DNA from: Rhizobium leguminosarum
GTDB taxonomy: Bacteria; Pseudomonadota; Alphaproteobacteria; Rhizobiales; Rhizobiaceae
Assembly (NCBI RefSeq): GCF_001679785.1
Contig: NZ_CP016291.1
Span: 201,604-265,603, forward strand
Length of the DNA: 64,000 bases
Reading direction: 5' to 3'
Part shown: positions 1 to 64,000 of the stretch, piece by piece
Position numbering within the stretch: the first letter of the stretch is position 1
Layout of the letters: each line of letters starts with the position of its first letter
Notes under the pieces: generated by a model
The model's input: only the letters and a program-made list of their open reading frames with translations
Database searches by the model: none
What the model was told of the DNA's origin: nothing
Position numbers and translations under genes: made by a program

Positions 1-375
1 GCCGACATAAAACACGCTCGAAATATTCGTGGTTAGCAGCAGCTCCCATTTGTCCGCCGGGAAATCTTCCAGCGGCGTGCGAAACTGCATGCCGGCATTG
101 TTGATCAGGATGTCGAGCGGCCCGATATCGGATTCGATCGCGTCTATGCCTTCTTTGGCGGCATCCTTGCTGGTCACGTCGAAGATCGCCGCATGGGCAG
201 ACAGGCCTTGATCCTTGAGGCTCTCGACCGCGCGTTTGACGGTTTCGGGTGTGCGGCCGTTGATGATCACCTCGGCGCCATACTGCGCCAGGCCTTCGGC
301 CAGGGCATAGCCGATCCCCTGGCTCGAGCCGGTGATCAGGGCGCGCCGTCCGGTAAGATCAAACAAGTTCTTCAT
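1..375 (-). CDS. idnO: Gluconate 5-dehydrogenase-like SDR (3' part outside window)
   Basis: This short-chain dehydrogenase probably interconverts 5-keto-D-gluconate and D-gluconate with NAD(P)H in the cytoplasm. The visible N-terminal 125 residues show the TGSSQGIG cofactor loop near residue 15, an NGR segment typical of NADP-type enzymes, and the NNAG motif near residue 95. The catalytic Tyr/Lys lie beyond the window edge. The start is the ATG at 375-373, behind a GGAGTGA ribosome site. It is divergent from the hydroxyacid dehydrogenase gene, with an operator palindrome between them. The adjacent L-idonate 5-dehydrogenase supports the IdnO assignment, which is by family resemblance only. Confidence 0.8.
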   Translation of the reverse strand, partial: MKNLFDLTGRRALITGSSQGIGYALAEGLAQYGAEVIINGRTPETVKRAVESLKDQGLSAHAAIFDVTSKDAAKEGIDAIESDIGPLDILINNAGMQFRTPLEDFPADKWELLLTTNISSVFYVG

Positions 376-461
376 GCAAATCACTCCTCCGGTCTCGCCG
401 CGGGCGACGGCTTACGCTGCCGCTGACGGTGAAACTCACTTGACATCCCTTTTCCGAATTA

Positions 462-479
462 TATGTTATCGATAACATA
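462..479. promoter_or_regulatory. Perfect palindromic operator, LacI/GntR-IdnR type
   Basis: The 18-base perfect palindrome TATGTTATCGATAACATA lies between the divergent idnO-like and hydroxyacid dehydrogenase genes. Its core resembles the gluconate-operator family ATGTTA-N4-TAACAT known for enterobacterial GntR/IdnR, which are LacI-family proteins. The LacI-type regulator encoded at 2603-3679 is the obvious candidate ligand. It lies about 20 bases upstream of the plus-strand start, where repressor binding would block transcription. Confidence 0.75.
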
Positions 480-499
480 ATCAACTGTCAAAATGCGGG

Positions 500-1453
500 A
501 TGGAAAACGGAATGCCTGAGGTAGAAATCTTGATGACCGGAGCTTATCCGGAATGGGACATGGTGGATCTGGAGGCGACCTACCACATCCATCGCCTCTG
601 GGAAGCGGCAGACCGGCAGGAGCTGATCTCCAGGGTCGGCAAGGATATCCGCGCCATAGCGACCCGTGGCGAACTCGGAGCGTCCGCAGAGTTGATGGCG
701 CAATTGCCGAAACTGGAAATTGTCTCCTGTTACGGCGTCGGCACCGACGCCATCGACTTGTCCTATGCCCGCGCCAACGGCATTCGCGTCACCAACACCC
801 CTGATGTGCTCACCGAAGATGTCGCCGATATCGCCATCGGACTGCTGCTTGCGACGGCAAGGCAGGTCCCGCAGGCCGATGTTTTCGTCCGCTCCGGTCA
901 ATGGGGCAGCGTTGCCATGCCGCTGGTGACGCGCGTCTCGGGCAAGAAGGTGGGGATCGCCGGCATGGGGCGGATCGGCAAGGCGATCGCCGGAAGGGCT
1001 GCCGCTTTCGGCTGCGACATCTCCTATTTCGCCCGCCATGATCACCAGGATGTTGCCTACACCTACGAGCCCGACCTGATCGCGCTTGCCGGTTGGGCCG
1101 ATTTTCTGATCGTCATCGTCCCCGGTGGGGAGGCGACCATGAAGATCATCAACGCTGAAGTGCTTGAAGCACTCGGCCCGAAAGGCATCTTGATCAATGT
1201 TTCGCGCGGAACGACCGTCGACGAAGAGGCGCTGATCGCAGCCCTTCAAGACCGCACCATTCAGGCTGCGGGCCTTGACGTCTTCCTGAACGAACCCAAG
1301 ATCGATGCACGTTTCCTGACCCTCCAAAACGTCGTGTTGCAGCCCCATCACGGCTCTGGCACTGTCGAGACCCGCAAGGCCATGGGCCAACTGGTCAGAG
1401 ATAATCTCGCTGCGCATTTTGCGGGTCACCCGCTTCCAACTCCCGTCGTGTGA
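500..1453 (+). CDS. D-2-hydroxyacid dehydrogenase (ketogluconate/glyoxylate reductase type)
   Basis: This 317-residue protein is a D-isomer-specific 2-hydroxyacid dehydrogenase, full length for the family. The nucleotide-binding motif GMGRIG is at residues 155-160. The catalytic trio is visible as Arg236 (SRGT), Glu265 (NEP) and a His in QPHHGSGT at 283-284. In this neighbourhood the likely substrates are 2-keto-gluconate or related sugar-acid ketoacids, like GhrB, but the substrate cannot be read from sequence. A second ATG at residue 5 is an alternative start. The gene ends 10 bases before idnD, so the two are probably co-transcribed from the operator-controlled promoter. Confidence 0.85.
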   Translation: MENGMPEVEILMTGAYPEWDMVDLEATYHIHRLWEAADRQELISRVGKDIRAIATRGELGASAELMAQLPKLEIVSCYGVGTDAIDLSYARANGIRVTNTPDVLTEDVADIAIGLLLATARQVPQADVFVRSGQWGSVAMPLVTRVSGKKVGIAGMGRIGKAIAGRAAAFGCDISYFARHDHQDVAYTYEPDLIALAGWADFLIVIVPGGEATMKIINAEVLEALGPKGILINVSRGTTVDEEALIAALQDRTIQAAGLDVFLNEPKIDARFLTLQNVVLQPHHGSGTVETRKAMGQLVRDNLAAHFAGHPLPTPVV

Positions 1454-1463
1454 GGGTCCCGAT

Positions 1464-2495
1464 ATGAAAGCCATCGTCATTCATGCCGCCAAGGATCTCA
1501 GGATCGAAGAGCGCGAGCCGGAGGTTGCGGGCGCCGGGCAGGTGGAGATTGCCATCGAAGCCGGCGGCATATGCGGTTCCGATCTGCATTATTACAATCA
1601 TGGCGGGTTTGGCACTGTTCGCCTGCGCGAACCGATGATCCTTGGCCATGAGATCGCCGGCACGGTCAAGGCGCTGGGCTCCGGCGTCGACGATCTTGCC
1701 GTCGGAGACCGTGTCGCGGTTTCCCCGAGCCGGCCGTGCAACCATTGCCAATATTGCCTGAAAGGACAGCAAAACCACTGCCTCAACATGCGGTTTTACG
1801 GCAGCGCCATGCCGATGCCGCATATTCAGGGCGGTTTTCGCCAGCGGCTGGTGGCAGAGCGTTGGCAGTGCCACAAGGTTACGGACGGCATTTCCATCCA
1901 TGAGGCAGCCTTTGCCGAGCCCTTTGCCGTGACGCTGCATGCGGCAAACCGCGCCGGGTCGCTGCTCGGCAAACGGGTGCTTGTCACCGGTTGCGGCCCC
2001 ATTGGGATGTTGGCGATCGTCGCGGCGCGCGTCCTCGGCGCCCGTGAGATCGTCGCGACCGACGTGACCGACAGCGTTCTGGCGATTGCCCGCACCAGCG
2101 GCGCCGACCAAACCATCAACGTTGCCACGCATGCTTCCGACCTTGCGGCCTACAGTGCCGAAAAGGGATATTTCGATGTCATGTTCGAGGCGTCGGGCAA
2201 TGAGAAAGCCGTGCGCGCAGGCCTGGAGACGCTTAAACCCCGCGCTATTCTCGTGCAGCTCGGCCTTGGCGGCGATGTTTCCATTCCGCAAAACATGATC
2301 GTTGCGAAGGAAATCGAGATGCGCGGGACATTCCGTTTTCACGAGGAATTTGCGCTCGCCGTCGAACTGATCAACGCGCGTCGAGTCGATCTGAAGCCGT
2401 TGCTGACGAGTGTCTTTGGGATCGAAGAGGCCGTTGCCGCCTTCGAATTGGCGAGCGACCGCAGCAAGTCCATGAAAGTCCAGATCGCTTTCTGA
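1464..2495 (+). CDS. idnD: L-idonate 5-dehydrogenase
   Basis: This 343-residue zinc-dependent medium-chain dehydrogenase is expected to oxidise L-idonate to 5-keto-D-gluconate. Catalytic zinc ligands are Cys37 and the GHE pair at 61-63. The structural zinc cluster is Cys92, Cys95, Cys98 and Cys106. A Rossmann GCGPIG motif lies in the middle of the protein. I chose the ATG at 1464 because family members begin at this MKA segment; an upstream ATG at 1419 would overlap the preceding gene. With the idnO-like enzyme it gives the idonate to 5-ketogluconate to gluconate path. Sorbitol dehydrogenase is the main alternative. Confidence 0.88.
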   Translation: MKAIVIHAAKDLRIEEREPEVAGAGQVEIAIEAGGICGSDLHYYNHGGFGTVRLREPMILGHEIAGTVKALGSGVDDLAVGDRVAVSPSRPCNHCQYCLKGQQNHCLNMRFYGSAMPMPHIQGGFRQRLVAERWQCHKVTDGISIHEAAFAEPFAVTLHAANRAGSLLGKRVLVTGCGPIGMLAIVAARVLGAREIVATDVTDSVLAIARTSGADQTINVATHASDLAAYSAEKGYFDVMFEASGNEKAVRAGLETLKPRAILVQLGLGGDVSIPQNMIVAKEIEMRGTFRFHEEFALAVELINARRVDLKPLLTSVFGIEEAVAAFELASDRSKSMKVQIAF

Positions 2496-2602
2496 CCGAC
2501 TGCACCACTCCTTAAATCGGAATCGATTTGAGGATAAAATTATCCAGCCATTCAAAGTTTTACAGCGCCGCGCGTCTGAAAAGACACGCGGCGCTGCAGT
2601 AC

Positions 2603-3679
2603 TCAAGCGGTTGGCGCGCCGTTACGATCCGTGCTTTCGCGCAAGACAACCTTATAGCTCGTCAATGTGATCTCATCGCCAGTCGCCTCGCCGGTATGGA
2701 GGGCATCCAGCAGGCGGGCGGCGGCCTGACGACCGATGCCGTAACAGTCCACATTGATGGTGGTGATGCGCGGATGACATATGGACGAGATCTCGTAATC
2801 GCCGAAACCGGCAATGGCGATGTCCCGCGGAACCTTCATGCCCCTGCGCGTGCATTCCATGATGGCCCCGAAGGCCGAAAGGTCGGAGACGCAGAGAACC
2901 ACTTCCGTGTCCGGCCAGCGCTCCAGCAGGCTGACGACCGCCTGGCCGCCCTGTTCCATGGTGATGGGCGGCACGCCGAAGGAAATCATTCGTCCCGGTC
3001 CGAGGCCGAGTTCTTCGACTGTTCTCTGGAAACCGCTTCGCCGCTGGCTGCCGCGCGTATCGCGCGCCGTCGTTCCACCGATATAGCCGAACTTCCGATA
3101 TCCCTGACTGGCAAGCGTCCGCACCAGCAGGGCCATCGCCTCGCTGTTGGAAAAGCCGACGACCTGATTGATCGGATTTTCCGGAAGCTCCCAGGTCTCG
3201 ACAACGGGAATGCCGGCTTTTGCCAGCATGCGCCGCGCGCGCGCCGTGTGCGAACCACCGGTCAGGATGATGCCTTCAGGCCGGCGGCGCAGCATCGCCT
3301 CGATCAGCTCTTCTTCCTTCTCCGCCGAATAGTCGGTATAGCCGAGAAGGAGCTGAAGGCCGGTATTCTGCAGCGCATCGGTCATGCCGCGGGCGGTGTC
3401 GGAAAAATTCGAATTGTTGATCGAGGGCACCAGGGCAGCGATGAAGCCGCTCCGCCTCGACGAAAGACTGCCGGCAGACAGGTCGAGCACATAGCCGAGT
3501 GCGTCGACGGCCTCCATGATGCGCTTCCGAGTCTCCTCGGAAACGCTCGCATCCTGGCGAAAGGCACGCGAAACGGTCATGGCAGAAACGCCGACATATT
3601 TGGCGACCTCCGCCATCGTCAGCTTTTGAGCGTCTCCCGGCTTGAGACGTTTGTCTTTCGGCTCATCCTCGTTTTTCAC
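2603..3679 (-). CDS. LacI-family repressor of the gluconate/idonate genes
   Basis: This 358-residue LacI-family regulator has a helix-turn-helix at about residues 20-43 (LTMAEVAKYVGVSAMTVSRA), the YVLD hinge region and a periplasmic-binding-protein-like effector domain. It belongs to the gluconate-utilisation branch by context. It probably represses the flanking sugar-acid genes and is relieved by gluconate or a ketogluconate. Translation appears to start at GTG (3679-3677). The gene is convergent with idnD and divergent from the SMP-30 lactonase, with operator-like sequences on both sides. The effector is an inference. Confidence 0.85.
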   Translation of the reverse strand: MKNEDEPKDKRLKPGDAQKLTMAEVAKYVGVSAMTVSRAFRQDASVSEETRKRIMEAVDALGYVLDLSAGSLSSRRSGFIAALVPSINNSNFSDTARGMTDALQNTGLQLLLGYTDYSAEKEEELIEAMLRRRPEGIILTGGSHTARARRMLAKAGIPVVETWELPENPINQVVGFSNSEAMALLVRTLASQGYRKFGYIGGTTARDTRGSQRRSGFQRTVEELGLGPGRMISFGVPPITMEQGGQAVVSLLERWPDTEVVLCVSDLSAFGAIMECTRRGMKVPRDIAIAGFGDYEISSICHPRITTINVDCYGIGRQAAARLLDALHTGEATGDEITLTSYKVVLRESTDRNGAPTA

Positions 3680-3718
3680 TGGTCTCCGCTTTCACAAGGC
3701 TTCCTGATTGGGTAATTC

Positions 3719-3740
3719 GTAACGATAAAGTTATCGCTAT
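3719..3740. promoter_or_regulatory. Inverted repeat near the lacI-type promoter
   Basis: An inverted repeat CGATAA-AG-TTATCG (3723-3736) lies about 45 bases upstream of the LacI-family start. It shares half-site bases with the perfect operator at 462-479 but has different spacing. It may serve autoregulation. The rest of the region 3680-3904 holds no gene. Confidence 0.4.
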
Positions 3741-3864
3741 CATCCTACAATCGATATTATTACAGCAATACACCATTCCAGTGCCCAGAAACCACCATTC
3801 TCTAGGAATTTTCGCAAACGCCACCAGATCGGGCATCTGTACGAAGCCGTCAAAACACGGCAAT

Positions 3865-3880
3865 ATGATATCGATAACAA
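3865..3880. promoter_or_regulatory. Second gluconate-type operator
   Basis: ATGATATCGATAACAA matches 14 of 16 bases of the operator core at 462-479. It sits 25-40 bases upstream of the SMP-30 lactonase start, a position suited to repression by the neighbouring LacI-type protein. Confidence 0.6.
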
Positions 3881-3904
3881 TTTCAGCAAAAATGGAGGAG
3901 CATC

Positions 3905-4831
3905 ATGTTCGGGCAAATTGACGGGACGGGGTTTGAGGTTCTCGACCCTCGCTTTGAAAGCTGCTTCGTCGGTCACGCCCGCGTCGAGCGGCTTTGGACC
4001 GGCGGCCGCTGGCTGGAGGGGCCAGCCTGGTTTGCCGCCGGGCGTTATCTGGTTTTTTCGGATATCCCCAACAACCGGATGATGCGCTACGACGATACCA
4101 GCGGGCAGACGTCGGTATTTCGTTCGCCCAGCAACAATTCGAATGGCAATACCGTCGACAATCAGGGCCGGCTGATCACCTGCGAGCATCTGACGCGCCG
4201 TGTCACACGGACGGAATTCGACGGCAGGATCACCGTTCTGGCCGATCGAATTGCAGGCAAGCGGCTCAATTCTCCAAACGACGTCACCGTCAAGTCCGAT
4301 GGAACCATCTGGTTCACCGACCCGAGCTACGGCATCCTCCACGATTATGAGGGCGACTACGGCACAGAAGAAATCGGCGGATGCCACGTCTACCGGCATG
4401 ATCCGGCATCAGGCACGACCGATCAAGTGGCGTCCGATTTCGTCAAGCCGAACGGGCTGGCTTTCTCCCCCGATGAGACAGTGCTTTATATCGCCGACAC
4501 CGGGGCAACACACCTGTCCGGCGGTCCGCGTCATATTAGAAAGCTCGCAGTCTCGAATGAGGGAAGGCTGAGTGATCTCGGCGTTTTCGCAGAATGTACT
4601 GCAGGTCTGTTCGATGGTTTTCGCGTCGATCGGAAGGGCAGGATATGGACGAGCGCCGGCGATGGTGTGCACGCTTACGATCCGGATGGAACGTTGATCG
4701 GCAAGATCCATATTCCTGAGGGCGTCTCCAATGTTGCTTTCGGCGGAGAGAAATTGAATCGCCTGTTCATCACCGCGAGCACGTCTCTCTACGCTGTTTA
4801 TCTCACCGCCAACGGGTCGAGACTGGGATAA
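3905..4831 (+). CDS. SMP-30/gluconolactonase family protein
   Basis: This 308-residue six-bladed beta-propeller lactonase of the SMP-30/gluconolaconase/LRE family probably opens an aldonolactone to the aldonic acid, feeding the neighbouring gluconate/idonate enzymes. The metal-binding glutamate is in LEGPAW at about residue 38. A conserved Asn is in NSPNDV, and the lid/metal Asp is in YIADTG. A GGAGGAG ribosome site lies just before the ATG. No signal peptide is seen, so it acts in the cytoplasm. It is transcribed away from the LacI-type gene. The exact lactone is not deducible. Confidence 0.85.
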   Translation: MFGQIDGTGFEVLDPRFESCFVGHARVERLWTGGRWLEGPAWFAAGRYLVFSDIPNNRMMRYDDTSGQTSVFRSPSNNSNGNTVDNQGRLITCEHLTRRVTRTEFDGRITVLADRIAGKRLNSPNDVTVKSDGTIWFTDPSYGILHDYEGDYGTEEIGGCHVYRHDPASGTTDQVASDFVKPNGLAFSPDETVLYIADTGATHLSGGPRHIRKLAVSNEGRLSDLGVFAECTAGLFDGFRVDRKGRIWTSAGDGVHAYDPDGTLIGKIHIPEGVSNVAFGGEKLNRLFITASTSLYAVYLTANGSRLG

Positions 4832-4839
4832 CGCCGAAA

Positions 4840-4865
4840 AGAGGCCGCCTTCCGGGACGGCCTCT
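4840..4865 (+). terminator. Hairpin terminator after the lactonase gene
   Basis: An eight-base stem AGAGGCCG / CGGCCTCT with a ten-base loop, followed shortly by a short T stretch. It lies nine bases after the lactonase stop, between two convergent genes, and could work in both directions. Confidence 0.6.
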
Positions 4866-4892
4866 CGTTTGGCGCGGCTTTTACGTCTTGCC

Positions 4893-7040
4893 TCATCGTT
4901 GGCTGAGGCCGTCCGCCAAACGAACGAGGCTGAGGAAATCCGACCTGTAGCCGAAGGTGTCAGTCCCCCGTGATGCCGCGGCGAGATCGGCAATCGCCTG
5001 GTAGGAATACGAGTCGAGAGCGGCGATGCGGCTCAGTTTCTGACTGAAGGCGGCGACGGCCACCGAGAAGCGGACATCCTGCGGCGCGGCATCGATGGTG
5101 GCGACCGCGTTGCCGTCATTAACAGGGGTGGTGATGAGAGCGCTCTTGTCCTCTCCCGGCCGCTTGTAGCGCATCTTGACGAAGGCAAGCTCGCCTTGAC
5201 GGGTGCTGTCGGCGGTGTCGGCCGGCACCTTATTGGCTGCGCCATAACGCAGGTCGTCATTCATCACCGCGGGGCTTCCCTTGGGCGTAATCTCGTAAAT
5301 CGCCGTGACGCTGTGGCCGGAGCCGATATCGCCGGCATCGACGCGGTCATTGTTGAAATCCTCGCGGTTCAGCGCCCGCGTCTCGTAGCCGATCAAGCGG
5401 TATTCGGCGATCCGTTCCGGGTTGAACTCGACCTGGAACTTGACGTCGCTGGCGATCGGAAACAGCGTCGATCCGGCCTCTTCGACCAGCGTCTTTTGCG
5501 CCTCGGCCAAGGTGTCGATATAGGCGGCGCTGCCGTTGCCGTTCTGCGCCAGCGTCTGCATCAGAGAATCGTTGAGATTGCCCCGCCCGAAACCGAGAAC
5601 AGTGAGGAAGATACCGTCCTTGCGTCTTTCCTCGATGATGCGCTTCAAATCCTCATCGCTCGACGGGCCGACATTGAAGTCGCCATCGGTCGCCAGCATC
5701 ACCCGGTTGACGCCGTCCTTGACAAAGGCCTGTTTGGCAAGGTCATAGGCCGCCTCGATGCCTTCTGCGCCGCCAGTCGAACCTCCGGGCTCCAGCCTGT
5801 CGATCGCCGACAGGATCTTCGATTTCTCCGCCACGCGTGTCGGCTGGAGCACCGTGCCGGCATTGCCGGCATAGGTGACGATCGAGACGGTATCGTCGGG
5901 TTTCAGCCTGTTGACGAGGAGCAGGAAGGCGCTCTTCAGCAGCGGCAGCTTGTCCGGCTCGTCCATCGAGCCCGACACGTCGATCAGGAAGACCAGATTG
6001 GCGTGCGGCGTGGTCGCCGGCGCGATGTCATAGCCCTTGATCGCCACATGCATCAATTCCGTGTCGTGGTTCCACGGGGTCGGCATGACAGTCACCGTCG
6101 CCTTGAACGGCTGGTCGGGATTGTCAGGGCCCGGCCAGTCATAGGGGAAATAATTGATCATCTCCTCGACCCGAACCGATTGCGGATCGGGCATCGTCCC
6201 GCCGGTCAACGACCGGCGGGCGAAGGCATAGGACGCGCTGTCGACGTCGGCGGCGAAGGTCGAAACCGGATCCGTCGCGACGCTCTTGATCGGATTGGCC
6301 GCCGCATTGGCAAACCGCTCGCGATTGGGATCGAGCTGCATCTGCACGCGCCCCTCCGCAGGCGGAGCAGGCGAAGGGGCGATGGCGGCCATCGGTTCGG
6401 CAAACTGCTGCTGGGGGGCGATGCCGGGAGCGGCAGGCACGGAGCGTTTGGCCCCTCCGAGTGCAGCGGCAGAACCTTCCGATTTATTCAGGAGAGTGGA
6501 TATCTCGTCGGCGCTGAAATCAGGGAGCTGCGACGCAGCCGATTTCGCGGCGGCTTGCTGCTCCTTGTCCTGCAAAGCTGGCGCGCTGTCAGCAGCGGGT
6601 TGTTCGGCAAGTCCGCTCGTTTCGGGGATTGCCGGCCGAAGCTGAGGCACAACCGTAATGGGTTTCGCAGACTGGCGCGCCGCTTCGTCGATCGGTTTCG
6701 GCGCGTTATTCTTCGAAAGGTTACCGGCGATCTCAGTCTGGTCGACGATTGGCAATTGGTTGCGGGTCAGCTCGATCGCGAGATAGCCGGCGGCGGGAAT
6801 GACGAGCAGTGTCGCAAGGGCTGAACCGGCGAGGAATTTCTTGTTCACGACAGGGCTCCATATCCAGTTGATGATGGAGCTTTGACGCCAGCCTTTCGCA
6901 TTTCCTTGGGCGGCCGGCGCATTATTTTCTGCGGTGTCGAAGGCCTGCATCGCGGCAGCAAGCGCACGCGCACGCGCCTCCGACGTCGCGGCCGGCGGTG
7001 TCAGGCGGGAGAGCTTTTCGAGTTCCTTGTCCACGGTCAT
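4893..7040 (-). CDS. Membrane-anchored von Willebrand factor A protein (YfbK-like)
   Basis: This 715-residue protein has a cytoplasmic N-terminus of about 65 residues, one transmembrane helix (about 69-91) and a low-complexity Ala/Pro/Gln linker to about 240. The extracytoplasmic part carries the YfbK-type N-terminal domain, a VWA domain and the C-terminal domain usual in this family. The MIDAS metal site is intact: DVSGS, a downstream Thr in PGGSTGG, and TDGD. Its start overlaps the stop of the ECF sigma gene by four bases, so the two are translationally coupled. One-helix topology behind a sigma factor is typical of anti-sigma factors. A regulatory role is inferred, not shown. Confidence 0.85.
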   Translation of the reverse strand: MTVDKELEKLSRLTPPAATSEARARALAAAMQAFDTAENNAPAAQGNAKGWRQSSIINWIWSPVVNKKFLAGSALATLLVIPAAGYLAIELTRNQLPIVDQTEIAGNLSKNNAPKPIDEAARQSAKPITVVPQLRPAIPETSGLAEQPAADSAPALQDKEQQAAAKSAASQLPDFSADEISTLLNKSEGSAAALGGAKRSVPAAPGIAPQQQFAEPMAAIAPSPAPPAEGRVQMQLDPNRERFANAAANPIKSVATDPVSTFAADVDSASYAFARRSLTGGTMPDPQSVRVEEMINYFPYDWPGPDNPDQPFKATVTVMPTPWNHDTELMHVAIKGYDIAPATTPHANLVFLIDVSGSMDEPDKLPLLKSAFLLLVNRLKPDDTVSIVTYAGNAGTVLQPTRVAEKSKILSAIDRLEPGGSTGGAEGIEAAYDLAKQAFVKDGVNRVMLATDGDFNVGPSSDEDLKRIIEERRKDGIFLTVLGFGRGNLNDSLMQTLAQNGNGSAAYIDTLAEAQKTLVEEAGSTLFPIASDVKFQVEFNPERIAEYRLIGYETRALNREDFNNDRVDAGDIGSGHSVTAIYEITPKGSPAVMNDDLRYGAANKVPADTADSTRQGELAFVKMRYKRPGEDKSALITTPVNDGNAVATIDAAPQDVRFSVAVAAFSQKLSRIAALDSYSYQAIADLAAASRGTDTFGYRSDFLSLVRLADGLSQR

Positions 7041-7561
7041 ACCTCTTCCTTGCCGAGCACGGCCTTCAGCCTCTTGCGCGCCTCATGAACCTGCCAGGAC
7101 ACGGTCGCCTCCGAGCAGCCCATGACATCGGCGGCGGCAGAATGACTGAGACCTTCGCCGTAAACGAGCAGCACCGCGTCGCATTGCCTTTCCGGCAAGG
7201 CGCGCACGGCTGCCCATAATTCGCTCGATAGCTCGTCGTCATTTCCGGCCGGCGCATCCTGCTGCGGTTCGGCGGCGTAAGCGCGGAATGTCTGCGCCTC
7301 TCGTGCAAGCTTGCGTCTATGGTCGCGGGCAGCGTTCAGCGTCAGGGTATAGAGCCATGTCCTGAAGCGGCTGGCGCCGCGAAAGCTGCGGATCGCCGCG
7401 CCGAGCTTGACGCAGACCTCCTGGGCGATGTCGTCGGCGTCGGTGGAACTGCCCGACCACCGCCACGCCGTCGCATGGACGAATTCATAATGGCGCGACA
7501 CCAGTTGCTCAAAGGCCTCCCGGTCGCCGACCTGCGCTCGTTCTATGAGCTCCGCGTCCAA
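7037..7561 (-). CDS. ECF RNA polymerase sigma factor
   Basis: This 174-residue extracytoplasmic-function sigma factor has region 2 at about residues 10-75 (including the DADDIAQEV segment for core binding and -10 recognition). Region 4 is at about 115-170, with a helix-turn-helix around HSAAADVMGCSEATVSWQVHEA. There is no sigma region 3, as expected. It is the first gene of a two-gene operon with the VWA membrane protein. It probably directs an envelope or stress regulon and its own operon. The trigger is unknown. Confidence 0.9.
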   Translation of the reverse strand: MDAELIERAQVGDREAFEQLVSRHYEFVHATAWRWSGSSTDADDIAQEVCVKLGAAIRSFRGASRFRTWLYTLTLNAARDHRRKLAREAQTFRAYAAEPQQDAPAGNDDELSSELWAAVRALPERQCDAVLLVYGEGLSHSAAADVMGCSEATVSWQVHEARKRLKAVLGKEEV

Positions 7562-7785
7562 TTCCGCACCTACCCCATGCTACCAAGCAAGACGCTATTT
7601 CGAGATTGAGACGTTTCTCGGATGGCTTTCCTTGGGTCGGCGATGAAAAAATTATCGCGAATTTTGAAAGCCGCGACATCCATGGGTCGCGGCCAGACAG
7701 ATCGTCCCCGTCGCAAAGGCGCATGATGAGGACAGAGTCGGCCAGGGACATGATCTGTCATCTCCCAAATCGCGAAAGGACCTCC

Positions 7786-8697
7786 ATGTCCGCTCAACCG
7801 CCTGTCCCCACCGAAAGGGGCATCCTGCAGTTTCTCGCGATTTGCGATTCCTTCTATCCGCCAGACGCCGTTCAAGCATCGATCGAACAGCAGCGACATT
7901 GGTACGACGCTCTCTGCGCGCGTTTCGACCGCCCGCTGCCCCCGGAGATGATCTTTGCGGACGGCATGCTCCAGCGCATACCGATCCGGCGTTACCGTCC
8001 ACGGAAAATCGGCACGCGCACCATTCTGCTCTATCTTCATGGCGGCGGCTTCGTTGTCGGTTCGCTCGAGAGCCATCATGCCATCTGCGCCGAGATCGCC
8101 GATTTTGCCGGCGCGGAACTTGTTTCGGTCGATTACCGGCTGGCCCCTGAATATCGCTGGCCGGCGCAGACGGATGACGGCTTTACCGTATTGAAGCATC
8201 TGCTTTCCGCCAACAGCAAGGTCGTGTTGATCGGCGACAGCGCCGGGGCCAATCTGGCGGCGGGCCTTGCATTGCGCGCGCGCGACGAGGGCCTGTCCGG
8301 AGTCGTCGGCCAAGTTCTGATCTACCCGACGCTCAGCGGGAACCTCGATGCGGGTTCCTATGCCGAAATGGCTGCAGCGCCGGGACTGACGACGGCGGAT
8401 GTCGCTTATTATCGTGAGATGCTGCAGGCGCCGGCAGGCAATGAGATCGCCGAGCCGCTGCAGGCAGCTTCGCTTACCGGACTGCCGCCGGCCTTCATCA
8501 CGGTCGCCTATTTCGATCCCCTCCGGGACGACGGCCGGCACTATGCCGCCCGGCTCGCCGCGGAGGGCGTTGAAGTCTGGTTCCGGGAGGAGCCGCAGAT
8601 GGTGCACGCCTGGCTCCGCGCCCGCCACATGAGCGATGGCGCACGCGATGGCTTCCGCGCCGTCTGCGAGGCCGTCCGGCGTTTGGCAATGGCCTAA
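7786..8697 (+). CDS. Alpha/beta hydrolase, HSL (hormone-sensitive lipase-like) family
   Basis: This 303-residue esterase of the HSL family has the oxyanion motif HGGG at 85-88, the nucleophile Ser152 in GDSAG, an Asp in YFDPLRDD and the catalytic His in MVHAW near the C-terminus. I chose the ATG at 7786 because it follows an AAAGGA ribosome site; the reading frame is open further upstream. It ends four bases from the convergent CocE-type gene. Such enzymes cleave short-chain carboxyl esters. A role on acyl esters such as acylcarnitines fits the neighbourhood but is only inferred. Confidence 0.85.
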   Translation: MSAQPPVPTERGILQFLAICDSFYPPDAVQASIEQQRHWYDALCARFDRPLPPEMIFADGMLQRIPIRRYRPRKIGTRTILLYLHGGGFVVGSLESHHAICAEIADFAGAELVSVDYRLAPEYRWPAQTDDGFTVLKHLLSANSKVVLIGDSAGANLAAGLALRARDEGLSGVVGQVLIYPTLSGNLDAGSYAEMAAAPGLTTADVAYYREMLQAPAGNEIAEPLQAASLTGLPPAFITVAYFDPLRDDGRHYAARLAAEGVEVWFREEPQMVHAWLRARHMSDGARDGFRAVCEAVRRLAMA

Positions 8698-8700
8698 CGA

Positions 8701-10704
8701 TCACATCAGGTCACGCGCGATCCGCTTTTCCGCAAAGACCTTTTCGAAGATCTGCACGTCGTCCTCGAAGGCGGTGACGACAGCGCTGATGATCCAATCG
8801 GTCCGGGTGCAGGCAATCCGTGCGGTCGCCACCGTCCGGGCGAACCAGCCGGGGCGGCGCATGTCGCAGGTCCAGGTCGAGGTCCCGGTCATCGACTGGG
8901 GATTATCGGGTGAAATCGACCAGACTTCTTCCCGCGATTGCCGGGTCGAGAGACCTGTCTCAGGGTGTTCGGTGAGCCCCGTATCCTCGTGGATGTGATA
9001 GTCCGTTCGGGCGGCTGAGAGGTCGCGGACGACCTGCCGCTTCGTTACGGCGGCCGCGTGCTCGATGTATTTCGGCAGGGGATCGGGATTGGCCGGTTCC
9101 TTAATGTCGATCCGCTGGTGCTCGCCGAGCACCGGCAGCCCCAGGCCGAGCGCCGCGATATCGACCTCGATGCCTTCGTCATCAGGCGGCGGCAGGATCA
9201 TCGGCCAATATGCGGTGGAAAGCGAAAGGCGGATGCGATGCCCCTTGCGGAAGCGGTAACCGCAAGTATCGAGCACGAGCCGGATCGACACCGTCTCGCC
9301 TGGCATCAGCGGCTTGGGATCGGCATTGCCGTCGCGGTGGGTAAGATTGACAACGCCGAAGGCGACACGCGTTGCCGTGCCATCGGGATGGACATCGACG
9401 AGCCGGGCGCAGAGATTTCCGTTTGCCGCCCGGGAGCGCAGGCCAAGTGTCAGCACCGGCCGGCCGAGATAGTCGTGATCCCTCGTAAGCGGCATCGAAT
9501 CGAAGACTAGCGAGCCGGCATCGTCCGAGCGTTGATCGATCGCCATTTCCGCATCGGGTTTCAGCGTGAAATATTCACCCGATGCCGTCCCGGTGTCGAG
9601 CGGAGAGCGGAGATAGACGGGATGTTCGGGCGCGTGCGGAATCGGCATGCCTTCCGTCAACTTGCCGAACTGCTCGACATAGAAGCACTGCATCTGCGGC
9701 GGCGACCAGAGATCCTTGGCGATCCAGAAACCCGGATCGCTGTCGCGTCGCGGCGCAGGGCGGATGGCATCGAGAATATAGGCGCGGGCCTGCGGCAGCC
9801 TGTCGATCCCATTGTCCTCCCCCCGCAGCCATTTGTTCCACCAGGCGATCGCTTCGCCATGAAAATCGGTGCGCGGCTTCGGCCAGGCGAAATGCGGATA
9901 CTTGTGGACCCAGGGGCCGATCAGCGCCTTTGCCCTGTCGCCCAGGCCTTCGACCGCCATCAGAGGCGTATTGCGATAGCCGTCAGCCCAGCCGGCGATG
10001 ACCAGCGCCGGGATTTCCACGCTCGAAAAATCCTCCGAGATCGAGCCATGACGCCAGAAATCATCGCGCCGCTGATGGGCCAGCCACTCCTCCATGAAGA
10101 AGGGTTCGCCTGCCAGGCGTTCCAGCCACATTTCCTTCCAGCGCTCGCCGACAAGCGCGGGGTCGGGCGGCCGCGACTGGTAGCCAAGCATCGTCGCCGC
10201 CCATGAGAGCTGGGCGGAGAGATGGCAGCCGTTCTTGTAGTGGATGTCGTCGTTGTATCGGTCGACGGTCGAGGCGATCGAGATGACGGCCTTCAGCGCC
10301 GGCGGGCGCAATGCTGCGACCTGCAGGCTGTTGAAGCCGCCCCAGGAAATGCCCATCATGCCGACCGCGCCGTTCGACCATGGCTGCGCGGCAATCCAGG
10401 CGATCAGCTCGCAGGCATTGGCAAGCTCGCTTTCGGTATATTCGCCGTCGATGACCCCGTCGGATTCTCCGGATCCGCGGATATCGACACGCACGCCGGC
10501 AATGCCTGCGGCCGCGAATACCGGATAGGTCGACTCGTCCCGCAGACTGGTCCCGTCCCGCTTGCGATAGGGCAGGAATTCGAAAACGGCGGGAACGGGA
10601 TCTTCGCTAGCGCCATCCGGCATCCAGATGCGCGCGGCAAGCCGCGTCCCATCCTTCAGTATAATCCATTCATTCTCGATGGTGGTGAAGCCGCGCGAGA
10701 TCAT
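8701..10704 (-). CDS. CocE/NonD family hydrolase (peptidase S15-like)
   Basis: This protein of about 667 residues is in the X-Pro dipeptidyl-peptidase/cocaine-esterase family. An N-terminal alpha/beta-hydrolase domain carries the nucleophile in GISWGG (about residue 120) and the RGSGES segment. A C-terminal jelly-roll domain follows, with the typical HRIRLSLSTAYWP pattern. I chose the ATG at 10704, six bases after an AAGGA ribosome site; GTG 10722 is possible. It is the last gene of the carnitine operon, just behind an oligopeptide-type ABC transporter. It may hydrolyse an imported ester or amide such as an acylcarnitine or a peptide. The substrate is unknown. Confidence 0.82.
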   Translation of the reverse strand: MISRGFTTIENEWIILKDGTRLAARIWMPDGASEDPVPAVFEFLPYRKRDGTSLRDESTYPVFAAAGIAGVRVDIRGSGESDGVIDGEYTESELANACELIAWIAAQPWSNGAVGMMGISWGGFNSLQVAALRPPALKAVISIASTVDRYNDDIHYKNGCHLSAQLSWAATMLGYQSRPPDPALVGERWKEMWLERLAGEPFFMEEWLAHQRRDDFWRHGSISEDFSSVEIPALVIAGWADGYRNTPLMAVEGLGDRAKALIGPWVHKYPHFAWPKPRTDFHGEAIAWWNKWLRGEDNGIDRLPQARAYILDAIRPAPRRDSDPGFWIAKDLWSPPQMQCFYVEQFGKLTEGMPIPHAPEHPVYLRSPLDTGTASGEYFTLKPDAEMAIDQRSDDAGSLVFDSMPLTRDHDYLGRPVLTLGLRSRAANGNLCARLVDVHPDGTATRVAFGVVNLTHRDGNADPKPLMPGETVSIRLVLDTCGYRFRKGHRIRLSLSTAYWPMILPPPDDEGIEVDIAALGLGLPVLGEHQRIDIKEPANPDPLPKYIEHAAAVTKRQVVRDLSAARTDYHIHEDTGLTEHPETGLSTRQSREEVWSISPDNPQSMTGTSTWTCDMRRPGWFARTVATARIACTRTDWIISAVVTAFEDDVQIFEKVFAEKRIARDLM

Positions 10705-10755
10705 GCTCATTCCTTGATGCACATTTCATGAGACGAGGGTTCCGCCCCCGTCAGG

Positions 10756-12387
10756 TCAGTTACCGGCGCTCTCCATGCGGCGCGTGGCAAGCACCCGTTC
10801 CAGCCAGCCGATTTCCATTTCCGGCACGGATTTCAACAGCAGATCGGTGTAATCGTCAAACGGCGGCGACAGCGCCGTCGATTTCGGACCGAACCGCACC
10901 AGCTGGCCGCGATGCATCACCGCCACGCTGTCGGCGATCGCCCGGACGATTGCGATGTCGTGGGTAATGAAGACGTAGGACAGCTGCTCTTCTTCTTGCA
11001 AGCGCAGCAGCAGCTTGAGGATACCCTCCGCCACCAGCGGATCGAGCGCCGAGGTCGGCTCGTCGCAGAGGATGAGTTCCGGCTTGGCGGCAAGCGCTCG
11101 CGCGATCGCCACGCGCTGCTTCTGCCCGCCGGAGAGTTCGGCCGGGTAGCGATCGACGAAGCCCTTGCCCATCTCGATCTGATCGAGCAGTTCCTTCACC
11201 CGCGCAGTTTTCTCGGCACCTCTCAGACCATAATAGAAGGTCAGCGGGCGGCCGATGATGTCGCGGACCGTCTGGCGCGGGTTCATCGCCGTATCGGCCA
11301 TCTGGTAGATCAGCTGGATTCGCCTCAGATCGTCGTTCGGCCGGCTCTTCAGACCCGGCATCAGCGGCTTGCCGTCAAAGACGATGCGCCCGCTGCTCGG
11401 CGGCAACAGGCCGGTAATGACGCGCGCCAGGGTCGATTTGCCGGAACCGGATTCGCCGACGACCGCGAGCGTCTGCCCCTTCGGCACGTGCAGCGTGACA
11501 TCGTGCAGCACTTTGAAGCCGTTGGAATATTCGGCGCTGACATTTTCGACCTTAAGAAGTGCCGTGGACTGGTCGGCGGCTTCCTCGCGGTAGGCCTGCC
11601 TGACATTGACGAGAGCGCGGGTATAGTCCTCCCGCGGCGCCTCGATGATCTGCTGGACACTGCCATATTCTACCTGCTTGCCATAACGCAGGACCATGAT
11701 GTCGTCCGAAATCTGGGCGACGACGGCAAGGTCATGGGTGATGTAGAGGGCGGCCGTGTGCGTTTCCTCGATGGCATGCTTGATCGCCGCCAGCACGTCG
11801 ATCTGCGTGGTGACATCAAGCGCTGTCGTCGGCTCGTCGAAGACGATGAGTTCGGGGTTGGAGCAGAGCGCCATCGCCGTCATCGCGCGCTGCAGCTGGC
11901 CGCCGGAGACCTGGTGGGGAAAGCGCTCGCCGAAGGTTTCGGGATTGGGCAGGCCGAGAACCCCGAACAGATAAAGCGCCCGTTTGCGCGCCTCGTCTTT
12001 GCTCATCAAACCATGCTTGACCGACGCTTCGATCACCTGATCGCCGAGCCTGTGCGCCGGATTGAAGGCGGCCGCCGCCGACTGCGCGACATAGCAGACC
12101 CGGGCGCCGCGAATTTTACGGATGCCGTTCTTGCCGAGCGCCAGGATATCGGTGCCGTCGAGCCGCACCTCGCCGCCGGTGATTTCGGCGCCGCCCCGGC
12201 CATAGGCAAGCGCGGAAAGGCCGATCGTCGACTTGCCGGCGCCCGATTCCCCGATGAGGCCGAGAACCTTACCCTTCTGCAGGTCGAAGGAAACGCCGTC
12301 GACGATCGTCACCCGCCTGGGCGGTTCGCCCGGCGGATAGCTGGTCGCTTCGATCTTCAGATTGCGAACGGAAAGAAGCTCAGGCAT
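10756..12387 (-). CDS. Oligopeptide-type ABC transporter, fused double ATPase
   Basis: This 543-residue protein has two complete ABC ATPase domains in one chain, a DppD-DppF type fusion. Each half has Walker A (GESGAGKST, then GESGSGKST), a signature (SGGQLQR, then SGGQKQR) and Walker B (FDEPTTALD, then CDEPTSALD). It energises the adjacent DppB/DppC-like permeases, whose gene it overlaps by eight bases. This transporter class carries peptides, opines, nickel and other small cations. In a carnitine operon, carnitine, acylcarnitine or a related betaine is a reasonable guess. Confidence 0.88.
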   Translation of the reverse strand: MPELLSVRNLKIEATSYPPGEPPRRVTIVDGVSFDLQKGKVLGLIGESGAGKSTIGLSALAYGRGGAEITGGEVRLDGTDILALGKNGIRKIRGARVCYVAQSAAAAFNPAHRLGDQVIEASVKHGLMSKDEARKRALYLFGVLGLPNPETFGERFPHQVSGGQLQRAMTAMALCSNPELIVFDEPTTALDVTTQIDVLAAIKHAIEETHTAALYITHDLAVVAQISDDIMVLRYGKQVEYGSVQQIIEAPREDYTRALVNVRQAYREEAADQSTALLKVENVSAEYSNGFKVLHDVTLHVPKGQTLAVVGESGSGKSTLARVITGLLPPSSGRIVFDGKPLMPGLKSRPNDDLRRIQLIYQMADTAMNPRQTVRDIIGRPLTFYYGLRGAEKTARVKELLDQIEMGKGFVDRYPAELSGGQKQRVAIARALAAKPELILCDEPTSALDPLVAEGILKLLLRLQEEEQLSYVFITHDIAIVRAIADSVAVMHRGQLVRFGPKSTALSPPFDDYTDLLLKSVPEMEIGWLERVLATRRMESAGN

Positions 12388-13207
12388 CGCCGCGCCCTCC
12401 CTTGAGGCTGGATGTGCGTTTCAGGAGCCAGTCGACGACGAGATTGACGCAGACGGCAAGTGTCGCGATCGCGGTGCCCGGCACCAGCGCTGCCGAGATA
12501 CCGAAGATGATGCCGTCCTTGTTGTCCTTGACCATGCCGCCCCAATCGGCCGCGGGCGGCTGAATGCCGAGGCCGAGGAAGGAAAGCGTCGAGAGGAACA
12601 GGATCGAGAAGGCGAAGCGCAAGCCGAATTCGGCAAGCAGCGGCGACAGCGTGTTCGGCAGGATTTCGCGGAAGATGATCCAGAGCTTGCCTTCGCCGCG
12701 CAGCGTCGCAGCCTCGACGAATTCCATCACCGCGACATCGAGCGCCACGGCGCGGCCGAGACGGTAGACGCGGGTGGAATCGAGGATCGCCATGACAAGG
12801 ATCAGCACGACGATATTCTGCGGCAGCACCGCAAGAACCACGAGCGCGAAGATCAGCGTCGGGATCGACATCATCAGATCGTTGAAGCGTGAGAGGACGG
12901 TGTCGACCACGCCGCGCGAGACGGCGGCGGTGAAGCTCAGGATGATGCCGAGCGAGAAGGAGATGACGGTGGCGGCGGAAGCGACCACCAGCGTCGTGCG
13001 TGCGCCGTAGATCAGCCGCGAGAAGATGTCGCGGCCGAGATTGTCGAGGCCGAAGATATATTGATCATCCGGCATCTGCCAGACGTCGCCGACGACCTGC
13101 GTCTCGCCATAAGGAGCGATCCATGGTGCGAAGATTGCGAAGATGAAGGCGATGGCGATACCGGCCATGCCGATCCAGGCGGTGATGGGGATGTCTCTCA
13201 ATCTCAT
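12380..13207 (-). CDS. Oligopeptide-type ABC permease (DppC-like)
   Basis: This 275-residue inner-membrane permease has an N-terminal helix (about 10-32), the short extracytoplasmic FGLDNLGRDIFSR motif typical of DppC/OppC, and a BPD_transp_1 domain with about five further helices. The coupling-helix EAA-like loop is at EAATLRGEGKLWII. It overlaps the ATPase gene and, by four bases, the DppB-like gene, indicating translational coupling. It pairs with the DppB-like subunit to form the channel. Confidence 0.88.
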   Translation of the reverse strand: MRLRDIPITAWIGMAGIAIAFIFAIFAPWIAPYGETQVVGDVWQMPDDQYIFGLDNLGRDIFSRLIYGARTTLVVASAATVISFSLGIILSFTAAVSRGVVDTVLSRFNDLMMSIPTLIFALVVLAVLPQNIVVLILVMAILDSTRVYRLGRAVALDVAVMEFVEAATLRGEGKLWIIFREILPNTLSPLLAEFGLRFAFSILFLSTLSFLGLGIQPPAADWGGMVKDNKDGIIFGISAALVPGTAIATLAVCVNLVVDWLLKRTSSLKGGRGDA

Positions 13208-14211
13208 CTTGGATGCCTCAGCCTGGGATTGGCGATAATCGCGAGAATATCGGCCGTCATGTTGAGGAAGATGTAGACAGCCGCGAAGATCAGGCCGCAG
13301 GCTTGCACGACGGGCATGTCGCGCACGGTGACCGCATCGACCATGTACTGCCCCATGCCGGGATAGACGAAGACCACTTCGACAACGACGACACCGACCA
13401 CGAGATAGGCAAGCGTCAATGCGATGACGTTGATGATCGGCGCGAGCGCATTGGGGGCGGCATGCTTGACGATCGACCGGAAGGCGCTGAGTCCCTTCAG
13501 CTCTGCGGTCTCCATATAGGCCGACGACATGACGGAGAGGATTGCTGCGCGCGTCATGCGCATCATATGCGCGAGTACGACGAGCACGAGGGTCGCCGTC
13601 GGCAGCGCGATTGCCTTCAACCGCTCGACGAAACCCATGCTGTCATAGACCGTCGCCGGAAAGGTGGCCACGCCGAACTTGACCGCGAAGAACAGGATCA
13701 GCAGGTAGCCGACGAAGAATTCCGGCAGCGAGATCGCCGCAAGCGAGATGACGTTGATGATCTTATCCGGCAGGCGGTTGCGGAAATGCACCGACAGCAT
13801 GCCGAGCCCAACGGCGAGCGGCACCGATATCACGGCCGCGAAACCCGCCAGGAAGAGCGAATTGCCAAGGCGCTTGCCGATCTGTTCGCTCACCGAATTC
13901 TTGCTGGCCCAGGAGGTGCCGAAGTCACCCTGGACGGCGTTGCCGAGCCACTCGACGTAGCGCGTCGTGATTGGACGATTCAGCCCGAGATCCTCTCGAA
14001 TATTGGCGACGGCCTGCGGTGTCGCCGACTGGCCGAGATAGGTGGTGGCAAAATCGCCGGGCAGGGCTTCAAGGCCGCCGAAGATCACGATGGAAACGGC
14101 AAAGAGCAGGACGATACTGAGCAAGAAGCGCTCGAGGATAAGGGCAAGCAGCGGAAAACGCTGCCGAAACCCGAGGCCGGGCAAGATATTGCTTGGGGCA
14201 GGATTGGTCAT
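13204..14211 (-). CDS. Oligopeptide-type ABC permease (DppB-like)
   Basis: This 335-residue inner-membrane permease has an N-terminal helix (about 28-50), the GLNRPITTRYVEW segment of the DppB family and about five more helices. The coupling loop is at ETAELKGLSAFRSIVKHA, and the C-terminus shows the typical TADILAIIANPRLR ending. It is paired with the DppC-like protein and lies 97 bases downstream of the binding-protein gene. Confidence 0.88.
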   Translation of the reverse strand: MTNPAPSNILPGLGFRQRFPLLALILERFLLSIVLLFAVSIVIFGGLEALPGDFATTYLGQSATPQAVANIREDLGLNRPITTRYVEWLGNAVQGDFGTSWASKNSVSEQIGKRLGNSLFLAGFAAVISVPLAVGLGMLSVHFRNRLPDKIINVISLAAISLPEFFVGYLLILFFAVKFGVATFPATVYDSMGFVERLKAIALPTATLVLVVLAHMMRMTRAAILSVMSSAYMETAELKGLSAFRSIVKHAAPNALAPIINVIALTLAYLVVGVVVVEVVFVYPGMGQYMVDAVTVRDMPVVQACGLIFAAVYIFLNMTADILAIIANPRLRHPR

Positions 14212-14308
14212 GGCGAGGACCTCGCGCTAAAACGTCGGGAGGACCGCGGGTTTTCATCCCCCGGTCCAGGCTTCGTTGGAGATCGGAGGGGCAAACGCCC
14301 CCATGCCC

Positions 14309-15898
14309 TCAGGCGTCCAGCCAGACGCGGGTCGCGACGTAACCGTTCGACATGTCGTTGCCGATGTCGTGGACATAACCCTTCACCTGCTTGGTGGAGG
14401 CGTTCACGAAATCGTTGAACATCGGCAGGATGACCCCACCTTCGTCGCGCACCGTCATCGCCATGTTGCGATACATGTCCTTGCGCTTGGCTTCATCAAG
14501 TTCGGAGCGGGCCTCCAGCAACAGCTTGTCGAAGTCAGGACGCTTGAACTTGGTGTCGTTCCAGTCCGCCGTCGAGAGATAGGCGGTGGAATACATCTGG
14601 TCCTGGGTCGGACGGCCACCCCAGTAGGAGGTCGAGAAGGGTTGGACGTTCCAGACGTTGGTCCAGTAGCCGTCGCCCGGTTCGCGCTTGACCTCGATCT
14701 CGATGCCGGCCTTCTTGCAGCTTTCCTGGTAGAGGACGGCTGCATCGACACCGCCGGGGAAGGCGACTTCGGAGGTGCGCAGAAGCACCGAACCGCTATG
14801 GCCCGACTTCTTGTAGTGGAACGCGGCCTTGTCAGGATCGTAAACACGCTGCTCGATGCCCTCGGGAAACAGCGCATAAGTGCTGTTGATCGGGAAGTCG
14901 TTGCCGACCTTGCCGTAACCGCCGAGAATCTTCTCCACCATGGTCTCGCGGTCCATGGCGTATTTGAGGGCGAGGCGCAGGTCGTTGTTGTCGAACGGCG
15001 CCTTGTCGCAATGCATGATGAAGACGTAGTGGCCGCGGCCGGCGGTCGAGAGGATCTCGACGTTCGGGGCGCGCTTCAGCAGATTGACGGTCTTCGGGTC
15101 GACGCGGTTGATATAGTGCACCTGGCCGGACGACAGGGCCGCGATGCGGGCGGTAGCGTCGTTCATGCCGATGATTTCGATCGAATCCACATAGCCGCGG
15201 TCGGTGCGCCAGTCGTCCTTGTTCTTTTCGAAGGTGGCGCGGACGCCGGGCTCAAAGCTCGTCATCTTGTATGGGCCGGTGCCGATCGAGGCGAGAGGAT
15301 CGTCGACGCCGCCGTTCGGCTGGATGACCAGGTGGTAGTCCGACAGCAGCAACGGCATGTCGGCATTGCCTTCGCTGAGCGTCAGTACGAGATTGCCGCC
15401 GTCGGCCTTGATCTCCTTGATCGAGCCGAGAACACCGAGCGCGCCGGACTCCGACTTCGCGTCGGTATGACGCTTCAGCGTCGCAACGACGTCGTCGATC
15501 GTCAGTTCCTTGCCATCGTGGAACTTGACGCCCTTGCGGATCTTGAAGGTCCAGGTAACAGCGTCCTTCGACGGCTCCCAGGATTCGGCAAGCGAGGGCA
15601 CGGCCGCACCCGTCAGTGGATCGGACTCGACCAGCATGTCGCCCCAGCAGCGGCCGATGCAGAACATGACCTGCGACAGAAACTTTGCCGGATCCTTCGA
15701 ATCGGTGGCTGCACCGCCTTCGAGGCCGAGCTTCAGGTGGCCGCCGCGCTTCGGTTCAGCGGCTTCGGCACTTTCGGTGAAGAGCTTGTCGGCGACGGCA
15801 AGTGTGATGCCGGCCGCCATGGCGCGTCCCATGAATTCGCGGCGGCTGAGCCCGCCGGCGGTGACACGGCTTGCGAGATATTTGGTGTAGTCGTTCAT
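14309..15898 (-). CDS. Oligopeptide-type ABC transporter substrate-binding protein (SBP family 5)
   Basis: This 529-residue family 5 binding protein is of usual length. It has a twin-arginine type leader: SRREFMG at about residues 19-25, then a hydrophobic stretch with cleavage likely soon after residue 45. The mature part has the family hallmarks WTFKIRKGVKFHDGKELT and YAMDRETMV. It delivers substrate to the DppB/C-like channel in the periplasm. It lies inside the carnitine catabolic operon, so carnitine, acylcarnitines or related betaines are candidate ligands. The gap to the enoyl-CoA hydratase gene is about 120 bases and may hold an internal promoter. Confidence 0.88.
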   Translation of the reverse strand: MNDYTKYLASRVTAGGLSRREFMGRAMAAGITLAVADKLFTESAEAAEPKRGGHLKLGLEGGAATDSKDPAKFLSQVMFCIGRCWGDMLVESDPLTGAAVPSLAESWEPSKDAVTWTFKIRKGVKFHDGKELTIDDVVATLKRHTDAKSESGALGVLGSIKEIKADGGNLVLTLSEGNADMPLLLSDYHLVIQPNGGVDDPLASIGTGPYKMTSFEPGVRATFEKNKDDWRTDRGYVDSIEIIGMNDATARIAALSSGQVHYINRVDPKTVNLLKRAPNVEILSTAGRGHYVFIMHCDKAPFDNNDLRLALKYAMDRETMVEKILGGYGKVGNDFPINSTYALFPEGIEQRVYDPDKAAFHYKKSGHSGSVLLRTSEVAFPGGVDAAVLYQESCKKAGIEIEVKREPGDGYWTNVWNVQPFSTSYWGGRPTQDQMYSTAYLSTADWNDTKFKRPDFDKLLLEARSELDEAKRKDMYRNMAMTVRDEGGVILPMFNDFVNASTKQVKGYVHDIGNDMSNGYVATRVWLDA

Positions 15899-16016
15899 TC
15901 CCCAGTTCCTTCTTTATGGTGCGTTGACAGAACTTCCGGGCAGGTCCGCAGGCGGTTTCCTCTCCACCTCCGGTGCCCGCATCATGCGGGAAAACAGTGC
16001 GGTTGCTGCCGCCTCG

Positions 16017-16799
16017 TTATTGTCCTTTCCAAATGGGGCTTCGCTTCTCGGCAAACGCCCGTGCGCCTTCCAATTGGTCCTCGCTCGAATAGAGCCTGTC
16101 GACCGTCGCAAACTGCCGCTTGGTGATCTTGTTCATGGCAGTCTGGAACGTCGAACCCTCCGCTTCGCGGACGATTTCCTTGATCGCCGCATAGACGAGC
16201 GGCGGCCCGCTCTCGAGCAGCCGGGCAAGCTCCCAGGCTCTTTCCATCAGCCGGTCGGCCGGTAGGATCTCGTTGACGAAACCCCAGCGATGCGCCTCGT
16301 GAACGTCGAGCCAGCGTCCGGTCAAAAGCATGTCCATGGCGATGTGGTAGGGGATGCGTTTCGGCAGCTTGATCGAGGCCGCATCGGCAACCGTGCCCGA
16401 GCGGATTTCCGGCAGGGCGAAACTCGCATGCTCGGCGGCAATGATCAGGTCGGTCGACAGCGCGATCTCCAGACCGCCGCCGCAACAGATACCGTTCACC
16501 GCACAAATGACCGGCTTGTTGAGGTCGCGCAGTTCCTGCAGCCCGCCGAAGCCGCCGACGCCGTAATCTCCGTCGACCGCATCGCCTGATGCCGCCGCCT
16601 TGAGATCCCACCCGGCACAGAAAAACTTCTCGCCGGCGCCTGAGACGATGGCGACGCGCAGCGTTGGGTCGTCGCGGAAATTTCGGAAGATCAACCCCAG
16701 GGCGCGACTGGTCGCAAGGTCGATGGCATTCGCCTTCGGCCGGTCGATGACGACTTCGAGTACTCCGCCGTCATGTCGTGTGCGAATGTGGTCGCTCAA
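16017..16799 (-). CDS. caiD: Enoyl-CoA hydratase, carnitinyl-CoA dehydratase type
   Basis: This 260-residue crotonase-fold protein has an oxyanion-hole segment AGEKFFCAGWDLKAAA (about 52-67) and a second conserved block CCGGGLEIALSTDL. It is most like CaiD, which hydrates crotonobetainyl-CoA to L-carnitinyl-CoA, because it sits with an acyl-CoA ligase, an acyl-CoA dehydrogenase and L-carnitine dehydrogenase. It could channel crotonobetaine or D-carnitine into the L-carnitine pool. Fatty acyl-CoA hydratase activity is the alternative. The gene is seven bases from the synthetase gene. Confidence 0.75.
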   Translation of the reverse strand: MSDHIRTRHDGGVLEVVIDRPKANAIDLATSRALGLIFRNFRDDPTLRVAIVSGAGEKFFCAGWDLKAAASGDAVDGDYGVGGFGGLQELRDLNKPVICAVNGICCGGGLEIALSTDLIIAAEHASFALPEIRSGTVADAASIKLPKRIPYHIAMDMLLTGRWLDVHEAHRWGFVNEILPADRLMERAWELARLLESGPPLVYAAIKEIVREAEGSTFQTAMNKITKRQFATVDRLYSSEDQLEGARAFAEKRSPIWKGQ

Positions 16800-16805
16800 C
16801 CTATG

Positions 16806-18860
16806 CTACCTCCTCCGCCGTATCAGAGCATCGACTGCAATAACGCCATGCCCTTCGGGAAGAACCATCAATGGATTAATGTCCAGTTCCTCCATGCATG
16901 CCGCGTTCTTTACGACATAATCTGCCGCTGCTGAGACAGCGCCGACAGCGGCCTCGAGATCGCCTCTCGGCCGACCACGATAGCCATAGATCAATTTCGC
17001 AAGCTTGAGACGTGAAATCGCCGCGTGAATCTGAGTTTTCGTCGCCGGAAGAGGCAGGATGACGGAATCCTCAAGCAATTCAACGAAGATCCCGCCCGCC
17101 CCCAAGGTGAGCGACAATCCGAAGACGGGGTCGCGGATGGCGCCGACAATGAGCTCGGCGACCGGCATATAGATCATCTTCTCGACCAGAAAACCGGCGT
17201 TTGGCGGCATGGCCGCTGCCGCATTCGACACGGCTTCAACATCCTCCAGGTTGAGCGCGACGGCCCTGGCCTCGGTCTTGTGGGCAATGCCGAGCGCTTT
17301 CAGCACGACGGGAAAACCGAGCCGCTCGGCCTGCTCGGCCGCTTGACCGGGAGAGGAGGCCAATAGCCCTTGCGGAACCGGAAGGCCGAAGGCAGCAAGC
17401 TCAGCCTTCGCATCGGCCTCCGTCAGCGTCTCGATTTCGCCGTCCATAGCAGACACGTCAAGCAGCGGCAGGGGAGGCGGACGATCCCACGCCTGGCCGA
17501 TGCCGGCGGCGACTTCCGCAGCTGTGATGGCTTCGTCGATACCGCAGAAGGCAATGATGCCGTTTGCCATCAGCCGCTCGGCGATAGGCTCCGGCATGTT
17601 TTCCGGAAGGGTCGCCAGAAGGCCAGCCAGCGCACTGGTCGCGGCGGCAGCCGCAATGACCGCGTCTGCCGTCATCGCCCATTCGGACGCATCGCAGCGG
17701 TCACCGCGCGGAAAGTCGAGGACGACGAGATTGAGCGCGTAGCCGCCATCGAACATGGCGCTAAAGGCTTCGGTCTGGCGTGCGAGATCGCCCCAGACGA
17801 AGGTGTGGTAATCAAGCGGATTGGACAGCGTCACCATCTCGCCCAGAACGCGCCGCAGCCGTGGCAATTGTTGCGGCTGCAGTGCAGGGAATTCCACGTT
17901 GCGACCGACGACAGCATCCGCCATCAGCGAGGCTTCGCCACCGGAACAGCTCATCGACGAGATCGAATGGCTTGTGAGCGGACCGGCGACATGCAGCAGC
18001 TTCAGGGTTTCCAAGAGCGCCGGCAAGGTCCGGACACGGCCGATGCCGAGGCGGGCAAGCACTGCGTCCGCGACGGCATCGCCGCCGGCGAGCGAGGCGG
18101 TGTGCGACACCGCCGCGCGTTTTGCCTGCTCCGACCGACCGACCTTCAGCACGACGACCGGCTTTCTCGACCGCCGGGCAAGGGCGGCCAGGCGTTCGAG
18201 TGACGACAGATCTCCGAAGCCTTCGACATGAAGGCCGAGCGCCGTGACGCGCGGATCGCCGATCAGTGAGCAGGCGACATCGGCAAGCGATGTCCGCGCC
18301 TGATTGCCGGCCGTGACCACATAGGCGATCGGCAGGCCGCGGGTCTGCATGGTCAGGTTGATGGCGATATTCGAAGACTGCGTGAGGATCGCAACGCCGC
18401 GTTCGATGCGCTGCATACCATGCTGGTCAGGCCAGAGCAACGCACCGTCGAGACCGTTGATGAAGCCGTAGCAATTCGGCCCGAGGATCGGCATGTCGCC
18501 AGCAGCCTGCAAAAGGGCCTGCTGCAGCTCGGCGCCGTCGCCGAGTTCACCCGTCGCCTCGCTGAAGCCCGATGCATAACAGACCGCGCCGCCGGCACCG
18601 GCCTCGGAAAGGCTGCGGACGATTTCGACGGTCAGCGTCCTGTTGACGCCGACGAAGGCGGCGTCCGGCGCCGAAGGCAGATCGGAGACGGAGCGATAGC
18701 AAGGCCGCCCGAGCACCTCGTCGAGCTTCGGATGGACAGGCCAGATCTCGCCGGCAAATCCCAGGCGGTCGCACTGCTCGATCACCCTGCGCGCCTCGCG
18801 GCCGCCGAAGACGGCGATCGTTTGCGGTCTGAGCAGGCGGTCGAGCGGGCTAGATGTCAT
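16806..18860 (-). CDS. NDP-forming acyl-CoA synthetase
   Basis: This protein of about 684 residues has an N-terminal CoA-binding Rossmann domain (starting RPQTIAVFGG), succinyl-CoA-synthetase-like middle domains and a C-terminal ATP-grasp domain (GLPVPQGLLASS, later VLKALGIAHKTEARAVALN). It is the acetate-CoA ligase (ADP-forming) family. In this operon it probably activates carnitine, crotonobetaine or gamma-butyrobetaine to CoA thioesters, in the role CaiC plays in enterobacteria but by a different mechanism. I chose the ATG at 18860 because family members start at this MTSSPLDRLLRP segment. Confidence 0.8.
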   Translation of the reverse strand: MTSSPLDRLLRPQTIAVFGGREARRVIEQCDRLGFAGEIWPVHPKLDEVLGRPCYRSVSDLPSAPDAAFVGVNRTLTVEIVRSLSEAGAGGAVCYASGFSEATGELGDGAELQQALLQAAGDMPILGPNCYGFINGLDGALLWPDQHGMQRIERGVAILTQSSNIAINLTMQTRGLPIAYVVTAGNQARTSLADVACSLIGDPRVTALGLHVEGFGDLSSLERLAALARRSRKPVVVLKVGRSEQAKRAAVSHTASLAGGDAVADAVLARLGIGRVRTLPALLETLKLLHVAGPLTSHSISSMSCSGGEASLMADAVVGRNVEFPALQPQQLPRLRRVLGEMVTLSNPLDYHTFVWGDLARQTEAFSAMFDGGYALNLVVLDFPRGDRCDASEWAMTADAVIAAAAATSALAGLLATLPENMPEPIAERLMANGIIAFCGIDEAITAAEVAAGIGQAWDRPPPLPLLDVSAMDGEIETLTEADAKAELAAFGLPVPQGLLASSPGQAAEQAERLGFPVVLKALGIAHKTEARAVALNLEDVEAVSNAAAAMPPNAGFLVEKMIYMPVAELIVGAIRDPVFGLSLTLGAGGIFVELLEDSVILPLPATKTQIHAAISRLKLAKLIYGYRGRPRGDLEAAVGAVSAAADYVVKNAACMEELDINPLMVLPEGHGVIAVDALIRRRR

Positions 18861-18864
18861 CGGC

Positions 18865-20025
18865 TCACGCTCCCAAAGGTCGAAGCAGATCGCGGCTGAT
18901 GATATGCCGCTGGATTTCGGAGGTGCCGTCCCAGATGCGCTCCACACGCGCATCGCGCCAGAAGCGGGCGAGCGGCAGGTCGTCCATCAGGCCCATGCCG
19001 CCGAAGATCTGGATCGCCTCGTCGGTGACCCGGGCCAGCATTTCGGATGAGTAGAGTTTGGCCGAGGCGATCTGCCGGTCTGCGGAGAGCCCGGCATCGA
19101 GCCGCCAGGCGGCGGCGAGCGTCAGCCAATCGGCAGCGTCGATCTCGGTAATCATATCGGCGAGCTTGAACGACACGCCCTGATTGGCGCCGATCGGCTT
19201 GCCGAACTGCTTGCGCTCGGCGGCATAGGGCAGCGTCATGTCGAAGACGCGCCGTGCCCGGCCGACGCAGGTGGCGGCTACGGTCAACCGCGTGCCGTGG
19301 AGCCATTGATTGGCGATATCGAAGCCGCGATGCACCTCGCCCAGCACTTGGGATTTGGGAATCCGGCAATCCGTGAAGCTGAGGGTGCTATTATGGTAGC
19401 CGCGATGCGACACGGAATCGTAGCCCCTGAGGATTTCAAAGCCCGGCGTGCCGCGATCCACCAGGAAGGCGGTGATCTTCTTCTTGATGCCTTTCGACGT
19501 TTCCTCCTCGCCCGTTGCGGCAAAGACGATGACGAAGTCGGCGACGTCGGCATGGGAGATGAAATGTTTCGTGCCGTTCAGCACGAAGTCGCCGCCGTCC
19601 TGGCGGGCGGCGCATTTCATGCCGCGCACATCGGAACCGGCGTCCGGCTCGGTGATGGCGAGCGCATCGATCTTCTCGCCGCGCACCGCGGGCAGGAGAT
19701 AGCGCTCGCGCTGCTCGCCCTCGCAAGCCATCAGGATGCCCGAGGGCCGGCCGAAGAAAACAGTCAGCCCGAGGGAACCGCGCCCGAGCTCCCGCTCGAC
19801 CAGCGTGAAGGTGACATGGTCGAGGCCGGCGCCGCCAACCTCTTCCGGGAAATTGCAGGCGTAGAAGCCGAGATCGATGCATTTGCGCTGGATCTCGCGT
19901 CCGAGCTCCGGCGGGACGGCGCCGCTGCGCTCGACCCCGTTTTCATGCGGATAGATTTCAGTTTCGACGAAGGCGCGGACCGTCTCGACGATCATTTCCT
20001 GTTCTTCGCTCAGTCCGAAATGCAT
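18865..20025 (-). CDS. Acyl-CoA dehydrogenase (CaiA-like candidate)
   Basis: This 386-residue flavoprotein acyl-CoA dehydrogenase is full length. The family blocks are TEPDAGSDVRG (FAD/substrate loop), FISHADVADF, and the C-terminal RIWDGTSEIQR. In this cluster it most likely interconverts gamma-butyrobetainyl-CoA and crotonobetainyl-CoA, as CaiA does, passing electrons to ETF. I chose the ATG at 20025, behind a GGAGGAT ribosome site, rather than the upstream extension that would run through the neighbouring gene. It is separated by four bases from the synthetase gene. Confidence 0.82.
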   Translation of the reverse strand: MHFGLSEEQEMIVETVRAFVETEIYPHENGVERSGAVPPELGREIQRKCIDLGFYACNFPEEVGGAGLDHVTFTLVERELGRGSLGLTVFFGRPSGILMACEGEQRERYLLPAVRGEKIDALAITEPDAGSDVRGMKCAARQDGGDFVLNGTKHFISHADVADFVIVFAATGEEETSKGIKKKITAFLVDRGTPGFEILRGYDSVSHRGYHNSTLSFTDCRIPKSQVLGEVHRGFDIANQWLHGTRLTVAATCVGRARRVFDMTLPYAAERKQFGKPIGANQGVSFKLADMITEIDAADWLTLAAAWRLDAGLSADRQIASAKLYSSEMLARVTDEAIQIFGGMGLMDDLPLARFWRDARVERIWDGTSEIQRHIISRDLLRPLGA

Positions 20026-20035
20026 GCCGATCCTC

Positions 20036-21526
20036 CTACCGCCTCTGGCCGACGTGACGGCCGGCGCCTTCAGGTGCTGCCAACTTCGCGTGGGCTCCAG
20101 CAATCGCCTTCGCGTGGTTGATGATATCAGCCGGCGCCGGTAGGGCCTTGCCGGCCTTGCTGTCGACATGTAGCAACATGTGCTCGGCGGTTGCGAGAGC
20201 CTCGCCCGTCGCCGTGTCGTGAAGTGTGTGGAAGACGTGCAGCCGTTTCTCGTCGACATCTAGGATCTGGCTGGTCGAATGGATCGTCTGGCCGAGCTTC
20301 GCCTCGCCGAGATGGCGGATGTGGGTTTCCACCGTGTAGTAGCTGTGTCCCGCCTCGACATAGGCGAGATCGACGCCGATGAGGCGCAGTAGCGCATCTG
20401 ATGTATCGCCGAAGACCTGCAGGTAGCGGTGCTCGGTCATATGGCCGTTATAGTCGACCCAGGCGGGGCCGACTTTCGTCTCGACGAGCCTCAGCGGCTT
20501 CGATGGGTCGAAAGACGCGGTCGTCCCGCCGCCTTGCGCCCAGAGCGATTGCTCGAAGTCCTTCAGCAGCTTGCCGGCGCCCCAGCCCTTGCCGCCATCG
20601 CCGCCCTTGAGGGCCTGCAGGATGCCGACGAGGTTTTCGTCGCGGATGCGTTCGAGCTCGCGGATCGACAGGCCGGCCGCCTGCTCGTCGGATTGCCGGC
20701 CGATCTTTTCGATCAGCGCATCGTCGAGATCGACGACATCGGTGAGCTTGGTCCAGGGCCAAGCAAGGCAGGGGCCGAACTGGGCGAGGAAGTGGCGCAT
20801 GCCGGCCTCGCCACCGGCGATGCGGTAGGTCTGGAACAGGCCCATCTGCGCCCAGCGCAGGCCGAAGGAGTAGCGGATGACGTCATCAAGCGTCTCGACG
20901 GTGCAGATCTCGTCGTGGATCAACCACAAGGCCTCGCGCCAGAGCGCTTCGAGCAGCCGGTCGCCGACGAAAGCCTCGATCTCCTTGGCGATGTGGACGC
21001 CCTTCATGCCGAGCGGCAGCAGTCTTTCGATCGCCGCCTGGATGGTTGCCGCCGAGGTCTTCTCGCCACCAACGATTTCGACGAGCGGCAGCAGATAGAC
21101 GGGATTATAGGGATGGGCGACGAAGAGGCGCTCGGGATGCGTCATATCACGCTGCAGATCGGTCGGCAGCAGGCCTGACGTGGAAGAGCCGATCAGGGCG
21201 TCCGGGCGCGCCACAGCATCGATCTCAGTCAGGACGCCGCGCTTGAGGTCGAGCCTTTCCGGCACGCTTTCCTGAATCCAGTCGGCGCCGGCGACGGCTT
21301 CCGCGAGCGTCGTGCAGAAGGTCAGCCTGCCGCGGGGCGGCAAAGGTGCACCGGTCAGCATGGCATAGGCTTTTTCGGCATTGGCGAGCACTTCGCCGAC
21401 GATGCGGCTCGCTTCCGGATGCGGATCGAACACATCAACGTCGATGCCGGCCAGCAGAAACCGCGCGATCCATCCGCCGCCGATGACGCCGCCGCCGATA
21501 CAAGCCGCCTTATTGATCCCAGTCAT
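20036..21526 (-). CDS. L-carnitine dehydrogenase / betainyl-CoA thioesterase fusion
   Basis: This 496-residue two-domain enzyme has, at residues 1-320, a 3-hydroxyacyl-CoA-dehydrogenase-fold with the NAD loop GGGVIGGGW (11-19), SSTSGL and HPYNP motifs. This is the L-carnitine 3-dehydrogenase type. From about residue 340 a hot-dog thioesterase domain begins (VDYNGHMTEHRYL). The fusion catalyses the first and third steps of aerobic carnitine breakdown: L-carnitine to 3-dehydrocarnitine, then betainyl-CoA to glycine betaine. The middle step is the BKACE encoded eight bases upstream. Such fusions are known in Sinorhizobium. Confidence 0.88.
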   Translation of the reverse strand: MTGINKAACIGGGVIGGGWIARFLLAGIDVDVFDPHPEASRIVGEVLANAEKAYAMLTGAPLPPRGRLTFCTTLAEAVAGADWIQESVPERLDLKRGVLTEIDAVARPDALIGSSTSGLLPTDLQRDMTHPERLFVAHPYNPVYLLPLVEIVGGEKTSAATIQAAIERLLPLGMKGVHIAKEIEAFVGDRLLEALWREALWLIHDEICTVETLDDVIRYSFGLRWAQMGLFQTYRIAGGEAGMRHFLAQFGPCLAWPWTKLTDVVDLDDALIEKIGRQSDEQAAGLSIRELERIRDENLVGILQALKGGDGGKGWGAGKLLKDFEQSLWAQGGGTTASFDPSKPLRLVETKVGPAWVDYNGHMTEHRYLQVFGDTSDALLRLIGVDLAYVEAGHSYYTVETHIRHLGEAKLGQTIHSTSQILDVDEKRLHVFHTLHDTATGEALATAEHMLLHVDSKAGKALPAPADIINHAKAIAGAHAKLAAPEGAGRHVGQRR

Positions 21527-21533
21527 GCCGTCC

Positions 21534-22436
21534 TCAGCGCTTCGTCAGTTTGAGTTTCCTGCGAACGTCTTCCGGGCCGATGATCCGCGCACCCATGCCC
21601 TCGACCACCTGCACGGCCTTTTCGACGAGCTCAGCATTGGTGGCGAGCTGGCCCTTGCCGACAAAGAGGTTGTCCTCCAGGCCGACGCGCACGTTGCCGC
21701 CGGCGAGAACGGCTGCCGCCGGATAGGCCATGGCGTTGCGGCCGATCGAAAAGGCCGAAAAAGTCCAGCTCTGAGGCACGTTGTTGACCATCGCCATGAA
21801 GGTGTTGAGATCGTCGGGCGCACCCCATGGAATGCCCATGCAGAGCTGGATCAGCACCGGGTCTTCGATCAGGCCTTCCTCGGCAAGCTGCTTGGCAAAC
21901 CAGAGATGGCCGGTGTCGAAGGCTTCGATCTCGGGGCGCACGCCGAGATCCGTCATTTTCTTCGCCATCACCCGCAGCATGGCCGGCGTGTTGGTCATGA
22001 CATAATCGCCGAGGTTGAAGTTCATCGTGCCGCAGTCGAGCGTACAGATCTCAGGCAGGCATTCGGCGACATGGCTGACACGCTCGGTGGCGCCCGCCAT
22101 ATCCGTTCCCTTTGGATTGAGGGGAAGGGGCTTTTCGACATCCCCGAAGATCAGGTCCCCGCCCATGCCGGCAGTGAGATTGAGGACGACGTCGACATCG
22201 GCCGAGCGGATGCGGTCGGTGACCTCCCTGTAGAGGTCGTTTCGGCGGCTGGCAGCACCCGTTTCCGGGTCGCGGACATGGCAGTGAACGACCGCAGCAC
22301 CGGCCTTTGCCGCGTCGATGGCGGAATCGGCGATCTGCTTGGGAGTGATCGGCACGTGGGTGGATCTGGAAACCGTATCCCCGGCGCCGGTGACGGCACA
22401 GGTGATGAAAACATCGCGGTTCATCGCAAGAGGCAT
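21534..22436 (-). CDS. Dehydrocarnitine cleavage enzyme (BKACE, DUF849)
   Basis: This 300-residue beta-keto acid cleavage enzyme has a TIM-barrel fold with the zinc ligands in VHCHVRDPETG (His pair near 48-50) and a conserved Glu in RVGLEDN. In this operon it should condense 3-dehydrocarnitine with acetyl-CoA to give betainyl-CoA and acetoacetate. It is the first gene of the long minus-strand operon, facing the AraC-type regulator across about 100 bases. The family also contains 3-keto-5-aminohexanoate enzymes, but the neighbours settle the assignment. Confidence 0.88.
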   Translation of the reverse strand: MPLAMNRDVFITCAVTGAGDTVSRSTHVPITPKQIADSAIDAAKAGAAVVHCHVRDPETGAASRRNDLYREVTDRIRSADVDVVLNLTAGMGGDLIFGDVEKPLPLNPKGTDMAGATERVSHVAECLPEICTLDCGTMNFNLGDYVMTNTPAMLRVMAKKMTDLGVRPEIEAFDTGHLWFAKQLAEEGLIEDPVLIQLCMGIPWGAPDDLNTFMAMVNNVPQSWTFSAFSIGRNAMAYPAAAVLAGGNVRVGLEDNLFVGKGQLATNAELVEKAVQVVEGMGARIIGPEDVRRKLKLTKR

Positions 22437-22542
22437 GTTTTTGTTCTCCCTCGTCTTGTCCGCATTACGCGACAGGATGGACGGCGATGCGTTGCAATCT
22501 CGGAAGTAATTGATACATTATCGGAACTTAAGGGAGGTGATC

Positions 22543-23535
22543 TTGCTGCAGCGATCGACGGAACGCCTCGATATCGACGTTCTCGTCCTGCCGGATGCGA
22601 ACCTGATCCTGATCGCCTCGGTCATCGAGCCGCTGCGCGGCGCCAACCGCATTTCCGGCAGCGAACTCTATCGCTGGCGGCTGCTCACGCCGGACGGAGC
22701 ACCGGTCCTGACCACCAGCAATATTGCCGTGCCCGCCCAGGGCGCTTTCAAGGCGACGACCGAGGATGCGCCTCTGTTTGTGCTGGCCAGTTACAACTGG
22801 CGGCGCAGCGCGACCCCGGCGCTGAAGATGCAGCTCTCCCAGGCTGCCCGCTATCGCACGGTGATTGCCGGCATCGAGTCCGGCACATGGCTGCTGGCCG
22901 AAGCCAGCCTGCTCGACGGGTTGCAGGCGACCGTCCACTGGGAAGACTATGAGGATTTTGCGCTGGCCTATCCTGAGGTACAGGCCGTCAAGGATCGTTT
23001 CGTCATCGACGGCAAGCGCCTGACGACCTCGGGTTCGCTTCCGACCGTCGACCTGATGCTGGAGGTGATCCGGCAACGGCAAGGCTATTCGCTGGCGCTC
23101 GAGGTCAGCCGGCTATTCCGTTACGAGCAACCGTCCTTCCATGCCGATGAGCCTCTTTCCGCAGCCTCGGCCGGACTGCGCATGCACGATCCCCGCGTGA
23201 CGCAGGCAGTACGGCTGATGGAGGAGCATATCGAGCAGCCTCTGGTCCTGACACGGCTCGCCCGCCGGGTGGGCATCAGTGCCCGGCATCTGCAGGATCT
23301 CTTCCAGCAAAGCATCGGCGCACCGCCGCATGTGCATTATCTCGCGCTGCGCTTGAATGCGGCGCGCCGCAAGGTGATCGAGACGACCGCCTCTTTCGCT
23401 GACATCGCCGCGGCGACCGGCTTCAACTCGGCCTCAGCCTTTGCGAGAAGTTACCGGGCGAATTTTTCCGAAAGCCCTTCCGAGACCCGCCGCCGCTTGC
23501 GCCGCCGCATCACGTCATCGCAGGTGCTGGGATAG
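22543..23535 (+). CDS. GATase1-like AraC-family activator, carnitine (CdhR-type)
   Basis: This protein of about 330 residues has an N-terminal DJ-1/PfpI (class I glutamine amidotransferase-like) sensor domain and a C-terminal AraC double helix-turn-helix (VLTRLARRVGISARHLQDLF and the second copy around FADIAAATGFNSASAFARSY). This architecture is that of CdhR/GbdR, activators of carnitine and betaine catabolism. I favour the TTG at 22543 because GGGAGG lies six bases upstream; the frame is open to 22510. It is divergent from the carnitine operon and probably activates it on carnitine. Its end overlaps the convergent LysR gene by 26 bases. Confidence 0.82.
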   Translation: MLQRSTERLDIDVLVLPDANLILIASVIEPLRGANRISGSELYRWRLLTPDGAPVLTTSNIAVPAQGAFKATTEDAPLFVLASYNWRRSATPALKMQLSQAARYRTVIAGIESGTWLLAEASLLDGLQATVHWEDYEDFALAYPEVQAVKDRFVIDGKRLTTSGSLPTVDLMLEVIRQRQGYSLALEVSRLFRYEQPSFHADEPLSAASAGLRMHDPRVTQAVRLMEEHIEQPLVLTRLARRVGISARHLQDLFQQSIGAPPHVHYLALRLNAARRKVIETTASFADIAAATGFNSASAFARSYRANFSESPSETRRRLRRRITSSQVLG

Positions 23536-24397
23536 GCTGGAACGCATCCCGTATCATTTCAGCAAGTTCCCGGACGGCTTCGCTGGAACGGTAGGTGCTC
23601 CGGCGGAGCACGACCTTGGAGGAATCGACCGGCGGGAAACCGTCTTCGCCGGTCAGCTCCCGGCAGCCGGGCGGGATGTTGCTGCGGGAAAGCGTGGTGA
23701 CGGCAAGACCGGCGATGACGGCATTCTTCAACCCCGAGCCGGTATCGGCGATAAAGGCGATCCGGTAGTTGCGGCCGATCTGCTCCAGCGACCGGAGCGC
23801 AAAATCGCGGCACCAGGTGGAATTGCGATAGATCGCAATCGGCAGGGGATCGATATCGTGCAGCCGATGGACCATCGATGTGACCCAGACCGTGGGATCA
23901 ATGCAGATGACCTCGCCTTTCGTCTCATCGCTCCAGTCGAAAACGACGGCCAGATCGAGCTCATCCCGCTCGAGGGCGGCCAGGTTGCGGACCGTGTAGT
24001 CGCAGGACACGGTGACCTCGACGGCCGGGTGGCGCACAGCGAAAGCCGCAAGGGCTGCCGGCAGCACCGTCTGGCTGTATTCCTCCGGAATTCCGATGCG
24101 CACCGGTCCGTCCAGCGGCTTGCTGCGGATCGTCGCAGCCGCCTCGTTCAAGAGGTCGATGATCCTGCGGGCATAGGGCACCAGCTGGATGCCCTGGCGT
24201 GTGAGCAGCACGCCGCGGGCGCCGCGCTCGAACAGCGTTTCGCCGATCGTCTGCTCGAGCCTCTTGATCTGGGTGCTGACGGCCGACTGCGTCCGCCCGA
24301 TGCGCTGGGCGGCGGCGGAGAAATTGGAGGTTTCGGCAACGACCAGGAAGGTTCTCAGCAGGTCACTCTCAATCGGCTCGTGCATCTGAATAGCCAT
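23510..24397 (-). CDS. LysR-family regulator
   Basis: This 295-residue LysR-type regulator has a winged helix-turn-helix at about residues 10-70 (NFSAAAQRIGRTQSAVSTQI) and a periplasmic-binding-like effector domain. It is divergent from the EamA-type transporter gene, which it probably controls. The short space between them holds TAGT-N7-ACTA (24413-24427), a weak inverted repeat of the kind LysR proteins use. An alternative ATG lies four codons downstream. The effector is unknown. Confidence 0.85.
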   Translation of the reverse strand: MAIQMHEPIESDLLRTFLVVAETSNFSAAAQRIGRTQSAVSTQIKRLEQTIGETLFERGARGVLLTRQGIQLVPYARRIIDLLNEAAATIRSKPLDGPVRIGIPEEYSQTVLPAALAAFAVRHPAVEVTVSCDYTVRNLAALERDELDLAVVFDWSDETKGEVICIDPTVWVTSMVHRLHDIDPLPIAIYRNSTWCRDFALRSLEQIGRNYRIAFIADTGSGLKNAVIAGLAVTTLSRSNIPPGCRELTGEDGFPPVDSSKVVLRRSTYRSSEAVRELAEMIRDAFQPIPAPAMT

Positions 24398-24498
24398 AGA
24401 AAAAATCGATGGTAGTCATCTCTACTATTCGTTTGTCCGATGTCAATTCCTGGTGCAAAAAGGAGCCGCGTTCGACTTCCTTCTTTGAGAATATCTGC

Positions 24499-25404
24499 GT
24501 GACAATTGAAAATCCGGCCAGACGCCTCGCAGGCAGCGAGCACGAGAAGGGTGTGCTTCTCATCATTGCTGCGACGCTTGCCTGGAGCGCGAGCGGCGTC
24601 TATTCGCGGCTCCTGACGACCGACGTATGGACGGCGATCGCCTGGCGGTCGTTGTTCGGCGGCCTGTTTCTGCTGATCCCCTGCTTTTTCCTCGAAGGGG
24701 GCATGTCACGGCAGCAATGGCGATCCGTCTTCCATCCGTCCGGTCTTGCCATGATCGCATGCCAGACCTTCAGTCAGGTATGCTTCATCGGGGCGCTCTA
24801 TATGACCACCGTCGCCAATGTGACGATGATCTATGCGACCGCGCCTTTCATCGCAGCGTTGCTCGGCTGGTTCCTCCTCAGGGAGAGGGTTGCCAGGCGG
24901 ACGTTGATTGCCGGCGGCATCTCGCTCCTCGGCGTCGCAGTCATCGTCGCCTCGTCGATCGGCGGCGGGACCGGTGTGGGCGATTTGCTGGCGCTTGGCA
25001 TGACCATCTCCTTCGCGCTCGTCATCATCATCCCGCGCATCAGTCCCGACGTGCCGAGCCTGCCGCCGACCGTGGTCAGCGCTTTTCTGACGCTTGCCAT
25101 CTTTGCCCCGTTCGGTTCGGTCGGTTCCCTCGACCTGCACAACTGGATCGTTCTTGCCGCCTTTGGCGCAACCAATTTCTCGCTGGCGCTGGTGCTCTTC
25201 CTTGCCGGCGCGAAACGGATGCGGCCGGCAGAAGCCGCGCTGATCGGCACGATGGAGATCGTCCTCACACCATTCTGGGTCTGGCTGCTGTTTTCCGAGC
25301 AGCCGCCCATCGCCACCTTTTTCGGCGGCGCGATCATCCTCGGCGCCGTGTTCTGGCATACGGCAATCGACGTCAGCCGCAGCCGGCGACCGCATCGCGC
25401 GTAA
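24499..25404 (+). CDS. DMT-superfamily EamA transporter
   Basis: This protein of about 301 residues has ten hydrophobic helices in two EamA repeats, as in metabolite and amino-acid exporters. The first repeat starts at GVLLIIAATLAWSASGVYSR, and the second ends around TPFWVWLLFSEQPP. The frame is open from an ATG at 24409, but that would leave only 11 bases to the divergent LysR gene. I prefer the GTG at 24499, eight bases after a GAGA. The start is uncertain. The substrate cannot be inferred. Confidence 0.75.
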   Translation: MTIENPARRLAGSEHEKGVLLIIAATLAWSASGVYSRLLTTDVWTAIAWRSLFGGLFLLIPCFFLEGGMSRQQWRSVFHPSGLAMIACQTFSQVCFIGALYMTTVANVTMIYATAPFIAALLGWFLLRERVARRTLIAGGISLLGVAVIVASSIGGGTGVGDLLALGMTISFALVIIIPRISPDVPSLPPTVVSAFLTLAIFAPFGSVGSLDLHNWIVLAAFGATNFSLALVLFLAGAKRMRPAEAALIGTMEIVLTPFWVWLLFSEQPPIATFFGGAIILGAVFWHTAIDVSRSRRPHRA

Positions 25405-25994
25405 ACTCCGTCCTCAAGGCAGACGGCAATCAAATCTCCCGGAGGATCCGGAAAACCGCCGTATTCGCGGGATCAATTATTTCCCCTGCGCAGCGATCTA
25501 TTGCGACTTCACCGACTGTCGTCTTTGAGTTGCGCCCATGTCGTTTTTTTGATCGCTGTTTTCCGTCAGGCATGGTTTGTTTGTGGTGTTCAAGGCGCTA
25601 TCTCGCAAATTGGCGAAATGGACCATGGGAAGCCGGCCGGACGTCGGCGCTGCCCTGCAGCGGTAGAAGAACTGAAATCCTCAAAGAAATCGCCGGATAG
25701 ACATCCGGAAAGATATCGAGATGGATCGAAAGGAGATTCTGGAGCCGGAACCAGCTCTTGGCACAGCAAATCGATAGATTCGGCGGGCGATCACGAGCGG
25801 AACGACAGGCGAAAAACCCGGCGTTCACGCCTCTTTTCTATCCAATCTGTCCCTTTTGCAAAATCGAATATCGCCCGATGCGGCGGTATCCTCGTGTTGT
25901 GGACACCGGGCTGCGGAGGAGGCAGGCCGGAGGGAAGGTTGCCATCGACTGCATCGGTTGCAGATCGAGGCATTCAAACAAGTGGGAGGAATCC
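25405..25994. other. 590-base gap before the formaldehyde dehydrogenase gene
   Basis: No convincing gene is present; the longest open frame, from TTG 25501, has an arginine/serine-rich translation without family resemblance. The region holds a perfect small hairpin CCGGAT-AGAC-ATCCGG at 25693-25708 and a GTGGGAGGA ribosome site for the downstream ATG. It is unusually long for this gene-dense window, so it probably carries the fdhA promoter and a long leader or a lost gene. Confidence 0.5.
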
Positions 25995-27185
25995 ATGAGC
26001 AAAAATAGAGGCGTCGTTTATCTCCGGCCGGGCAAGGTCGAAGTCCGCGACATCGACGATCCGAAGCTGGAAGCGCCCGACGGCCGCCGCATCGAACACG
26101 GCGTCATCCTGAAGGTGATCTCGACCAATATCTGCGGCTCCGATCAGCATATGGTCCGCGGCCGCACGACGGCGATGCCGGGCCTGGTCCTCGGTCATGA
26201 AATCACCGGCGAGATCATCGAGAAAGGCATCGACGTCGAGATGCTCGACATCGGCGATATCGTCTCGGTGCCTTTCAATGTCGCCTGCGGCCGTTGCCGC
26301 TGCTGCAAGTCTCAGGATACCGGTGTCTGCCTGACGGTAAACCCGGCCCGCGCCGGCGGTGCTTACGGTTATGTCGACATGGGCGGCTGGATCGGCGGAC
26401 AGGCACGCTACGTCACCATACCCTATGCAGATTTCAACCTGCTGAAAATCCCCGATCGGGACAAGGCAATGGCGAAGATCCGCGATCTCACCATGCTCTC
26501 CGACATTCTGCCCACCGGCTTCCATGGCGCGGTGCGTGCAGGCGTTGGGGTCGGCTCGACCGTCTATGTCGCCGGCGCCGGCCCGGTCGGCCTTGCGGCT
26601 GCGGCTTCGGCTCGCATTCTCGGCGCTGCAGTCGTGATGATCGGTGATTTCAACAAGGACCGCCTGGCGCATGCGGCAAAGGTTGGTTTCGAACCGATCG
26701 ACCTGTCGAAGAGCGACCGTCTTGGCGACATGATCGCGCAGGTCGTCGGCACCAACGAAGTGGACAGCGCCATCGATGCGGTCGGCTTCGAGGCACGCGG
26801 CCACTCGGGCGGCGAACAGCCGGCAATCGTGCTCAATCAGATGATGGAGATTACCCGTGCCGCAGGTTCGATCGGTATTCCCGGCCTCTACGTTACCGAG
26901 GATCCGGGCGCCGTCGACAACGCCGCCAAACACGGCAATCTTTCGCTCCGTTTCGGCCTCGGATGGGCCAAGGCGCAGTCCTTCCACACAGGCCAGACTC
27001 CGGTGATCAAATATAATCGTCAGCTCATGCAGGCGATCCTCCACGACCGGCTGCCAATTGCCGATATCGTCAACGCCAAGGTCATCCCGCTCGACGATGC
27101 CGCCAATGGATATGAGAGCTTCGACCAGGGAGCGGCGACGAAATATGTCCTCGATCCGCACGGCGAGGTGGCGAAAGCCGCATAG
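25995..27185 (+). CDS. fdhA: Glutathione-independent formaldehyde dehydrogenase
   Basis: This 396-residue zinc-dependent medium-chain dehydrogenase is of the Pseudomonas putida FdhA type and oxidises free formaldehyde to formate with NAD. Catalytic zinc ligands are Cys47 (NICGSD) and a GHE. A structural-zinc Cys cluster lies in NVACGRCRCCKSQDTGVC, and the Rossmann loop is GAGPVG. The start has a GGGAGGA ribosome site. It is a single gene with its own terminator. Formaldehyde is released by betaine/dimethylglycine/sarcosine demethylation and by Rieske N-demethylases, so it may serve the carnitine operon and the 60-kb oxygenase. Confidence 0.88.
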   Translation: MSKNRGVVYLRPGKVEVRDIDDPKLEAPDGRRIEHGVILKVISTNICGSDQHMVRGRTTAMPGLVLGHEITGEIIEKGIDVEMLDIGDIVSVPFNVACGRCRCCKSQDTGVCLTVNPARAGGAYGYVDMGGWIGGQARYVTIPYADFNLLKIPDRDKAMAKIRDLTMLSDILPTGFHGAVRAGVGVGSTVYVAGAGPVGLAAAASARILGAAVVMIGDFNKDRLAHAAKVGFEPIDLSKSDRLGDMIAQVVGTNEVDSAIDAVGFEARGHSGGEQPAIVLNQMMEITRAAGSIGIPGLYVTEDPGAVDNAAKHGNLSLRFGLGWAKAQSFHTGQTPVIKYNRQLMQAILHDRLPIADIVNAKVIPLDDAANGYESFDQGAATKYVLDPHGEVAKAA

Positions 27186-27200
27186 CGATTACGGCCGATG

Positions 27201-27229
27201 GGGATGGCCGGCGGAAAGCCGGCCATCCC
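27201..27229. terminator. Strong bidirectional hairpin terminator
   Basis: A perfect 12-base stem GGGATGGCCGGC / GCCGGCCATCCC with a GGAAA loop, 15 bases after the fdhA stop and 31 bases before the end of the convergent binding-protein gene. No long T run follows, but the stem is very stable. Confidence 0.8.
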
Positions 27230-27260
27230 GCATTTGTCACATGACAATTTGAATGGCGAA

Positions 27261-28067
27261 CTACTGGATGCTGAACGGGAAATATTTTGCGTTGATCATA
27301 TCGTAAGTCCCGTCGGCCTTGATGCTCTTCAGCGCTTCGTTAAGACGCGTCAGACGCTCCTTGTCATCCAGGCGGAGCGCGATCCCGGCACCTTCGCCGA
27401 AGTATATAACGTCGACCAGATCCGGCCCTTTGAACTCGCAACAGGTTCCCGCCTTGGTGTTGGCGATCCAGTCGTAGATGGCGAGTTTGTCCTCCAGGAT
27501 GATATCGACGCTGCCGTCCGACAACCCCTTGTACAATTCAGGCGAAGACCGGAAGACCTTCTTTTTCATCTCCGGATAGACATGGTTAGCGTAGGATTCC
27601 TGCGCCGTCGACGACGTCACCCCGAGGATCTTGCCGCCGAGGCCAGCGGGGCTGACATCGCTGATCGACGAATCCTTCCGAGCGATGAACACGGAGGGGC
27701 TGTTGTAGTATTTCTCCGTGAAGGCAATCTTTTGACGCCGCTCGAGGCTCATCGACATGGATGAGATGATCGCGTCGTATTTATCGGCAACGAGATTGGG
27801 AATTATGTCGTCCCACTTCTCGATGATGAATTGGCATTCGAACTTGCCGACCTCGCAGAGGGCATTGGCGATATCGATGTCGAATCCCTGAAGCTTGTTG
27901 TTGGCATCGAGGTAGTTGAAGGGCGGAAACGCACCTTCGACGGCAACTCTCATGGGCGTGCGATCTTGCGCGGCCACCTCGAGCGGCGAGGCCGCAGCCA
28001 CAAGGATACCCATCCCGCCCGCCATCAGCGCTCCGCGCAGTATAATCCGAAGGGGTATGCGCAACAT
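27261..28067 (-). CDS. Polar amino-acid type ABC substrate-binding protein (orphan)
   Basis: This 268-residue family 3 periplasmic binding protein has an N-terminal signal peptide (hydrophobic core about 10-30, cleavage likely after VAAQ). The family motifs are PPFNYLDANNKLQGFDIDIANAL and YDAIISSMSMSLERRQKIAFT. It resembles arginine/ornithine/histidine binding proteins, with paired Cys at CCEF. No permease or ATPase genes accompany it, so it must share another transporter or act as a sensor-linked binder. It faces the GGDEF-EAL gene divergently. Confidence 0.85.
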   Translation of the reverse strand: MLRIPLRIILRGALMAGGMGILVAAASPLEVAAQDRTPMRVAVEGAFPPFNYLDANNKLQGFDIDIANALCEVGKFECQFIIEKWDDIIPNLVADKYDAIISSMSMSLERRQKIAFTEKYYNSPSVFIARKDSSISDVSPAGLGGKILGVTSSTAQESYANHVYPEMKKKVFRSSPELYKGLSDGSVDIILEDKLAIYDWIANTKAGTCCEFKGPDLVDVIYFGEGAGIALRLDDKERLTRLNEALKSIKADGTYDMINAKYFPFSIQ

Positions 28068-28158
28068 CGTCGGGTGCTCCTTGGGGCGTAGTCAATCTCG
28101 CCCATAGTGCACCGCAGCCTTTAATTCTACGTGAACGCTTCTTTGTTAGCGTCGACGA

Positions 28159-30567
28159 ATGCGCCCGCGTCGTGGTGTTCAGGGGTTACGCTTGCACATC
28201 GTTCTTCCTTCCAGCTCCAACACGTTTCAGCAATCCTGGATCGCTTCAGGCAGAATTCTATTTCTTATTGCTGTCAGTGGGCTTGGAGCGATCGGACTTG
28301 TCGTGCTTTCGGCGCTCTGGGCAGGAACCGAGAGTGACGCTGCAGCCCTTGATCGACAGCGCCAGCTTGTGAATGCCCGCCTGCGCGAACAGGTCGATCA
28401 GGTCGCCCATGTTATCGGCCAGTTCGGCAACGGCTACCTCACACGTGTTTATCCTGCCGCCCGGTCGACCGGAGGTTCCTCCTCCAGCCTCGATGCGGTT
28501 CTGACGGCGGCGGCCGGGAGTGCGATCAGCCAGACCGCAATGTCAGCCTTCGGCTACGATCAGGCCTTTGTCGTCGACGAGAAGGCGCAACTGCTCATGC
28601 TGGCGGACGCCCAAACAGAAAAGCGTTATCGCTGGATGAAGCCCCTGTTTTTGCCTCTCCTTCAGGATGCCCGCCTTGGCGTGAGACAGGCCAGGGCTTC
28701 CAGCGAACGAACGCCGTCCTCCTTGGAAAGCCGCCTTGCGAGTGCGGTTCGCTCTAACCGGGCGCTGGCCAATCTGATGCGGCTGGAAGGTCGGCCGACC
28801 ATCGTCGGCGTCGTCGCCATCAACGAGGCCACTGAGAGGCAGCAGCAGCCGATGCGGCAATTCCTGATCGTCGTGCGGTTTATCGATGGTGCGGCGCTGG
28901 ACGAATTGAGCCGGGAACAGGGCCTCAACGGCGCGCGCTTCGCGCGCACGGCCGATGCAGACGAAAACGAGGTTGCGTTCCAGATCGACGCCACTGCAAA
29001 CGGTGAACCGATCGGCTTCATCGTATGGCGGCCCGATCTTCCAGGTTCGAGGGTGATCGGCCGATTAATGCCGGCGCTTTCGATTGCCGCCTTGGTGATC
29101 GCGATCCTGTTCTCGGTCTTGCTGGTGCGCCTGCGAAGCAGTCTCGGCGAGTTGAGGAGAAGCGAGCTGCATGCACGGCAGCTTGCCTTGCATGATGTGC
29201 TGACCGATCTTCCCAACCGCGCCTTGTTCGCCATGAGGTTCGACGAATGCTTGGCCGAGACTCAGAATTCTACCGAGCGCTCGGCAGTCGCACTTCTCGA
29301 CCTCGACCGCTTCAAAGCCGTGAACGACACGTTCGGCCATGCCGCCGGCGATGAACTCATCAGGATGGCTGCGGAGCGGATCCGCTCCCTGCTTCGTCCG
29401 GGCGACACGCTGGCCCGGCTCGGAGGGGACGAATTCGCCCTGCTTCTCCGCGACATCAAAGATCATGATCACGTTTTGCCGGCAATATGCGAAGCGATCG
29501 TTGCCGAACTTGGCAAGCCCTTCCCGCTTTTGAGGGGCGAAGCGGTCGCGCGCGTCGGCGGCTCGATCGGCGTGACCGTCGTGCCGGATGCCGGGCGGAA
29601 TGCCGATGACATCATGCGCTATGCCGACGTCGCGCTGTACGAGGCAAAGATGGGCGGGAGAGGCCAGTGGCGTCTCTATTCACCGTCCATGGACGGCGGC
29701 AGGAATGCGCGCGACATTCTCAAGAACGAATTGCGGGACGTTTTGGCCAAAAGCGCGGCCTCGTCCGCTGACGGTCCACAATCCGATCTGATTGCGAGCA
29801 GGCCGGACTACGGGTCGCTCGAGGTCTACTACCAAACGGTCCATCGCGCCGAGGCAGGATGCGCCGCGTCGGGCGCAGAGGCACTGGTGCGTTGGCGTCA
29901 TAGTCAGCGCGGACTGTTGACGCCTGCCAGCTTCATCCCCGTCGCCGAGGAGGGTGGCCTCATCGACGCTCTTGGTTTCTGGGTCTTGCGCGAAGCCTGC
30001 AGAGCCGCCTGCAAATGGCCTGAAGACACGTTTGTTGCGGTCAACGTGTCGCCTGCCCAGTTGAGAAGGCCAAATTTCGCCGAGGAAGTATTCGCCGTGC
30101 TTGAGGAGAGCGGCCTGCAGCCGTCCCGGCTCGAGCTCGAGCTTACCGAGTCCTCGCTCATCGAGGATAATTCGGACGTTTATACGGTGCTGAAGTCGCT
30201 GCGCAGCCGGGGTGTTCAGGTTTCGCTCGATGATTTCGGAACCGGCTTTTCATGCCTCAGCCACCTAGTCCGTTTTGATATCGACCGCATCAAGATCGAT
30301 CGTTCGTTCGTCTCACAGCTCGGCACCAAAGCCAACGGGGCGGCAATCATCGGCGCCATCGTCGCGCTCAGCCGCAATCTCGGTATTTCGACGACGGCTG
30401 AAGGGGTCGAAACCGAATATCAACGCGATTTTCTGGCCGCCCTCGGCTGCACCGACCTCCAAGGCTACTTCTTCTCCAAACCGGTTCCTCTGCACGAACT
30501 TGACTGTTTCCGGAAAGCTGAGAGCGCCGCCGGATTGCTGAAGATTGCTCCAGGCGCCGTCGCGTAA
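28159..30567 (+). CDS. Membrane GGDEF-EAL cyclic-di-GMP protein with periplasmic sensor
   Basis: This 802-residue protein has a transmembrane helix at about 31-53, a periplasmic sensor of about 240 residues (CHASE4-like), and a second helix at about 300-325. A diguanylate cyclase domain and a phosphodiesterase domain follow. The GGDEF motif is intact, and an RPGD I-site lies exactly five residues before it, so product inhibition is possible. The EAL domain keeps EALVRW, NVSP, ELTESS, DDFGTG, KIDRSF and TAEGVE, so both activities could be present. It may read the ligand of the divergent orphan binding protein, which is speculative. Confidence 0.9.
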   Translation: MRPRRGVQGLRLHIVLPSSSNTFQQSWIASGRILFLIAVSGLGAIGLVVLSALWAGTESDAAALDRQRQLVNARLREQVDQVAHVIGQFGNGYLTRVYPAARSTGGSSSSLDAVLTAAAGSAISQTAMSAFGYDQAFVVDEKAQLLMLADAQTEKRYRWMKPLFLPLLQDARLGVRQARASSERTPSSLESRLASAVRSNRALANLMRLEGRPTIVGVVAINEATERQQQPMRQFLIVVRFIDGAALDELSREQGLNGARFARTADADENEVAFQIDATANGEPIGFIVWRPDLPGSRVIGRLMPALSIAALVIAILFSVLLVRLRSSLGELRRSELHARQLALHDVLTDLPNRALFAMRFDECLAETQNSTERSAVALLDLDRFKAVNDTFGHAAGDELIRMAAERIRSLLRPGDTLARLGGDEFALLLRDIKDHDHVLPAICEAIVAELGKPFPLLRGEAVARVGGSIGVTVVPDAGRNADDIMRYADVALYEAKMGGRGQWRLYSPSMDGGRNARDILKNELRDVLAKSAASSADGPQSDLIASRPDYGSLEVYYQTVHRAEAGCAASGAEALVRWRHSQRGLLTPASFIPVAEEGGLIDALGFWVLREACRAACKWPEDTFVAVNVSPAQLRRPNFAEEVFAVLEESGLQPSRLELELTESSLIEDNSDVYTVLKSLRSRGVQVSLDDFGTGFSCLSHLVRFDIDRIKIDRSFVSQLGTKANGAAIIGAIVALSRNLGISTTAEGVETEYQRDFLAALGCTDLQGYFFSKPVPLHELDCFRKAESAAGLLKIAPGAVA

Positions 30568-30648
30568 GGGGCTTCTAATCTTCCGCTTGTCAGGGGAACT
30601 TTCGTCCCGCGCGACAGTTGACGCCCCGAAGACCGGAAGGAGGATCTG

Positions 30649-31233
30649 ATGGGCGAGGTCGGCGAGTGGCGGCACCTTTGCGTCGACGTGCAGCGGATGT
30701 TTGCCGAAGACACGCCGTGGCACGTCCCCTGGATGGCGCGGGTCTCTCCCCAGATCGAAGAGCTTGCCGGACGGCACCCATCGCGAACGATCTTTACCCG
30801 CTTCCTGCCACCCGAGCGTGCGGATGATATGCCGGGGAAATGGCGGGATTATTACCGGAAATGGTGGATGATGACGGGCGAGCATCTTCCGCGCGACTTG
30901 ATCGATCTGGCGTCATCGCTGGCGGCGTTGGTTCCGCCGGCAAGGTATTTCGACAAACGCACCTATTCCCCTTGGATCGATGGTCGCCTGCATGCGATCC
31001 TTCAGTCGGAGCGGACCGATACGCTTGTCGTAACCGGCGGAGAAACCGATGTCTGCGTGCTTGCCACGACGCTCGGCGCCATCGATCTCGGCTATCGTGT
31101 CATCGTCCTGAAGGACGCCGTCTGCAGCGGCGCCGACGATACGCATGACGCGTCACTGGAACTTCTGCACGATCGGTTCTCCGTGCAGCTCGAACTCATC
31201 GAGACCGAAGAATTTTTGAGGGGCGTTGGTTAA
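30649..31233 (+). CDS. Isochorismatase-family cysteine hydrolase
   Basis: This 194-residue protein has the Asp-Lys-Cys triad: Asp in CVDVQ near residue 14, Lys in FDKRTYSPW and Cys in TDVCVLAT. These enzymes cleave amides, vinyl ethers or nitriles such as nicotinamide and ureidoacrylate. A strong AAGGAGG ribosome site precedes the ATG. It follows the GGDEF-EAL gene by 81 bases and could be co-transcribed. The substrate is not deducible, and it is not close to the biuret hydrolase in this window. Confidence 0.85.
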   Translation: MGEVGEWRHLCVDVQRMFAEDTPWHVPWMARVSPQIEELAGRHPSRTIFTRFLPPERADDMPGKWRDYYRKWWMMTGEHLPRDLIDLASSLAALVPPARYFDKRTYSPWIDGRLHAILQSERTDTLVVTGGETDVCVLATTLGAIDLGYRVIVLKDAVCSGADDTHDASLELLHDRFSVQLELIETEEFLRGVG

Positions 31234-31325
31234 AGCATGTCGCGCCAAAACGTGCGGCGGTTTTGCGCGAACGACATGGTCTTGGCCCGTCCGGCCAATT
31301 GCCAGAGATGACCGAGAGGTCGGCC

Positions 31326-32387
31326 TTAGCGTTTGCCGATCGAGGCACTAAACACCATGAGGCTCAGGATCTCAAAGAGCACCTGTGCTGCGGCGTGCGC
31401 CGTGTTGGTCGTTGCGTCATATTGCGGGGCAACTTCGACGACGTCACCGCCCACAAGGTTTACCCCTTTCAACCCGCGTATCAATTCGAGGACTTCACGT
31501 GTGGTCAATCCACCGACCTCCGGCGTGCCCGTGCCGGGCGCAAAGCTCGGATCGAGGCTGTCGACGTCGAAGGAAAGATAGGTCGGGCCGTCGCCGACGA
31601 TGGATTTTGCCTTGGCAATGACGGCCGCAATCCCCATTCCGCTGATATCCTCTGCGTGGATCACGGTCATTCCCGACGCATAGGAGAATTCCCACAAATA
31701 TTCCGCCGAACCACGGATGCCGATCTGGATTGTCCTTGTCGGATCGAGCACGCCGTCCAGCACCGCATTGCGGAACGGCCCACCGTGATGAAACTTCGTC
31801 TGATCGAAGGCGCCGCTTGTATCGCAATGGGCATCGATATGAATGAGGCCGACCGGCTGCTGCCGACCGATGGCCTTCAAAATCGGATGGCTGATGGAAT
31901 GATCGCCTCCGACGGAAAGCGGGGCAACGCCGGCATCGACGATCTGGCCGATGCGCTTTTCGATGTCGTCATGGCTGAGTTCCAGCCGGTAGCGGCTTTG
32001 GAACGATATGTCGCCGATATCGGCGACCCGAAGATCGAAGACCGGCGCCGTGGCGAGAACGTGATTGTAGGGGCCGATCCTTTCGATGGCGCGAAGTGCT
32101 CTCGGTCCGAAACGCGAGCCTGGACGATTGGTAACGCCGAGATCCATGGGGATCCCGGTAATCGCAACCTGGAGATTGCCGAAGTCCGGATCCTCGGCGG
32201 CGACCTGCATGTAGGGTGCGCTGAGGAAGGTCGGCACTCCGGCATAGGGCGCCAGTCTCGTGCCGCTCTTGGAGATGATCTTCTCCGCTACTTTGCGAAA
32301 CTTCTCGTCAAATATCTCGCCGCCATCGGCGTCTGCAAATTCTGCGCGCAGCTGTTCCAGCCGCGTTTTGTCCCACACCATGCGCAT
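31326..32387 (-). CDS. Ureohydrolase (agmatinase/guanidinobutyrase family)
   Basis: This protein of about 353 residues is a binuclear manganese amidinohydrolase. The metal ligand motifs are complete: GGDHS, DAHCD and SFDVDSLDPSFAPGTG. It should release urea from a guanidino compound such as agmatine, 4-guanidinobutyrate or a related acid. I chose the ATG at 32387, six bases after GGAG; upstream extension would cross the divergent promoter. The divergent aminotransferase suggests the arginine transaminase route, in which 4-guanidinobutyrate is the substrate. That is inference. Confidence 0.85.
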   Translation of the reverse strand: MRMVWDKTRLEQLRAEFADADGGEIFDEKFRKVAEKIISKSGTRLAPYAGVPTFLSAPYMQVAAEDPDFGNLQVAITGIPMDLGVTNRPGSRFGPRALRAIERIGPYNHVLATAPVFDLRVADIGDISFQSRYRLELSHDDIEKRIGQIVDAGVAPLSVGGDHSISHPILKAIGRQQPVGLIHIDAHCDTSGAFDQTKFHHGGPFRNAVLDGVLDPTRTIQIGIRGSAEYLWEFSYASGMTVIHAEDISGMGIAAVIAKAKSIVGDGPTYLSFDVDSLDPSFAPGTGTPEVGGLTTREVLELIRGLKGVNLVGGDVVEVAPQYDATTNTAHAAAQVLFEILSLMVFSASIGKR

Positions 32388-32434
32388 GTGTCTCCGCTTC
32401 AGGTCCGTCTCGTCAGACAAAGATGTTGAGAAAA

Positions 32435-32463
32435 CAATTGGTATCGTTGTAGCAATCGGTATC
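32435..32463. repeat. Direct repeat in the divergent promoter region
   Basis: CAATTGGTATC (32435-32445) and CAATCGGTATC (32453-32463) are identical at 10 of 11 bases and repeat with an 18-base period, 15 bases before the aminotransferase start. They are probably tandem activator or repressor sites controlling one or both divergent genes. No regulator gene is adjacent. Confidence 0.5.
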
Positions 32464-32477
32464 AAAGAGAAATCGAT

Positions 32478-33641
32478 ATGATCGCTGCAAAACCCAATTC
32501 CCTCGTTGCCCGCCTCTCTACCCCGCCCATTCCTTCCGTCGTCGCCTGGAGCCGCGAATACAAGGGGGAAAAAGGGCCGCTCATCGATTTGTCGCAAGCC
32601 GTGCCCGGCTATCCCGCGCATCCGGAGATGCTTCGGCTTCTTGCCGAGGCGGCCGGACAACAGGTCATGACGGGTTACGGGCCGATCGAGGGCGAACCTC
32701 TATTGCGCAAGGCCTACGCGGCTCACGTTGCCGAGCTTTACGGCGCCGACCTTTCCGCCGGCAATATCCATATCACCGCCGGCTGCAATCAGGCGTTCAT
32801 GTGCGCAGCGATCGCGCTTGCGGGCGCCGGCGATACCGTAGCGCTCACCAATCCCTTCTATTTCAATCACGACACGACGCTGTCGATGCTGGGGATCGGG
32901 CGCCGATTGGTCGATTGCGACCCCGCCGGCGGCTTTCTTCCCGATCCGGGTTCAGCCGAGGCGGCCCTTGCGGCGGGCGCGAAGATGCTTGCCGTCGTGA
33001 CACCCAACAATCCCACAGGAGCCGTGTATCCACCAAGCCTGCTTCACGAGCTTTTTGTTCTCTGCCGGAAATACGGCGCCTGGCTGATCCTCGATGAAAC
33101 CTATCGCGATTTCCTTGGCGAGGATGACGGAAGGCCGCACTCTCTTCTCTCCGAGCCGGGCTGGGAGGACACGCTCGTTCTTCTCTACAGCTTTTCGAAA
33201 TCCTTCTGCATTCCCGGTCATCGACTGGGTGCAATCACGGCAGGGCCCAAACTCATCGCCGAAATCGCCAAGGTGATGGACAATATGCAAATCTGCGCGC
33301 CGCGTTCGGCTCAGATCGCCGTTGCATCGGCGATCCCCGCACTCGCCGAGTGGCGAGCCGGCAACCGGCTGGAGATTGCTCGCCGGGCGGACGCTTTGAG
33401 GCAGGCCTTTTCCGGGCTGCCGGATTGGGAGATCGGAGCGATCGGCGCCTATTTTGCTTTTGTCCGCCATCCCCACGCCGATCAATCGTCTTCCGAGGTT
33501 GCCGAAAAACTCGCCAAGGAATCCGGCATCGTTTGTCTACCCGGCGCCTATTTCGGCGAGGGCCAGGAGCGATACCTCAGACTTGCCTTTGCCAATGCGG
33601 ATGTCGCCTCGATAGGGCTATTGTCAGAGCGCCTTCGCTAG
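32478..33641 (+). CDS. PLP-dependent class I/II aminotransferase
   Basis: This 387-residue fold-type I aminotransferase has the Schiff-base lysine in SFSKSF (about residue 240), with TPNNPTGA and LDETYRDF motifs and a C-terminal Arg region (RYLRLAFA). It is divergent from the amidinohydrolase, so arginine or another guanidino amino acid is a plausible amino donor, as for AruH. Aspartate/aromatic aminotransferase activity cannot be excluded. The last 18 bases overlap the convergent flavin reductase gene. Confidence 0.85.
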   Translation: MIAAKPNSLVARLSTPPIPSVVAWSREYKGEKGPLIDLSQAVPGYPAHPEMLRLLAEAAGQQVMTGYGPIEGEPLLRKAYAAHVAELYGADLSAGNIHITAGCNQAFMCAAIALAGAGDTVALTNPFYFNHDTTLSMLGIGRRLVDCDPAGGFLPDPGSAEAALAAGAKMLAVVTPNNPTGAVYPPSLLHELFVLCRKYGAWLILDETYRDFLGEDDGRPHSLLSEPGWEDTLVLLYSFSKSFCIPGHRLGAITAGPKLIAEIAKVMDNMQICAPRSAQIAVASAIPALAEWRAGNRLEIARRADALRQAFSGLPDWEIGAIGAYFAFVRHPHADQSSSEVAEKLAKESGIVCLPGAYFGEGQERYLRLAFANADVASIGLLSERLR

Positions 33642-34157
33642 ACCGTTTTGATCAACCTCCGCAGGAAGTTCATGATAGCCGCCGCGCCAATATAGCAGCG
33701 GCCCTATGCCCTGCCGGATTTCCATCGCGCAGACATGTCCGACCAAAACGGCATGGGAATTGTAGTGGAATGCGGTTTCGAGCTTGCAGTCCAGGACCGT
33801 CAGGGCATTTTCAAGGGCGGCCGCGCCGGTCTTGAGGCGATACCATCCTGCATCGCCGTAGCGCTCAGTGCCCTTTCGCCCGTCAAGACCGGCAAAGGAT
33901 TGCGCCACCTGCTGCTGGTCGGCGGCGAGCACGTTGACGCAGAAGCAGCCGTACCGCTGCAGCGCCGGCCATGAGGAAGATGCTCGGTTGACGCTGACGA
34001 TGACGGACGGCAACTCCGCCGAAAGCGAGGAGACCGACGTTGCCGTGAAGCCGGTGCGGTCTTGTCCATCGCCGACCGTAATCACGCTGACCGCACCCGC
34101 CAGATGACGCATCGAAAGCTTGAAGTCCGCTTCGCTGATCAAAGCCTCGACACTCAT
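33624..34157 (-). CDS. Flavin reductase (small component of a two-component monooxygenase)
   Basis: This 177-residue flavin reductase domain protein of the HpaC/NtaB type has family motifs TGFTATSVSSLSAELPSVIVSVNR and CFCVNVLA. It reduces free FMN with NAD(P)H and hands it to the monooxygenase. Its ATG overlaps the stop of the monooxygenase gene by four bases, which indicates coupled expression and a working pair. Confidence 0.88.
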   Translation of the reverse strand: MSVEALISEADFKLSMRHLAGAVSVITVGDGQDRTGFTATSVSSLSAELPSVIVSVNRASSSWPALQRYGCFCVNVLAADQQQVAQSFAGLDGRKGTERYGDAGWYRLKTGAAALENALTVLDCKLETAFHYNSHAVLVGHVCAMEIRQGIGPLLYWRGGYHELPAEVDQNGLAKAL

Positions 34158-35509
34158 CGGGCCGGCTCTTTCGTTTTGGCAAAGCGGTTGACAGGCACTG
34201 AAAGACCCAGGTTTTCGCGCAAGGTCTTGCCCTCGTATTCCTCGCGGAACAGCCCGCGGCGGCGAAGCTCCGGCAGGACAAGCCGCACGAAGTCGTCGAG
34301 GCTGGACGGCAAGGTCGGGAACATCAGGATGAAGCCGTCGGCCGCACGCGTCTCGAACCATTCCTCCATGTAGTCGGCGATCTGGGCTGGCGTGCCTGTG
34401 ATGCCGTTTCCGGTATGCTTCTCGGCATAGTGCCGGATGAGTTCGCCGACGGTGCGGCCGCTTCTGACGAAATCGACCAGCTCGTCGAACAAGGCGCGTG
34501 ATCCCTTCGGCGCCGCCGGCAGCCGATCCGTGGGGAAGGGCTTGTCGAGAGCGACATCGCGCAGGTCCGCCTCGAGGAATTCGGAGAGCATCAGCCGGCC
34601 GACATCCGGATGCATCTTGTCGATCAGATAATCCACCTTTGCCTTTGCCTCGGCTTCGGTTTCACCGACGTTGATCACGATGCCCGGCATGATTTTCAGG
34701 TCGTCGGGATCGCGACCATGGGCCGGCATCCGGCGCTTGACGTTTTCATAAAAGGCCCGGTTGCGGTCGATATTCGATGCGAGGCTGAAGACGATCTCGG
34801 CCGTGCGCGCCGCCATGTCCATTCCGGGTTCCGAACCGCCCGCCTGGGCAATGACCGGGCGGCCCTGGGGCGTTCGCGCGATGTTGAGCGGCCCGCGAAC
34901 CTGGAAGTGCTTGCCCTTGTGATTGAGCGTGTGGTGCTTGTCCTTGTCATAGTAGACACCGTTTTCACGGTCGAGAAGCAGTGCGCCTTCCTCGAAGCTG
35001 TCCCAGAGGCCGAACACGACATCGACGAATTCGTTGCCGCGCTCGTAACGCAACGCATGCGGGTCGAGCCCCTCGCGATTGAAGTTGTAGCCGGTTTCGT
35101 CGTGGTCTGACGTGACGACGTTCCAGCAGACGCGCCCCTTGCTCAAATGGTCGACCGAAGCGAACAGGCGCGCGACATTGTATGGCTCGTAGTAACTCGT
35201 CGACACCGTCGCCACAAGGCCGACATCGTTGGTGGTGACCGCCAGAGCCGAAAGCAGCGAGAGCGGTTCGAAACGGTTCATCTTGGTCGGAATGCGGGCA
35301 AGCGCCTTCGGATCGCCGACGGCGGCGGCAGGAGAATCCGCCATGAACATGAAATCGAACTTGGCCGCTTCGGATCGTTTGGCGACATCGAGCAGATGAG
35401 CGAAGTCGTTGGCGCCATTGACGTCGCTTGCCGGATGCAGCCAGGACGCAGGATGAAAGCCGAACGTATAGACGAAAGTCCCGAGTTTCATCTTGTCAGT
35501 TCGCGCCAT
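34154..35509 (-). CDS. FMN-dependent monooxygenase, NtaA/SnaA/DszA family
   Basis: This 451-residue bacterial-luciferase-like monooxygenase has family blocks GRVCWNVVTSDHDETGYNFN, AQAGGSEPGM and the C-terminal TPAQIADYMEEWF. It uses reduced FMN from the partner reductase to oxidise an N- or S-containing compound such as an aminopolycarboxylate, sulfide or pyrimidine. The substrate is unknown. The gene leads a two-gene operon with the LysR gene transcribed toward the same side behind it. Confidence 0.85.
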   Translation of the reverse strand: MARTDKMKLGTFVYTFGFHPASWLHPASDVNGANDFAHLLDVAKRSEAAKFDFMFMADSPAAAVGDPKALARIPTKMNRFEPLSLLSALAVTTNDVGLVATVSTSYYEPYNVARLFASVDHLSKGRVCWNVVTSDHDETGYNFNREGLDPHALRYERGNEFVDVVFGLWDSFEEGALLLDRENGVYYDKDKHHTLNHKGKHFQVRGPLNIARTPQGRPVIAQAGGSEPGMDMAARTAEIVFSLASNIDRNRAFYENVKRRMPAHGRDPDDLKIMPGIVINVGETEAEAKAKVDYLIDKMHPDVGRLMLSEFLEADLRDVALDKPFPTDRLPAAPKGSRALFDELVDFVRSGRTVGELIRHYAEKHTGNGITGTPAQIADYMEEWFETRAADGFILMFPTLPSSLDDFVRLVLPELRRRGLFREEYEGKTLRENLGLSVPVNRFAKTKEPAR

Positions 35510-35622
35510 CGAGCTCTCCTGCTATGTCGGCCACGCCGCCAACGGTGGAGGGCGACTGCGCAAATTATCGCCAGGCGCAAATTTTCATCAATATCGCGTA
35601 GCTGAGTTCCGTTTTAGTTTTT

Positions 35623-36561
35623 CTAAAGTGTTGACTTGGGCGCCGATGCCAGAGCCTGCTGACGGGAAATAGCGACGAGCCAATCACGGAATTCGCGCCC
35701 ATGGGGCTTCTGCAAGGCGGCCCGATCCCAGGCGAGGAAATAGCTTTCGCGCAGTGCAATGCGAAGGTCGACGGGAATGACGAGCGTTTGCGCCTCGAGC
35801 TCATCTGATATCATCGACATCTGCGCGAGAACGACGCCGCGCTTGTTGACGGCCGCGTCAATAGCACTGCTCGACAGGGTGAAGGAAAGGCCTGGCGTTG
35901 ACGCGTCGAAGGAGACACCGGCCTTGGCGGCAAACTCCGCCCAGCTGGGGTAGGGGGTGAAGTGCCGTTCCCACTCGACATGGAGGAGGGGCTGTTCGAA
36001 GAGATCGCGAGCGGCATGCGCGCGATCCTGCATCAGCGCCGGCGAACAGGCAGGCACCACCCAATCGCGAAACAGTTCGGTATAATGTTCGTGCTGCAGC
36101 ACGTCCGACCCGTAGCTCACGCGGAAATCGATATCGTCGAAGCCGATGCGGGGCTCTCTGTCGCGTCCGATGATCCTCACCTGCACGTCGGGATGAAGCG
36201 CCTGCCAGTCGAAGATGCGCCTGCCGATCCATTTGTTGACGACGGAGGAAAGCGCACTGAGGACCAATGCTGTCTCATTGCGCGCCTTTTCCAGCAGTTG
36301 CCCGGCGAGCGCGAATTGCTCAAATCCCTTCGATATCTCCTGGTGGTAGAGCCGGCCCCAGGCGGTCAGCTCGATGGTTCGTCCGCTACGTTCCAGAAGC
36401 GAAACGCCAAGGAAGCTTTCGATTTTGTGAATCTGCTGGCTGATGGCTCCCGGCGAGACGTTGAGCTCCAGTGCCGCGGCCGTCACGCCGCCGCAGCGCC
36501 CCACCGCCTCGAAGGCCTGCAAGCCCTTCAGCGGAATCGTCTTGAAGCGCTCATCGGTCAC
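35623..36561 (-). CDS. LysR-family regulator, GcvA-like
   Basis: This protein of about 312 residues begins like GcvA (KTIPLKGLQAFEAVGRCGGV) and has the helix-turn-helix VTAAALELNVSPGAISQQI and a C-terminal effector domain. I chose the GTG at 36561, preceded by AGAGG; a TTG at 36594 would overlap the upstream gene. It lies downstream of the HutC-type gene on the same strand and upstream of the flavin monooxygenase genes, which it may regulate. Confidence 0.82.
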   Translation of the reverse strand: MTDERFKTIPLKGLQAFEAVGRCGGVTAAALELNVSPGAISQQIHKIESFLGVSLLERSGRTIELTAWGRLYHQEISKGFEQFALAGQLLEKARNETALVLSALSSVVNKWIGRRIFDWQALHPDVQVRIIGRDREPRIGFDDIDFRVSYGSDVLQHEHYTELFRDWVVPACSPALMQDRAHAARDLFEQPLLHVEWERHFTPYPSWAEFAAKAGVSFDASTPGLSFTLSSSAIDAAVNKRGVVLAQMSMISDELEAQTLVIPVDLRIALRESYFLAWDRAALQKPHGREFRDWLVAISRQQALASAPKSTL

Positions 36562-36590
36562 TTGCGGAGCCTCTCGTGATTTTCGCCAGC

Positions 36591-37298
36591 TCAAATTGCC
36601 GTCGGGTGAAACGTCCCTGCGAACTGGAACCGGTCGCCTGGATGGGTAATCTCGACATATGTCACCGTGCGCCCGTTCTGCCAGGTCTGGCGGATCAGGC
36701 TCAGGCAGGCCTCGCCCCTCTCCGTCTGCAGGATTCGGGCCGTCACGGTATCGGCCGAGACGGCACGAATGACATGTTTGGCCTTGGACCAGGGCACCTG
36801 CTCAAGCAGCCATTTGCCGGGCGGGATCGAGGCGAAGCTCTCTTCTCTCGCCCGTGGCACAGCATCGAGCATGATGATTCGCCGCTCGATGGCATTCGGT
36901 CTGCCATCGACGATATGCAGGCATTGAAGCCTGAGGACTTCCGCATCGGCAGGCTCCGACAGCTGCTGCGCCTCGGCCTCTCCAAGGCGCTCGATCTTGC
37001 GGGCGAGGATTTCGAAGCGGTGCTCGTGTCCGGCCAGTTCCGCTTCGGTGCTGATATCCTGAATATCCATCACCGTGCGGTCGATCTGGGGCGATGCGAC
37101 AAACGAACCGGTCTTGCGCCGCCTGACGATCATGCCGCGTTCGGCCAGCGCCGACAGCGCCTTGCTGACCGTCATGCGCGAACACCGATATTCGGCCACC
37201 AGCTCGTGCTCGACGGGAATGCGGTCGCCGGGCCGCCAATCACCCCTGATGATCTTCGTCTCGATATCCGTGAAAATACGCTGGTAAATCGACACCAA
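36591..37298 (-). CDS. GntR-family regulator, HutC subfamily
   Basis: This 235-residue regulator has an N-terminal winged helix (about 1-70, GDRIPVEHELVAEYRCSRMTVSKAL) and a UTRA effector domain. The N-terminal wording matches histidine-utilisation repressors, but no hut enzyme genes are in the window. It is divergent from the amino-acid ABC transporter operon and probably represses it. The start is a TTG or GTG (adjacent codons), so the exact first residue is uncertain. Confidence 0.83.
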   Translation of the reverse strand: MVSIYQRIFTDIETKIIRGDWRPGDRIPVEHELVAEYRCSRMTVSKALSALAERGMIVRRRKTGSFVASPQIDRTVMDIQDISTEAELAGHEHRFEILARKIERLGEAEAQQLSEPADAEVLRLQCLHIVDGRPNAIERRIIMLDAVPRAREESFASIPPGKWLLEQVPWSKAKHVIRAVSADTVTARILQTERGEACLSLIRQTWQNGRTVTYVEITHPGDRFQFAGTFHPTAI

Positions 37299-37397
37299 GT
37301 CCGCACCTCATCCGGCGTCAGCGATCACAAATGCGGAACAGCACGCCAGCGAGATCGACGCCACCCGGCACAAATTTTGCGTTCCTCGTCTTTTACA

Positions 37398-37433
37398 TTG
37401 ACACTCTAGGCCAGCCTATATCTATTTGTATAG
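37398..37433 (+). promoter_or_regulatory. Sigma-70 type promoter with overlapping GntR-like operator
   Basis: TTGACA at 37398-37403 and TCTATT at 37421-37426, with 17-base spacing, form a plausible promoter for the amino-acid transporter operon. CTAT-TTGT-ATAG (37422-37433) overlaps the -10 element and is a short inverted repeat of the sort bound by HutC-type GntR proteins, encoded divergently. Confidence 0.45.
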
Positions 37434-37524
37434 TCAAAAGCGGAGCATAGAAATCCGTGCCGAGGAAAATCGAAGTCGGGAACAAAACTCCTCCGCCGGG
37501 GGAATAAAAACTGGAGAGATGATC

Positions 37525-38352
37525 ATGAAGGCACATTCACTGCTGAAGGGTCTGGTCGGCGCTGCGTTCCTGTTCGGAACAGCCGTTTCCGCCCATGCAG
37601 CCGACACGCTGGCAGCCGTCAAGGCAGCCGGCACCCTCAAGGTTGGCACCGAAACGGCTTTCGCACCGTTCGACTATATCGACGCCGGTGAACACACAGG
37701 CCTGAACGTCGACCTCTTTGCCGAGATTGGCAAGGAACTCGGCGTCAAGATCGAGTGGGTGGCGCTTCCCTGGGATGGCGTCTTCCCGGCGCTCGAGGCC
37801 GGCAAATTCGATGTCGTCGCAGGCCCTGCAACGATCACCAAGAAGCGCTTGGAGCGCTATCGCTTCACGCCGCCGATCGCCGAAGCGACGATTGCTATCC
37901 TGAAGAAGGCCGGCGATACGACCATCAGCAAGCCGGAAGATATTGCCGGCAAGAAGATCGGCGTCGGCAAGGCAACTGCTCAGCTCGACCAGTTGAAGGA
38001 ATTCTCCGAGACGCTGCCAACCAAGGTCGATGTGCGCGAATATCCGGCCTTTACCGAATCCTACGCCGATCTCGCAGCCGGGCGCATTGCCGGCGTTGCC
38101 AACTCGCTGCCGAATATCGCCTTCGTCGCCAGCCAGCGAAAGGGCACGTTCGAAGTCGTCCTGCCGCCATTCGGCAAGAAGTCCTATTTCGGCTTCATCG
38201 GCCTCAAGGATGCCGATCATGCGCCTCTGATGGACGCGATCGATGCCGCGATGCTCAAGATCAAGGCAGATGGACGCATGGCTGAGCTGCAGAAGAAGTG
38301 GTTCGGTGCATCTTTTGATACGCCTGATGCTGTCAAGGACCCGGCATTCTGA
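37525..38352 (+). CDS. Amino-acid ABC transporter substrate-binding protein
   Basis: This 275-residue family 3 binding protein has a signal peptide (core about 8-22, cleavage after AHA near residue 24). The mature part has AFAPFDYIDAGEHTGLNVDLFAEIG and the family repeat KKRLERYRFTPP. I chose the ATG at 37525, seven bases after GGAGAG. It is the first gene of a four-gene operon with two permeases and an ATPase. HutC-type regulation hints at histidine or a related compound, without proof. Confidence 0.88.
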   Translation: MKAHSLLKGLVGAAFLFGTAVSAHAADTLAAVKAAGTLKVGTETAFAPFDYIDAGEHTGLNVDLFAEIGKELGVKIEWVALPWDGVFPALEAGKFDVVAGPATITKKRLERYRFTPPIAEATIAILKKAGDTTISKPEDIAGKKIGVGKATAQLDQLKEFSETLPTKVDVREYPAFTESYADLAAGRIAGVANSLPNIAFVASQRKGTFEVVLPPFGKKSYFGFIGLKDADHAPLMDAIDAAMLKIKADGRMAELQKKWFGASFDTPDAVKDPAF

Positions 38353-38373
38353 TTAGCTGCCGGTGAAACGAAC

Positions 38374-38397
38374 GCGCCCCGCCAGTGGTCGGGGCGC
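38374..38397 (+). other. Intra-operon hairpin after the binding-protein gene
   Basis: A stem GCGCCCCG / CGGGGCGC with an eight-base loop lies between the binding protein and the first permease, without a T run. Such structures usually protect the upstream message or partly stop transcription, giving more binding protein than permease. Confidence 0.6.
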
Positions 38398-38450
38398 AAT
38401 CTGCCGTGGCATCAGAGTTCACGGCCGCAGCGCCCAGGCAAACACCGCCC

Positions 38451-39092
38451 ATGTCCATCAAGCTTTTCGAACTGCTTCTGCAAGCCGCGATCTACACGGT
38501 GACGATCAGCGTGGTTTCGATTCTGATCGGCTTTGCGATCGCCATCATTGTTTCCGCCATGCTGCTGTCGCGGCAACGGCTCTTCGCGCTGCAGGCGCGG
38601 ATTTTCATCAGTTTCTTTCGTGGCGTGCCGCTGCTGGTGCAACTGCTGCTGATCTATAACCTGCTGCCGGCGATCGGCATCAACGTGCCGAGCATCGTTG
38701 CGGCCATCATTGGTCTTTCGCTGTGTACTGCAGCCTATCAGGCTGAAAATCTGCGCGGCGGTTTTTCCAGCGTTCCCGCGGGCCTGGTCGAGTCGGCTGA
38801 AATGGTCGGCATGACACCCGTTCAGATCTTCCGCCGTATCAAGGCGCCGATTGCCCTGCGCCTGACCTTTCCGGCGCTCGTCAACGAAGCGATCCTTATC
38901 CTGAAGGCGTCTTCGCTGGTCTCAGTCGTCGGGGTCATCGAGTTGACGCGCATGGCCCAGGACCTTGCCGGCAGCACCTTCCTGCCGCTCGAGATTTTCG
39001 CTTCCGCCGGGCTGATCTATCTCGTCATCAATTGGATCGTTGCCCTTGCAGGAGGCCTGATCGAACGCTCCCTGCCAGGAGTGCCGCGATGA
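38451..39092 (+). CDS. Amino-acid ABC permease (first)
   Basis: This 213-residue inner-membrane permease of the HisMQ type has about five helices. The motif FFRGVPLLVQLLL is early, and the coupling loop is ESAEMVGMTPVQIFRRI. The ATG at 38451 gives a family-typical N-terminus. Its stop overlaps the start of the second permease by four bases, so the pair is translationally coupled and forms a heterodimeric channel. Confidence 0.87.
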   Translation: MSIKLFELLLQAAIYTVTISVVSILIGFAIAIIVSAMLLSRQRLFALQARIFISFFRGVPLLVQLLLIYNLLPAIGINVPSIVAAIIGLSLCTAAYQAENLRGGFSSVPAGLVESAEMVGMTPVQIFRRIKAPIALRLTFPALVNEAILILKASSLVSVVGVIELTRMAQDLAGSTFLPLEIFASAGLIYLVINWIVALAGGLIERSLPGVPR

Positions 39093-39757
39093 CCTTCGAC
39101 ATCAATGTGATCTTCAGCAACTTGCCGGAAATCCTCAGCGGTGCATGGGTCACCATCGTCATCTGGATCATCACCACTCCGGCCGCTGCTGTGCTCGGCT
39201 TCCTTGTCGCCGTCGCCAGACGTTTTGGCGGGGTGATCCTGGACAAGGCTTTCGGCATCGTCATCGCGGTGCTCCGCGGCACGCCCTTCCTGATTCAGAT
39301 ATTCCTCGTCTACTACGGCGGGCCATTCGTCGGATTGTCTCTCGATCCGATCCCGGCAGGCGTCATTGGCCTCTCCATCTACGGCGCGGCTTATTTCAGT
39401 GAGATATTCCGCTCGGGCTTTGCCGCCGTCCCGAAGGGACATATCGAGGCCGGGATATGCGTTGGCCTGACACAAGGGCAGATCATCCGACGCATATTGC
39501 TGCCGGAGATGACCATGCTGGTCTTGCCGCCTTCGATCAACATGACGATCATCCTGATGAAGGAGACGGCCGTGCTGTCCATCATTACCGTGCCGGAGTT
39601 GACGGCAACACTGAGCGCCATCGGCTCGCAGCAATATGCTTTCGTCGAGGCGCTCTTCGTGCTCGCCCTGTTCTACTGGGCCTTGGTCGAAATCACCGGT
39701 TGGCTCGGTCATCTCGCCGAAACGAAACTCACCAGATTCAGGTTTTTCAACATATGA
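39089..39757 (+). CDS. Amino-acid ABC permease (second)
   Basis: This 222-residue HisMQ-type permease has about five helices, with the motif VLRGTPFLIQIFLVYYGGP and coupling loop EAGICVGLTQGQIIRRI. It starts within the stop of the first permease and its own stop overlaps the ATPase start by four bases. Confidence 0.87.
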   Translation: MTFDINVIFSNLPEILSGAWVTIVIWIITTPAAAVLGFLVAVARRFGGVILDKAFGIVIAVLRGTPFLIQIFLVYYGGPFVGLSLDPIPAGVIGLSIYGAAYFSEIFRSGFAAVPKGHIEAGICVGLTQGQIIRRILLPEMTMLVLPPSINMTIILMKETAVLSIITVPELTATLSAIGSQQYAFVEALFVLALFYWALVEITGWLGHLAETKLTRFRFFNI

Positions 39758-40544
39758 GCGTTCCTGCGATCGCAGTCAAAAATCTCGTCAAGACCTTCGG
39801 CGGCTCCACCGTGCTGCACGGCATCGACCTCGACATCGTTCAGGGCCAGGTTTCCTGCGTCATCGGCCCGTCGGGTTCCGGCAAGAGTACGCTGCTGCGC
39901 TGTATGGCCTTTCTGGAAGAATCGACCAAGGGGACGATCACCGTCAACGGAGAGGTGCTTGGCTTTGCGGAAAACGCCAAGGGTGTCCGGGAGCGAGTGC
40001 CGGCCACAGTGAACCGGCAAATTCGATCGCAGATCGGCATGGTTTTTCAGCAGTTCAATCTCTGGCCGCATATGACGGCGCTCGGCAATGTCAGTGAGGC
40101 GCTGAAGACGGTTCACAAGATGAGCCGCAAGGACGCCGAGGAGCGGGCCATGGCCCAGCTCGTCAAGGTCGGCCTCGAGGGCAGGGCCGGGCACTATCCA
40201 TCGCAGCTCTCGGGGGGCAACAACAGCGTGTCGCTATCGCCCGGGCGCTTGCCCTCAACCCGAAGATCATGCTCTTTGACGAGCCGACCTCGTCACTCGA
40301 TCCCGAGCTGACCGGCGAAGTGCTCAACGTCATGCGCGATCTCGCCGCCGAGGGCATGACGATGGTCGTCGTCTCCCACGAGATCGGATTTGCAGCAACG
40401 GTCGGCCAGCAGATCATCTTTCTCGATCACGGCAAGGTGCTGTTCACCGGCCCACCGCAGGACGTCTTCAAGCGACCGAGAAACCCCCGGCTCGAGCAAT
40501 TTCTGGATACCTATATCGATCGTGGAGCCTCGATGCTGCTGTGA
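39754..40544 (+). pseudogene. Amino-acid ABC transporter ATPase, frameshifted in the signature motif
   Basis: The reading frame starts at ATG 39754 with Walker A (GPSGSGKST) and the Q-loop, then loses frame in the signature motif. After LSGG the expected Gln-rich QQQRVAIARAL continues only in another frame, which then carries Walker B (LFDEPTSSLD), the switch His and the C-terminus to 40544. One G missing from the six-G run at 40212-40217 explains it. Fused, the two parts give a normal HisP-like protein of about 263 residues. Either the gene is broken, which would disable the transporter unless another ATPase substitutes, or the run length is a sequencing error. Confidence 0.85.
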
Positions 40545-40595
40545 AGCTCATGTCCTTCCGGATCGTCGGGCCGATCTCCAAGGTGGGTGCCGGGT

Positions 40596-40949
40596 TCAGG
40601 CAGTTTCCTCTTCGAGTATTTTCACGGGCCGGTCCCACTGGATGAGCACGATACAGCCGGTCTCGCTCCAGACCGAGTGTTCGCTGCCCGGCGCGTTGAC
40701 GATATAACTGCCGCTGATGTAATCGCCCGTCTCGTCGGATTGAACGCCATCGAGCACCAGGATGGTTTCGAGCCCCTCGTGGCGATGGCGGGGAACAGAG
40801 GCGCCGGGCTCATATTTCAACAGCGCCACGCCCGGCTGATCGCCCTCGAAAGGGCGGATCCAGTGAATGGTGACGGCATCGCGGAAAGGGCCGAATTCCA
40901 GCTCCTTCCAGCCGCCTGACGTCAGGCGTTCGCGGGTCGTTTCAGGCAT
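40596..40949 (-). CDS. Small cupin-domain protein
   Basis: This 117-residue single-domain cupin of ChrR-like type has metal ligands visible as PRHRHEG (His, His), a Glu a few residues on, and a His in GSEHSVW. It is the last gene of the cyanuric acid operon, overlapping the preceding hydrolase by eight bases. I chose the ATG at 40949 for that coupling. It might be a small metal-dependent enzyme or a sensor; its role is unknown. Confidence 0.78.
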   Translation of the reverse strand: MPETTRERLTSGGWKELEFGPFRDAVTIHWIRPFEGDQPGVALLKYEPGASVPRHRHEGLETILVLDGVQSDETGDYISGSYIVNAPGSEHSVWSETGCIVLIQWDRPVKILEEETA

Positions 40950-41610
40950 GAGCGATGCTTTCCAGAATGTCGTCGACATGGGCGGTCCAGCCGACGATCG
41001 CGCCCTGGGCGCGGATCATGGCGATGGCGGCGGCTTTGAATTCGGGGAAATAGCTTTCCGTCGCCTCCTCGGCGAGCAGGCATTCATAGCCGCGGTCGTT
41101 TGCTTCGCGCATCGTCGTCTGCACGCAGACTTCGGTGGTGACACCGGCAAAGACGAGCTGCTTGATGCCCTTCTGCTGCAGCACTGTGCCGAGGTCGGTC
41201 GCGTAGAAGGCGCCCTTGCCGGGTTTTTCGATAACGACTTCGCCCTTCACAGGAGCGAGTTCCGGAAGAATTGCCGTGCCGGGTTCGCCCGAGATCAGGA
41301 TGCGGCCCATCGGGCCTTCGTCGCCGATCCTGAGCGACGGATTGCCGCGATCGCGTTTGGCCGGTGGCAGGTCGGAGAGATCAGGCCGGTGGCACTCCAT
41401 CGTATGGATCACGGGCAGGCCGGCATTGCGGAAGCCCTGGATGAGACGTTTGACATCGGGCACGATCCTGGTGATGCGGCTGACGTCATTGCCGAGGCTG
41501 GCGCCGAAGCCGCCGGGCTCGGCGAAATCGCGCTGCATGTCGATGACGATGAGGGCGAGCTCATCGTGCTTCACCGGAAAGGCGAAAGGCTCTGCCTTGA
41601 TCTCCATCAT
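40942..41610 (-). CDS. Cysteine hydrolase, isochorismatase family (biuret-hydrolase paralogue)
   Basis: This 222-residue protein has triad Asp24 (VIDMQ), Lys129 (EKPGK) and Cys162 (TEVCVQT). It is clearly related to the biuret hydrolase three genes upstream, sharing [13 protein letters not shown], but is shorter at the N-terminus. In an operon for cyanuric acid use, a second ureide hydrolase (for example for triuret, ureidomalonate or ureidoacrylate-like compounds) is reasonable. The substrate is unproven. Its start overlaps the stop of the upstream ATPase gene by one base. Confidence 0.82.
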   Translation of the reverse strand: MMEIKAEPFAFPVKHDELALIVIDMQRDFAEPGGFGASLGNDVSRITRIVPDVKRLIQGFRNAGLPVIHTMECHRPDLSDLPPAKRDRGNPSLRIGDEGPMGRILISGEPGTAILPELAPVKGEVVIEKPGKGAFYATDLGTVLQQKGIKQLVFAGVTTEVCVQTTMREANDRGYECLLAEEATESYFPEFKAAAIAMIRAQGAIVGWTAHVDDILESIAHA

Positions 41611-43160
41611 CAGTGATGTCCCGCCATGTGGGCGCCGATCACGCCGATATCGGCCGAACGCGCCGGTGTCTCGTAAACCAGCCTGCCTTCCGAAATGACC
41701 ATGATGCGGTCGGACATCTCGAGCAGTTCATCGAGGTCTTCGGAAAGCAGCAGCACGGCGGCACCTAAATTGCGGGCCTTCATGATCCGGGCGCGGATTT
41801 CGGCAACGGCCGAAAAATCGAGGCCGAAACAAGGGTTCGAGACGATCAACAGATCGACCTCGCCCGTCAGTTCGCGGGCGAGCACCGCCCGCTGCACGTT
41901 GCCGCCCGAAAGCGCTGCGATCGGCGAGGAGGAAGAGGCCGTCTTGACCTTGAAGTCGGAGATCAGCGCCGAGGCACGCTTTTTCATGCTGCCCTTGTTC
42001 AGCCAGATCGCGTCCTTGCCGTCCAGCTTCAAATCGAAGGTGCGGAACGCAAGGTTCTCGCTCACGGTCATCTTGGGCGCACAGGCATTCTGCAACGGCT
42101 CTTCGGGGATGAAACGCACCCTGTTCTTGCGGGTCTCCTCACGGGTGGCGCCGTAAGTCTCGCCATTGACCATGACCTCGCCGCTATCGGTCGGGCGCTG
42201 GCCGGCCAGAATTTCCGTCAGCTCCTTCTGGCCGTTGCCGGATATGCCGGCGATGCCGACGATCTCACCGGAGCGGACCGTCAGCGCGTCGATCTCGATC
42301 GTCTTCAGGCCGGAGCGATCCGGAGCTTTCACCTGGGTCACAGTGAGCACGGATTTGGCCGCTTCCGCCACCGGCAGACGGCTGTCGAGCTCGGCGAGCT
42401 TGACGTCGCCGATCATCATCGCCGCCATCTCGGCGGTGGAGAGCTCGCCGACCTTGCCGGTGCCGACCAGCTTGCCGCGCCGCAGGATCGAGACGGCATC
42501 AGCGAACTTCGTCACCTCGTGGAACTTGTGGGAGATCATCAGCACGGTGAGCTCGCCGCGCTCGGTCATCCCGCGGACGATGCCGAGCATCTCATCGGCT
42601 TCGGCCGGCGTCAGCACCGAGGTCGGCTCGTCGAGCACGAGGAAGGAGCGGCCGAGATAGAGCTGCTTGACGATTTCGAGTTTCTGTTTTTCGCCGGCCG
42701 CAAGCTCGCTCACCGGCCTGTCGAGCGGGATCTTGAACGGCATGCGTTCCATGAAACCCGCCAGATCCTTGCGTTCCCTGGCCCAGTTGATAACCGCGGG
42801 TACTTCGGTACGGCTGATGACCAGGTTTTCCGCGCCGGTCAGAGAGGGAACCAGTGTGAAATGCTGGTAGACCATGCCGAGCCCATAGGCCGCGGCATCC
42901 TTGGGTGAGGCCACCGCCACCTCGCGGCCGTCGACCGACAACGAGCCTGACGTTGCGTGATAGAAGCCCATGATGCATTTGACGAGTGTCGACTTGCCGG
43001 CGCCGTTTTCGCCGAGAAGCGCGTGAAAAGACCCGGCCGGAACGGCGATCGAGACGTTGTCGAGCGCGGTGAAGCTGCCGAAACGCATCGTCATATCGAG
43101 CGTCTCGATGCCAACGGCCTTGCCGGCTTGCGGAAGGGGCGTGTCGCGGACTGTGCTCAC
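41610..43160 (-). CDS. BMP-family (nucleoside-type) ABC transporter ATPase, cyanuric acid operon
   Basis: This protein of about 516 residues has two ABC domains, of the RbsA-like form used with BMP-type binding proteins. The first half has GENGAGKST and DEPTSVLTP. The second has an altered Walker A region around AGISGNGQKEL, as usual in this family, and the signature SGGNVQR. I chose the GTG at 43160, seven bases after AGGAG and just past the hydrolase stop. It energises the permeases at 45959-48012, although four enzyme genes lie between. Confidence 0.87.
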   Translation of the reverse strand: MSTVRDTPLPQAGKAVGIETLDMTMRFGSFTALDNVSIAVPAGSFHALLGENGAGKSTLVKCIMGFYHATSGSLSVDGREVAVASPKDAAAYGLGMVYQHFTLVPSLTGAENLVISRTEVPAVINWARERKDLAGFMERMPFKIPLDRPVSELAAGEKQKLEIVKQLYLGRSFLVLDEPTSVLTPAEADEMLGIVRGMTERGELTVLMISHKFHEVTKFADAVSILRRGKLVGTGKVGELSTAEMAAMMIGDVKLAELDSRLPVAEAAKSVLTVTQVKAPDRSGLKTIEIDALTVRSGEIVGIAGISGNGQKELTEILAGQRPTDSGEVMVNGETYGATREETRKNRVRFIPEEPLQNACAPKMTVSENLAFRTFDLKLDGKDAIWLNKGSMKKRASALISDFKVKTASSSSPIAALSGGNVQRAVLARELTGEVDLLIVSNPCFGLDFSAVAEIRARIMKARNLGAAVLLLSEDLDELLEMSDRIMVISEGRLVYETPARSADIGVIGAHMAGHH

Positions 43161-43161
43161 T

Positions 43162-44217
43162 TCATTGCTCCTTTTCGACGATGATGGCGACGGGACCGCC
43201 GCCGGGCGGACCCTGGTGTTCGGCGCCGCCGGACACATAGAGATCGGTAATGCCGAAGATGCCGGCGAGAACGCCGCCGACGAAGGCACGGGCATGGCGG
43301 GTGCCTGCAATATCCGAGTCATCGAGCATCGTGTGGCGCCTGCCGCCGATCCTGCCGGACGGGTCCGGCTCGGCCTTGGCGAGAACCGCCGCCAGCCGGC
43401 TGTTTTCCGGCAGGCGTTCGCGGGCTTTCCTGACGGAATGCGCGTCGATCGCATCCCGCATGACCGCGTGGTCGATCGACAGCGGACCGGACCATTTTGC
43501 GCTCATGCCGAGGACGATGATTTCGTGATCGGTGAGTTCGACCCCGGACGAGGTTGAGGCGCAGCGGGAAAAGAGATCGAAACGTGTGCAGATGTCGGCA
43601 TCGTTGATCGATGTCGCATCTATCTCGCCGAGTGCCACGGCGACGCCGAGAGCCGAAGCGCCGCGCGAGAGGCCCATGGATTTCAGCGTGTCGTGGGTTG
43701 CGACCGTCCTGCCTGCTGCCTCGGCCTCGGCAATCCGGCGCGAGGTGAGCAGCGGACACTTGATCTGCACGAAATGGGCATCGGCGGGATCATCGATGCC
43801 GGCATCCCTCATCGCGGACTTCACGCCTTCGGCAACGAGTAGGATCTGTTCCCGGCGCCCGAGATGTTCGGGGGGCAGCGCGGGGGTACGCGACACACCA
43901 ATGGCCAGCGCCCGTTCGCCCGGGGTTTCTACGGTTTCACGCGCAAAAACCGTCCAATGCGGCGAGAGCGCACCCTCGGTGCCGCCGGACATGATGATCG
44001 AGACGCCGTCGACGCCATATCTACTGAACAATGTCTCGAAGCTGCGGGTGGCATAACCGCGGGTAAAATCATTGACGCAGCCGTTGCCTTCCGTCTTGCC
44101 GAGAACGGCGACGATGTTGTTCGCCTGAAGGCCGCTGGCAAAGAGCGCCTCGACGCCGGCAACGTCATCGGGGCCGTCGGCTGGCACGCGAAAGACATGG
44201 GCACGCAATGACGACAT
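43162..44217 (-). CDS. atzD: Cyanuric acid hydrolase / barbiturase family amidohydrolase
   Basis: This 351-residue ring-opening amidohydrolase of the AtzD/TrzD/barbiturase fold is built of three related domains, each with one Ser/Lys pair. I see SGG at 77-79, SSG at 223-225 and SGG at 329-331, with lysines at 41 (LGKTEGNGC), 153 (QIKCPLL) and about 281. It opens cyanuric acid to carboxybiuret, which loses CO2 to biuret. The next gene upstream is a biuret hydrolase, which favours cyanuric acid over barbituric acid. Start and stop codons touch those of the flanking genes. Confidence 0.9.
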   Translation of the reverse strand: MSSLRAHVFRVPADGPDDVAGVEALFASGLQANNIVAVLGKTEGNGCVNDFTRGYATRSFETLFSRYGVDGVSIIMSGGTEGALSPHWTVFARETVETPGERALAIGVSRTPALPPEHLGRREQILLVAEGVKSAMRDAGIDDPADAHFVQIKCPLLTSRRIAEAEAAGRTVATHDTLKSMGLSRGASALGVAVALGEIDATSINDADICTRFDLFSRCASTSSGVELTDHEIIVLGMSAKWSGPLSIDHAVMRDAIDAHSVRKARERLPENSRLAAVLAKAEPDPSGRIGGRRHTMLDDSDIAGTRHARAFVGGVLAGIFGITDLYVSGGAEHQGPPGGGPVAIIVEKEQ

Positions 44218-44918
44218 CAGGGTAGCGCCTCGACTAGAGCCGCGGAATTGGAGACTGAGCCGAAGACGCCGCCCTGCATCTTCACCATCTTGATGGCGGC
44301 GAGGTGGTTTCCGTAGTCGGTCGCACCACAGCAGTCTTCCAGCAGCAGGCATTCGTAGCCGCGGTCGTTTGCCTCGCGCATCGTCGTCGAGACGCAGACA
44401 TCGGTGGTGATTCCGGTGAGGATAATGTTCTCGATGCGCTTCTGGTTGAGGATGAGTTCGAGGTCGGTGGCGCAGAACGAACCCTTGCCGGGCTTGTCGA
44501 TGATCGTCTCGCCTTCGATCGGGTAGAGTTCGGGGATGATGTCCCAGCCGGGTTCGCCACGCGTCAGGATGCGGCCGCAGGGGCCGGGATCGCCGATGCC
44601 GGCCCCGATCCGCTGCGAGCGCCAGCGTTTGTTGGCCGGCAGATCGGCGAGGTCGGGGCGATGGCCCTCGCGGGTATGGATGATGTGGTAACCCTTGGCC
44701 CGCATGGCGGCAAGCACGCGTTTGATGGGTTCGATCGGCGCCTGCACCAGCGACAGGTCGTAGCCCATGTGGTCGACATAACCGCCCTTGCCGCAGAAAT
44801 CCGTCTGCATGTCGATGATGATGAGGGCGGTATTATCAGGCCTCAGAGCGCCGTTATAGGGCCACGGATACGGATCGGCGTCGATAAAATGCCGTTTGGT
44901 TTCGACCATCGCGTCCAT
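44217..44918 (-). CDS. biuH: Biuret amidohydrolase
   Basis: This 233-residue isochorismatase-family hydrolase converts biuret to allophanate and ammonia. Counting from the second of two adjacent ATGs, the triad falls at Asp36 (IIDMQT), Lys142 (DKPGK) and Cys175 (TDVCVST), the published numbering for the R. leguminosarum bv. viciae 3841 enzyme. The sequence appears nearly identical to it from memory. The gene overlaps the cyanuric acid hydrolase start by one base. Allophanate hydrolase is not in this window, so the last step must be encoded elsewhere. Confidence 0.93.
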
Positions 44919-44929
44919 CATTCTCTCTC

Positions 44930-45946
44930 CTATTCCGCGGCAGGTTTGAGGGGTTCGCCGTAACGGCGCATCGGCTTGTCAAATCCGCAGGACGTGCCGT
45001 CCTTGACCTTTATCTCGTCTTCCCATGGCAGGCGGTATTTGCCGGCGACAAGGTCGTGCATGTAGGTGTAGGGCGCATCCTGGGCGCCGCCCGCGACAGC
45101 GACATAGCCGCGATGGCCGAACTGGTAGATATTGTTCTCCACGCCCCAGCCGAGCCGGGCCTCGCGCACCAGGTCGGGACGCACCTCTGCGGTGATGATC
45201 TCGTTGACGCGGCCGGAGGTGCCGTGGGCGATGATCGTGCCATCGAAATTGCAGATCATGCCTTCGCCCATGGAATCGAACGTGCCGTCCGAGCCGCACA
45301 TGCAGACATTCGCGGTAACCATCAGGTTGCAGAAGGCGTTGGCCTGGTTGGTGAAGCGCCAGGCGTCGCGGATCGGCGCCGTGTAGCCCGCGGTGCGGAT
45401 CATGATTTCGGCGCCCTTATAGGCGCATTCGCGCGCCATCTCCGGGAACATGCCGTCATGGCAGATGATCAGCGCGAGCTTGGCGCCCCGCGGGCCCTTG
45501 ATGACAGGGATGCCAAGATCGCCGGGCTCCCAGGGCTCGACGGGGATCCAGGGATGCATCTTGCGGTAATAGAGCTTCAACTCGCCCTGATCGTCGATGA
45601 CGATGCCGGAATTGTAGGGCATGGCCCCAGGGTTCAGCTCCATGATCGAGAAGCAGCCCCAGATCCGGTTGTCCCTGCAGGCTTGCCTGAAGGCCGCGAC
45701 CTCTGGCCCGTCGAGCGTGCACATGATCTCCGGATTGATGTCCATGGAAAGGCCGTGCAGCGCGTATTCGGGAAAGACGACGAGGTCCATGCCCGGCTGG
45801 TTGCGCCGCGCTTTGGCCACCAGATCGACGATCACCTGCGTCTGTTTTGCCAAGTCCGCTTTGGTGACGGTCACCGGCAGCTGGAGCTGTACCAGGCCGA
45901 TACCGACGCCGTGTTCGGATTTGTTGAGACCGCCAAGTCCGTTCAT
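44930..45946 (-). CDS. amiF: Formamidase-like nitrilase-superfamily amidase
   Basis: This 338-residue aliphatic amidase/formamidase of the AmiF type has catalytic Glu60 (VFPEYALHG), Lys129 (YRKMHPW) and Cys162 (ICHDGMFPE). It should hydrolyse formamide to formate and ammonia. The conserved C-terminal region [19 protein letters not shown] is typical. It lies between the BMP-type permeases and the biuret hydrolase, so ammonia release fits a nitrogen-scavenging operon. It is not part of the textbook cyanuric acid path. Confidence 0.86.
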
Positions 45947-45958
45947 CGGAATGCTCCA

Positions 45959-46885
45959 TTATTTCGTGAGCGACAGCGCACCCGGCGCACCGGCGAGCGA
46001 GCGGGTGGGCGAGGAGGTGGCGATCAGGATGATGAGGGTGAGCACGTAAGGCGCGGCGTAAAAAAGGTAGTAGCCTTGTGTGACGCCGACCGATTGCAGC
46101 GCCGGGCCGAGCGCGCCGGCACCGCCGAAAAGCAGGGCAGCGAGGAAGCAGCCGATCGGGTTCCAGCGGGCGAAGATGACGAGGGCCACGGCCATCAGGC
46201 CCTGGCCCGACGAGATGCCTTCGTTCCATGAGCCCGGATAATAGAGCGAGAGATAGGCGCCACCGATTGCCGCCAGCGAGCCGCCCACTGCCGTCGCCAG
46301 CAGGCGAACCCGGTCGGGGTGGATGCCCATGGCCCGGGCCGCGTCGGTGCTGTCGCCGACGACGCGCAGGATCAGGCCGATGCGGGTGTTCTTGAAGGCC
46401 CAGAACAGGAAGAGGGCAAGTGCCGCGCCGATGAAAAACAGCACGTTGATATTGAGCGCCGCCTGGATCTGCGGCGTGCTCGACCAGCCGCCGAGCGGGA
46501 TCGAGGGCAGTTTCGGCGCCACCGGCTGGATGAAGGATTTGCCGAGGAAAAACGCCATGCCGAGACCGAACTGCATCATGGCGATGCCGATGGCAATGTC
46601 GTTGACCTTCGGGAGCTTGCAGATCCAGCCGTGGATGAGGCCGAAGATCGCGCCTGCCGCCATTGCGGCCAGCACGCCAAGGGTCGGCGAGCCGGTGATG
46701 ACGGCGACCGCATAGGCCGTCATGGCGCCGAAGACGAGCGTGCCTTCCAGGCCGAGATTGATGCGGCCGGAGCGCTCGGTGATCGTTTCGCCGAGGCTGA
46801 CGAAGATGAAGGGGGTGGAAACGCGGATGGCGCCCGCGAAGATCGCCAGCGGCACGCCCCAGATGCCGATGCCTGTCTCTTCCAT
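45959..46885 (-). CDS. BMP-family ABC permease (second), cyanuric acid operon
   Basis: This 308-residue inner-membrane permease has about eight to nine helices and the family block SLGETITERSGRINLGLEGT near residue 35. It pairs with the other permease, whose stop touches its start. I chose the ATG at 46885 because it gives the family-typical beginning. With the double ATPase and BMP-type binding protein it forms a nucleobase-like uptake system, plausibly for cyanuric acid, which resembles uracil in shape. Confidence 0.87.
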   Translation of the reverse strand: MEETGIGIWGVPLAIFAGAIRVSTPFIFVSLGETITERSGRINLGLEGTLVFGAMTAYAVAVITGSPTLGVLAAMAAGAIFGLIHGWICKLPKVNDIAIGIAMMQFGLGMAFFLGKSFIQPVAPKLPSIPLGGWSSTPQIQAALNINVLFFIGAALALFLFWAFKNTRIGLILRVVGDSTDAARAMGIHPDRVRLLATAVGGSLAAIGGAYLSLYYPGSWNEGISSGQGLMAVALVIFARWNPIGCFLAALLFGGAGALGPALQSVGVTQGYYLFYAAPYVLTLIILIATSSPTRSLAGAPGALSLTK

Positions 46886-48012
46886 CAGAGGCTCCTTTTC
46901 CAGAGGTCGGGATTGAAGATCTTGAAGCGGCCGTAGAAGGTCTCGCAGAACAGAATGACGATGAAGAGCGTGCCCTGCAGCACCAGAACCGTCGCATCCG
47001 GCAGGCCCATGCGCCGCTGGATGAGGCCGCCCGAGGCGTCGATGCCGCCGAGCAGGATCGCCACCGGAATGATCGCCAGCGGATTGTGCCTGGCGAGGAA
47101 GGCGACGAGGATGCCGGTATAACCATAGCCGGCCGCAAGCGAGGCGTTGGCACTTCCCTGCACCGCCGCCACTTCGATCATGCCCGCCAGGCCGGCAAAA
47201 CTGCCGGCAAGCGCGGTAAATCCGGCGATCAGCTTGCCGACCGGCAGCCCCTGGATCTGGGCGGCGCGCACGTTGCCGCCGGCGATGCGGGCGGCAAAAC
47301 CGTAGCTCGTCGCCTCGATCACGATCCAGGAGACCACGCAGGCGAGGATGCCGATGACCAGGCCCCAATGCACGTCCATGCCGGGAATATTGCCGAGCAT
47401 ATATTCCGCCGGCAGTGGCCTGGTCGACGGCTTGTTGAGGCTTGCCGGATCGCGCAGCAGCCCTTCGACGAACTGGTTCATCAGGGCAATGGCGATATAG
47501 GAGAGCAGCAGCGACGAGATGGTTTCGTTGACGCCGCGATAGTGGCGCAGGAAACCGGCAAGGCCGATCCAGATGCCGCCGACCACCATGGCGGCGATCG
47601 CCATCAGAATGAGGGTGAGGAAGACAGGCGCGGTGCCGGCGAGCGGCAGAGCCATGGCCGCGGCGGCAACGCCGCCCAGCACGACCGCTCCTTCCCCGCC
47701 GATGATGACGAGGCCGAGACGGGCGGGCAGGGCGACGCAGAGTGCCGTCAGGAGAAGGGGTGCGGCACGACTTAAGCTGTTCTGCACCGAAAACCAGCTG
47801 CCGAAGCCGCCGGTATACATCAGTTGAAAGAGGGTGGCCGGCGACTTGCCGACCGCCAGGATGAAGAGGGAGAAGAGCGCAAGACCGATCAGGATGGCCG
47901 CAAGGCCGATGACAACAGGCTCGGCCCGCCGCGCGATCCATTCGAGGACGGGGCGCAGGGAAGCCGGTTTTTCCGCGATGGCTATTGCGGGATCATTGGC
48001 CTCGATGGTCAT
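46885..48012 (-). CDS. BMP-family ABC permease (first), cyanuric acid operon
   Basis: This 375-residue permease has an N-terminal cytoplasmic extension and about ten helices. Family motifs are LVIIGGEGAVVLGG and the GYGYTGILVAFLARHNP region. It starts 20 bases after the binding-protein gene and overlaps the second permease by one base. It is the partner subunit of the same transporter. Confidence 0.87.
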   Translation of the reverse strand: MTIEANDPAIAIAEKPASLRPVLEWIARRAEPVVIGLAAILIGLALFSLFILAVGKSPATLFQLMYTGGFGSWFSVQNSLSRAAPLLLTALCVALPARLGLVIIGGEGAVVLGGVAAAAMALPLAGTAPVFLTLILMAIAAMVVGGIWIGLAGFLRHYRGVNETISSLLLSYIAIALMNQFVEGLLRDPASLNKPSTRPLPAEYMLGNIPGMDVHWGLVIGILACVVSWIVIEATSYGFAARIAGGNVRAAQIQGLPVGKLIAGFTALAGSFAGLAGMIEVAAVQGSANASLAAGYGYTGILVAFLARHNPLAIIPVAILLGGIDASGGLIQRRMGLPDATVLVLQGTLFIVILFCETFYGRFKIFNPDLWKRSL

Positions 48013-48032
48013 GGCGCTTCTCCCTTCGCGGT

Positions 48033-49160
48033 TTACGCCGTGGACCCGACGACGCCCTCGACCAGATAATTCATGCTTTCGAGCTCGATCGCGTCTTCGG
48101 CGTAGCTCTTGTCGGCAGCCACGACGGTGTCGCCCTGGTTGTCCTTCAACGGTCCCTTGAAGACCGAGAAACCGCCCTTCATCATGTCGGCCTGCGTGGC
48201 TTCGAAGGCCTTGCGGCCCTCGGCGGACACAGCGGGGCCAAGCGCGCTCATCTTCACGAAGCCGTCCTTCAGGCCGCCACGCACGAAATTGCCGAGCTTT
48301 TCGCCGGCCTGCGCCTTCTTGACGAAGTCGCCGTAGACGTTGCCCCAGGCCCATTCGGCGCCGGTGAGGTATTTTTCGGGAGCAAGCGGGCTCTGGTTGG
48401 CGTGATAGCCGCAGACGAAGGCGCCGCGGCCGGCAGCCGTCTCGACAACCACTTTGGGGCTGTCGACGTGGCAGGTGATGACGTCGGCGCCCTGGTCGAC
48501 CAGCGCATTGGTGGCTTCGGCCTCCTTGACGGCAAGAGACCATTCGCCGGTGAAGATCACCTGGCAGGTGATACCAGGATCGACTGTGCGCGCGCCAAGC
48601 AGGAAGGCGTTGATATTCTGCAGAACCTGCGGGATCGGCTTGGCGGCGACGAAGCCGATCTTCTTGCTCTTCGTCGCATGGCCGGCGGCAATGCCGTTCA
48701 GATACTGGCCCTGGAAGATATAGCCGAAATAGGAGCCCGTATTGGCCGGGTTCTTGCTTTCCTGCCAGAGGCCGCCGCAGTGGCGGAACTGGACGTCGGG
48801 ATGTTTGGCGGCCACGGCCAGCATGTGGGGGTCGAAGTAGCCGAAGGAGGTCGGAAAGAGCAGGGTCGCGCCATCCAGATTGATCATGGATTCCATCGTC
48901 TTCTGGACGTCGACGGTCTCCGGCACGTTCTCTTCTTCGACCAGCGTCACACCAGGCATCGCCTTGATGACGGCCGCACCTTCGGCATGCGCCTGGTTGT
49001 AGCCGTAGTCGTCCTTGGGGCCGACATAGATGAAGCCGACGGTCAGCGCGGTTTGGGCTGTGGCGGAGGAGGCGATCAGACCCGGCATGGCGCCGGCAAG
49101 CGCACCGGCAGCGGAAGCCTGGAGGAAATTGCGGCGGTTCATAGAAAGGAGTTTGGTCAT
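48033..49160 (-). CDS. BMP-family substrate-binding protein, cyanuric acid operon
   Basis: This 375-residue basic membrane protein (PnrA-like) has a twin-arginine leader (NRRNFLQ at about 8-14, hydrophobic core to about 33, cleavage near ATAQ). The mature part has the family IYVGPKDDYGYNQAH and TGSYFGYIFQGQYLNG blocks. The family binds nucleosides or nucleobase-like rings. As first gene of the operon, behind a sigma-54 promoter, it is the candidate cyanuric acid (or barbiturate) receptor. Confidence 0.88.
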   Translation of the reverse strand: MTKLLSMNRRNFLQASAAGALAGAMPGLIASSATAQTALTVGFIYVGPKDDYGYNQAHAEGAAVIKAMPGVTLVEEENVPETVDVQKTMESMINLDGATLLFPTSFGYFDPHMLAVAAKHPDVQFRHCGGLWQESKNPANTGSYFGYIFQGQYLNGIAAGHATKSKKIGFVAAKPIPQVLQNINAFLLGARTVDPGITCQVIFTGEWSLAVKEAEATNALVDQGADVITCHVDSPKVVVETAAGRGAFVCGYHANQSPLAPEKYLTGAEWAWGNVYGDFVKKAQAGEKLGNFVRGGLKDGFVKMSALGPAVSAEGRKAFEATQADMMKGGFSVFKGPLKDNQGDTVVAADKSYAEDAIELESMNYLVEGVVGSTA

Positions 49161-49214
49161 CGGAAATGCTCCTTGCGGCGCTGGGCCGGTTGCGAACGGG
49201 TACAGAAAAGTGCA

Positions 49215-49231
49215 TGCAATGCATGTGCCAG
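49215..49231 (-). promoter_or_regulatory. Sigma-54 promoter of the cyanuric acid operon
   Basis: Read on the minus strand, CTGGCACATGCATTGCA has the -24 GG and -12 GC separated by exactly ten bases (TGGCAC-N5-TTGC). It lies 55-71 bases upstream of the binding-protein start, giving a leader of about 45 bases. Sigma-54 control implies an activator such as NtrC and nitrogen-limitation response. The same bases contain the inverted repeat CATGCA-A-TGCATG. Confidence 0.75.
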
Positions 49232-49290
49232 AAATTAATCTATTGTTTTTTATAGTTTATCCGTTACAGCAAGACTTGCGCATTGCAAAG

Positions 49291-49474
49291 TGCATACAGA
49301 TTGATCGAATTCTTGCGTAAAAAGTAATCAATAGATATTTCTTGTTCATTGTGACTGCGTAGTTGGCACAAAGTCGAGTTACCCGAGGTATCTCGTGCAT
49401 CAGAAAGCGAAAATTTAACAATATCTTCGCCACCCGATTTGACTTATCAAGTCTCGAACTGCATCTGTATGCAG
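49291..49474. promoter_or_regulatory. Putative GntR operators in the divergent region
   Basis: CTGCAT-CTGT-ATGCAG (49459-49474) is a perfect six-base inverted repeat 27 bases before the GntR start, and its CTGTATGCA half recurs inverted as TGCATACAG at 49291-49299. Such sites suit FCD-type GntR proteins, suggesting autoregulation and control of the facing operon. Otherwise 49161-49500 is AT-rich and has no gene. Confidence 0.5.
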
Positions 49475-49500
49475 AGTGTTGATGTGAGCAGATTCGTATC

Positions 49501-50175
49501 GTGAAGCAGACCAGGCGCAGAGAAGTGATCCGTACCGGAACCACCGTCGAACAGATGGTGCGAGCGATTGCCGACATGATCGTCACAGGTGAAATCCTGC
49601 CGGGCGCGAAGCTGGACGAGGTGTCGCTTGCGGTTCGTTTCGACGTTTCTCGCACGCCGGTGCGCGAGGCTTTGCGTGAGTTGGGCGCCATGGGGCTGGT
49701 CGCCCGTGAGCCGAACCGCAGTGCCGTCGTGACCAATGTCACCGAGGCCTATCTGCATTCGATGTTCGAGGCGATGGCTGAGCTCGAAGCGATCTGCGCC
49801 AGGCTCTCGGCCGAGCGTATGACGGTCGATGAACGGCGCGCGCTGGAGTTGGAGCATCGGGAATCGGTGAGGCTCGTGCATGCCGGCGCGGAAGAAGAAT
49901 ATTCGGCGCACAACACCGAATTTCACACCCGGCTTTATCGCGGCGCGCATAATGATCATGTCTTCGAGATGGTGACCCAGACACGGGCGCGGCTCGCGCC
50001 TTTTCGGCGGGCGCAGTTCCGCCTGCCCGGGCGTCTGGCAAAATCCTATGAGGAGCACGGCCGGATCGTCACCGCGATCATGCGCGCGGACGCCGCCGCC
50101 GCCGGGCAGGCGGCATATTCCCATGTGGAAATTGTCAGCGATGCCAGCGCGGTCTTTGCAACGCCCGGGGAGTAA
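49501..50175 (+). CDS. GntR-family regulator, FCD subfamily
   Basis: This 224-residue regulator has an N-terminal winged helix (LDEVSLAVRFDVSRTPVREALREL) and a helical FCD effector domain with metal-ligand histidines in EFHTRLYRGAHN and ASYSH-like positions near the end. Translation starts at GTG 49501. It is divergent from the cyanuric acid operon and probably responds to its substrate or product, adding a specific control to the sigma-54 nitrogen control. Confidence 0.86.
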   Translation: MKQTRRREVIRTGTTVEQMVRAIADMIVTGEILPGAKLDEVSLAVRFDVSRTPVREALRELGAMGLVAREPNRSAVVTNVTEAYLHSMFEAMAELEAICARLSAERMTVDERRALELEHRESVRLVHAGAEEEYSAHNTEFHTRLYRGAHNDHVFEMVTQTRARLAPFRRAQFRLPGRLAKSYEEHGRIVTAIMRADAAAAGQAAYSHVEIVSDASAVFATPGE

Positions 50176-50258
50176 AGAGGGCGCGACGCCCGAAATCAGG
50201 CGCCGCTACGAAGGCGAGAAAACCACGACCGGCAAACGCCGCGGTTATTTCCCGGTCT

Positions 50259-51056
50259 CTACTCCGCCGCTTCGATGAAGCGGTGGCGTTCGTAGAGGAA
50301 CTTCAGCACGGCTTCACGGCATTTGAGATATGTCCGATCGGAGGCGAGTTCGATGCGATTGCGGGGACGGGGCATGATCACATCGAGCACTTCGCCGATG
50401 CGGGCCGCCGGGCCGTTGGTCATCATCACGATGCGATCGGACAGCAGCACCGCCTCATCGACATCATGGGTGATCATCACCATCGTGTTGCCAAGCCGGG
50501 CGTGGATTTCCATCACCGCGTCCTGCAGATGAGCGCGGGTCAGAGCATCGAGCGCGCCGAAGGGTTCGTCGAGCAGCAGGATTTTCGGTTCCATTGCAAG
50601 CGCGCGGGCGATGCCGACGCGCTGTTTCATGCCGCCTGAAATTTCCGAAGGCCGCTTATCCCTCGCATGCGCCATCTGCACGAGGTCGAGGTTGGCCATC
50701 ACCCACTCATGCCGCTCGGCCTTGGTCTTCGTTCGGTTGAAGAGTTTGGAGACGGCGAGATTGACGTTCTCGTAAACCGTCAGCCAGGGCAGCAGCGAGT
50801 GGTTCTGGAAGACGACGGCGCGCTCCGGACCGGGGCCGTTGACCTCACGGTTTTCAAGGAGCACGGCGCCTGCCGAAACCGGGGTCAGGCCGGCGATGAG
50901 GTTGAGCAGGGTGGACTTGCCGCAGCCCGAATGACCGATGATCGAGACGAATTCGCCCGCGGAAATCGTCAGGTTGATGTCCTTCAGGACCTCGGCGCGC
51001 ACGCCGCCCCGATCGAAGTGTTTGTCGATATGGTCGAGCTTCAGATAGGCGTTCAT
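50259..51056 (-). CDS. nrtC: Nitrate-type ABC transporter ATPase
   Basis: This 265-residue ATPase of the NrtD/TauB/SsuB class has Walker A GHSGCGKST, signature ISGGMKQR and Walker B LLLDEPFGALD. The long NrtC C-terminal binding-protein-like extension is absent, so it is the single-domain form. It drives nitrate (or nitrite/cyanate) import with the neighbouring permease and binding protein, the order being binding protein, permease, ATPase. Confidence 0.86.
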   Translation of the reverse strand: MNAYLKLDHIDKHFDRGGVRAEVLKDINLTISAGEFVSIIGHSGCGKSTLLNLIAGLTPVSAGAVLLENREVNGPGPERAVVFQNHSLLPWLTVYENVNLAVSKLFNRTKTKAERHEWVMANLDLVQMAHARDKRPSEISGGMKQRVGIARALAMEPKILLLDEPFGALDALTRAHLQDAVMEIHARLGNTMVMITHDVDEAVLLSDRIVMMTNGPAARIGEVLDVIMPRPRNRIELASDRTYLKCREAVLKFLYERHRFIEAAE

Positions 51057-51067
51057 AGGTGCGTTCC

Positions 51068-51961
51068 TCAGTTGGCCATGGCGCCGCGGGTGATGAGTTT
51101 GCCGAGAGCTGCCACCAGCTTGTCGAGGGCGAAGCCGACGATGCCGATATAGGCGAGCGCGACGATGATGTCCGGAAGGCGCGACGAGTTCCATGCGTCC
51201 CAGATGAAGAAGCCGATACCGACGCCGCCCGTCAGCATTTCGGCCGCGACGATGGCGAGCCAGGAGAGGCCGACGCCGATCCTGAGGCCGGTGAAGATGT
51301 AAGGCGCTGCCGAAGGCAGCATGATCTTCCAGAAAAACTCGAACTGGTTGAGGCGCAGCACCTCGGCGACATTGCGGTAATCCTGCGGAATATTGCGGAC
51401 GCCGACGGCGGTGTTGATGATCACCGGCCAGATCGACGTGATGAAGATCACGAAGATCGCCGAGGGGTTGGAATCCTGGAAGGCTGCGAGCGACAGCGGC
51501 AGCCAGGCGAGCGGCGGAACCGTGCGCAGCACCTGGAAGATCGGATCGAGGCCACGCATCGCCCAGACCGACTGGCCGATGATCGCCCCGATGATGACGC
51601 CGGTGACCGCGGCAAGCCCAAAGCCATAGAGAACGCGCTGCAGCGAAATGAGCACGCGCCAGCCGAGCCCGATATCCTGGGAGCCGTAGTTGAAAAACGG
51701 ATAGGCGATCAGGTCATAACTATCCTGCCAGACCCGATGCGGCGAGGGCAAAGACGCATCCGCCGACGAACAGAGCACCTGCCAGACGAGCAGGATGAGT
51801 GCCAGCACGACGACTGGCGGAACGACATTACGAAGGGCGGTCAGTGCCGCTCGACGAAAATCGATCCGCGATCCGTGCTTGCCGGAAAATGGCAGAACCT
51901 TTGCCGCCGGCGTGGCAGGCGCGGCCATGGAGGGATTTTCTTTATTTGCCAGGGCGGACAT
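51068..51961 (-). CDS. nrtB: Nitrate-type ABC permease
   Basis: This permease of about 297 residues has some six helices and the family coupling motif QDYRNVAEVLRLNQFEFFWKI. It carries RTVPPLAWLPLSLAAF, characteristic of nitrate/sulfonate/taurine permeases. I chose the ATG at 51961, eight bases after GGAG. It lies 55 bases downstream of the binding-protein gene. Confidence 0.86.
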   Translation of the reverse strand: MSALANKENPSMAAPATPAAKVLPFSGKHGSRIDFRRAALTALRNVVPPVVVLALILLVWQVLCSSADASLPSPHRVWQDSYDLIAYPFFNYGSQDIGLGWRVLISLQRVLYGFGLAAVTGVIIGAIIGQSVWAMRGLDPIFQVLRTVPPLAWLPLSLAAFQDSNPSAIFVIFITSIWPVIINTAVGVRNIPQDYRNVAEVLRLNQFEFFWKIMLPSAAPYIFTGLRIGVGLSWLAIVAAEMLTGGVGIGFFIWDAWNSSRLPDIIVALAYIGIVGFALDKLVAALGKLITRGAMAN

Positions 51962-52016
51962 CAACGTGCTCCTCACGTGAGTGAAAGGCCGGCGCGCCGG
52001 AGCGCGCCGGAGCGGG

Positions 52017-53330
52017 TCAGGAGACAGCCTTGATCGAAAGGCTGTCGAGATAGGCGGAGGGATTTTCAGGGTCGAAGACCTTGCCGTCGAAGAAAGTCTC
52101 CTTGCCGCGAGAAGACGATGCGGGAATATCGGCCGCCGCGACGCCGAGATCCTTGGCGGCCTCGCGCCAGATGTCTTCGCGGTTCACCTGGTTGACCAAC
52201 GCCTTGACGTCGGTACTCGCCGGCAGATTTCCCCAGCGGATGTTTTCCGTCATGAACCAGCTATCGTGGCTCTTGAACGGATAGGAGGCGCCGTCTTTCC
52301 AGAACTTCATATAGAGGTCCGTGGCCTTGACCTCGCGGCCATTGCCATAATTGATGTCGCCCTTGAGGCGGCCGAGCACGTCCTTCGTCGGAACGTTGAA
52401 CCATTGGCGCTTGCCGAGAATCTCAGCCATCTCCGCCTTGTTGTCCATGCTTTCGCACCACTGCTGTGCCTCCATGACGGCCATCAGCAGGGCCTTGGCG
52501 GCATTGGGATTCTGTTCGATCCACTCGGCGCGCAGTCCGAGCGCCTTTTCAGGATGACCCTTCCAGAGCTCGCCGGTGGTGGCTGCGGTAAAGCCGATGC
52601 CCTGGTTGACGAGCTGCTCGTTCCACGGTTCGCCCACACAGAAGACGTCCATGTTGCCGACCTTCATGTTGGCAACCATCTGCGGCGGCGGCACGACGAT
52701 GGTCGAAACGTCCTTGTTCGGATCGATGCCGCCGGCGGCGAGCCAGTAGCGGATCCAGAGGTCATGGGTGCCGCCCGGGAAGGTCATGGCGGCCTTGATC
52801 TCCTTGCCCTCCGCCTTCTTTTTCTCGAATGCCGCCTTCAGCTTGGAGGAATCCAGCTGCACGCCGGTGTCGGCATATTCCTTGGCGACGGAAATACCCT
52901 GGCTGTCGAGGTTAAGCCGGGCGAGGATAGCCATCGGCACCGGCTTATTGTTCTGCGTCACCTTGCCGGTATGCATGAGATAGGGGAGCGGCGACAGGAT
53001 ATGCGCACCGTCAATGCCGTTTGCTGCGCCGCCCAGAACGAGATTGTCGCGGGTCGCGCCCCAGGATGCCTGTTTGGCCACATCCGTTTCCGGAAGGCCA
53101 TGCTTGTCGAAAAAGCCCTTTTCCTTGGCGATGATGAGCGGTGCGGAATCCGTGAGCGCGATAAAGCCGAGCTTGGCACCTTTCACCTCAGGGCCAGCTC
53201 CGGCTGCGAAGGCGCCAGACGGAAAAGCAGCCTTGACGGCGCCGATGAGGGCAGCCGCTGCGGTCGTCTTGAGCATGCTGCGGCGGGTAATGCCGCTTGT
53301 CGAAATCCCAGTCTGCAAATTCTTTGTCAT
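52017..53330 (-). CDS. nrtA: Nitrate ABC transporter substrate-binding protein
   Basis: This 437-residue NrtA/CmpA-type protein has a twin-arginine leader (TRRSMLK at about 15-21, hydrophobic core to about 40). Family blocks are KLGFIALTDSAPLIIAKEKGFF, HDLWIRYWLAAGGIDP and FCVGEPWNEQLV. It binds nitrate in the periplasm. I chose the ATG at 53330, behind GAGGGAA. A sigma-54 promoter and a structured leader lie upstream. No nitrate or nitrite reductase or nasT gene follows, so assimilation enzymes must be elsewhere. Confidence 0.86.
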   Translation of the reverse strand: MTKNLQTGISTSGITRRSMLKTTAAAALIGAVKAAFPSGAFAAGAGPEVKGAKLGFIALTDSAPLIIAKEKGFFDKHGLPETDVAKQASWGATRDNLVLGGAANGIDGAHILSPLPYLMHTGKVTQNNKPVPMAILARLNLDSQGISVAKEYADTGVQLDSSKLKAAFEKKKAEGKEIKAAMTFPGGTHDLWIRYWLAAGGIDPNKDVSTIVVPPPQMVANMKVGNMDVFCVGEPWNEQLVNQGIGFTAATTGELWKGHPEKALGLRAEWIEQNPNAAKALLMAVMEAQQWCESMDNKAEMAEILGKRQWFNVPTKDVLGRLKGDINYGNGREVKATDLYMKFWKDGASYPFKSHDSWFMTENIRWGNLPASTDVKALVNQVNREDIWREAAKDLGVAAADIPASSSRGKETFFDGKVFDPENPSAYLDSLSIKAVS

Positions 53331-53364
53331 GCGCAGGTTCCCTCTGCTGGCTGAATTTGGACAC

Positions 53365-53485
53365 AAAAAAACGCCGCCGGAAATTGCGTCCAGGGGATGG
53401 GAGAATCCCGGAGCAAGACCTTGCGACGTCGGTGTCTAATGCAGGCGCTTATGCCGCGCCTATCCGCGCCGGTCGCCATTGACCG
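53365..53485 (-). ncRNA. Structured leader of the nitrate transporter operon (ANTAR-type attenuator candidate)
   Basis: The transcript from the sigma-54 promoter would begin near 53490 and at once form CGGTC-AATGGC-GACCG (53485-53470), a hairpin with a six-base loop with A at position 1 and G at position 4, the ANTAR target signature. A second hairpin AGGCGC / GCGCCT (53461-53443) has a seven-base loop. A weak third, GAC-ACCGAC-GTC (53436-53425), again has an A1/G4 hexaloop. ACGTCGC (53429-53423) can pair with GCGGCGT (53377-53371) just before seven Us (53371-53365), a possible terminator. NasR/NasT proteins antiterminate such leaders on nitrate. Confidence 0.55.
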
Positions 53486-53500
53486 ATGCTTCTCGGAACC

Positions 53501-53517
53501 TGCAAGCAGCGTGCCAG
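53501..53517 (-). promoter_or_regulatory. Sigma-54 promoter of the nitrate transporter operon
   Basis: On the minus strand CTGGCACGCTGCTTGCA matches the sigma-54 consensus (TGGCACG-N4-TTGCA), with GG and GC spaced by ten bases. It lies about 170 bases upstream of nrtA, leaving room for a regulatory leader. GTGCA-G-TGCAC (53658-53668) upstream is a possible activator half-site pair. The remainder of 53331-53708 has no gene. Confidence 0.85.
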
Positions 53518-53708
53518 TTCGGCTGAATGCAGGTAACAGCCTGAAGTAAAAAGAGAAATCCAACGAATCTATAACTGCCTATACTTTAGGCATTACTACT
53601 TTTTGCCGACATTTTGTGCGATTGCTGCCATGGTCGCAGTCGCGAGAGCAATTATTTGTGCAGTGCACGCTCGCCGCTCGGCCGCGCGCTGGCACCGCAA
53701 AGCCGAGA

Positions 53709-54620
53709 TTATCGCTCGAATGGTTCGCCGAGCGAAGCGACGCCGTTCAGTTTCAGCAGGCGGCGGTCAGCGGAGATGATGCCGAGCACGATGATCGTGA
53801 CGAGATATGGCAGGCTCGAGAGCAGTTGCGAGGGAACGTCCAGTCCGGTTGCCTGGGCTGCAAGCCCCATCAGCGAGACCGCGCCGAACAGGCAGGCGCC
53901 GAGGAAGATACGGCCCGTGAGCCAAGTCCCGAAGACGACGAGGGCGATGGCGATCCAGCCGCGCCCGGCAATCATCCCGTCGGCCCAGAGTGGTGTATAG
54001 ACCACCGACGCATAGGCGCCGGCGAAGCCGGCCATCGCGCCGCCGAAGGCGATGGCGAGGACGCGGACTGATATCACCGAATAGCCGATGGCGTGAGCGG
54101 CCTTGGGATTCTCGCCGACGGCACGGACGATAAGACCAAGCTTGGTGTAGGCAAATATCGCCCACAAGGCCAGCGTCGCGGCAAGTGAAATCCACACGAC
54201 GATGTCCTGGACAAAAAGACTACCGATAACCGGCAGGTCCGAAAACCCGGGAAGGGCAAGCTTCGGAAGTCCCCTGACCGTGAGGCTTTCATAGGTCTTG
54301 CCGAAAAGTGCAGAAAGGCCCTGGCCAAGAATGCCGATGGCAAGGCCCGCCGCCACCTGATTTGCCCGGAATCCCAGCGTGACGAAGGCGAAGAGCAGTG
54401 AAAGGACAGCGCTGCCGAGCCCGGCGACGACGAAACCCAGGAGATGTCCGCCGCCCTGGTAGACGATAATGAAGGCGAGCACGGCGCCGAAGGCCATCAA
54501 TCCCTCGACCCCGAGGTTGAGGACGCCGGCGCGCTCGGCTACCAGCTCGCCGAGGGCTGCCAGAAGAAACGGTGTCGCAGCCGCCAGCATGCCGGCAAGA
54601 ATGAATTCGATGGCGTTCAT
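53709..54620 (-). CDS. BMP-family ABC permease (second), purine-type operon
   Basis: This 303-residue permease has about eight to nine helices and the block GELVAERAGVLNLGVEGLMAFG near residue 25. It is the last gene of the operon running from 61866 down to 53709. I chose the ATG at 54620, which overlaps the other permease's stop by four bases. It forms the channel with that permease. Confidence 0.87.
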   Translation of the reverse strand: MNAIEFILAGMLAAATPFLLAALGELVAERAGVLNLGVEGLMAFGAVLAFIIVYQGGGHLLGFVVAGLGSAVLSLLFAFVTLGFRANQVAAGLAIGILGQGLSALFGKTYESLTVRGLPKLALPGFSDLPVIGSLFVQDIVVWISLAATLALWAIFAYTKLGLIVRAVGENPKAAHAIGYSVISVRVLAIAFGGAMAGFAGAYASVVYTPLWADGMIAGRGWIAIALVVFGTWLTGRIFLGACLFGAVSLMGLAAQATGLDVPSQLLSSLPYLVTIIVLGIISADRRLLKLNGVASLGEPFER

Positions 54621-55717
54621 GATGGGCTCCGGTGAGCGCCCCGGCGCCATTCAAGGCGATAGCGCACGAAGGCGACGGCGATCAGGTAGGCGAGCAGCAG
54701 ACTGCCCTGGAAGACACGGACGGCGGCGATCGGCAGGTTGGCCGAGACCATGGCATTGTCGCCACCGATATAGATGACCGCCATGACCAGCGCCGAGACC
54801 ACGATGCCGATCGGATGCAGGCCGCCGAGATAGGCGACGATGATGGCCGCGTAGCCATAACCGCTCGCGACCGAACGCTGCAGCTGGCCGAGCGGACCGG
54901 CGACTTCGGCAGCCCCGGCAAGACCGGCTGCAAAACCACCGATCAGCAGCGAAAGCCAGATCGCCCAACCTTCCTTAAAGCCGGCATAGCCGGCAGCCCG
55001 CGGCGCCAGACCGCCGACCTGCAGCTTGTAACCGATGAAGCTCCTCTGCATGAAGACCCAGGCCGCAATCGACAAAGCCAGCGTGATGAGGAATGAGACA
55101 TTGACGCGGGTACCGGCAATCAGGGTCGGCACCATCGCATCATACTGAAACATCACCGACTGGGGGAAGTTGAAGCCATTCGGATCCTTCCAGGGGCCGA
55201 GCAGCAGATAGTTCAGCAGTTGCGCCGCCACGAGGCTCAGCATCAGCGAGACGAGGATCTCGTTGGCATTGAGGCGCACACGCCAGAAGGCGGTGAGCGA
55301 AGCCCAGAGAGCGCCGCCGATGGCGCCGAGCAACAGCATCGCCGGCCAGATCCATTGGCCTGTTGCCTGGGGAAACCAAACCGGAATGGCAGAGGCGAAG
55401 ATCGCGCCAAGAATGAACTGGCCTTCGGCGCCGATGTTGAAGACCTTGGCGCGAAAGCCGATCGCCAGCCCCTGTGCGATCAGAAGGAGCGGTCCTGCCT
55501 TGAGGAGTACTTCCGAAAATGATGCCCAGGAAAGGAAGGGCTCGAAAAGCATCGCATAGACAACCGCGACAGGGTCGCGGCCCATCAAAACGTAGAGGCC
55601 GAGATTAAGTGCGATCGCTCCCCCGAGCGCTATGACAGGTGCGCACAGGGCCGCGGCAAGCGAAGCGCGCTCCCGGCGGACCAGGGCGGGAACGAAAGCA
55701 AGGGACCAAGCGCTCAT
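54617..55717 (-). CDS. BMP-family ABC permease (first), purine-type operon
   Basis: This 366-residue permease has about ten helices. Family blocks are FRAKVFNIGAEGQFILGAIFAS and GYGYAAIIVAYLGGLHPIGI. Both its ends overlap neighbours by four bases, so ATPase, permease and permease are translationally coupled. It belongs to the nucleoside/purine uptake class. Confidence 0.87.
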   Translation of the reverse strand: MSAWSLAFVPALVRRERASLAAALCAPVIALGGAIALNLGLYVLMGRDPVAVVYAMLFEPFLSWASFSEVLLKAGPLLLIAQGLAIGFRAKVFNIGAEGQFILGAIFASAIPVWFPQATGQWIWPAMLLLGAIGGALWASLTAFWRVRLNANEILVSLMLSLVAAQLLNYLLLGPWKDPNGFNFPQSVMFQYDAMVPTLIAGTRVNVSFLITLALSIAAWVFMQRSFIGYKLQVGGLAPRAAGYAGFKEGWAIWLSLLIGGFAAGLAGAAEVAGPLGQLQRSVASGYGYAAIIVAYLGGLHPIGIVVSALVMAVIYIGGDNAMVSANLPIAAVRVFQGSLLLAYLIAVAFVRYRLEWRRGAHRSPS

Positions 55718-57237
55718 TGCTGGACTTTCTCAGGCGAGGTCTGTGCCCCGATCATGTATCGGCCGATCTCCTCGGGCTTCGTGTCCCGCGTTGCGAGCGG
55801 CGGGCTCAGCCGGCCGTGATGCAGCACCTGGATGGAATCGCAGAGCTCGAACAGTTCTTCCAGCTCCTCGGAAATGACGAGGATCGCCATGCCCTGATTG
55901 CGCAATGCGACCAGACGGCTGCGGATGGCTGACGCAGCGCCGATATCGACGCCCCAGGTCGGCTGCGCCAGGAAAAGCAATTTGGGAGACAGCATGATTT
56001 CGCGGCCAACGATGAACTTCTGCAGATTGCCGCCCGACAGGGTGCCGGCTTCCGCATCCGGGCCGGGTGTGCGCACATCATACTGACGGATGCAATCATC
56101 GGTGAACGCCGTCGCCCGCGCCCTGTCGATGATGCCACGCCGCAAAAGCTTGAGCGGATGGGCAGTCAGCAGGCTGTTGAGGACGAGCGACATTTCGGGC
56201 ACGGCCCCGCGTCCGAGCCGGTCTTCCGGAACGAAGGCAAATCCGAGCGTCCGCCGCCCGGCGGCATCGAGCCTGCCGACATCCATCCCCATCATGTAGA
56301 TCCGGTCGCGCTGGTCGCGCCCCAGCACCGTCTCGCCTGAAATCAAGGCGGCAAGCTCGCTTTGACCGTTGCCCGAAATACCGGCGATCCCGAGGATTTC
56401 GCCGGCACGCACCTCGAGGCTGATGCCGGAGAGCGGCACCGCAAAGGGATCGTCGGGCTGATAGTCCAGACCGATGATCTCCAGCCGCTTTTCGCCACCA
56501 GACAGTGGCAGCGCCGCCATCGGCGCCGGCATGTCATGGCCGATCATCATGCGGGCAAGGTCATGGGCATCATGTTGACGCGGGTCGACATCCCCGGTCA
56601 CGCGTCCGCCGCGCAGGATCGTCGCCCGGTCGCAGATCGCCCGAATTTCTTCGAGCTTGTGGGAGATCAACAGGATGGAAACCCCGCCGTCACGCAGCCG
56701 ACGCAGCGTGTCGAAGAGCCTCTCCACCAGTTGCGGCGGCAGGACGGAGGTGGGCTCGTCGAGGATCAGCAGCTTCGGATTGGTCATCAGGCTTCGGATG
56801 ATCTCCACCCGTTGCCGTTCGCCGACGGACAGTGCATGCACATGGGCAAGCGGGTCGACTTCGAGGCCGAATTCCCGTCCAAGCGTCCGAATACGTTCCT
56901 TGAGCTCAGCCTTGCGGCCCGGCACGACCAGCCGAATATTCTCCAGGACAGTCAGGGTCTCGAACAGCGAGAAATGCTGGAAGACCATGCCGATGCCATT
57001 GCGCCTCGCCTCGGCGGGGGAGGCGAGGCGCAACGGATCTCCTTCCCAGATGACCTCTCCGCCGTCCGGTTGCTCGACGCCGTAGATCAGCTTCATCAGC
57101 GTCGATTTTCCCGCCCCGTTTTCCCCGAGGATCGCATGAATCGATTGCGGCGCCACGTCCAGATCGATGGCCTGATTGGCATGGATCTGGCCATAGCTCT
57201 TCGAAATGCCGCGCAGCGACAGGAGCGGGGTGGTCAT
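55714..57237 (-). CDS. BMP-family ABC transporter double ATPase, purine-type operon
   Basis: This 507-residue protein has two ABC domains. The first has GENGAGKST, SVGERQRVEII and LDEPTSVLPP. The second has the degenerate Walker A around AGISGNGQSEL and a signature SGGNLQK. It energises the two adjacent permeases. It is a separate system from the one at 41610-49160, with its own binding protein three bases upstream. Confidence 0.88.
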   Translation of the reverse strand: MTTPLLSLRGISKSYGQIHANQAIDLDVAPQSIHAILGENGAGKSTLMKLIYGVEQPDGGEVIWEGDPLRLASPAEARRNGIGMVFQHFSLFETLTVLENIRLVVPGRKAELKERIRTLGREFGLEVDPLAHVHALSVGERQRVEIIRSLMTNPKLLILDEPTSVLPPQLVERLFDTLRRLRDGGVSILLISHKLEEIRAICDRATILRGGRVTGDVDPRQHDAHDLARMMIGHDMPAPMAALPLSGGEKRLEIIGLDYQPDDPFAVPLSGISLEVRAGEILGIAGISGNGQSELAALISGETVLGRDQRDRIYMMGMDVGRLDAAGRRTLGFAFVPEDRLGRGAVPEMSLVLNSLLTAHPLKLLRRGIIDRARATAFTDDCIRQYDVRTPGPDAEAGTLSGGNLQKFIVGREIMLSPKLLFLAQPTWGVDIGAASAIRSRLVALRNQGMAILVISEELEELFELCDSIQVLHHGRLSPPLATRDTKPEEIGRYMIGAQTSPEKVQQ

Positions 57238-57240
57238 GAC

Positions 57241-58338
57241 TTATTTCGGCAGCGGCGTGGACACGCCCTTGACGTGCCAGTTCATGGCGATGATCTCGGG
57301 GTCGGCCATGGTCGCACCCGATGCGACAGCTTCGCTGCCGTCGGCCTTGGCGATCGGCCCGGTGAAGGGCGAGAAGCTGCCGTCGGCGATCTTTACCTCG
57401 ATCTCCTTGATCTTGGTCATCACGTCAGCCGGAATATCAGGATTCCAGTCGACCACTTCGACGACCTTGTCGGCAACGCCGAGGAACGCATTGGCGCCCT
57501 TGAAGGTACCGGCAAGGTGGGCATCGACCGAAGCCTTGAAGAACGGCGACCAATCCGTCGCGATGCAGCCGAGATAGGTTTTCGGCGCATATTTCTTCAT
57601 CGAGGAATTGAGGTTGAAGGCGTAGACGCCGGCTTCCTCACAGGCCGAGATGACAGACGGCGTGTCCTGGGCGTTGGAGAAGATCACGTCGCACTTCTGC
57701 GCGATCAGGGCCTTGGCGGCTTCCTGCTCCTTGGCCGGATCGAACCATGAGTTCACCCAGACCACCGAGACCTCGATATCGGGTTTGACGGCCTGGGCGC
57801 CGAGCGTAAAGGCGTTGATCGAGGTAATGAGCTCGGGGATGGCAAAGGCGGAGACAGAGCCGAGCTTGCCGGTCTTGGAAAGTGCTGCGGCAGCCATGCC
57901 GAGCAGATAGGTGCCCTGGAAATATTTGGCGGCGAAGGGCGAAAAGTTTGGAGCGACCTGGAAGCCGGAGGCGTGCAGGACCGTGACGCTCGGATCGCGG
58001 CGGGCGATCTGCAAGGCGCCGTTCTGATAGCCGAAAGAGCCGGCGATCAGGAACTTGTTTCCATCGGCGACCGTCTTGTTCATGATGCGGTCGGCGTCCG
58101 GGCCTTCGGCGATATTCTCGAGCACGGTGACCTTCACCTTGTCGCCGTAAGCGGCCTTGATCGGCTCGAGACCGGCGGCAAGCGCATGCCCCCAGCCAAC
58201 GTCGCCGACGGGCGAGGGGATTACCAGCGTGATGCCGAGCGGCTCGTCGGCGGCGAAAGCAAGGCGGCTGCCGAGCACACCGGCAAGGCCGGTGGCGGCA
58301 GCGGCCGTCATCAGGTTTCTGCGGGTCAGTTTGGTCAT
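57241..58338 (-). CDS. BMP-family substrate-binding protein, purine-type operon
   Basis: This 365-residue basic membrane protein family member has a signal peptide with TRRN (about 5-8) and a hydrophobic run to about 28, possibly Tat. The mature part has VIPSPVGDVGWGHALAAGLEPI and QGTYLLGMAAAALSKTG. The family binds nucleosides, purines or related rings. The neighbouring guanine-deaminase-family enzyme points to a purine-like ligand. Confidence 0.88.
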   Translation of the reverse strand: MTKLTRRNLMTAAAATGLAGVLGSRLAFAADEPLGITLVIPSPVGDVGWGHALAAGLEPIKAAYGDKVKVTVLENIAEGPDADRIMNKTVADGNKFLIAGSFGYQNGALQIARRDPSVTVLHASGFQVAPNFSPFAAKYFQGTYLLGMAAAALSKTGKLGSVSAFAIPELITSINAFTLGAQAVKPDIEVSVVWVNSWFDPAKEQEAAKALIAQKCDVIFSNAQDTPSVISACEEAGVYAFNLNSSMKKYAPKTYLGCIATDWSPFFKASVDAHLAGTFKGANAFLGVADKVVEVVDWNPDIPADVMTKIKEIEVKIADGSFSPFTGPIAKADGSEAVASGATMADPEIIAMNWHVKGVSTPLPK

Positions 58339-58362
58339 GTTCTCAGTTCCCTCTTTTGGTTT

Positions 58363-59739
58363 TTAAAATTCCACGGTGGATAGTGCGGCCTCGGCATCGG
58401 CAGCCAGTTTGGCTTCGTCGAGCCCGGGAAATTCGCCATTCTGCCAGACGATGCGGCCATTGATCATGGTCATATCCGTTGCCATGCCAATGCCGACGCG
58501 GGCAATCAAGCTCAGCGGATCGTGGCGTGTGCCGACATAATCCATGCGCCGAGTGTCGATCGCAAACAGGTCGGCGGCCATGCCGGGCGCAAGCCGGCCG
58601 ATATCGCGCCGGCCGAGCAGGCTGGCACCGCCGGTCGTGCCGTAGCCGAGGAAATCGACCGGCGGCGGCACCGGATGGGCACGGCTGGAGGAGACGAGGC
58701 ATTGCAGCATGTAGGCGGAGTGCAGGCAGTGCATCAGGTTGGAATTGTCGTTGGAGGCAGCACCATCGCAGCCGAGGCCGACGCGCAGGCCAAAGGCGGC
58801 CATGGCCGGAATGTCGGTGACCTCCGCGCCGACCAGATAGACCGGTTCCGGGCAATGCGCGACGCCGGTGCCGCTGGCCGCCATCTTCCTGAGTTCGTCG
58901 TGGTTGAGCTCCCAGCAATGGGCATAGAAGGTATCAGGCCCGGCAAAGCCAAGTTCTTCCAGATAGTCGACAGTACGCATGCCGTGGCGCGCCTGAATGA
59001 CCGGGCTTTCGCCTTCGCCGACATGGGTATGCATCATGACGCCGCGATCGCGCGCCAGCGCCACCGATTCCAGGAAAGTCTCGCGGTAGCAATTGACCGG
59101 CTGACAGGGTGCCACCACGACCTGGCGCATACTGAAGGGGCTGGTATCGTGATAGGTGTCGATCAGCCGGGCGCAATCGGCGATGAATTCGTCGGTCGTT
59201 TCCAGCATCTCGTCGGGAATGGTCGAGCCTTCCGACTTCGGCAGGGTGTTGCCGCCGCGGCCGGCATGGAAGCGCATGCCGAGCAGTTCGGCGGCTTCGA
59301 ACTGGCGGTCGATCAACCGCTTTCCGGCGTGCCGGGGGAAATTATATTGGTGATCCAAGGCCGTGGTGCAGCCATGCTTGATCATCTCGGCCATCGCCGT
59401 GACGGAGGCGTGGTAAAAGCATTCCTCGTTGAGTTGCGAAAAGATCGGGTAGATGCGGTCCAGCCACTCGATCACCGAGAGCTTCGTCCAGTCGAGATCG
59501 GCACGGTTGCGCACGAAGCACTGGAAGAAGTGATGATGGGTGTTGACGAGGCCCGGATAGACAAACCAGCCAGGGCATCCTGAACGGTCGTGCCGGCAGG
59601 CAGCGCTTCCGCCGCAGATTTTCACCGATCGCCATAATCGCCGGACCGTTGGTCAGGAGATCGATATTGCGATGGACGACCGCCCTTTGCCCTCGTCGAC
59701 AATCACGGCTGCGCAGTTCTTCAGGAGATATCCAGCCAC
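58363..59739 (-). CDS. Guanine deaminase-family amidohydrolase, 5' end frameshifted
   Basis: The intact part (to about 59570) is a metal-dependent amidohydrolase of the 8-oxoguanine/isoxanthopterin deaminase group: metal ligands in NTHHHFFQ, a His in HTHVGEGES, a His in FYAHCWEL and Asp in LGCDGAASND. The first 55 or so residues are spread over three frames. Restoring one G/C in runs near 59574, 59613 and 59684 gives a normal start at GTG 59739 (AGYLLKNCAAVIVDEGKG). It should deaminate an imported purine or pterin to its oxo form. It lies 24 bases upstream of the binding-protein gene. Confidence 0.8.
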
Positions 59740-59740
59740 C

Positions 59741-60380
59741 TCACGCCTCGCCCGGTTCGATTTGAGGTTCGGGCTTCAGCTCGTGCAGCCGGTGAATACC
59801 TGGCATCTCGATAAATTTGTCGAGGCACGCAGCGCACCAGAGCCCGGCAGATAAGCATCCAGCGCGTGACGCCCCCATCGGGAGCCAGCGCCACATAGGG
59901 AAAGCAAGCGATGTCGGCAATTGTCGGCCGGTCGGCGGAGGAAGCGCATGCCGCGAAGGCCCTGCTCGACGAGCCCGGCTTCAAGCTCGCGAAGGGCGGC
60001 GATGCCCTGAGCCTGCAGCGCGCCGATGTCGCCGGGCCGCAGCAGCATTTCATGGAGCCGCGCTGCCCCGAGGCTTGCCGTCAACCGGCCGGAGAATGAC
60101 AGCCTGCAGCGCGCCGCTTCCTCGGCCTTGTCGCTGCCGAGCCACTCGGGTGCCGCCATAGCGGCGAGATAAACGAGGATCGCCGACGACTCGGTCAAGA
60201 TCAGGTCGCCATCAGGATCGGAATGGAGCCGGCCGGATTGAGTGCAAGCAGTTCGGGGCCGCGATGCTCGGCGCCGGGATGGAAATCCACCGGGCGCAGG
60301 TCAAGCTTCACGCCGGTCAGCGCCGCCATCAGGCGCACCTTGTAGCAACTGGGCGAGAGAATATAGTCGTAGAGCTTCAT
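59741..60380 (-). pseudogene. Glutathione S-transferase-like protein, frameshifted (NdmE-like candidate)
   Basis: Joining frames gives a protein of about 212 residues. The thioredoxin-like N-terminus starts MKLYDYILSPSCYKVRLM and runs through NPAGSIPIL, TESSAIL and a helical C-terminal domain with TIADIACFPYV. At least three indels separate the pieces (near 60213, 59945 and 59850). Its ATG overlaps the stop of the oxygenase gene by four bases, and its stop touches the amidohydrolase start. A GST-like subunit beside a Rieske-less oxygenase is the arrangement of NdmE in the caffeine N7-demethylase. Ordinary glutathione conjugation is the alternative. Confidence 0.72.
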
Positions 60381-61220
60381 TGCGCCACCAGCTGTGCGCC
60401 GTAGGTATAGTTGTGGCGCTTCAGCCAGCGCCGGTAGGCGATCGACGTCAGATCGGCCCGCGTCGGGATTTCCATGCCGGGGTCGAGCGGCAACAGCCGC
60501 GGGATCTGGTTTTCGAGGATCGAACGGTCCTGCAGAAAGATCGTCTGCTGGAAGTGGATGAGGTCGGTCATCGCGGTCTCGTCATCGAAGAGCGCCATCC
60601 ACGGCCAGACGTCGCAGAGGTCCTCGGCCAGCGGCTGCACGAAGAGCGTGATGACATCCCATTCGCTCGGCGCGGGCGGGCAGGTCTTGTAAAGCACGGA
60701 GCAGGTGGGTGCCGGCACGCGGTACATATATTCCGTCGTGATCCCGCCACTTGCCGACTTGGCCGCCTGCGGCTGGTAAAATTTCACCTGCGTTGCCCAG
60801 ACCTCGTCTTCTTCCTCGCGGATCTCGACCTTGTAGTTCTGGACCTCGGTGTGCGGCTCCGCGCCGAGAATATCGGTGTGGACAAAGGGAATGGGCGATG
60901 TCGAGGAAGTTCTCGACGGCGCGGAGCGGCGAGCAGCGCACGCGCACCACGCCGACATCGACGAAGCGGCGGCCGGGTTGATCGGCCTCGGGAATGGGGA
61001 AAAGTTCCTTCTTCGGCTCGCCGAGGGAGGACCATACATGACCGTAACGGACGCGCACCGGCAGAGCACGCCCATCGCCGCGCGTCACCTTCGCATTGCC
61101 ATCGGCATCGCGCGCCACTTCGATCGGCTCGCCCATCAGCGCCGTCTTGCGGCCGGCGCTGTCGAGCTGGCTGAAAAGCCCGACCGGATACCATTCATCG
61201 ATCATCGCCTGCATGGTCAT
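60377..61220 (-). pseudogene. Rieske-less non-heme iron oxygenase (NdmC-like), one frameshift
   Basis: About 280 residues. The N-terminus looks like that of ring-hydroxylating oxygenases (DEWYPVGLF), but the Rieske CxH/CxxH block is missing: the chain passes directly to YGHVWSSLGEP. The catalytic domain then follows, with the iron histidines in LDIAH / PFVHTDILG and a C-terminus RADLTSIAYRRWL. One frameshift lies at about 60890, between those two halves. Lack of its own Rieske centre is the mark of NdmC, which needs a separate Rieske donor. The donor may be the gene overlapping upstream by four bases. Confidence 0.78.
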
Positions 61221-61866
61221 TGCGCGATCTCCTTTTTTCTGAAGATCCTCAGCCCGACGCCGCAGGCCTTCGGCGGTCCGTGAAGCGCCGATGCCCGCGC
61301 AAGGCCGGCATCACCCTTCAGCAGCACATGGATCAGCGTCTGTCCGTCTTCTTGGGGGATAATAGCAGACAGACGACCCGGTGGATGCATCGATCTCGAC
61401 AAGACCATCAGGGTCCGCCTTGGCGCCGGCTACCGCCTCGATCGCGGCGATGCCGGCGAACGCCGTCAGGGAGCGCAAGGGAATGAGGCCTTCGAGCCTC
61501 GGCGGCTTCGATACAGGCGTACCCACGGCCACCCAGATCACACTGTCCGCTTCCTCGACATCATGGGTGGCGACGCGGATGGTTTCCGGTGGCGTCAGCC
61601 CCGGATGGGCCGGAATGCGGAGACAGTTTCCGGCCTGGCCATAGCTCCAGCCGTGATAGATGCAGGAGAGCGCCTCGCCGCGCACGAAACCGTGGGACAA
61701 ACGCATGCCGCGATGCGGACAGCGATCCGCCGAGGCGGATATGCGCCCGAAGCGCTGCGCCACAGGGCATCGATCCGGCTGCCGTCCGTGCCGGCATGAC
61801 GGTTCCGGCCGGCAAATCCCGGGAAAGGGCGACTGGCGTCCAAAAGCCCGTCGTATCGGAAGGCAT
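61217..61866 (-). pseudogene. Stand-alone Rieske [2Fe-2S] protein, frameshifted
   Basis: Joined frames give about 215 residues starting MPSDTTGFWTPVALSRDLP. The Rieske cluster motif is complete (CPHRG then CIYHGW, in the single intact frame of 61311-61763). After about residue 100 comes a segment I do not recognise, ending RIFRKKEIAQ. Indels lie near 61785, 61755 and 61398. No FMN/NADH reductase domain is attached. It is first in the operon and probably passes electrons to the Rieske-less oxygenase; the reductase that feeds it is not in the window. Confidence 0.75.
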
Positions 61867-62021
61867 GACTAGAATTCCCAAACAAAACCAAATGCTTGCC
61901 GATCAAGTCCCGCATCGGCGCCGAGGCAATTCCGCCGCAACCTTATCAGGTTTGCATAATTATTTCGCATTGGCAACATTGAGTAAATAATATGCACGGA
62001 TGAAATACGCGAGAGCCCGGA

Positions 62022-62288
62022 CTAGGTCCTTTCGCCGCTGATCGCCGCTCGATCTATCCTCTCGACCCACACGTCGATAGGCCCGAGAGAGCATCCCATC
62101 TCCATCATGTCGATCAACTCCTCCGGCCCGGCAACCTCAAGTTCGATCCGCATGGAACTCGTATGAGATATGGTGTGCGAGAGCCCAAGCTTGGCAGCGT
62201 GGCGCCGGATCCAGGGAACGAAGGAGGCAGCCCCCAGATCACCGACAATCGTCATCCGTTCTAGAAGGTAGGTTGTATCTTGTCCCAT
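62022..62288 (-). CDS. Small degenerate acylphosphatase-like protein
   Basis: This 88-residue protein has the acylphosphatase-like pattern FVPWIRRHAAKLGL, ELEVAGPEELIDMMEMGCSLGP and VERID. The usual catalytic Arg of the GFR loop is replaced (SFVPW), and the conserved Asn after the next strand is also absent. It may therefore be non-catalytic. A GGAG site lies just before the ATG. It sits between the LysR-type gene and the Rieske gene on the same strand. Its function is unknown. Confidence 0.65.
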   Translation of the reverse strand: MGQDTTYLLERMTIVGDLGAASFVPWIRRHAAKLGLSHTISHTSSMRIELEVAGPEELIDMMEMGCSLGPIDVWVERIDRAAISGERT

Positions 62289-62460
62289 GCTCGCTCCTTG
62301 TTTTCCTACACCAAAAGCGCTTGAATGAACTTCGGGAAGGGGTCGCCGTCAAGGCAAGATATGGCGTCGGAATTTCCTTTGCAAATCCCTGCGGCAACAT
62401 ACCAATTCCCCGGCACCGTAAGGCTGCTTCGGAGCAACTCAGGCTCCGTGATGGCGCAGC

Positions 62461-63355
62461 CTAGCCGGGCGAGCGACCGTTCGTAAGCATTGCGACAAAA
62501 GCCGTGACTTTGGGTGTGCGGAACCGAGCTGCCGGATAGACGACATAGATTCCTCCGGCCGGCAGGCTCCAGTCCGGCAACAATCTTATCAGTCGGCCAG
62601 CCTCTATATGCTCTCCAGCCAGAAAATCCGGCAGGACGGATATGCCTGCCCCCGCAAGCGTGGCCGCGAGAACCGCAGGTGTCGAATTGCTCATGAGGCT
62701 TTGTTGCATCCGCACGGTCCGCCGGTCGAAATCGCCCTGGACAAACCTCCAGACCACCGGCTCCTTGAGGGCCAGGTTGGCGATAAACGGCTGGCCCGCC
62801 GCATCCCTCTGGACTGTTCAAACTGAGCGTGGCGAAGAAGCTGGGGGACGCCACAAGCAACTGCCGGAACGAACCGATCCGTCTCGCTTGATGACTGGAG
62901 TCATCGAGCCAACCAACGCGGATCGACAGGTCGATCTGATTGGCGAGCAAATCCATCTTCGTATCGGCGAGCAGAAGCTCCACCCTGCAAGCGGGGTACT
63001 TCTGGATAAAGGCCGCAGCGATCGGAGCGATCGTGCTCACACCATAATCATTGGGCGCAGCAATGCGTAGCATGCCGGTCGGCTCGGCATTTGCGCGGGT
63101 GATTTCACCGACCGCGTCCCCGGCTTCGCGGAAAATCATGACGCAGCGCGCGTAGAGAAGCTTGCCGGCCTCAGTCGGCTCAACGCGTCGTGTTGTCCGG
63201 AGAAGCAAGCTGGTTTTCAACTCAGCTTCCAGCCGCGCAACCTGCTGGCTGACGACCGTCTTCGTGATCGCGAGGCGCTCGGCAGCTTTCGTGAACGAGC
63301 CGGTATCGACGACGGCTGCAAAATAGGCCAGCCGATTGAGGTTGACAGCCTCCAT
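62461..63355 (-). pseudogene. LysR-family regulator, one frameshift
   Basis: About 297 residues when joined: the N-terminal helix-turn-helix (FTKAAERLAITKTVVSQQVARLE) and effector domain run to about residue 180, then the frame changes near 62812 and continues (VWRFVQGDFDRRTVRM, GAGISVLPDFLAGE) to a stop at 62461. It is of the common small LysR group. It lies upstream of the Rieske-oxygenase operon on the same strand and divergent from the DsbA-like gene. Its target is not evident. Confidence 0.78.
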
Positions 63356-63469
63356 AACCTTCTTCCATTTGATTGTAAGTTTTTGACATACATTCTGTCA
63401 CATTTAACAATATTCATCACCCAATAGAAGTGCGCTATCTGTTGTCCATCGTTTCAAGGATGGTCCGAT

Positions 63470-64000
63470 ATGCATCTTACCTATCTCTACGATCCGCTTT
63501 GCGGCTGGTGCTATGGTGCGGCGCCCGCGCTCGACAAACTGGCCATGCTCGACAATCTCACCGTCGAGCTTGCGCGCGAGCGGCCTCTTCGCGGGCGAAG
63601 GCGCCCGTCCGCTGGATGAACGCTTCGCAGCCTATGCCTGGCATAATGACCAGCGGATCAACCGGCTCACGGGACAGGTCTTCAGCCAGCTCTATCGCGA
63701 TCAGGTTCTCGGGGGCGCAGACGGCATGTTCGACTCCGCCCCTGCGACGCTTGGGATGATAGCCGTTGGGGTGACGCAACTCGACAGGGAAAGCGATGCC
63801 CTGAAGGCACTTCAAAGCGCTCGCTACGTTGACGGCCGCGACACCTCGGAGATCGCTGTCGTGGTCGACGTTCTCGATCAGGCCGGGTTTCCCGATGCCG
63901 CCGCTCGTGTCCGGGCTCCGGACGAGGCCCTCGACGCCTACCGCAACAGGATCGGGAAGTCCCGCCAACTCATGGCTGCATTCCGGATGGATGGTGTCCC
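63470..64000 (+). pseudogene. DsbA-family thioredoxin-fold protein, frameshifted and cut by window end
   Basis: The product begins MHLTYLYDPLCGWCYG, with a CGWC active site at residues 11-14, then changes frame near 63575 and continues (GLFAGEGARPLDERFAAYAW to KSRQLMAAFRMDGVP) to the window edge. It belongs to the cytoplasmic DsbA/FrnE-like group without a signal peptide, which act as thiol oxidoreductases or isomerases. One extra base in a GCGCGCG stretch would explain the shift. It is divergent from the LysR gene. Confidence 0.75.

Follow-up and report, generated by a model that had tools for sequence, protein, structure and literature searches.

A rhizobial operon that probably encodes a three-protein Rieske oxygenase of complementary, half-degenerate subunits

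Gene content of the operon

The window, which is the whole stretch of 64,000 nucleotides of Rhizobium leguminosarum DNA analysed here, contains a minus-strand operon that opens with the trio, the genes of a Rieske protein, of an oxygenase and of a GST-like protein. Behind it come an amidohydrolase gene and the genes of an ABC importer (one BMP-type substrate-binding protein, one ATPase, two permeases). In the direction of transcription, the features were as follows.

62306..63355, minus strand: LysR-type regulator, frame-broken, on the same strand as the operon (Pfam HTH_1 and LysR_substrate; intact in L029/L179)
62022..62288, minus strand: acylphosphatase-like small protein of 88 aa, between the LysR gene and the operon (Pfam PF00708, below cut-off)
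~61217..61866, minus strand: Rieske [2Fe-2S] protein with an apparently vestigial C-terminal catalytic domain, frame-broken (Pfam, 216-aa intact homologue, structural match)
60377..61220, minus strand: oxygenase with a non-heme iron site and what appears to be a Rieske-like N-terminal shell without a cluster, frame-broken (Pfam, invariant residues, structure)
59741..60380, minus strand: GST-like protein, homologue of NdmE, frame-broken (Pfam GST_N in the intact homologue; groups with NdmE)
58363..59739, minus strand: amidohydrolase related to 8-oxoguanine deaminase, with a frame-broken start region (NCBIfam PRK08203; nearest PDB chain 7ww2)
57241..58338, minus strand: BMP-family substrate-binding protein of an ABC importer (open reading frame; pRL10 annotation)
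55714..57237, minus strand: ABC transporter ATP-binding protein (open reading frame; pRL10 annotation)
54617..55717, minus strand: ABC transporter permease 1 (open reading frame; pRL10 annotation)
53709..54650, minus strand: ABC transporter permease 2 (open reading frame; pRL10 annotation)

The stop and start codons of the trio overlap along the minus strand from 61866 to 59741. Pfam detected the Rieske domain (PF00355) and the VanA_C domain (PF19112) in separate frames of the window, where the oxygenase is split over two frames and the Rieske and GST genes are also frameshifted. Consequently, all trio comparisons used intact copies from relatives, and the window frames were left unmended. The copy on plasmid pRL10 of R. 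johnstonii 3841 (L029, L179; trio genes RL_RS29070, RL_RS29075 and RL_RS29080) is intact, encoding a Rieske protein of 216 aa, an oxygenase of 281 aa and a GST of 219 aa, with gene order and overlaps identical to those of the window. The longest oxygenase piece in the window was 99% identical to residues 111-281 of the pRL10 oxygenase. VanA_C was detected in the intact oxygenase homologue and GST_N in the intact GST homologue. The small acylphosphatase-like gene lies at the same place in the close relatives inspected and is annotated as such in pRL10 and R. laguerreae; it has no obvious role.

Conservation of the trio

Conservation was assessed in 80 named loci, the best 80 of 211 oxygenase relatives found in a scan of named genomes. 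All three trio frames were full-length in 79 of them, in Rhizobium, Mesorhizobium, Ensifer and others, the sole exception being L084, where the oxygenase and GST genes are broken. Each of the eight operon genes found a match of at least 55% identity in 78 of the 80 loci, L084 included; L085 ends early, and L068 is without the amidohydrolase. Taken together, these counts show that the arrangement is not due to chance, and the operon is real, widespread and conserved. The LysR gene was matched at 80% identity or more in just 6 of the 80 loci and is therefore no fixed part of it.

The two metal-binding motifs are divided between the chains. The Rieske motif CxH...CxxH lies on the separate Rieske protein and was found there in 80/80 named loci, with its four cluster ligands invariant. 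The oxygenases carry the 2-His-1-carboxylate iron site in a VanA_C-type catalytic domain: the motif D..H....H was present in 79/79 oxygenases of the named loci, whereas the Rieske motif was present in 0/79. Residues D107, H110, H115 and D232 of the oxygenase were invariant in 34/34 sequences. The preliminary description, made from the window alone, had read three overlapping minus-strand genes in which the oxygenase keeps its iron motif and lacks the Rieske cluster. This reading held, and no Rieske centre of its own was found in the intact oxygenase.

Distribution and grouping of the split oxygenases

The known system closest in composition is NdmCDE, reportedly described by Summers et al. in 2013 as the 7-methylxanthine N7-demethylase of Pseudomonas putida CBB5. 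At E 1e-20, oxygenase alignments matched 27 of 398 genomes in the phylum; at E 1e-30, they matched 10 of 385 in the class and 66 of 397 in the order. A search with a single protein matched 52 of 100 relatives (E 1e-3). Some one-chain oxygenases are among these matches, and so is the own genome wherever it was drawn. The stretches fetched for closer survey were a chosen set, not a random one. They held 66 loci with a Rieske-less oxygenase, of which 43 had a free Rieske protein and 17 a Rieske domain fused to a reductase, with neither form within the stretch in the remaining six (L213, L216, L218, L219, L241, L247). A GST of the partner type was present in 59 of the 66 loci and was not found in the stretches of seven (L212, L215, L216, L219, L221, L241, L247). 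In three pairs (L212/L213, L217/L218 and L241/L242), the two stretches adjoin on one contig, and what one of them lacks the other supplies. The Rieske gene of L215 sits at the end of its stretch. At L221, the fused Rieske lies well inside the stretch and no GST was recognised. Loci with one-chain oxygenases only (L248, fetched for its reductase, is not among them) had a partner-type GST in 0 of 15 cases and another GST in one.

The total of 76 Rieske-less oxygenases counts two pieces of one broken gene at L223 separately. Four stretches (L103, L104, L120, L156) each encode two different Rieske-less oxygenases together with one Rieske and one GST gene. Xanthine-dehydrogenase-like, GMC-oxidase and deaminase genes, and in part aldehyde-dehydrogenase and adenine-deaminase genes, are neighbours in these four.

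In a careful tree of 70 rows, the Rieske-less oxygenases formed one side of a branch with support of 100/99, and they did so in a tree of 105 rows as well. The 70-row tree omitted near-copies, long-branched one-chain rows (NdmA and NdmB among them) and L241, and both trees omitted oxygenase pieces shorter than 260 aa (L161 and two of L223). Within this group, one branch of fused systems held the caffeine NdmC (99/96), a second comprised other fused systems together with two free ones (84/80), and the window type belonged to a branch of free systems (100/92). The split Rieske proteins separated from one-chain Rieske domains with support of 94 over few columns. Support was weak (64) for setting the 65 partner GSTs apart from 24 further GSTs, and a group with support of 94 contained all 65 plus two others. 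This tree used 21 of the 22 other GSTs of the own genome; the GST of L115 and the second GSTs of L151 and L209 had been set aside by hand as non-partners before counting, and the L151 protein and one own-genome GST were those that fell in the wider group. By eye, the GST sub-branches broadly mirror those of the oxygenases. As 31 of 57 partner GSTs and 11 of 21 background GSTs departed from the glutathione-binding motif pattern, a missing motif was discarded as an argument for a structural role of the GST. Since the split oxygenases, the split Rieskes and the partner GSTs each group together, the trees make a single origin of the three-part machine likely, though not proven.

Predicted substrate and chemistry

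An importer of the BMP-ABC family was found in 42 of the 66 Rieske-less stretches, and related loci carry adenine-deaminase, xanthine-dehydrogenase-like and further deaminase genes. The amidohydrolase of the operon points the same way: its intact homologue scored 371.6 bits against NCBIfam PRK08203, below the curated cut-off of 532. The importer, an amidohydrolase related to guanine and 8-oxoguanine deaminases and the purine genes of related loci together suggest that the enzyme probably acts on purine-like compounds.

As for the reaction, oxidative N-dealkylation of an N-methylated or N-alkylated purine is the most likely chemistry, at roughly even odds. A gene for GSH-dependent formaldehyde dehydrogenase (at least 50% identity) was found in 5 of 17 fused, 2 of 43 free and 0 of 15 one-chain loci; in the two free loci, it adjoins the GST gene (L153) or lies behind the importer (L161). 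Searches for frmA and fghA at E 1e-20 gave no match in the 80 window-type loci, and a single 27% match lay far off in the window. This weakens the case for demethylation in the window type, and for the NdmCDE-like family as a whole, N-demethylation is plausible from gene content. The oxygenase might instead hydroxylate the purine ring or cleave off a bulkier group on nitrogen, for instance the side chain of a cytokinin, without any demethylation. We consider this alternative possible but somewhat doubtful. The adenine-deaminase, xanthine-dehydrogenase-like, aldehyde-dehydrogenase and GMC-oxidase genes of related loci would suit purine products and the release of an aldehyde from a larger group, and formaldehyde genes are missing near the window type; however, frmA does occur near some relatives, two of them with a free Rieske (L153, which also has fghA, and L161), and the literature matches listed held nothing relevant on bacterial cytokinin degradation with Rieske enzymes.

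Elsewhere in the window, at ~40000-49500, lies a second BMP-ABC importer cluster with an AtzD-like ring-opening amidohydrolase, isochorismatase-family hydrolases and a formamidase, as judged from the annotated R. laguerreae counterpart (L205). It is probably another ring-cleaving, nitrogen-scavenging pathway.

Frame breaks in this strain

Indels relative to R. laguerreae numbered 0-2 per kb over 40-58 kb of the window, rose to 9, 4, 6 and 4 per kb over 59-62 kb and fell to 2 at 63 kb. About two dozen of them cluster at 58364-62409, nearly all of lengths that are not multiples of three and some of them intergenic; hardly any indels occur in the 18 kb to their left. The clustered indels were missing from all three relatives compared. 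As a control, two intact relatives were compared with R. johnstonii and showed 7 and 4 indels over a comparable operon stretch, one of these in each case inside the trio and a multiple of three. Substitutions in the broken genes were mostly silent (39 of 50 in the oxygenase, 26 of 37 in the GST and 21 of 35 in the Rieske gene). From the clustering and the silent substitutions, a local assembly error or a very recent loss would account for the frame breaks and fits better than old decay.

It is unlikely, in our estimation, that the window carries a pseudogene cluster in which the trio genes are dead. The frame-breaking indels at 58.4-62.4 kb, seen in none of the three relatives, are what such a cluster would show, but the broken genes resemble neighbouring intact genes in their mostly silent substitutions, and the indels run on through the LysR gene, the deaminase gene and the intergenic gaps, as those of a local assembly error would.

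Two chains, each with a predicted whole-subunit fold

Structure models of the intact homologues were compared with complete Rieske oxygenases. Both the Rieske protein and the oxygenase aligned over nearly their full length to these whole subunits, and the oxygenase retains the flanking strands of a Rieske domain. In these models, the oxygenase thus appears to keep a cluster-less Rieske shell and the Rieske protein a shrunken catalytic domain, a pattern more like duplication of a subunit and reciprocal loss than like a plain split. Sequence comparison of the Rieske-protein tails added a fainter signal. Alone, the free-Rieske tails reached Prob 4.9 (E 0.008) against the oxygenase catalytic domain and Prob 0.2 against the one-chain catalytic domain, the tail signal coming mainly from NdmD tails (Prob 86.7, E 4e-6). 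A combined tail profile scored 30.8 against the oxygenases (maximum 14.9) and, more weakly, 16.2 against one-chain catalytic domains (maximum 12.2), in both cases above 60 of 60 shuffles.

The small sequence similarity between the free-Rieske tails and the catalytic domain would agree with another origin, in which a single Rieske-oxygenase gene simply broke apart between domains and the tail of the Rieske protein is an unrelated add-on. We regard this origin as improbable, since both chains match whole subunits almost from end to end, the oxygenase keeps strands that flank a Rieske domain and the combined profile exceeded every shuffle. For the reciprocal decay of a duplicated subunit, we propose the following course, which we hold at even odds. 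The subunit gene may have been duplicated and the copies may have decayed reciprocally, one keeping the Rieske centre and the other the catalytic iron, to give an obligate alpha/alpha' hetero-oligomer, with the GST recruited once as a fixed third subunit. The rhizobial free-Rieske form would then be sister or ancestral to the caffeine NdmCDE, NdmD too would harbour the vestigial catalytic domain, and in some genomes a single Rieske/GST pair may work with two different catalytic chains. The reciprocal decay of duplicated subunits appears to be a new and testable idea.

Relation to NdmCDE and other known systems

A P. putida plasmid (L176) carries the caffeine cluster, and two of its oxygenases match the PDB chains of NdmA and NdmB almost throughout. 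The window-type oxygenase was 44% identical to the NdmC of this plasmid over 276 aa (E 2e-83); a one-chain relative compared with the window-type oxygenase reached 30%. The window-type Rieske protein was 39% identical to the NdmD N-terminus over 115 aa, and the window-type GST 41% identical to NdmE over 205 aa. The trio and NdmCDE thus have in common a Rieske-less catalytic chain, a separate Rieske centre and a GST-like third protein, which NdmCDE requires. They differ in that the Rieske domain of NdmD is fused to an FNR-type reductase, a fusion missing from the window type, where the Rieske is a free protein of 216 aa with no reductase nearby, and in that the window type sits on another branch with other neighbours. 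The preliminary description had proposed homology of the three proteins to NdmC, the Rieske part of NdmD and NdmE, with the Rieske domain as a protein of its own. This is borne out by the identities above and by the placement of the oxygenase and the GST in groups that hold NdmC and NdmE, the GST group being weakly supported.

The window type is therefore a sister form of the caffeine NdmCDE with a free Rieske, and not NdmCDE itself. That the trio is a true orthologue, a 7-methylxanthine N7-demethylase whose Rieske is unjoined from the reductase, is very unlikely: the identities to NdmC and NdmE, the shared Rieske-less group (100/99) and the inclusion of NdmE in the GST group speak for it, but the caffeine NdmC has its own supported branch (99/96) apart from that of the window, the 18-kb pRL10 stretch holds no other Rieske oxygenase and has an amidohydrolase next to the trio instead, frmA and fghA are lacking in the window-type loci and so is the Rieske-reductase fusion.

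The novelty claimed for a system of this kind outside Pseudomonas did not survive. A 2015 review, in the part consulted (PMC4408171), had already listed ndmCDE-like clusters from 18 more organisms; three close ones are named there, and the others are predominantly Sinorhizobium and Mesorhizobium. We also found the fused form on plasmid pB of S. meliloti (L180). Those clusters share with the trio the host group, the three parts and an adjoining BMP-ABC importer. The S. meliloti cluster differs in its fused Rieske-reductase of 588 aa, and no amidohydrolase is annotated in its stretch. The free-Rieske form appeared in no title or abstract opening among the literature matches listed, a set that did not cover Summers et al. 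2013.

Other Rieske oxygenases resemble the trio in part. One-chain enzymes beside BMP-ABC importers (L114, L162-L167) are its nearest one-chain relatives in the trees and share the importer family, but they carry both metal centres on one chain and have no partner-type GST. The solved structures of SxtT/GxtA and NdmA/NdmB share the whole-subunit fold; they too have both centres in one chain, and they act on other substrates. A Rieske oxygenase made of two polypeptides is also found in the chlorophyllide a oxygenase of Micromonas, reportedly described by Kunugi et al. in 2013, for which we know of no GST partner. This enzyme, set beside the trio by description and not by sequence, belongs to a eukaryotic alga and acts on a chlorophyll substrate. 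The accessible part of PMC9615114 gives it as two polypeptide chains, likely assembled, e.g., as a trimer of dimers.

Proposed mechanism and electron donor

What defines Rieske oxygenases includes an electron path that crosses from subunit to subunit: in ordinary members of the family, a Rieske centre hands its electron to the iron of the adjacent subunit. In CntA, for example, a Rieske centre and its iron partner sit in neighbouring subunits of a head-to-tail trimer (PMC7948474, seen in part), and alpha3-alpha'3 hexamers figure among the Rieske oxygenases covered by a 2025 review (PMC12445004, likewise in part). The text available from PMC10380055 reports a 3:3:3 composition for NdmCDE and that NdmC alone goes into inclusion bodies.

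Our preferred reading, to which we give a probability of about 0.65, is that the products of the operon take up a purine-like compound, which is then oxidised by a three-protein Rieske oxygenase built from complementary, half-degenerate subunits. The Rieske protein would be alpha', with the [2Fe-2S] cluster only, and the oxygenase alpha, with the mononuclear iron only, each a whole-subunit fold whose other domain is degenerate. Because electron transfer in these enzymes runs between neighbouring subunits, two such half-dead chains could together form working alpha'-to-alpha interfaces. Electrons would pass from NADH to a flavin/[2Fe-2S] reductase encoded elsewhere, then to the Rieske cluster and through a bridging Asp107 to the iron, which would be held by His110/His115/Asp232; the roles of these four residues and of the cluster ligands are assigned by analogy. 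The GST-like protein may have a structural part, holding the two chains together or helping them to fold, in a complex with the predicted composition alpha3-alpha'3-GST3 and, estimated from the chain lengths, a mass of about 235 kDa, and the amidohydrolase may act on the product or the substrate.

If this reading is true, every working interface would run from the Rieske centre of one chain to the iron of the other. The electron path and the role of the GST would be directly testable, as each chain has lost one centre. It would also offer an evolutionary explanation for NdmCDE, whose complex structure is described as unsolved in the portion available of PMC13237722, and would provide many simpler relatives without the reductase fusion, in common rhizobia and with a predicted purine-like substrate.

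A search up to 10 kb on each side of the 80 named loci found no NdmD-like reductase. The best NdmD-like reductase of the own genome was 34% identical and lies in an unrelated-looking operon, whose neighbours are presumably methylamine oxidation genes. It was rejected as a dedicated partner: similar matches occur in relatives with and without the trio, and the genomes of three trio-bearing relatives (G018, G027, G033) gave no match at E 1e-20. Two reductase matches with identical scores were found on two contigs of the own genome (G000:C5:151056-151958 and G000:C7:153418-154320), and this assembly (8.57 Mb, contamination 4.27) may include a duplicated or foreign replicon. At L161, L220 and L228, a free Rieske gene lies near a separate reductase gene, which fits a free Rieske taking electrons from an NdmD-like reductase. 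At L220:8109-12276, the free-Rieske trio, the separate reductase gene and a one-chain Rieske oxygenase lie side by side, and one reductase might thus serve both kinds of oxygenase.
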